A DNA stretch of 20,340 bases from a virus: the IMG/VR virus record IMGVR_UViG_3300001460_000282, positions 1 to 20,340 of that record. One strand, written 5' to 3'. The notes below the pieces were generated by a model. The model saw only the letters and a list, made by a program, of their open reading frames with translations. It did not search any database and was not told where the DNA came from. Positions within the stretch are counted from its first letter, which is position 1; each line of letters opens with the position of its first letter. Shown here piece after piece: positions 1-20,340 of this stretch. Made by a program: the position numbers and the translations under genes.

Positions 1-24
1 GGTATCAGCCGATTTTTCTCGGGC

Positions 25-54
25 GAAAAAAAAGCCCCACCCGAAGGTGAGGCT
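25..54 (-). terminator. Rho-independent terminator of leftward operon
   Basis: Read on the minus strand this is a 9-bp stem (54-46 paired with 41-33, with one T-G wobble) closed by a TTCG tetraloop and followed directly by eight T residues (33-26). Stem, extra-stable UUCG loop and U-tract form a textbook intrinsic terminator. It begins 6 bases beyond the stop codon of the leftward 68-residue gene, so it ends the three-gene minus-strand transcript. Confidence 0.93.
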
Positions 55-59
55 GGAGG

Positions 60-266
60 TCAAAGTAAAAGGTCTGGATCATCATATAGGTCACAGTCTG
101 GAGTGCCCTGCTCAAATGCTAACCAGTCGGCCTCGACTGTCTCAACAGTATGCTGCCTTACCTTATAGGTGGCCATATATCGGGCGGTTTCAATTGAGTG
201 CCCTTGACGGAGATAGTAATCAACCGCGTCGGCTTGTAGCAGGTTTAACAATTTTTGATTTTTCAT
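60..266 (-). CDS. Small hypothetical protein, 68 aa
   Basis: I do not recognise this protein. It begins MKNQKLLNLLQADAVDYYLR and is probably helical in its first 45 residues. The C-terminus is strongly acidic (CDLYDDPDLLL). There is no signal peptide or membrane segment. The ATG at 266-264 has a good ribosome-binding site (AAGGA) that overlaps the stop codon of the tiny upstream gene, so the two are probably translationally coupled. It is the last gene of a leftward operon, since the terminator lies just beyond its stop. Its position away from the structural genes suggests an early or host-interaction role, but that is inference. An overlapping plus-strand reading frame (47-268) has no ribosome-binding site and was discounted. 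Confidence 0.72.
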   Translation of the reverse strand: MKNQKLLNLLQADAVDYYLRQGHSIETARYMATYKVRQHTVETVEADWLAFEQGTPDCDLYDDPDLLL

Positions 267-271
267 AATGG

Positions 272-382
272 TTATCCTTGTATCAGTACCCAGAGGATTG
301 TGAGTAGAACAGCGCCAGCAGGGAGTAAAACTATTGTGACCAGCGCGGCCAGTATTGCATCAGTGATTTCATTGCGTGTCAT
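272..382 (-). CDS. Tiny single-pass membrane peptide, 36 aa
   Basis: An ATG at 382-380 is preceded by a clear GGAG ribosome-binding site and opens a 36-codon frame ending in TAA at 274-272. The peptide has a polar start (MTRNEITDA) followed by one continuous hydrophobic stretch (about residues 9-34, ILAALVTIVLLPAGAVLLTI and onward) and ends IQG. This is the shape of a single transmembrane peptide. It lies between two leftward genes and its stop sits 5 bases from the next ATG. Such peptides in phages can be holin-like, lysis-modulating or superinfection-exclusion factors, but nothing here decides among these. Ribosome-binding site, operon fit and coherent hydrophobicity support it as real. Confidence 0.62.
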   Translation of the reverse strand: MTRNEITDAILAALVTIVLLPAGAVLLTILWVLIQG

Positions 383-423
383 AACTTACTCCAGTGAGAG
401 TGGCCATCCTTGGCCGTGGGTGA

Positions 424-1011
424 TTAGTGTTTAACTACAATCTGTTGAGCCTTAGCTAACAGATCAACCAGTGCCACTACATCAAACTCCGGCGCCTCAA
501 TTGCCTGCGCTCTTTTGGCCGCCTGTTGTATTGACTCCAGTACCTTGGCCGCTGAACCCGCCGCCTTAGCTTGGCCGGTGGGCTGCTGTGCCGCCCTACC
601 GGATTCCTTCTTGGCTTTGGCTTTGGCTATGCCCTCAGGCTCCCTTGCAAATAGATCGCGCTTGAATGCGCCCATATATGCACCGATAGACTGCTGGACT
701 ATTTTGCGCTTGGCCTTATCACTGTCAGACAGTGACTTGGCGGGGGTGGCCAGTAGTTTGCGCTTGGCCGCTGATAGTCCCTTGATGATCGCCGCCTTGA
801 ATGCCGCGTTCAACTCAGGGGTTGCTGTTGATCCCTCAGTTTTCGGGCTGATGAAATCAGTAGACATAATGCCTGCCGCTCTCAGCGTATCAACAGTAGT
901 TACTGTTTTAAGCCCGTAGGCCTCCGTTGCCTTAGCGTGCCCAGTTATCGCCTTCTCAACTGCTGGGGTGAATCGCTTTGGTAATGCTTTTGCTTCATTT
1001 ACATTTGACAT
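424..1011 (-). CDS. Ala/Lys-rich hypothetical protein, 195 aa
   Basis: I do not recognise a family. From the ATG at 1011-1009 the protein runs MSNVNEAKALPKRFTPAVEK and onward. It is rich in Ala and Lys, with a basic, probably disordered middle (KAKAKKESGRAAQQPTGQAK) and a predicted helical C-terminus (LVDLLAKAQQIVVKH). No catalytic motif or membrane segment is visible. The frame stays open to a TTG at 1068, but the ATG at 1011 is preferred because TAGGTAA lies at ribosome-binding distance and the extra 19 residues are low-complexity basic sequence. It is the first gene of the leftward operon, about 110 bases below a promoter-operator candidate. The composition would suit a nucleic-acid-binding protein; that is inference. 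GGCC is unusually common here compared with the rightward genes. Confidence 0.72.
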   Translation of the reverse strand: MSNVNEAKALPKRFTPAVEKAITGHAKATEAYGLKTVTTVDTLRAAGIMSTDFISPKTEGSTATPELNAAFKAAIIKGLSAAKRKLLATPAKSLSDSDKAKRKIVQQSIGAYMGAFKRDLFAREPEGIAKAKAKKESGRAAQQPTGQAKAAGSAAKVLESIQQAAKRAQAIEAPEFDVVALVDLLAKAQQIVVKH

Positions 1012-1106
1012 AACTTTGTTACCTATAGAATGCGCGGACTTGTATCGGCGCCGCGTTAACCGTATCAAACCAGTATTGGCTTTGATGGTTCACATATTAA
1101 CAGGTT

Positions 1107-1136
1107 TTGATGTGTTTACAATAGATAGCTTATAAA
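1107..1136 (+). promoter_or_regulatory. Candidate rightward sigma70-type promoter
   Basis: TTGATG (1107-1112, four of six consensus bases) and TATAAA (1131-1136, five of six) are separated by 18 bases. The predicted start, about 1143, falls inside the 20-bp palindrome at 1137-1156, so a protein bound there would block it. A transcript from here would carry a leader of about 250 bases before the nuclease gene at 1394. Visual match only. Confidence 0.4.
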
Positions 1137-1158
1137 GTTATAACATATGTTATAACAA
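1129..1158 (-). promoter_or_regulatory. Candidate leftward sigma70-type promoter
   Basis: On the minus strand TTGTTA (1158-1153, four of six) and TATAAG (1134-1129, five of six) are separated by 18 bases. The palindrome 1137-1156 fills the spacer and touches the -35 box. Transcription would start near 1122 and read into the Ala/Lys-rich gene starting at 1011. Visual match only, but the position suits the leftward operon. Confidence 0.42.
1137..1156. promoter_or_regulatory. Perfect 20-bp palindrome, operator candidate
   Basis: GTTATAACATATGTTATAAC reads identically on both strands over 20 bp. It lies in the divergent intergenic region, overlapping the spacer and -35 box of the leftward promoter candidate and the start site of the rightward one. 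A perfect palindrome of this length is what a dimeric helix-turn-helix regulator would bind. No such regulator is encoded within the window, so the partner is unknown. Confidence 0.6.
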
Positions 1159-1393
1159 TTGACGGTCTGGTAGGTTTACCCACGAATCGCCAGAATCCGA
1201 TACCTACCCCGCCCCCATGACCCGCGCTGTCAGAACGGAGTCCCACCGCTCTATATATTACTAATTTCCACAAATAAATCGTTATTTTTTGAGTTCGGTA
1301 CCCCTACCCCCTCTATATAGGAACACCCCCCACCTCTTTTTCCGTCCCCTTGTAAAAAATTTTTTATACTGTACGGTGTACGTTCGCTAGGTA
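1157..1393 (+). other. Non-coding leader with inverted repeat and C-rich tracts
   Basis: No convincing gene lies here. The stretch holds several signals. An inverted repeat has arms GGTAGGT (1169-1175) and ACCTACC (1202-1208). CTCTATATA occurs twice (1249-1257 and 1311-1319). Several runs of four to six C lie between 1207 and 1350. A 14-bp palindromic TAAAAAATTTTTTA tract (1353-1366) runs into TATACT (1365-1370), a good -10 box without a matching -35. Together this looks like a control or DNA-recognition region ahead of the rightward genes; packaging recognition is another possibility. Function is inferred from position only. Confidence 0.5.
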
Positions 1394-1840
1394 ATGTATA
1401 GGCAAGGCGTGAGTAATATAAAGGATAGGATAGATAACACGGGGCATACAGGGAGGATAGGCGAGTTTTTCGCCATGTATGCATTAGAGAAGTATGGCAT
1501 AGAGTGCCACCACGTAGACCGTTCCGGCGTAGACCTATGGTGTCAGTCGTATAATGAGGACATGTTTACCCTACAAATAAAAGCCGCTAACACAACCTTA
1601 ATAAGAAGAGGTAAACGTACTTACCCTAGATACTCTTACAACTTACGTACGACAAAGATAGCGGACTTCTATATGTTCATTGCTTTAGACATTCAGAAGG
1701 TATTGGTTATGCCTACTAGGAAATTGGGGCGCAAGGAAGGTTTACAGATACACCCCAACAAGTTCACAGAAGAGACAGAGAAAGAGGGACTAGACCTCCT
1801 CCGTAATTTTAGAAGGGAAGACCATCCTCTAGGGCAATAA
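1394..1840 (+). CDS. PD-(D/E)XK-like nuclease, Holliday-junction-resolvase type
   Basis: The 148-residue protein has the order of motifs expected of a small PD-(D/E)XK fold nuclease. An N-terminal helix carries an acidic residue (GRIGEFFAMYAL, E24). The next conserved block is DRSGVDLW (D42, D47), followed by the strand LQIKA (Q61, K63). In the family these positions bind Mg2+ and cleave DNA; here the usual Glu of the E-x-K motif is Gln. The size and the GE...GxDL...xIKA layout resemble archaeal-type Holliday junction resolvases and phage relatives. It precedes the terminase genes, so branch resolution before packaging is a plausible role (inference). The ATG at 1394 has only a weak ribosome-binding site; a GTG at 1409 is an alternative start. 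Confidence 0.66.
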   Translation: MYRQGVSNIKDRIDNTGHTGRIGEFFAMYALEKYGIECHHVDRSGVDLWCQSYNEDMFTLQIKAANTTLIRRGKRTYPRYSYNLRTTKIADFYMFIALDIQKVLVMPTRKLGRKEGLQIHPNKFTEETEKEGLDLLRNFRREDHPLGQ

Positions 1841-2079
1841 CACCAAGCCCTACAACAACGACAAAACACGCCGAAACAATAAATACAGTAAAACCAAGCA
1901 CAAAGTAACCTCAGATAAGCAGGGGGTTGAAAGAGGCGCTATTGTATGCAGATATCGGTATGTTGAGAAATGTATAGTAGTCATGTACGGCATACCACAT
2001 ATGGTATGTAACTGTTTCTTGTCTTGTGTAAACAAGTATGGTACAAAGACACTCCGGTTTAACAACCTGCGACTACAAT
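1841..2079. other. Intergenic region before terminase genes
   Basis: About 240 bases without a supportable gene. The first half is A-rich. The second half contains several TATG/CATA elements and one inverted repeat at 1991-2008. A minus-strand frame at 1850-2065 would need a TTG start without a good ribosome-binding site. I see no strong sigma70 promoter, although the terminase operon may start here. Confidence 0.45.
1991..2008. repeat. Inverted repeat, 7-bp arms
   Basis: CATACCA (1991-1997) and TGGTATG (2002-2008) are exact reverse complements separated by CATA. It lies 72 bases before the preferred TerS start. It could be an operator, an RNA hairpin in the terminase leader, or part of a terminase recognition site. 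The sequence shows the symmetry only. Confidence 0.5.
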
Positions 2080-2664
2080 ATGACGATTAAACTCGAACCC
2101 GAGACAGGGGTTCCGCTATTTGATGACGATCCTGCGGTGGACTTGAACGTTCGCACGCAAGCAGCGAAGACGACGGCCTTAGAGCTAGCAGAACACGGGT
2201 TAGAACTTAGACCCAGCAAAGAAGATGAAGACGTGGCGGCTAAACTTGCCATAGCGTATGCAGACGACCCTGAAAAAACGTCTAAGAAAGCAACAAACAA
2301 ACGTATGGCTAACCTGACCCCAGCCTCACTGGTGCTTACAGGCAACATACTCACGGAATTTGGTGCCTCTGTAGTGGAGTCAGCCGTTTCTGTGCGTCAC
2401 TTAGTAACGAACAAGCTAATATTAGAGACAGAGAACCCCGACCCACGCGTCCGTATCCGAGCGTTGGAGTTACTGGGTAAGATTTCGGACGTAGGACTGT
2501 TCGCAGAGAAGTCAGAAGTTACCGTTACACACCAGTCAACAGATGATTTGAAGGCAAAACTGCGTAAGAAGCTAGAAAAACTGGTAAATCCACCTGAAGA
2601 AGTTGTTTTAGATGGAGTAATTGTGGATGTAGACACAGAATTGGGGTTAGAAGGGAGTGAATAG
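2080..2664 (+). CDS. Terminase small subunit (TerS)
   Basis: The 194-residue acidic-and-helical protein lies immediately upstream of, and overlaps, the terminase large subunit gene. It has an N-terminal acidic segment, a central helical region (around RMANLTPASLVLTGNILTEF) and a charged helix near the C-terminus (DDLKAKLRKKLEKL) followed by a hydrophobic acidic tail. Small terminase subunits recognise the packaging site and regulate the large subunit; the assignment rests mainly on gene order and general shape. The frame is open back to an ATG at 2038, but MTIKLEPETG from the ATG at 2080 is the more natural start. Neither start has a strong ribosome-binding site. Confidence 0.72.
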   Translation: MTIKLEPETGVPLFDDDPAVDLNVRTQAAKTTALELAEHGLELRPSKEDEDVAAKLAIAYADDPEKTSKKATNKRMANLTPASLVLTGNILTEFGASVVESAVSVRHLVTNKLILETENPDPRVRIRALELLGKISDVGLFAEKSEVTVTHQSTDDLKAKLRKKLEKLVNPPEEVVLDGVIVDVDTELGLEGSE

Positions 2665-4210
2665 CACCTCCGAAGCGTTTACCCAAGAAGAAATCCAGCA
2701 TATGTTGGATAACATAGACGAGTTCAGCACTGACGAGGTGGTGGAGATAGAGAGACTTGTCGATGAGTTAGACAAACGGCGTACAGTAAAGGCCGCACAC
2801 GACGACTTAATAGAATTTTGTAAACTTATGCAGCCTGACTACCTAGTTGGGAAGCATCACCGCATGTTGGCCGACCTTCTAATGGCCATCGAGCGAGGAG
2901 ATAAAGACAGGGCGTGTGTAAACATACCGCCTCGTCATGGTAAGTCCCAGCTTGTATCCATATTCTACCCTGCGTGGTATCTAGGGCGTAATCCTAACAA
3001 GAAGGTGATGATGGTGTCTCACACCACTGACTTAGCGGTAGACTTCGGACGTAAAGTACGAAACATAATTGCTAGTGACGCCTACGCAGACATCTTCCCA
3101 ACAGTAAAGCTCGCCAGTGACTCTAAATCAGCCGGACGCTGGAGTACGAGCATGGGTGGGGAGTATTACGCGTGTGGTGTTGGTTCGGCTCTAGCGGGCC
3201 GTGGTGCGCATTTACTACTTGTAGATGACCCTCACTCTGAGCAAGACGTGATTAACGGTAACTTTATTGTCTTTGAGAAGGCATACGAGTGGTTCACGTT
3301 CGGCGCCCGTACGCGCCTAATGCCGGGGGGTAGTGTGGCTATTATCCAGACACGGTGGCATATGGACGACCTGACAGGGCGTGTTGTAAAGGATATGGCC
3401 CAGAACGAGCGAGCTGACCAGTATGAGGTCATAGAGTTCCCCGCTATATTAGATGTGGACGACAAAGACACAGGTAAACCCATACAGAAACCGCTGTGGC
3501 CAGAGTTCTTTGACCTTGAGGCGTTACTACGTACCAAGGCGTCAATGCCTACGTTCCAGTGGAACGCCCAGTATCAGCAACAACCCACTGCTGAAGAGGC
3601 CGCACTGGTCAAACGGGAGTGGTGGAACGAGTGGGATCAAGAACGACCCCCCGCCTGCGAATATATAATCATGTCCTTGGACTCCGCAGCAGAAAAACAC
3701 AACCGTGCTGACTATACTGCACTTACTACGTGGGGAGTGTTCCTTAATGAGGAGACTTCAGCGTATAATATAATCTTGCTTAATAGCATAAAAGAGCGTA
3801 TGGAGTTCCATGAGCTGAAAGAATTAGCTATGGATCAATACACGGAGTGGGAACCGGACGCTTTTATAGTAGAGAAGAAGAGTTCTGGTGTGGCGTTGTA
3901 TCAAGAAATGCGACGTATGGGATTGCTCGTGCAAGAGTACACACCTCATAGAGGCTCTGGTGACAAGTTAGCACGCTTAAACTCTGTGTCAGACATCGTG
4001 CAGTCTGGACTAGTGTGGGTTCCACAGACTAGGTGGGCAGAGGAAGTAGTAGAAGAGATCGCTGGGTTTCCCTTTATGAGCCATGACGATCTAGTGGATT
4101 CCACAGTTATGGCACTTATGCGGTTCAGACAAGGCGGATTTATACGACTACCAACTGATGAGCCAGAAGAAATTAAATACTTTAAACATCGCGGTAGCGG
4201 GTTCTATTGA
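2657..4210 (+). CDS. Terminase large subunit (TerL)
   Basis: This 517-residue protein is the packaging ATPase-nuclease. The ATPase half shows a Walker A-type loop PPRHGKS (91-97), Walker B LLLVDD (186-191) and a coupling motif QTRWH (231-235). The RNase H-like nuclease half shows MSLDSA (D342), FIVEKKSS (E406) and SHDDLVDS (D477/D478/D481), the acidic residues expected to bind metal. It threads DNA into proheads through the portal and cuts it. The GTG start at 2657 overlaps the TerS stop by 8 bases and sits very close to an AGAAGGGA ribosome-binding site. An ATG at 2702 is a less likely alternative. Length and motifs look intact. Confidence 0.95.
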   Translation: MNSTSEAFTQEEIQHMLDNIDEFSTDEVVEIERLVDELDKRRTVKAAHDDLIEFCKLMQPDYLVGKHHRMLADLLMAIERGDKDRACVNIPPRHGKSQLVSIFYPAWYLGRNPNKKVMMVSHTTDLAVDFGRKVRNIIASDAYADIFPTVKLASDSKSAGRWSTSMGGEYYACGVGSALAGRGAHLLLVDDPHSEQDVINGNFIVFEKAYEWFTFGARTRLMPGGSVAIIQTRWHMDDLTGRVVKDMAQNERADQYEVIEFPAILDVDDKDTGKPIQKPLWPEFFDLEALLRTKASMPTFQWNAQYQQQPTAEEAALVKREWWNEWDQERPPACEYIIMSLDSAAEKHNRADYTALTTWGVFLNEETSAYNIILLNSIKERMEFHELKELAMDQYTEWEPDAFIVEKKSSGVALYQEMRRMGLLVQEYTPHRGSGDKLARLNSVSDIVQSGLVWVPQTRWAEEVVEEIAGFPFMSHDDLVDSTVMALMRFRQGGFIRLPTDEPEEIKYFKHRGSGFY

Positions 4211-4380
4211 TGAAAAATTACTATGGTAAGAAAGGCCCAAAAGGTAAAAGAATAGTAGGTAAAACTGCTAACGGTAAATACCACCTAACAAACTATGGTT
4301 CTGGAAGTATTCCTACAGACCCCAAAGAAGCTAAAAAACTTGGTAAGGCTTACGATTATAAGTCTGATAAGAAAAAATAA
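4210..4380 (+). CDS. Small basic Lys/Gly-rich peptide, 56 aa
   Basis: The ATG at 4210 shares its A with the TGA stop of TerL, so translation is probably coupled. The 56-residue product begins MKNYYGKKGPKGKRIVGKTA and ends YKSDKKK. It is strongly basic, with a Tyr-rich N-terminus. It has the same kind of start (M-K/R-x-YY) as three small proteins in the cluster at 11112-12180. No catalytic motif, cysteine or membrane segment is visible. Placement between terminase and portal suggests a DNA-binding or packaging accessory, but no function is known to me. The good fit between TerL and the portal ribosome-binding site supports a real gene. Confidence 0.72.
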   Translation: MKNYYGKKGPKGKRIVGKTANGKYHLTNYGSGSIPTDPKEAKKLGKAYDYKSDKKK

Positions 4381-4391
4381 GAGGTTACAAA

Positions 4392-6851
4392 ATGGCAATT
4401 GAGAAAGGTATCTACGCGGCACCAGAAAGCATAGAAGACGTAGAAGTAGAAGAAGCGGACATGGAAGCGGACTTGTCTATTGAGATAGTCGATCCTGAGA
4501 TGGTAACTCTATCCGACGGTAGTATGGAGATTACACTAATCCCCGATGCCAACGAGACCGATCTAATGGCGTTTGATGCCAACCTAGTGGACGCACTTGA
4601 CGAAGGACTCCTAAACGAGTTATCAGGTGAGTTAATAGGTATGGTAGACGCGGACGTTGACAGCCGTAAAGACTGGGCAGATACCTACGTCAAAGGACTA
4701 GACATCCTAGGATTTAAGTACGAAGAGCGTACTACTCCTTGGCAGGGCGCATGTGGCGTGAACTCTACCGTCCTAGCCGAAGCAGCTATACGGTTCCAAG
4801 CAGAGACCATGAGTGAGACTTTTCCTGCTCAAGGGCCGGTAAAGGTAAAGGTTCTAGGTAAAGAGACTAAAGAGAAGTTAGAAGCAGCAGAACGTGTAAA
4901 AGCGGACATGAACTATGAGCTTACAGAGAACATGGTGGAGTATCGTCCAGAGCACGAAAGAATGCTGTATAGCCTAGGACTTGCAGGATCGGCCTTTAAG
5001 AAGGTTTACTTTGACCCCAATATGGGTAGACAGGCTGCTATCTATATTCCGGCAGAAGACGTTATCGTGCCTTATGGAGCATCTAACATAGAATCTGCCG
5101 AGCGTGTTACCCATGTAATGCGTAAGACTAAAAACGAAGTAATGAAGTTACAGGTTAGCGGTTTCTACGCAGGAGTAGAACTAGGAGAGCCTCGTCCCTT
5201 CCACACCGACATCGAAGAGAAGAAGGCGGAAGAAGGTGGATACGACATCACTGATGATGATCGCTACACTATATACGAGATTCATGCAGACCTTATCATT
5301 GAGGGAGTGGATGATGAAGACGGTATTGCAAAACCCTACATCGTTACTATAGAGCGTGGTACTGAAGAGATACTGGCTATCCGTCGTAACTGGAACGAAG
5401 ATGACATGCTCACTCTAAAGCGTCAGCATTTCGTACATTACGTATATGTGCCCGGATTTGGCTTCTACGGCCTCGGACTCATACATATAGTAGGAGGGTA
5501 CGCTAAAGCAGGAACATCTATAATACGTCAATTGGTAGACGCTGGTACGCTGTCTAATCTTCCGGGGGGTCTGAAGTCTCGTGGTCTACGGATTAAGGGT
5601 GACGATACCCCCATAGAACCGGGCGAGTTTAAGGATGTAGACGTGCCATCAGGTAGCATAAGAGAAAACATTATGCCTTTGCCTTATAAAGAGCCTAGCC
5701 AAACTTTGCTAGCCCTGCTTAACCAAATTACTACTGAAGGCCGTAGGCTAGGCGCTATTAGTGACATGAATATATCTGACATGTCGGCTAACGCCCCAGT
5801 AGGTACTACCCTAGCACTGCTAGAGCGGACGCTAAAACCAATGGCCGCAGTACAGGCACGCGTTCATTACGCTATGAAGCTAGAGTTTAAGATGCTCAAA
5901 GCTATAATGGCCGAAGAAGCGTCAGTAGAATACGATTACCAGCCTAATAGAGGCGAAGTAGCTGCACGTCAAGCGGACTACGCTATGGTAGACGTTATCC
6001 CTGTTAGTGACCCTAACAGCTCTACAATGGCTCAACGAGTCGTGCAGTATCAAGCCGTGTTGCAGATGTCGCAACAGGCACCTCAGATATACAACCTACC
6101 TCAATTACATCGTCAGATGATTGAAGTGCTCGGCGTAAAGAACGCCGACAAGTTAGTACCTACGGAAGATGACGTGAGACCTACTGATCCCGTAAGCGAA
6201 AACATGAACGCGCTAACAGGTACCCCCATAAAAGCGTTCCTAACTCAAGACCACGAAGCTCACATAGCGGCGCACCAGTCGTTTATGCAAGACCCAATGA
6301 TCGCTCAAACCATTGGTCAGAACCCTCAAGCACAACAAATCATGGCGTCGCTACAAGCGCACATAGCAGAGCACCTAGGGTTCAGATACCGCAAACAGAT
6401 GGAAGAGAAGCTCGGTGTGGCACTACCCCCACCAAACGAAGAGCTGCCTGAAGAGATCGAAGTTCAGTTGTCGCGCCTCATATCTGAGGGTGGTAAGCAG
6501 CTTACGCAACAGCATCAGCAACAAGCAGCGCAGAAAGCGGCACAGCAGCAGCAGCAAGACCCCATAATACAGTTACAGCAAGCGGAGCTACAGGTTAAAC
6601 AGCAAGAAGTGCAGCGTAAGGCTCAGAAAGACCAAGCCGATGCGCAGCTCAAGCAGGCTGAATTGCAGCGTAAAGTGCAGAAAGATCAAGCTGATGTAGC
6701 AGTAGACCAACAACAACTCGAAATCGAAAGGCAAGAGTTACAGATAGATGCCCAGAAAGCGGGCGCTAAACTAGCTGCCGACAGAAGGACAGCTAATACC
6801 AAACTTGACCTCGACTTACTAAGAGAGGCCAAAAACAAACCGAAGGAATAA
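4392..6851 (+). CDS. Portal protein, P22-like type
   Basis: The 819-residue protein forms the dodecameric DNA channel at the head vertex. It has an acidic N-terminal arm (1-90) and a core starting near DSRKDWADTYVKGLDILG (90-107). The core includes TTPWQGACGVNSTVLAEAAI (114-133), typical of podovirus portals, and the EDVIVPYGA block (222-230). The C-terminal 120 residues are extremely rich in Gln, Lys and Ala and predicted to be one long coiled coil, like the helical barrel of P22-type portals. Two adjacent 18-residue units (QRKAQKDQAD and QRKVQKDQAD starts, DNA period 54 near 6611 and 6665) show local duplication. Ribosome-binding site AGAGG is well spaced. It lies directly after the terminase genes. 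Confidence 0.93.
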   Translation: MAIEKGIYAAPESIEDVEVEEADMEADLSIEIVDPEMVTLSDGSMEITLIPDANETDLMAFDANLVDALDEGLLNELSGELIGMVDADVDSRKDWADTYVKGLDILGFKYEERTTPWQGACGVNSTVLAEAAIRFQAETMSETFPAQGPVKVKVLGKETKEKLEAAERVKADMNYELTENMVEYRPEHERMLYSLGLAGSAFKKVYFDPNMGRQAAIYIPAEDVIVPYGASNIESAERVTHVMRKTKNEVMKLQVSGFYAGVELGEPRPFHTDIEEKKAEEGGYDITDDDRYTIYEIHADLIIEGVDDEDGIAKPYIVTIERGTEEILAIRRNWNEDDMLTLKRQHFVHYVYVPGFGFYGLGLIHIVGGYAKAGTSIIRQLVDAGTLSNLPGGLKSRGLRIKGDDTPIEPGEFKDVDVPSGSIRENIMPLPYKEPSQTLLALLNQITTEGRRLGAISDMNISDMSANAPVGTTLALLERTLKPMAAVQARVHYAMKLEFKMLKAIMAEEASVEYDYQPNRGEVAARQADYAMVDVIPVSDPNSSTMAQRVVQYQAVLQMSQQAPQIYNLPQLHRQMIEVLGVKNADKLVPTEDDVRPTDPVSENMNALTGTPIKAFLTQDHEAHIAAHQSFMQDPMIAQTIGQNPQAQQIMASLQAHIAEHLGFRYRKQMEEKLGVALPPPNEELPEEIEVQLSRLISEGGKQLTQQHQQQAAQKAAQQQQQDPIIQLQQAELQVKQQEVQRKAQKDQADAQLKQAELQRKVQKDQADVAVDQQQLEIERQELQIDAQKAGAKLAADRRTANTKLDLDLLREAKNKPKE

Positions 6852-6854
6852 ATC

Positions 6855-7052
6855 ATGGCTAAAACCGTCTTTGACGTGCTACGAAACAAAATCGAAGAGG
6901 ACATCTCTTCTGCACAAGAATTTCTAGGTAATGGAGGAGCTAAAGACTTCGCCCAATACAAAGAAATAACAGGAATGCTACGAGGTCTCACTTCCTGTCT
7001 TAATCATACAAATGACCTCTCGCGTAATTATTTGGAAGACGACAATGACTGA
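6855..7052 (+). CDS. Small helical protein between portal and co-chaperonin, 65 aa
   Basis: This 65-residue acidic protein begins MAKTVFDVLRNKIEEDISSA and contains AQYKEITGMLRGLTSCLNHT. It is probably two helices. I recall similar small proteins beside portal genes in other podoviruses, but I cannot name a function. It starts four bases after the portal stop, and its own stop overlaps the start of the co-chaperonin gene by 8 bases, so the three are co-translated. A minor connector or portal-assembly role would fit the position; that is inference. Confidence 0.75.
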   Translation: MAKTVFDVLRNKIEEDISSAQEFLGNGGAKDFAQYKEITGMLRGLTSCLNHTNDLSRNYLEDDND

Positions 7053-7431
7053 TCTAACAATAGTACCAAAAGAAGCAGAGAACGAAGAAGAACTAGAGCA
7101 CCAAATCCCCACTCCTGTAGGGTATCGTGTCCTAGTAGCCATGCCGGAAGTAGAAGATACGTATGGTGAAAGTGGCATAATCAAGTCTAGTAAGGAAATT
7201 CACAACGAATACATCATGTCTACCATAGGGCTTGTGCTCGACATGGGAGATCAAGCGTATTCTGACAACACTCGTTTCCCTACCGGAGCTTGGTGTAAGT
7301 CTGGGGACTACGTAATGTTCCGTGCCAATACTGGCACGCGTTTTAAAGTAGGTGGTGTTGAGTATCGTTTAATGAATGATGACTCAATTGAAGCAGTAGT
7401 AAGCGATCCTCGTGGCGTTACACGAGTGTGA
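7045..7431 (+). CDS. GroES-like co-chaperonin (Cpn10 family)
   Basis: The 128-residue protein has a 22-residue acidic extension followed by the layout of a Cpn10 subunit. This comprises PVGYRVLV (24-31), a flexible loop GESGIIKSSKE (41-51) at the place of the GroEL-binding mobile loop, strand IGLVLDMG (61-68), GDYVMFR (87-93) and the closing VGGVEYRLMNDDSIEAVV (102-119). GroES rings cap the GroEL chamber. T4 gp31 does this for its capsid protein. Here the gene lies just before the scaffold and capsid genes, so a capsid-folding role is likely (inference). The ATG at 7045 is chosen for the TTGGAAG ribosome-binding site; an ATG at 7012 lies inside the upstream gene without one. The loop reads IIK, not the IVL of E. 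coli GroES. Confidence 0.82.
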   Translation: MTDLTIVPKEAENEEELEHQIPTPVGYRVLVAMPEVEDTYGESGIIKSSKEIHNEYIMSTIGLVLDMGDQAYSDNTRFPTGAWCKSGDYVMFRANTGTRFKVGGVEYRLMNDDSIEAVVSDPRGVTRV

Positions 7432-7441
7432 GGAGTAAATA

Positions 7442-8440
7442 ATGGGATTTCAAAAAGTTGAGTATACCTTCCCTGACGATCAAGAGGACAAAGGTATCGA
7501 AATAGAAGACTCTAGTGCTATAGAGATTGATATATCTGGCAAGTCAACCCCTGAGTCAGAGCCAGAGCCTGTCAAGCAGGAAAAAGAAGTTGAAGTCGAA
7601 GTTGTAGACGACACGCCTAAAGCAGACAGAGGCCGCAAAGCATCTAAGCCTCCTGAAGACCTTACTGATGAAGAGTTAGAAGACTACTCGGATAAGGTGC
7701 GTAAAAGAATCCAGCACTTTAGTAAAGGGTATCACGATGAAAGACGCGCTAAAGAAGCAGCGCACCGTGAGCGAGTGGAGTTTGAAAACTACGCTAAATC
7801 TCTTGTAGAAGAAAATAGCAAGTTAAAAAATAGCGTAGAGAAGAACCAAGCAGCTTTACTAGAGCAAGCTAAGAAAAACTCAGCAATTGAAATGCTTTCC
7901 GCTAAACGCGCATACAAGATGGCGTATGAGGCTGGAGACGCAGATAAATTGGTCGAGGCGCAAGAAAAGATAACCAATGCCAAGATAAAGGCCGATAAGT
8001 TAGGTGATTTTAGCCCCGAACCTTTACAAGAAGCTGAAGTTCCTGTACAAATACCTCAAGAAGCTCCGATTCAACCAGATACCAAAGCGTCCGAATGGGC
8101 AAATGAAAATTCTTGGTTTGGTTCAGATGACGAGATGACAGCTTATGCTATGGGTGTACACAGTAAGCTGGTTAAGCAAGGTGTGGACACCACTAGTGAT
8201 GAATACTACGAGACTATTAATGCTCGTATGCGAAATACCTTCCCTGAAGAATTTGGGGAAATTGAAGAATTAGAGGAGAAACCAAGCAAAAAGCAGTCTA
8301 ATGTGGTTGCACCCGCTACGCGGAGCACAGCACCTAAGAAAATTAGGTTAACGCAAACACAGGTGGCTATCGCTAAGAAACTTGGAGTACCCCTTGATTT
8401 ATACGCCAAAAAGGTTGCAGAAGAGATGAGGAAAGTATGA
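7442..8440 (+). CDS. Scaffolding protein
   Basis: The 332-residue, highly charged protein sits between the portal and capsid genes, where scaffold genes lie in podoviruses. Residues 1-85 are acidic and low-complexity. About 95-190 are predicted coiled coil (RRAKEAAHRERVEFENYAKS and onward). The C-terminus has a basic segment (KKIRLTQTQVAIAKKLGVPL) of the kind that contacts the capsid in other scaffolds. Scaffold proteins organise prohead assembly and then leave. The start has a GAGGAG-like ribosome-binding site (GAGGAGTAAATA before ATG). The stop overlaps the next start (ATGA). No protease motif is visible. Confidence 0.85.
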   Translation: MGFQKVEYTFPDDQEDKGIEIEDSSAIEIDISGKSTPESEPEPVKQEKEVEVEVVDDTPKADRGRKASKPPEDLTDEELEDYSDKVRKRIQHFSKGYHDERRAKEAAHRERVEFENYAKSLVEENSKLKNSVEKNQAALLEQAKKNSAIEMLSAKRAYKMAYEAGDADKLVEAQEKITNAKIKADKLGDFSPEPLQEAEVPVQIPQEAPIQPDTKASEWANENSWFGSDDEMTAYAMGVHSKLVKQGVDTTSDEYYETINARMRNTFPEEFGEIEELEEKPSKKQSNVVAPATRSTAPKKIRLTQTQVAIAKKLGVPLDLYAKKVAEEMRKV

Positions 8441-8889
8441 TGGCTGAGAACAGAATTAAACGTGAAGAAGTAACCCGTGAAAAAACGGCCCGCAAAGCAG
8501 CTTGGACTAGGCCAGAAGTATTACCTTCTCCTACACCCGAGCCGGGCTATGCATTTCGCTGGATTCGTGTAAGCACGCAAGGCACTGTTGATGCCACTAA
8601 CGTATCCTCCAAATTACGCGAAGGTTGGGAGCCAGTAAAAGCATCGGATCACCCAGAGATTACTCTTGTGTCTATTGAGAACGAAAAGTTCAAAGACAAC
8701 TTGATAATCGGCGGTCTAATGCTATGTAAAGCTCCTGTCGAAATGGTTGACGAGCGCAATACGTACTACAGAGATCAGAGTAAGGCGCAAATGCAATCTG
8801 TAGACAACAGCCTAATGCGAGAGAACGACCCACGGATGCCGTTATTTAACGACCGTAGGTCAAAAGTTACCTTTGGTAACGGAACTTAA
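8437..8889 (+). CDS. Head-region protein of unknown function, 150 aa
   Basis: The protein has a basic N-terminus (IKREEVTREKTARKAAW), a central GYAFRWIRVSTQGTVDATNV block, and an REGWEPVKASDHPEI block followed by IGGLMLCKAP. I recall proteins with this FRWIR and EGWEPVKA pattern beside scaffold genes in marine podoviruses, where function is not established. It may be a minor capsid or head-maturation protein. It overlaps the scaffold stop by four bases (ATGATGG; either ATG could be used) and has GAGGAA as ribosome-binding site, so it belongs to the head operon. No membrane segment, cysteine cluster or catalytic motif is seen. Confidence 0.75.
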   Translation: MMAENRIKREEVTREKTARKAAWTRPEVLPSPTPEPGYAFRWIRVSTQGTVDATNVSSKLREGWEPVKASDHPEITLVSIENEKFKDNLIIGGLMLCKAPVEMVDERNTYYRDQSKAQMQSVDNSLMRENDPRMPLFNDRRSKVTFGNGT

Positions 8890-8911
8890 ACTAATTTAAT
8901 AGGTGAAATAA

Positions 8912-9526
8912 ATGGCAACTACAGCCTCTCCATACGGGTTTGTTCCCGTACGTAAAGCTGACGGTACACCTTATGCTGGTGCCCGTGACGCTTTTCTTAT
9001 TACTCCTGCTGGCGTAGCTCAAAACATCGGCTATGGTTCTATTGTTGAACTAAACGCAGGATACGTACAACTAGCTTCTGGCACTGGCGCAGACGCAACT
9101 ACTAACAATCTTGGCGGCAACGGTATCGGTGCTCTAGGTGTGTTTGTTGGTTGTGAATACATCAATGCTGAAGGTCAGTTGATCTTTGCTCAGTACTACC
9201 CTTCAGGCACTGCTAACGCTACTGCTTATGTAGTAACTGATCCGAGTGTAACTTTCCAAGTACAAGCTGACGGCGCTATTGCTCAGACTGCTCTTGGCCA
9301 CAATGCTCCTCTAACTGGCGCACAGAACGCTACAACTTCTGTAAACACTGCCACTGGCAAGTCTAACATTGCAATCGACGCTACTACTGCGACTGCAACT
9401 AAGGCGTTCAAAGTAATTGGTTTTGTAACTAAAACTGGTTCTGCTATTGGCGACGCTAAGACTGATGTCTTGGTTAAATTTAACCTACCGTACCATCAAA
9501 TGGGTACCGGCATCGTAGGAGAATAA
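8912..9526 (+). CDS. Capsid decoration-type structural protein
   Basis: The 204-residue protein is rich in Ala, Thr, Gly and Val and low in charge, with the look of an all-beta virion protein. It starts MATTASPYGFVPVRKADGTP and ends in KTDVLVKFNLPYHQMGTG. It lies immediately before the major capsid gene, where head decoration or stabilisation proteins often lie. I recall marine phage relatives with the same PYGFVPVRK start. A trimeric decoration protein is the most likely role; a second capsid component cannot be excluded. It has a weak AGGTGA ribosome-binding site, and the capsid gene starts four bases after its stop. Confidence 0.7.
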   Translation: MATTASPYGFVPVRKADGTPYAGARDAFLITPAGVAQNIGYGSIVELNAGYVQLASGTGADATTNNLGGNGIGALGVFVGCEYINAEGQLIFAQYYPSGTANATAYVVTDPSVTFQVQADGAIAQTALGHNAPLTGAQNATTSVNTATGKSNIAIDATTATATKAFKVIGFVTKTGSAIGDAKTDVLVKFNLPYHQMGTGIVGE

Positions 9527-9530
9527 CTAG

Positions 9531-10439
9531 ATGGCTATTTCAAGAAGTCAATTACTCAAAGAGCTACTCCCCGGACTAAACGCATTATTCGGTCTGGAGT
9601 ACGCGAAATACGGCGAAGAGCATAAAGAGATTTTCGAGACTGAAACCTCTGATCGTTCCTTCGAGGAAGAAACTAAACTGTCTGGTTTTGGCTCTGCCCC
9701 AACTAAGGCGGAAGGTTCTGCAATTGAGTATGACAATGCTCAAGAAGCATGGACTGCACGTTACACGCACGAAACCGTTGCAATGGGTTTCTCAATCACT
9801 GAAGAAGCGATTGAAGATAACTTGTATGACTCTCTGTCATCTCGTTATACCAAAGCATTGGCTCGCGCTATGGCGTACACTAAGCAGGTTAAAGCAGCGG
9901 ACATCCTGAACAATGCTTTTGCTGCTGGCAGCACTTACGGTGATGGACAGACTCTATGTTCTACTACTCACCCGTTGGTTAGCGGTGGTAACAACTCCAA
10001 CCGCCCTGCTGTTGCGGCTGACCTTAACGAAACTTCTTTGGAAGCGTCTATCATTCAGGTAGCAGGCTACACTGATGAGCGTGGTCTTCTGATCGCGGCC
10101 AAGCCTAAGAAGCTAGTTATCCCACCTTCCTTACAGTTTGTTGCAACTCGTTTGCTTGAGACTGAAGGTCGTGTAGGAACTGCTGACAACGACATCAACG
10201 CCATTATGAGCAACGGCGCTGTACCCGGCGGGTATGCAGTCAATCACTACCTGACTGACACTGACGCTTGGTTTATGATGACTGATGTACCAAATGGTTT
10301 GAAGCACTTCGTACGTAGCCCAATGGCTACCTCTATGGATGCTGATTTCGATACTGGTAACAGCCGCTACAAGGCTCGTGAACGCTACTCGTTTGGCGTA
10401 TCTGATCCTCTGGGCATCTTCGGATCGCCCGGCGCTTAA
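9531..10439 (+). CDS. Major capsid protein (HK97-fold, Mu gpT-like)
   Basis: The 302-residue protein is in the position of the major capsid gene: last of the head operon, after scaffold and decoration genes and before a strong terminator. The N-terminus is helical (SRSQLLKELLPGLNALFG). A central helical spine (YDSLSSRYTKALARAMAYTK) is followed by the TLCSTTHPLVSGGNNSN loop (141-157), a pattern I associate with gpT-type Mu-like major head proteins. The C-terminal part ends SFGVSDPLGIFGSPGA. HK97-fold subunits build the icosahedral shell. There is no N-terminal delta domain of HK97 length, consistent with use of a separate scaffold. Codon use is regular, as in a highly expressed gene. Confidence 0.9.
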   Translation: MAISRSQLLKELLPGLNALFGLEYAKYGEEHKEIFETETSDRSFEEETKLSGFGSAPTKAEGSAIEYDNAQEAWTARYTHETVAMGFSITEEAIEDNLYDSLSSRYTKALARAMAYTKQVKAADILNNAFAAGSTYGDGQTLCSTTHPLVSGGNNSNRPAVAADLNETSLEASIIQVAGYTDERGLLIAAKPKKLVIPPSLQFVATRLLETEGRVGTADNDINAIMSNGAVPGGYAVNHYLTDTDAWFMMTDVPNGLKHFVRSPMATSMDADFDTGNSRYKARERYSFGVSDPLGIFGSPGA

Positions 10440-10461
10440 CAGCGTAGTAACATGCTGTACT

Positions 10462-10485
10462 AAGGGGGCTTCGGCCCCCTTTTTT
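10462..10485 (+). terminator. Rho-independent terminator after capsid gene
   Basis: AAGGGGGC (10462-10469) pairs with GCCCCCTT (10474-10481) around a TTCG tetraloop, followed by a T-run to 10485. This is a strong intrinsic terminator 23 bases after the capsid stop. It would end or reduce transcription of the head operon and give high capsid mRNA relative to downstream genes. Confidence 0.95.
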
Positions 10486-10489
10486 ATTG

Positions 10490-10519
10490 TTGACTTAAAT
10501 ACACACACTGTGATATGTT
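10490..10519 (+). promoter_or_regulatory. Candidate promoter for connector and tail genes
   Basis: TTGACT (10490-10495, five of six consensus bases) and TATGTT (10514-10519) are 18 bases apart, with TG one base before the -10 box (extended -10 form). It lies immediately after the capsid terminator, exactly where a new transcript is needed. Visual match only. Confidence 0.55.
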
Positions 10520-10541
10520 CTGCTATATCGGGAAACAATCC

Positions 10542-10602
10542 GGTGAATCTGACAGACCCGACTGACGACATGTAGACAGATTCTCCTTAACTCACATGTG
10601 AG
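10542..10602 (+). promoter_or_regulatory. Structured 5' leader of the tail operon
   Basis: The roughly 90-base leader after the promoter candidate holds an inverted repeat. GAATCTG (10545-10551) matches CAGATTC (10577-10583), extendable by GG/CC outside one mismatch. A 12-bp perfect palindrome CTCACATGTGAG (10591-10602) ends nine bases before the next ATG. The palindrome partly covers the weak ribosome-binding region, so it could affect translation or be an operator. Confidence 0.4.
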
Positions 10603-10611
10603 AACTTTATA

Positions 10612-10821
10612 ATGGCTAAAACCACTTTTTCAGGCCCAGTCCGTTCGGATAATGGCTTTCAAATCCCTGTAGTAACTACCGCTAATCTGCCAGCTTTTGC
10701 TGACGTTGCTGTAGGCACTGCATACATGGTCAGCGATAACGGTGGCGGTAACAACGAATACTGCATCGTGATTAATACTGGCGCTGCTTGGGTAACCGCT
10801 GTAGGCGCGGCTCTTTCTTAA
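10612..10821 (+). CDS. Small beta-type virion protein, 69 aa
   Basis: The 69-residue protein begins MAKTTFSGPVRSDNGFQIPV and ends ACGAALS-like (AWVTAVGAALS). It has the feel of a small beta domain: TTANLPAFADVAVGTAYMVS followed by a CIVINTGAAW strand. Similar short domains occur in marine phages after the capsid gene, to my recollection, but no function is established. It is the first gene of the transcript beginning near 10525. A minor capsid, head-fibre or tail role is possible. The ribosome-binding site is weak and lies within a palindromic leader. Confidence 0.7.
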   Translation: MAKTTFSGPVRSDNGFQIPVVTTANLPAFADVAVGTAYMVSDNGGGNNEYCIVINTGAAWVTAVGAALS

Positions 10822-10833
10822 TAGGAGGCATCT

Positions 10834-11112
10834 ATGTCTAGTTCTGATGTTTCCGCAAAGCGGATTACTGGCGCAGGCTCGGTAGGTGTAGGGCCAGCGC
10901 GAGTAAGACAAGTACAAGTGCTGACTAACAACTCTGGTGCGGGGCGACTTACTATTACCAACGGTAACGGCGGAGCCACTCTATTAGATATTGACTTTGA
11001 GGCAAATGACTCTCATTCCGTTAACATACCCGACTATGGGGTGCGCTTTCAGGATGATGTTTATATTACTGCTTTTACCAATATCACCGCTATTACAGTG
11101 TTCTATAGTTAA
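10834..11112 (+). CDS. Small beta-sandwich-like structural protein, 92 aa
   Basis: The 92-residue protein starts MSSSDVSAKRITGAGSVGVG and ends VRFQDDVYITAFTNITAITV then FYS. Alternating hydrophobic strands (RVRQVQVLTNNSG, RLTITNG, TLLDIDF) point to a compact beta domain. I recall this family, with its NIPDYGVRF and VFYS-type ending, as a common unnamed protein in marine phages. It has a good ribosome-binding site (TAGGAGGC). Its TAA stop shares one base with the next ATG (TAATG), the first link of a coupled series of small genes. Confidence 0.72.
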   Translation: MSSSDVSAKRITGAGSVGVGPARVRQVQVLTNNSGAGRLTITNGNGGATLLDIDFEANDSHSVNIPDYGVRFQDDVYITAFTNITAITVFYS

Positions 11113-11414
11113 TGCGTAGGTACTACAAGAAAGGCGGCGGAGTGGGCATGAAAGGTATGTCCATCAGTAGTGGCGATAAACGCTCTACTAAATCCGGCGC
11201 GGGTATGACCGCTAAAGGTGTAGCTAAGTACAGGAAGAATAATCCCGGCTCTAAGTTAAAGACTGCGGTTACCGAGGATAAACCAACTGGCAAGCGGGCA
11301 AGTAGGCGTAAGTCTTACTGCGCTCGTTCCGCTGGACAAATGAAAAAGTTTCCTAAAGCGGCTAAAGACCCTAATTCAAGGTTACGGCAAGCTAGGAAAC
11401 GATGGAAATGTTAG
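11112..11414 (+). CDS. Small basic protein, DUF6321-like, 100 aa
   Basis: The protein starts MRRYYKKGGG, the shared leader of this cluster. Its C-terminal half contains GMTAKGVAKYRKNNPGSKLK (31-50), then KPTGKRASRRKSYCARSAGQ (57-76) and ends ARKRWKC. The combination of A(K)G-x-AKY, GKRA-RRKS-CAR and RWxC matches what I recall as DUF6321, seen in phages and large eukaryotic viruses; the domain number is from memory. It is very basic with two conserved Cys, which would suit nucleic-acid or virion-core binding (inference). It is translationally coupled to the gene before it by TAATG. Confidence 0.78.
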   Translation: MRRYYKKGGGVGMKGMSISSGDKRSTKSGAGMTAKGVAKYRKNNPGSKLKTAVTEDKPTGKRASRRKSYCARSAGQMKKFPKAAKDPNSRLRQARKRWKC

Positions 11415-11426
11415 GAGAATAGCACG

Positions 11427-11699
11427 ATGGATGATATGAAGACCCCAAAAGTACCTTCTAAAGAAGAGTTTGATAAGATGACTCCCGAGCAAAAAGCCGC
11501 CCGTAAGAAAGAAGCTATGATGCAGAACCTGAATATGACTCCCCAAGAGAAAAAAGCTAGGGAAGTTATGAAGAAACCCGATAAGAAAATGATGGCTGGT
11601 GGTATGGCTAAGAAGTATAAAGCTGGCGGTAAGGTTCGTGGCTGCGGTATGGCTCGTGGCGGTAGAGTTTGTAAGATGGTCAAAATGAAAGGTGCGTAA
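11427..11699 (+). CDS. Small basic Met/Lys-rich protein, 90 aa
   Basis: The N-terminal 50 residues are charged and helical (MTPEQKAARKKEAMMQNLNM, MTPQEKKAREVMKK). The C-terminus is a Gly/Met/Lys segment (KMMAGGMAKKYKAGGKVRGC, then GMARGGRVCKMVKMKGA). It shares the KAGGKVRG motif with neighbouring peptides. I recall the RGCGxAxRGxR-KMVxMKG ending as common in marine phage small proteins; no function is known. It has the only conventional AGGAG ribosome-binding site within the coupled chain, overlapping the preceding TAG stop. Its own TAA shares a base with the next ATG. Binding of DNA or of the virion interior is possible. Confidence 0.75.
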   Translation: MDDMKTPKVPSKEEFDKMTPEQKAARKKEAMMQNLNMTPQEKKAREVMKKPDKKMMAGGMAKKYKAGGKVRGCGMARGGRVCKMVKMKGA

Positions 11700-11878
11700 T
11701 GCGACGCTACTACAAGAAGAGCGATTGCGGTTGTGGCAGTAAACCCCGAAAGATGAAAGAAGGGGGCACTGTAAAAGACGCGTGCTATAAGAAGGTCAAG
11801 AAGCAATATAAGGTGTTCCCGTCAGCATATGCGTCGGGAGCTATTGCTAAGTGCCGGAAGAAAAAGGCTGGTAAGTAA
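11699..11878 (+). CDS. Small basic Cys-containing peptide, 59 aa
   Basis: This gene is below common length cut-offs and easily missed. It runs from the ATG sharing its A with the previous TAA, through 59 codons, to a TAA that again shares its last A with the next ATG. The product begins MRRYYKKSDCGCGSKPRKMK and contains YKVFPSAYASGAIAKCRKKK. Four cysteines (C10, C12, C29, C52) could bind metal. The PSAYASGAIAKCRK block is one I remember from marine phage and algal-virus small proteins. Its N-terminus repeats the MRRYYKK start of the gene at 11112. No function is established. Confidence 0.82.
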   Translation: MRRYYKKSDCGCGSKPRKMKEGGTVKDACYKKVKKQYKVFPSAYASGAIAKCRKKKAGK

Positions 11879-12180
11879 TGCGTGCGTACTACAAGTCTGG
11901 CGGTAAGATACGTAAGACAGCCAAAGGAGCCTCGTTAAAGCGTTGGTTTCAAGAGGACTGGAAAGACGTGCGTACTGGTAAGGCTTGTGGCAGAAAGAAA
12001 GGAGATGGCCGTGGTACTCCCTATTGCCGTCCTTCTAAGAGAGTATCTGAAAAGACTCCTAAGACTTCTGGCGAGATGTCTAGCGCCGAGAAAGCAAAAA
12101 AAGTAGCAGAGAAGAAAAGACTAGGACAGCCAGCAGGTAAGCCTAGGCGAGTATCAGCTACTAAGCGGAGAAAGAAATAA
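11878..12180 (+). CDS. Small basic protein, DUF5872-like, 100 aa
   Basis: It starts MRAYYKSGGKIRK, again the cluster leader. The body has LKRWFQEDWKDVRTGKACGR (20-39), KGDGRGTPYCRPSKRVS (41-57) and KTPKTSGEMSSAEKAK (59-74). The KRWF..WKDV-G-ACGR...YCRPSKRVS..TP pattern is what I recall as DUF5872, found in phages and large DNA viruses of eukaryotes; the number is from memory. Two Cys (C37, C50) and many Lys/Arg suggest nucleic-acid contact. It is joined to both neighbours by TAATG overlaps. No enzyme motif is seen. Confidence 0.78.
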   Translation: MRAYYKSGGKIRKTAKGASLKRWFQEDWKDVRTGKACGRKKGDGRGTPYCRPSKRVSEKTPKTSGEMSSAEKAKKVAEKKRLGQPAGKPRRVSATKRRKK

Positions 12181-12362
12181 TGGGTATGGGCGTTAAGCAC
12201 TACAAAAAAGACGGAAAAGAGCATAAGGGCGGTCTACATAAGATGGCTGATGGTAGTCTTCACACAGGCAAAACCCATAGCAAGACTAGCGTAAAGTTGT
12301 TCCACTATGGAGATTTGTCCAAGAAAGCTAAGGTCAAAGCTAAATCGGGGTGGGGTAAATAA
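12180..12362 (+). CDS. Small His/Lys-rich basic peptide, 60 aa
   Basis: The 60-residue product begins MGMGVKHYKKDGKEHKGGLH and contains KMADGSLHTGKTHSKTSVKL and FHYGDLSKKAKVKAKSGWGK. I recall this VKHYKKDG...HTGKTH...LFHY-DLSKKAK pattern from several marine phages, always unnamed. Seven His residues and a high Lys content could bind nucleic acid or metal. It is coupled by TAATG at both ends; the next gene is a connector-type structural protein, so it belongs to the late operon. Confidence 0.78.
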   Translation: MGMGVKHYKKDGKEHKGGLHKMADGSLHTGKTHSKTSVKLFHYGDLSKKAKVKAKSGWGK

Positions 12363-13051
12363 TGGCTACATCAGGCACTACAGCATTTGACATGGATTTC
12401 ACGGAGATCGCAGAAGAAGCGTTTGAACGTGCAGGTCGTGAGATGCGTTCTGGGTACGATCTTCGCACTGCGAGACGATCCATGAACCTGCTAACTATTG
12501 AGTGGCAGAACCGTGGTATTAACATGTGGACTATCGACGACGGCACTATTAACTTAGTGAAGGGTCAGACTACTCCTTATGATTTACCCGCAGATACTAT
12601 TGATTTATTAGAGCATCAGATACGTACGGGTAACGGTAACGCGGCTACTCAAACTGACCTTACTCTAAGCCGTATTAGTGTGAGTACTTACGCGTCTATA
12701 CCTAACAAGTTAACACAAGGTAGGCCGATACAGCTATACATAGAGCGTCTTCGTGATGCTCCTAAAGTTAACGTATGGCCTATCCCTGATAATAATGGTT
12801 ACGTGCTGTATTACTGGCGTATGCGTCGTATACAAGACGCTGGTAGCGGAGCAGAAACAGCGGATATGAACTTTAGGTTCTTCCCGTGTTTAGTAGCAGG
12901 TCTAGCGTATTACATAGCTATGAAGTTACCCGAAATGGTTGACAGAGTACCAATGCTAAAAGCCGTATACGATGAACAGTTCCAGATGGCCGCAGGAGAA
13001 GATAGAGAAAAGACTTCGGCTAGATTTGTCCCGCGTATAGGGTACGTATAA
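12362..13051 (+). CDS. Head-tail connector / tail tubular protein A-like
   Basis: The 229-residue protein has an N-terminal helical part (FTEIAEEAFERAGREMRSGY, DLRTARRSMNLLTIEWQNRG). A strand-rich middle (IQLYIERL, KVNVWPIPD, YVLYYWRMRR) follows, then a C-terminal helical part (FFPCLVAGLAYYIAMKLPEM). This alternation and the DLRTARRSMNLL.. WQNRGINMW signature resemble podovirus tail tubular/adaptor proteins (T7 gp11, P22 gp4 classes) that form the ring below the portal. Gene order after the capsid gene agrees. The exact class is inference. Its ATG overlaps the previous stop by TAATG. Confidence 0.75.
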   Translation: MATSGTTAFDMDFTEIAEEAFERAGREMRSGYDLRTARRSMNLLTIEWQNRGINMWTIDDGTINLVKGQTTPYDLPADTIDLLEHQIRTGNGNAATQTDLTLSRISVSTYASIPNKLTQGRPIQLYIERLRDAPKVNVWPIPDNNGYVLYYWRMRRIQDAGSGAETADMNFRFFPCLVAGLAYYIAMKLPEMVDRVPMLKAVYDEQFQMAAGEDREKTSARFVPRIGYV

Positions 13052-13053
13052 AC

Positions 13054-13416
13054 ATGGGTGCGCAGTTTGCCTCTAGTAAGAAGGCCATTGCTTTATGCGA
13101 TGTGTGTGGGTTTCAGTACAAACTAAAAGACCTAAAAAGTCTGGTTGTAAAGAACATAGACACTAACATAAAAGCATGTCCTGAGTGTTGGAACGAAGAT
13201 CAGCCTCAAAACATGTTAGGCGAGTTTCCAGTACACGATCCGCAAGCATTGCGTAATCCTCGCCCAGATCAAAGCCTAGGAGAGGCGGGAGTCACTAGTA
13301 GTAGGGACATACAATGGGGATGGAGTCCTGTAGGTAGAGGAGTAGACCCTTACGGTTTAACTCCTAACGCGCTACTAATTAATGGTAGTATAGGACAAGT
13401 TACAGTAACAACTTAA
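13054..13416 (+). CDS. Zinc-ribbon protein, 120 aa
   Basis: Two CxxC pairs, C15-x2-C18 (ALCDVCGF) and C42-x2-C45 (KACPECW), 23 residues apart form a zinc-ribbon-type knuckle in the first 50 residues. The rest (about 50-120) is Pro/Gly-rich and probably extended, with DPQALRNPRPDQ and IQWGWSPVG. I recall homologues between connector genes in marine podoviruses. A structural zinc site in a minor virion protein or a nucleic-acid-binding role are both possible. It starts two bases after the connector gene, with AGGGTA upstream. Confidence 0.78.
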   Translation: MGAQFASSKKAIALCDVCGFQYKLKDLKSLVVKNIDTNIKACPECWNEDQPQNMLGEFPVHDPQALRNPRPDQSLGEAGVTSSRDIQWGWSPVGRGVDPYGLTPNALLINGSIGQVTVTT

Positions 13417-13432
13417 TGGGAGTAATACCATA

Positions 13433-13615
13433 ATGCTTAAAGGCAAACAGTCTAAAATGGACAAAAACAAAGACGGCAAGATTTCTGGCGCTGACTTTAA
13501 GATGATGAAGAGTGGTGGTAAGGTAAAAGACGGCTATGCAGAAGGTGGAAAAGTTAAGGTTCGTGGTACTGGAGCTGCGACTAAAGGCTTGTACGCACGC
13601 GGGCCGATGGCATAA
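13433..13615 (+). CDS. Small basic peptide with EF-hand-like loop, 60 aa
   Basis: The 60-residue product begins MLKGKQSKMDKNKDGKISGA. D10-x-N12-x-D14-G15-x-I17-x3-D21 matches the 12-residue Ca2+-binding loop of an EF-hand or dockerin (D, N, D, G, I and a terminal acidic residue all in place). A single loop without a partner would bind Ca2+ weakly unless paired by dimerisation. The second half repeats KSGGKVKDG and EGGKVKVRG, the GGKV(K/R) motif of the basic cluster upstream. GGGAG provides a good ribosome-binding site. Two connector-type genes flank it. Confidence 0.75.
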   Translation: MLKGKQSKMDKNKDGKISGADFKMMKSGGKVKDGYAEGGKVKVRGTGAATKGLYARGPMA

Positions 13616-13618
13616 TTT

Positions 13619-14248
13619 ATGAATTACACTGAACTGAAAGCTAATATCCAAGACATCTGCGAAACTACGTTTACGGCGGATCAACTTGCTATGTTCACGC
13701 AGCAGGCAGAGCAAAAGATATATAACTCAGTTCAGATACCTGCCCTGCGGAAAAACGTTACTGGAGTACTAACCAACGGTAATAAGTACCTAAGTACGCC
13801 ATCTGATTTCTTGTGGACTTACTCTCTAGCAGTTATAGACGCTAATGGGGTCTACACTTTCTTGCTTAACAAAGACGTTAATTTTATGCGAGAAGCGTAC
13901 CCAAACCCTGCAAGTACAGGAGCGCCCAAGCATTACGCGTATTTTGATGACAACTCTTTTATTTTAGGGCCAACCCCAAATGCCGCATACAGTATGGAGT
14001 TACACTACGGGTACTACCCGCAGTCTATAGTTACGGCAAGTACTACGTGGTTAGGTGAAGAGTTTGACTCCGCGCTATTAAACGGCGCGTTAGTAGAAGC
14101 AATACGCTTTATGAAGGGCGAGCAAGACCTAGTGGCTAACTATACTAATATGTATTTGTTAGCTATGAAACAGTTAGAAAATCTTGGCGATGGTAAATTA
14201 CGTGAAGATGCATATCGTTCTGGGCAATTCAGAACTTCAGTTACTTGA
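13619..14248 (+). CDS. Phage adaptor / head completion protein
   Basis: The 209-residue protein begins MNYTELKANIQDICETTFTA followed by DQLAMFTQQAEQKIYNSVQI, a helical start. The middle is beta-rich with SDFLWTYSLAVID, TFLLNKDVNFMREAYP, PKHYAYFDDNSFILGPTP. The end is helical (FDSALLNGALVEAIRFMKGE). The order helix-sheet-helix and the ILGPTPNAAYSMELHYGYYP motif resemble adaptor proteins of the gp6/SU10-adaptor type that join portal and tail. Family name is from memory. With the gene at 12362 it would form the two stacked connector rings. No good ribosome-binding site precedes the ATG; termination of the gene four bases upstream may couple it. Confidence 0.75.
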   Translation: MNYTELKANIQDICETTFTADQLAMFTQQAEQKIYNSVQIPALRKNVTGVLTNGNKYLSTPSDFLWTYSLAVIDANGVYTFLLNKDVNFMREAYPNPASTGAPKHYAYFDDNSFILGPTPNAAYSMELHYGYYPQSIVTASTTWLGEEFDSALLNGALVEAIRFMKGEQDLVANYTNMYLLAMKQLENLGDGKLREDAYRSGQFRTSVT

Positions 14249-14259
14249 GGAATTAAAAA

Positions 14260-14700
14260 ATGGCTATATCGCAGGCAATGTGTACTTCTTTTAAAATCGC
14301 TCTGTTAGACGGAGAGATGGACTTTAGTAGTAACACAGGACAAACTTTTAAGATAGCACTATATACGAGCAGTGCTACACTAGGCGCAAGCACTACCGCT
14401 TACGCTACAACTAACGAGATAGCTAACGGTAATGGGTACACTACTGGCGGCTACTCCTTGACCATAAGCACGAATCCTACAAATGGAGGCAGTGGTACTA
14501 CAGCTTTCCTAGATTTTGGTGACGCTGTCTGGCCTAACGCTACTATTACTGCTCGTGGCGCACTTATCTACAAATCAGGCGGTGGTAATCCCTCTGTCGC
14601 GGTACTAGATTTTGGAGCAGACAAAACGTCTACTTCGGGTGACTTTACAGTGCAGTTCCCTGCTGGCGACGCTACCAACGCTATTGTACGCATAGCATAA
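14260..14700 (+). CDS. Beta-rich putative structural protein, 146 aa
   Basis: The 146-residue protein starts MAISQAMCTSFKIALLDGEM and has an all-beta pattern (QTFKIALYTSSATLG, TITARGALIYKSGG, VAVLDFGADKTSTSGDFTVQ, ending AIVRIA). I recall it as a very widespread unnamed virion protein in marine phages, lying near tail and fibre genes. Tail-associated or fibre-attachment role is inferred from its place between connector and fibre genes. Ribosome-binding site GAGGAA is well placed. No cleavage or enzyme motif is seen. Confidence 0.75.
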   Translation: MAISQAMCTSFKIALLDGEMDFSSNTGQTFKIALYTSSATLGASTTAYATTNEIANGNGYTTGGYSLTISTNPTNGGSGTTAFLDFGDAVWPNATITARGALIYKSGGGNPSVAVLDFGADKTSTSGDFTVQFPAGDATNAIVRIA

Positions 14701-14711
14701 GGCGTTAAAGA

Positions 14712-15491
14712 ATGCCGTCTTCTGTTACATACTCTGGATGGGGTAACGGTGCGTGGGGACAAACCTCTTGGGGTACTGACTTAACAGCAGTAATACCTGA
14801 TGGAGTAGTAGGAACCATAGCGGTAGGCTCAGTAACTATACTAGCGGGTATTACGGTATCCGTTACTGGAGTAGTAGGCACAGCTACTCTGGGCACTGTT
14901 ACAACCGATGCTGACTCTGTTGTCATCGAAACAGGACTTACAGGCACTACTGCCGTAGGAAGTGTAGCAGTAGTAGGTAAGGCAGCATTTGCGGTTACTG
15001 GAGTATCGGGAACGGCCTCACTAGGCACAGTAATAGTAAGAATACCTAAAGTAGTGCCTGTTACGGGGTTAGCGGGAACAGCCTCAACTGGTACAGCAAC
15101 GGTACAAGCTAAAGCAGTAACGGAAGCTACAGGGGTAGTGGGAACGGTCTTATTAGGTACGGCGATAGCCAGACTACCTAAAGTAGTACCTGTTACAGGG
15201 CTGGCGGGAACGGCCTCATTAGGAACTGTGTTTGTAGCCTTCGGGCAGACAGTATCGGTGACAGGAGTTGAGGGCACTGTAGCCCTAGGCACTGTAGATG
15301 TTAGAATACCTAAGACAGTATCAGTAACAGGTGTTTCTGCTGTAGGATATACAAGTACTATAAATATGTGGGGGCTAGTTAATACCACACAGAACCCAAG
15401 CTGGGGAAATGTAAATGACGCACAGAACCCAAGCTGGGGAAATGTAAATGACGCACAGAACCCTAACTGGACAAACGTAATAGCCGCATGA
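14712..15491 (+). CDS. Repeat-built fibre-like protein, 259 aa
   Basis: The protein has three parts. Residues 1-23 are Trp/Gly-rich (YSGWGNGAWGQTSWGT). Residues 32-207 are eight consecutive 22-residue repeats, each with GT-x3-GT/S-V near the start and a VTG ending. The C-terminus has three 11-residue repeats with QNPSWGNVND. The 22-residue regularity suggests a beta-solenoid or trimeric beta-rod, as in phage fibres. It lies between virion proteins and the main tail fibre, which makes a tail or fibre role likely; I have no experimental parallel. Its Trp-rich termini resemble the start of the next protein (GSWGDVVNNN), which may mark a shared interface. Confidence 0.72.
   Translation: MPSSVTYSGWGNGAWGQTSWGTDLTAVIPDGVVGTIAVGSVTILAGITVSVTGVVGTATLGTVTTDADSVVIETGLTGTTAVGSVAVVGKAAFAVTGVSGTASLGTVIVRIPKVVPVTGLAGTASTGTATVQAKAVTEATGVVGTVLLGTAIARLPKVVPVTGLAGTASLGTVFVAFGQTVSVTGVEGTVALGTVDVRIPKTVSVTGVSAVGYTSTINMWGLVNTTQNPSWGNVNDAQNPSWGNVNDAQNPNWTNVIAA
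14805..15332 (+). repeat. Eight tandem 66-bp coding repeats
   Basis: Eight units of exactly 22 codons follow each other without a gap (residues 32-207 of the protein starting at 14712). Units begin VVGTIAVGSV, VVGTATLGTV, LTGTTAVGSV, VSGTASLGTV, LAGTASTGTA, VVGTVLLGTA, LAGTASLGTV and VEGTVALGTV, and seven of them end in VTG or ETG. Units 4-5 and 6-7 resemble each other as pairs (both PKVVPVTGLAGTAS), pointing to a 44-residue duplication. A ninth, partial unit (VSAVGY) follows. Confidence 0.92.
15388..15486 (+). repeat. Three tandem 33-bp coding repeats
   Basis: Units at 15388-15420 and 15421-15453 are identical over 33 bases; the third (15454-15486) is diverged. They encode TQNPSWGNVND, AQNPSWGNVND and AQNPNWTNVIA at the C-terminus of the repeat protein. 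Identity of the first two units implies recent duplication or ongoing copy-number change. Confidence 0.92.
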
Positions 15492-15501
15492 GGCCAATTA
15501 A

Positions 15502-17340
15502 ATGACAACGCAATATACTTCAATACTTAAACTTGCATTACCAGTTCAAGGCGAGCTTAGTGGTTCTTGGGGTGATGTAGTAAATAACAATATCACCTCT
15601 ATGGTGGAGCAAGCTGTCGCAGGCCGTGCGGTAATTAATACGTGGTCTGGGAACTCACATACGCTAACCAGCGCAAACGGGACTACTTCCGAATCAAGAT
15701 GTGCGATGCTAGAGTTTACCGACACAGGTACTCAGCTAACTGGCGCAGGAACTGTAGTATGCCCCACAGCTACTAAAATATACATCGTAAAGAATGCCAC
15801 TGGGCAGAGCGTAACGCTTAAAACATCCGGTGGTTCGGGGATTCTTGTCCCTAACGGACGCACTATGTTCTTGTTCTGCGATGGAACTAACGTAGTCGAA
15901 GCACTAACTAGCACAACATCCTTACAGTTAGGTACTAGCACTGTAGTAACGGCGGTACTAGACGAAGACAATCTAGGGTCAAACAGCGCCACATCTCTCG
16001 CCACTCAACAGTCTATTAAAGCATATGTAGACTCTCAAGTAGGTGCCGCAGATACATTAGCAGAAGTCCTTGCCCTTGGTAACACTACGGGGGGTACGAA
16101 CATTGTAGTATCTACTAACGATGAGCTTGTGCTACCTGACGGTGCAGAGGGCGCACCCTCTCTCACAAACACTGGCGACACTAACACAGGTATTTACTTT
16201 GGCGCTGCTGATACGGTAAGTGTTACTACTGGCGGTACTAAACGACTGGATGTAAACAGCGCAGGTATTTCTGTAGTAGGTACAGCTTCCGGTACTGCCC
16301 TAGCCGCTACAGGTACTTCCGCAGTCCAAGTGTCGGTGGGTACTACAGCTCAACGACCAGCAAACGGCGCAGGTCAGTTTCGATACAACTCTACGCTAGG
16401 TAAGTTTGAGGGTTACACGACAGAATGGGGCGAAATCGGCGGCGGTGCTGCTGAGTTACTCCTTAATCAGTTTACAGGTAATGGCTCTACAACTGCCTTT
16501 ACTATGTCTTCTTCACCAGTAGAAGCTAACACGCTTGTATATATTGACGGTGTTTACCAGAACAAAACGGCATACTCCGTTGCTAACGACGTTATAACGT
16601 TCTCAGCCGCTCCAGCAAACAATGCGGCTATCGAAGTTACAGCGGCTACAGTAGCCCCCGCAGAGGCTCCAACTACGTTCTCCCTTAGTCAGTTTACAGG
16701 TAATGGCTCTACAACAGCGTTTACTCTGTCATCTCAATCAGTAGAGAACAACACTGACGCTTACTTTGACGGTGTGTATCAGTCTAAAAGCAACTACACA
16801 GTATCTGGAACTACTATTACTTTTAGTACGGCTCCCGCAAACGGTGTAGCTGTCGAGGTAATGGCTTCTCAGGGCGTTAGCGTAAGTATAGGTACCCCTG
16901 ATAACAATACCGTCACAACGGCTAAGATAGTAAATAGCGCGGTTACAACGGCTAAGATAGCAGATGATGCAGTTACTGCCGCCAAGATCGCTGACGACGC
17001 AGTAGTTGCAGCCGCTATCGCAGATGATGCCGTAGGAGCAGCCGCAATAGCTTCTGACCCTATAGCTGTAGGAATAACCACAACAGTTACAAGTAGTAAC
17101 ATAACTGCTACAGTAAACACACATGTATACGTAGATACGGCTAGTCGAACTATTACTTTACCTGCTTCTCCTTCTATAGGGCAACGGGTGTTAATAACTG
17201 TAGGTAACTTCACAGACACAGTAGTAGGGCGAAACGGATCAAACATTATGAGTAGCGCATCTAACATGACATTAGATTCTGCGTACCTCTCAATTCAATT
17301 TATGTATACAAACTCTACAGTAGGATGGGCAATGACATGA
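15502..17340 (+). CDS. Tail fibre protein, 612 aa
   Basis: This 612-residue protein is Thr/Ala/Gly/Ser-rich with many predicted beta strands. The N-terminus (SILKLALPVQGELSGSWGDV, 7-26) is one I associate with fibre attachment ends in marine podoviruses. Mid-region motifs include RYNSTLGKFEGYTTEWGEIG, common in fibre shafts. Two 74-residue units starting QFTGNGSTTAF follow. Then come five 10-residue stem repeats (AVTTAKIADD type). A tip domain (about 541-612) contains RTITLPASPSIG and VVGRNGSNI. It should bind or present the host-recognition tip. The stop overlaps the next start (ATGA). Its tip domain recurs in two downstream genes, which marks it as part of a repeated cassette. Confidence 0.85.
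   Translation: MTTQYTSILKLALPVQGELSGSWGDVVNNNITSMVEQAVAGRAVINTWSGNSHTLTSANGTTSESRCAMLEFTDTGTQLTGAGTVVCPTATKIYIVKNATGQSVTLKTSGGSGILVPNGRTMFLFCDGTNVVEALTSTTSLQLGTSTVVTAVLDEDNLGSNSATSLATQQSIKAYVDSQVGAADTLAEVLALGNTTGGTNIVVSTNDELVLPDGAEGAPSLTNTGDTNTGIYFGAADTVSVTTGGTKRLDVNSAGISVVGTASGTALAATGTSAVQVSVGTTAQRPANGAGQFRYNSTLGKFEGYTTEWGEIGGGAAELLLNQFTGNGSTTAFTMSSSPVEANTLVYIDGVYQNKTAYSVANDVITFSAAPANNAAIEVTAATVAPAEAPTTFSLSQFTGNGSTTAFTLSSQSVENNTDAYFDGVYQSKSNYTVSGTTITFSTAPANGVAVEVMASQGVSVSIGTPDNNTVTTAKIVNSAVTTAKIADDAVTAAKIADDAVVAAAIADDAVGAAAIASDPIAVGITTTVTSSNITATVNTHVYVDTASRTITLPASPSIGQRVLITVGNFTDTVVGRNGSNIMSSASNMTLDSAYLSIQFMYTNSTVGWAMT
16468..16890 (+). repeat. Two 74-residue fibre repeats
   Basis: CAGTTTACAGGTAATGGCTC and the six bases after it occur at 16468 and again at 16690, a period of 222 bases (74 codons). 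Each unit encodes QFTGNGSTTAFT, then Y(I/F)DGVYQ-K-Y and ITFS-APAN. The repeat boundaries after about 16890 are approximate. This is a shaft domain duplicated in frame. Confidence 0.82.
16909..17058 (+). repeat. Five 30-bp stem repeats
   Basis: Five in-frame 10-residue units read TVTTAKIVNS, AVTTAKIADD, AVTAAKIADD, AVVAAAIADD and AVGAAAIASD. This pattern is typical of narrow trimeric fibre stems. Related units open the partial fibre gene at 19958 (DAVTAALIADDAVGSAAIAD) and, in a degenerate form, the gene at 18434. Confidence 0.88.
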
Positions 17341-18125
17341 GTAATTTTACAGACTTTATAGGTGGCGGCGGTGGTTCTCTACCAGTAAACATAGCATTAA
17401 CTGAATCACAAACATGGGTTCCACCCGTTGATGGAAACATTTGTATTCATGTTATTGGCGCTGGTGGCGGCGGTGTCGGCTCTACTGGCGGTGGCGGTGG
17501 TGGTGCTGGTGGGTATTGCAAAAAGAACTCTTTGGCTGTCACTACCTCTGGCTCTTTTACAGTTGTTATAGGTTCAGGAGGATTAGGCTCTACGAATAAC
17601 GCGACTGCAAGCAACGGAGGCAACTCAACAGTTGCTGGTACAGGGCTGTCAGCCACGCTAACCGCTAACGGCGGTACTGGCCCTGCAACGAATGCTAACG
17701 GGCAGGGAGGGACAGCATCTAATGGCGATGTAAATAATACTGGTGGTCAAGGCGGCTGGTATGGCGGCGGGGCAGTAGGCGTGTATAGGTCTAATAGTTC
17801 TAACTCTCAAACCGGACAACGTGGAGCTGGTGAAAGTTCTGATGCGCTGGGTGACCCCGCCCTGATGGGTTATGGTTATATAGTCGGAGGCCAAGGCGGT
17901 AAGACTTTTAACGGCGAAAGTGACTACTCAACAGTTGGAATGCACGGAGGGTTTTTAGCTGGCGGTGGCTCAGCTTGGGGAGGAGGCGCTGCGTACCAAA
18001 GTTGGGGCGGTGACGGTGGCGTAGGAGGTGGCGGGGGAATGGGCTACAAAACTAGCAACACTAATTCTGCTTTTGGCGGTACTGGTGGTGACGGCATCGT
18101 AATTATCCAATACCTACCAGCATAA
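17337..18125 (+). CDS. Polyglycine-rich tail adhesin, copy 1
   Basis: The 262-residue protein has a conserved start (TESQTWVPPVDGNICIHVIG) followed by many Gly-rich runs. GSFTVVIGSGG and STVAGTGLSATLTANGG come next, then a Gly/Asn/Ser-rich variable centre (about 140-215), and the end is GGDGIVIIQYLPA. Long Gly runs are used in phage adhesins such as S16 gp38, where polyglycine-II helices display variable loops; that analogy is inference. The ATG at 17337 overlaps the preceding fibre stop (ATGA) and has AGGATGG upstream, so it is preferred to an ATG at 17325. A diverged second copy lies at 18818. The next gene is a chaperone-like partner. Confidence 0.8.
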   Translation: MSNFTDFIGGGGGSLPVNIALTESQTWVPPVDGNICIHVIGAGGGGVGSTGGGGGGAGGYCKKNSLAVTTSGSFTVVIGSGGLGSTNNATASNGGNSTVAGTGLSATLTANGGTGPATNANGQGGTASNGDVNNTGGQGGWYGGGAVGVYRSNSSNSQTGQRGAGESSDALGDPALMGYGYIVGGQGGKTFNGESDYSTVGMHGGFLAGGGSAWGGGAAYQSWGGDGGVGGGGGMGYKTSNTNSAFGGTGGDGIVIIQYLPA

Positions 18126-18135
18126 GGAGAGAAAA

Positions 18136-18432
18136 ATGAAATACAAAATTAAAGATGCTGACGGAAACGTCACAAACACTATAAAAGCTAGTGCTGAGTT
18201 TGTTGAAGCTAACTTTGAACACTATGAACTGTATGTTGAGCCTACATCAGCAGAGCCTACAGTAGCAGAAGCTGGCCGCATGTGGCGTGATATGGAACTA
18301 TCCTCTTCAGACTACATAGTCCCTCTGTCAGACCATCCACAACGTGCAGCTTACATGACCTACCGTACAGCTTTGCGGGATTGGCCCTCTACAGATGCAT
18401 TCCCTGCAACTAAGCCGGAGTTAGGAGAATAA
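18136..18432 (+). CDS. Tail fibre assembly-type chaperone, copy 1
   Basis: The 98-residue protein begins MKYKIKDADGNVTNTIKASA. Its C-terminal half has GRMWRDMELSSSDYI, then YRTALRDWPSTDAFP. The WRD-EL-xxDxx...YRxALRDWP pattern is that of small phage tail assembly chaperones (Phage_tail_APC type, from memory), which are often encoded straight after a fibre or adhesin gene. It is probably the folding or attachment partner of the adhesin upstream. AAGGAG lies at ideal distance. A paralogue of the same length, identical at about 65 of 98 positions by eye, is at 19660. Confidence 0.78.
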   Translation: MKYKIKDADGNVTNTIKASAEFVEANFEHYELYVEPTSAEPTVAEAGRMWRDMELSSSDYIVPLSDHPQRAAYMTYRTALRDWPSTDAFPATKPELGE

Positions 18433-18433
18433 T

Positions 18434-18817
18434 ATGTCAGTAACTAAAGTAAGTAGTACGCTGCTTGCAGATAACTCTGTTACAGCCGTAGCTATTCTTG
18501 ATGGTACTATTACCTCTGCCAAGTTAGGCGCAGGCGTAGGCGGAGCATTCAACAACTTTTTAATAAAGACAGCAGACTACACCGCAGTTACACGCGATCA
18601 GATAATCGTAAACAGCGCAAGTGCTAGAACGATTACACTGCCCGCAAGTCCCGCAGCAGGGAACGTAGTATTTATAAAAAACGCTGGTGCAGGTGTTGTA
18701 ACCGTGGGGCGTAATGGCTCAAACATTAATTCAACGGCAGATAACGGCTCACTGGCGACAGACGCTGGTGCAACTCTTGTGTACGTTGATTCAACAATCG
18801 GATGGAAGGAGCTTTAA
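18434..18817 (+). CDS. Short fibre stem/tip protein, 127 aa
   Basis: This 127-residue protein is like the C-terminal part of the large fibre at 15502, detached as its own gene. Stem-like units (LADNSVTAVAILDGTITSAK) are followed by the tip domain SARTITLPASPAAGNVVFIK and VVTVGRNGSNI, ending VDSTIGWKEL. The large fibre ends in the matching RTITLPASPSIG, VVGRNGSNI and NSTVGWAMT. It may co-assemble with the fibre or replace its tip. It begins one base after the chaperone gene, with GGAG upstream, and its end carries AAGGAG for the next gene. Confidence 0.8.
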   Translation: MSVTKVSSTLLADNSVTAVAILDGTITSAKLGAGVGGAFNNFLIKTADYTAVTRDQIIVNSASARTITLPASPAAGNVVFIKNAGAGVVTVGRNGSNINSTADNGSLATDAGATLVYVDSTIGWKEL

Positions 18818-19648
18818 ATGGCTATTAAATTAGGCGGGGGTGGCTCTGCGTCATTCCCTACAATATTTTTAAGCAAATCCCAGACATGGGTTCCACCACA
18901 GGACGGCAACATAATGATTCATGTCATTGGCGCTGGTGGTGGTGGCCGTGGTTGGGATTCTTATACGACTAGTGGTGCTGCTGGTGGCTATTGCAGAAAA
19001 AACTCTTTAGCTGTAACTACCTCTGGCTCTTTTACAGTTGTCGTTGGAGCAAGTGGCGCTGGCGGTGCAAACGGCAGAGGTAATAGTGGTCAAGGAGGCA
19101 CTGGAGGAAACTCAACTGTAGCAGGCACTGGGTTGTCGGCTACTCTAACGGCTAACGGGGGTGCAGGGGCGGCAGGTTCTAATGGCGCATCGGCCGCATC
19201 AGGAGGCACAGCCTCAAATGGGGATGTAAATAACACAGGTGGTGCAGGGGGGGTTGCTTGGGGCGTATACGGTGGTGCTGGCGGTGGCGCAGTGGGGCTT
19301 ACAGGGACAGGGCAAGCAGGTACTGTTGGTAATTCAGACATTCCCACAGCGGGAGAATGTGACATTATTGGAGACTTGTGGTCATCTACAATAGGTCAAA
19401 TAGCTGGCGGCATAGCTGGGCGCTGTATTAGAAAGACTAGTGGCACAGTACCTTATGACGCTGTCAATGGCGGCCCACTATCAGGCGGAGGCGGTGTTTT
19501 ATTTAATACAGGCAGTGAGATGCTGGTGCAAGGCGGTGCTGGAGGCATTGGTGGCGGTGGGGGTGCAGGCGAAAACAGGGGCCACATCTCATCATCTTTA
19601 GGTGGTGAAGGCGGTGAAGGTCTTGTTGTTATCCAGTACATCCCATAA
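18818..19648 (+). CDS. Polyglycine-rich tail adhesin, copy 2
   Basis: The 276-residue protein is a paralogue of the adhesin at 17337. Matching blocks include KSQTWVPPQDGNIMIHVIGA, NSLAVTTSGSFTVVVG, NSTVAGTGLSATLTANGG, GGTASNGDVNNTGG and the ending EGLVVIQYIP. The stretch between (about residues 145-250) is not alignable by eye to copy 1 and carries its own CDIIGDLWSSTIG and Cys-containing segments. Conserved ends around a divergent centre are what would be expected of a receptor-binding protein under diversifying selection. Its ribosome-binding site AAGGAG overlaps the previous stop. Phage-adhesin function is inferred. Confidence 0.8.
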   Translation: MAIKLGGGGSASFPTIFLSKSQTWVPPQDGNIMIHVIGAGGGGRGWDSYTTSGAAGGYCRKNSLAVTTSGSFTVVVGASGAGGANGRGNSGQGGTGGNSTVAGTGLSATLTANGGAGAAGSNGASAASGGTASNGDVNNTGGAGGVAWGVYGGAGGGAVGLTGTGQAGTVGNSDIPTAGECDIIGDLWSSTIGQIAGGIAGRCIRKTSGTVPYDAVNGGPLSGGGGVLFNTGSEMLVQGGAGGIGGGGGAGENRGHISSSLGGEGGEGLVVIQYIP

Positions 19649-19659
19649 GGAGATATGAA

Positions 19660-19956
19660 ATGAAATACAATATTAAAGATGCTGATGGAAACATAACAAA
19701 CACCATCACTGCTGACGCTGAGTTTGTTGAAGCCAATTTTGAACACTATTCGCTTTGGGTAGCACCTACACCTGTAGAACCTACAGCAGAAGAAGCTGGG
19801 CGTACATGGCGCAATGGTGAGTTAGATGCTACAGATAGAGCAGCAGAGATATCTGACTGGCCGAACCGTGACAACATCCTGACCTACAGGACTGCATTGC
19901 GTGACTGGCCTGCTACTGACGACTTCCCAGATACGCGACCGACTTTAGGAGAATAA
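19660..19956 (+). CDS. Tail fibre assembly-type chaperone, copy 2
   Basis: This is a 98-residue paralogue of the protein at 18136, identical at about 65 of 98 positions by eye. The first 29 residues and the YRTALRDWP segment are the best conserved; the middle (SSDYIVPLSDHPQ against ATDRAAEISDWPN) is the most diverged. The second copy keeps the canonical TD-x-ISDW spacing of tail assembly chaperones. It follows adhesin copy 2 by 11 bases. A strong AAGGAG ribosome-binding site precedes the ATG. It probably serves adhesin copy 2 specifically, because chaperone and adhesin have diverged together. Confidence 0.8.
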   Translation: MKYNIKDADGNITNTITADAEFVEANFEHYSLWVAPTPVEPTAEEAGRTWRNGELDATDRAAEISDWPNRDNILTYRTALRDWPATDDFPDTRPTLGE

Positions 19957-19957
19957 G

Positions 19958-20340
19958 ATGCCTCTAACTACGATAAAGACAACGGGGGTTACAGACGACG
20001 CTGTCACGGCTGCGTTGATAGCTGATGATGCTGTTGGTTCTGCCGCGATTGCAGATGGTGCTGTAGGTACGGCTGCTTTAGCATCTACTATAGCCGCTGG
20101 TATTCCTACGGCAACGGTAAGCAGCAACGGCAATGCAACAGCTAACACGCATCATTACGTTGGCACTGCTGGCGTAACGCTAACGCTTCCAACGCCCACT
20201 GTAGGCATGAAGGTGTACGTCACTGTAGGTAACTTTGTAAACACCGTGGTTGGTCGCAACAGTAGCACCATTGTAGGACAATCTTCAGACTTAACAATTG
20301 ATGTGGCTAACATGAGCATTGGTCTTATTGGCATATCAAC
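19958..20340 (+). CDS. Fibre stem/tip protein, third copy, partial
   Basis: The gene opens at the ATG at 19958 with GGAG upstream and stays open to the end of the window (127 codons seen). It begins MPLTTIKTTGVTDDAVTAAL, with stem units (IADDAVGSAAIADGAVGTAA) and then a tip domain with GVTLTLPTPTVG, VTVGNFVNTVVGRNSSTI. It most resembles the C-terminus of the fibre at 15502, which has TVGNFTDTVVGRNGSNI. It starts the third stem/tip element of the repeated cassette; whether an adhesin and chaperone follow is not visible. Confidence 0.85.
   Translation, partial: MPLTTIKTTGVTDDAVTAALIADDAVGSAAIADGAVGTAALASTIAAGIPTATVSSNGNATANTHHYVGTAGVTLTLPTPTVGMKVYVTVGNFVNTVVGRNSSTIVGQSSDLTIDVANMSIGLIGIS

Follow-up and report, generated by a model that had tools for sequence, protein, structure and literature searches.

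The virus represented by the window, by which we mean the whole 20,340-nucleotide stretch analysed (IMG/VR record IMGVR_UViG_3300001460_000282), is a marine phage whose genome encodes three successive tips for host recognition; a cassette of stem, adhesin and chaperone genes (S-A-C) specifies each of them. Our preferred reading, held with slightly better than even confidence, is that these genes build a branched structure for receptor binding, made of modules and bearing three tips, in which satellites would dock through an N-terminal tag and each head would be matched to its stem class and served by a chaperone of its own. The reading draws on gene order, stem classes and their matching to adhesins, exchange breakpoints, purifying selection, tags and repeat counts, from which we infer that the parts dock physically, that the heads bind receptors and that one virion displays all of them at once.

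The window contains two full cassettes and the stem of a third, which is complete in a contig from another metagenome (L002). The features are as follows.

15502–17340, plus strand: primary fibre, slot 1, 612 aa
Fibre residues 1–133, plus strand: N-terminal region, probable virion anchor
16468–16653, plus strand: fibre repeat 1 (residues 323–384), HMM repeat, candidate satellite socket
16690–16875, plus strand: fibre repeat 2 (residues 397–458), HMM repeat, candidate satellite socket
17083–17337, plus strand: class-5 stem/tip domain, last 85 residues of the fibre, from clustering of 197 stem tails
17337–18125, plus strand: A1 adhesin, 262 aa, PF21722 Gly_rich_2 (E=6e-12)
17337–17363, plus strand: docking-like N-terminal peptide of A1, MSNFTDFIG, class-5 type, matching the stem class
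18136–18432, plus strand: C1 chaperone, 98 aa, PF16778 (E=2e-8), PHROG 37968 and 4628
18434–18817, plus strand: S2 satellite stem, 127 aa, class 1, first residues forming the tag MSVTKV
18818–19648, plus strand: A2 adhesin, 276 aa, PF21722 (E=1e-13), N-terminal peptide MAIKLGGGG, class-1 type
19660–19956, plus strand: C2 chaperone, 98 aa, PF16778 (E=1.5e-6)
19958–20340, plus strand: S3 satellite stem, class 4, tag MPLTTI, running off the contig end
L002, 10299–10703: complete S3, 134 aa
L002, 10703–11545: A3 adhesin, 285 aa
L002, 11558–11860: C3 chaperone, 100 aa

L002 matches positions 9660–20340 of the window at 99.97% over 10,681 bp, which rules out an assembly artefact. Past the window end it encodes full S3, A3 and C3 and then unrelated non-fibre genes, and the array comprises exactly three cassettes. 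The gene order and coordinates given by the sequence-only reading stand, as does the third cassette that it placed at 19958, since an adhesin and a chaperone do follow that stem in L002. The junctions, which it had described as tight (ATGA or 1–11 bases), consist of an ATGA overlap, in which the A1 start codon lies within the fibre stop codon, followed by gaps of 10, 1, 0, 11 and 1 nt up to S3; translation can begin at every gene from either a separate ribosome-binding context or a coupled start. Class-1 stem/adhesin junctions mostly read TAA followed directly by ATG, with no overlap. We reject a fusion of stem and adhesin, or a programmed frameshift between them: the 235 glycine-rich adhesin ORFs include no fusion to a stem. 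Invertible tail-fibre cassettes of the Mu/P1 type carry alternate fibre–chaperone copies in opposite orientation; this arrangement was likewise discarded, as every copy in the window and L002 lies on one strand in a single run.

Both window chaperones exceed the gathering cut-off of the PF16778 Phage_tail_APC profile (34.1 bits for C1 and 28.4 bits for C2, against 26.6), a cut-off that short chaperones also reach. They are identical at 65 of 98 positions (66%, E=2e-49), as the earlier estimate of about two thirds had it. The C2 model (pLDDT 90.4) comprises an N-terminal beta domain (~1–32) and a helical core (~43–82). This layout, together with the N-terminal variability, would agree with the Pam3 gp25 type, but Foldseek returned no significant match for the chaperone model, gp25 included.

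The adhesins A1 and A2 score 46.5 and 52.0 bits against the PF21722 Gly_rich_2 profile (cut-off 24.3), and their N-terminal halves agree at 60% (E=6e-24). Sequence searches of the PDB with adhesins and chaperones gave nothing convincing. In the A2 model (pLDDT 89.8) the N-terminus has no helix and consists of disordered residues 1–9 and poly-Gly, and the best PDB fold match is the Pam3 fibre 7ypx_A (E=1e-7, TM 0.50/0.55). The model points to a fibre head of the Pam3 gp24 type, which combines a TNF-like and a glycine-rich part. The term ‘polyglycine adhesin’ used in the sequence-only reading was roughly right, although this combined head is the best match in fold. An S16 gp38-type adhesin was rejected, as the helical N-terminus is missing from the A2 model; S16 gp38 (6F45) is also absent among the 50 PDB matches listed for that model.

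Our survey covered 188 distinct S-A-C triples from metagenomic viral contigs, and the comparison took in ~150 related viral populations. Relatives carry between 1 and 4 cassettes, the kind of copy-number variation for which a search had been proposed, and their stems fall into three main classes, within which finer ones were also distinguished. Stem class agrees with adhesin N-terminal type in 187 of the 188 triples. Stem distances correlate strongly with those of the first 9 adhesin residues (rho 0.81, 188 cassettes), and adhesin-body distances with those of the chaperone N-terminal half (0.79), whereas the values are 0.20 for stem versus adhesin body and 0.25 for the first 9 residues versus their own body, which are nearly uncoupled. 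Near-identical adhesin bodies (up to 96%) occur on stems that share just 35% identity, and every such body carries the peptide typical of its stem class. In a small hold-out (n=12), 9 stem/peptide pairs matched and 3 involved distant stems outside the classes, with zero cross-class pairings. The dedicated chaperone that had been suggested for each adhesin is supported by the way in which the chaperone N-terminal half follows the adhesin body.

Natural exchange borders are seen when two relatives (L083 and L084), which encode a protein 100% identical to S2, are compared with the window. Similarity between A1 and its L083 counterpart drops directly after the N-terminal peptide, and piecewise alignment places this upstream border near 17358, replacing the position near 17671 from a first megablast alignment. 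Adhesin bodies move between slots, and the real exchange unit spans gene boundaries, comprising the adhesin body and the chaperone N-terminus. The sequence-only reading had not noted this unit, nor the matching of the adhesin peptide to the stem or the docking-like tag common to later stems. The associations of stem with peptide and of body with chaperone might instead arise because the parts are linked in the DNA and recombine at hot spots (at glycine codons and in the conserved chaperone core) rather than from protein contacts. The associated parts do adjoin in the DNA, and poly-glycine codons sit exactly at the upstream border; given that stem and peptide are neighbours, linkage and glycine-codon homology could account for part of their association. 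As a full explanation we consider this unlikely, for the peptide is kept on non-homologous bodies and changes with stem class, and both exchange borders fall within genes, away from gene ends.

The sequence-only reading had attributed the copies to duplication followed by divergence within the array. Similarity between the copies lies far above chance, also for the fibre end against S3 (57%, E=8e-35) and S2 (36%, E=9e-15). The repeated gene order and the C1/C2 identity would suit such a history. Nevertheless, the window stems score 0.95–1.00 against counterparts in other viruses versus 0.26–0.48 against copies in their own array, and the chaperones 0.88, 0.91 and 0.68 versus 0.49–0.66. Every stem and chaperone therefore has a nearer relative elsewhere, which rejects a recent tandem duplication, and the stem classes are old ones, common to many viruses. 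We accordingly regard simple local duplication as highly improbable, while an ancient duplication behind the stem classes is likely. The further proposal of several receptor-binding tips per virus, built from repeated three-part cassettes, is supported.

The primary fibre matches PHROG 892 (tail fibre); for its N-terminal 133 residues, matches occur in the fibre proteins of HTVC023P, HTVC027P and phages related to them. Between this region and the class-5 stem/tip it holds two ~60-aa repeats with weak matches to DUF2460/DUF4183, and the repeat region resembles PDB 7y22_e, a ‘tail adaptor protein’ (E=6e-13). Later stems have no anchor domain. A MALTKV-like N-terminal tag is present on 60 of 64 later stems (slots 2 and beyond) versus 3 of 48 first fibres, the pattern of secondary receptor-binding proteins with a short common N-terminal peptide absent from the primary one; the slot-1 fibre of the window virus, in contrast to the later stems, is without it. 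The tag also occurs on unrelated tailspikes located after a chaperone. Repeat number equals tagged-satellite number in 37 of 46, 34 of 45 or 35 of 44 arrays under three counting rules, the last of which was fixed once the exceptions were known, and it follows satellite number across and also within anchor families. Among distant hold-out fibres equality was found in only 2 of 11, which leaves a one-to-one socket rule unsupported for these fibres.

It is conceivable, if rather doubtful, that satellites join the tail independently through the tag, for example at an adaptor ring, rather than at the fibre repeats, the cassettes being otherwise as described. Distant fibres with two repeats often have just one tagged gene downstream, as this would allow, and the tag is common to very different proteins; the joint variation of repeat and satellite numbers, and the likeness of the repeats to a solved tail adaptor, argue against it. 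Cassettes 2 and 3 could also be mainly a reservoir, supplying spare heads to the primary fibre by recombination instead of displaying them together; the anchorless later stems and the clear shifting of bodies between slots would suit this. However, dN/dS is well below 1 for satellites, with purifying selection on S2, S3, C1, C2 and A2, the genes all have the translation starts described above, class-specific adhesin starts would have no point in a store, and the satellite stems belong to other classes than the stem of the primary fibre (5, 1 and 4 by slot). A reservoir role thus appears quite improbable. Arrays rarely repeat a stem class (3 observed versus 13.5 expected, chaperone-found loci only).

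In the branched apparatus that we favour, the slot-1 fibre, with its probable virion anchor, would end in the class-5 stem and offer its two repeats as sockets. Slots 2 and 3 would be satellite fibres, short anchorless stems attached via the common tag, most likely at these two sockets. Each stem would hold its own adhesin through the adhesin's class-specific first ~9 residues, so that heads would be kept off the wrong stem, and the TNF-like plus glycine-rich body would bind the host surface. The variable chaperone N-terminal half may recognise the adhesin body and the conserved helical core may drive assembly, as for Pam3 gp24/gp25. Evolution would swap the adhesin body together with the chaperone N-terminal half between conserved edges, allowing heads to move among stems, slots and viruses. 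More tentatively, and with less than even confidence, we propose a two-level plug-and-socket code: orthogonal stem–peptide pairs (three main classes, none of which as a rule occurs twice in an array) would assign adhesins, tagged satellites would fill fibre-repeat sockets one for one (as nested trees in some viruses), and heads with their matching chaperone half would be interchangeable across slots and viruses.

These results suggest that plugging requires head and stem to match, and that the main fibre bears the extra tips; if so, clean exchange of host-range parts would be possible. Of practical interest is how one phage puts together several receptor-binding proteins without misassembling them, and at which points recombination cuts such proteins in nature. 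The arrays provide many natural domain swaps that can be aligned and whose borders are clear: one lies ~9 residues into the adhesin, the other within the chaperone. These swaps predict the part of a tail chaperone that picks its client, as well as orthogonal head–stem docking. The cassette scheme also accounts for many fibre genes that had lacked annotation in uncultured marine phages. Among 50,697 records, a search for the same arrays in cultured phages gave one weak chaperone match only; distant stem matches occur in HTVC023P, 023Pt_psg01 and CRP-2, and the annotated regions of HTVC023P and CRP-2 have no recognisable cassette order. A genome collection yielded one relative (L241, a gammaproteobacterial assembly contig) whose two cassettes follow the same plan, insufficient to name a host.

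Our search of the open literature turned up no such combination of features, while the branching and chaperone principle is already known from the Klebsiella and Ackermannviridae branched receptor-binding proteins and the Pam3 fibre and chaperone. Metaviromic islands identified host-recognition genes as a hypervariable part of marine phage genomes (PMC3909814); that study gives no account of a cassette structure, a chaperone or a docking code. In Alteromonas phage V22/A5, fibre and chaperone are swapped together between unrelated marine phages, with covarying inserts (PMC10579305), but the chaperones are DUF4376 proteins in a single module with no separate adhesin. In the S16 gp37–gp38 long tail fibre tip (PMC6957217, PMC9608196), a separately encoded glycine-rich adhesin caps the fibre; unlike the window adhesins, gp38 is described (PMC9608196) with three N-terminal attachment helices, a beta-helix middle domain and one copy. 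Ackermannviridae tail-spike complexes join up to four receptor-binding proteins in a branched complex via dedicated domains (PMC11414711), using XD/TD domains and no S-A-C cassettes. In the branched systems of Klebsiella phages and G7C, an anchored protein bears docking domains and secondary proteins attach by short conserved N-terminal peptides of 7–29 aa (PMC6872550). Here too a primary fibre with a probable anchor precedes proteins with a short common N-terminal peptide; those systems, however, consist mostly of depolymerase spikes with no separate adhesin or chaperone genes, and their docking domain is T4gp10-like, whereas the candidate docking domain here is a repeat that looks different. 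A possible counterpart of the chaperone is Pam3 gp25, a protein of two domains: the N-terminal one is not conserved and binds the head, while the C-terminal one is helical, conserved and responsible for trimerisation (PMC9608196; PDB 7ypx). The single Pam3 fibre is the product of one gene and includes an N-terminal helical domain for docking to the baseplate, which is absent from the same chain in the A2 model; in the window virus, head and stem are encoded separately and three times over, with class-specific head starts.

This window of 20,340 bp is an IMG/VR record in full and a fragment of a tailed-phage genome; its genes include those for a terminase, a portal, the major head protein and a pair of SU10-type adaptors. 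The nearest relatives of its terminase (~45%) are found in phage 023Pt_psg01 and the pelagiphages HTVC027P and HTVC023P. Stem (S), adhesin (A) and chaperone (C) genes are numbered by slot, the first stem being the end of the 612-aa fibre:

12362-13051 and 13619-14248: two separate genes matching the SU10 adaptor family PF24175, an unusual adaptor paralogue pair
14712-15491: 259-aa protein of degenerate VTGVxGTaxLGTV repeats, with repeated NPSWGNVNDAQ units at its end; it has no match in Pfam, and the antisense frame is likewise open
15502 to the window end, plus strand throughout: fibre - A1 - C1 - S2 - A2 - C2 - S3
18421-18432 and 19945-19956: final chaperone codons (LGE-stop), reading TTAGGAGAATAA, in which AGGAG can act as ribosome-binding site for the next stem

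The fibre end matches the tail-fibre family PHROG 892, A1 and A2 belong to PF21722, and C1 and C2 to PF16778. The sequence-only reading had placed the start of a third cassette at 19958, and this is borne out by the metagenomic contig L002, which matches the window at 99.97% over 10,681 bp and represents the same virus. L002 carries full S3 (134 aa), A3 (285 aa) and C3 (100 aa) genes, followed by unrelated genes, an M15 peptidase among them. Copy-number variation in relatives, which the same reading had proposed to check, is also present: arrays hold 1 to 4 chaperones in a comparison set of four pooled scans of viral contigs, from which 188 distinct S-A-C triples were taken. Loci sharing identical proteins were grouped, giving 146 populations.

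Three main stem classes (5, 1 and 4) can be distinguished. At the two-class level, the adhesin start fits the stem in 187 of 188 triples, the lone mismatch (MAAVIG) being similar to the class-1 start. At a finer level, class-5 stems are mostly followed by SNF[TS]DF, in a few cases by a MTAISTLIS-like start instead; class-4 stems are followed by SNLTDLIS or similar. Adhesin bodies are either glycine-rich, with a long chaperone following in 127/127 cases, or of other type, with a short chaperone that lacks the long type's N-terminal domain in 54/61 and other N-termini in 7/61. Distance correlations, computed on 146 dereplicated triples, were 0.81 for stem and the first 9 adhesin residues, 0.79 for body and chaperone N-terminus, 0.47 for body and chaperone core, 0.25 for the first 9 adhesin residues and their own body, and 0.20 for stem and body. 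From this covariation we therefore recognise, at the sequence level, three natural units: stem plus adhesin N-terminal peptide, adhesin body plus chaperone N-terminal half, and chaperone core.

Individual cases show these units directly. Class-1 and class-5 stems with 35% identity to each other carry adhesin bodies that are 96% identical, each with the peptide of its class. Between the window and contig L083, similarity drops directly past the putative docking peptides of A1 (near 17358) and A2 (near 18838), and resumes at the chaperone (C1, from about 18120; C2, inside the conserved core). Across S2 (18419-18778), 360 bp are 100% identical to L083, the flanking conserved DNA being roughly 77-92%, which points to recent transfer of this stem.

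Same-class stems are adjacent in only 4 of 71 pairs in 54 arrays, with 23-24 expected from shuffles (3 observed vs 13.5 expected in chaperone-query loci only, P<5e-5); the window virus has the order 5-1-4, each class once. We interpret this avoidance as orthogonality: identical stems would vie for the same heads, and sequence identity would lead to recombination.

Stems in first position are long, with a median of 425 aa, and their N-termini are of many unrelated kinds; those in later positions, here called satellites, are short (median 124 aa). A MALTKV-like start occurs in 60/64 later vs 3/48 first stems, and also opens 36 distinct ORFs that lie directly 3' of a chaperone and had not been classed as stems, pectate-lyase tailspikes included. 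Two such pectate-lyase-like tailspikes (L039:10299-11975 and L023:10299-11741) stand in place of a satellite stem. The tag resembles the conserved peptides borne by secondary receptor-binding proteins (RBPs) of Klebsiella phages (PMC6872550).

The window fibre contains two ~60-aa repeats, candidate sockets for satellites, in a region with a match (E=6e-13) to PDB 7y22_e, which is named 'tail adaptor protein'. The prediction tested was that repeat number equals satellite number. The first count was exact in 37/46 arrays (rho 0.62); with looser satellite detection 34/45 were equal, where shuffling gives 14 and shuffling within anchor families 22.5. Counting every repeat of an array, a rule picked after nested cases had been seen, gave equality in 35/44 (rho 0.89), and satellites never outnumbered repeats. 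In a hold-out of distant fibres found via the repeat, tagged genes lay downstream in 9/11 but counts were equal in just 2/11, so the one-to-one rule is supported only inside the array group, and the repeat-tag association beyond it. Tagged satellites at L143:8906-10348 (480 aa) and L172:6152-7762 (536 aa) each carry two socket repeats of their own, which suggests nested branching. The 694-aa primary fibre of L112 has five repeats, then four tagged genes within the 10 kb covered. Contig L241, which bears the label of a gammaproteobacterial assembly (AG-333-E20), has two similarly built cassettes at 6697-12663 and may be a virus captured together with the cell.

Between viruses, dN/dS is 0.00-0.30 for S2, S3, C1, C2 and A2, and 0.65 for A1 vs L006; the satellites are maintained genes. 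Cassette order and completeness, classes, covariation, breakpoints, tags and repeat counts are established from sequence. In the mechanism we propose, the adhesin N-terminal peptide would dock the head onto the stem, the tag would dock the satellite onto a fibre repeat, the chaperone N-terminus would pick its own head, and one virion would bear all three tips.

The A2 model is of high confidence apart from residues 1-9, and its best solved relative is the fibre of cyanophage Pam3; tail-tip chains of phage Bxb1 and the TG domains of ALK/LTK come next. C2 is modelled as an N-terminal beta domain plus a helical core, with no significant Foldseek match. In the open-access literature covered by the search, neither tandem stem-adhesin-chaperone arrays nor a stem-class code turned up. 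Already known are branched RBPs that dock through peptides, the joint transfer of fibre and chaperone, and chaperones with two domains. In Pam3, the chaperone gp25 binds the fibre head through its non-conserved N-terminus and trimerises via its C-terminus (PMC9608196), and the two-domain layout predicted for C2 agrees with that of gp25.
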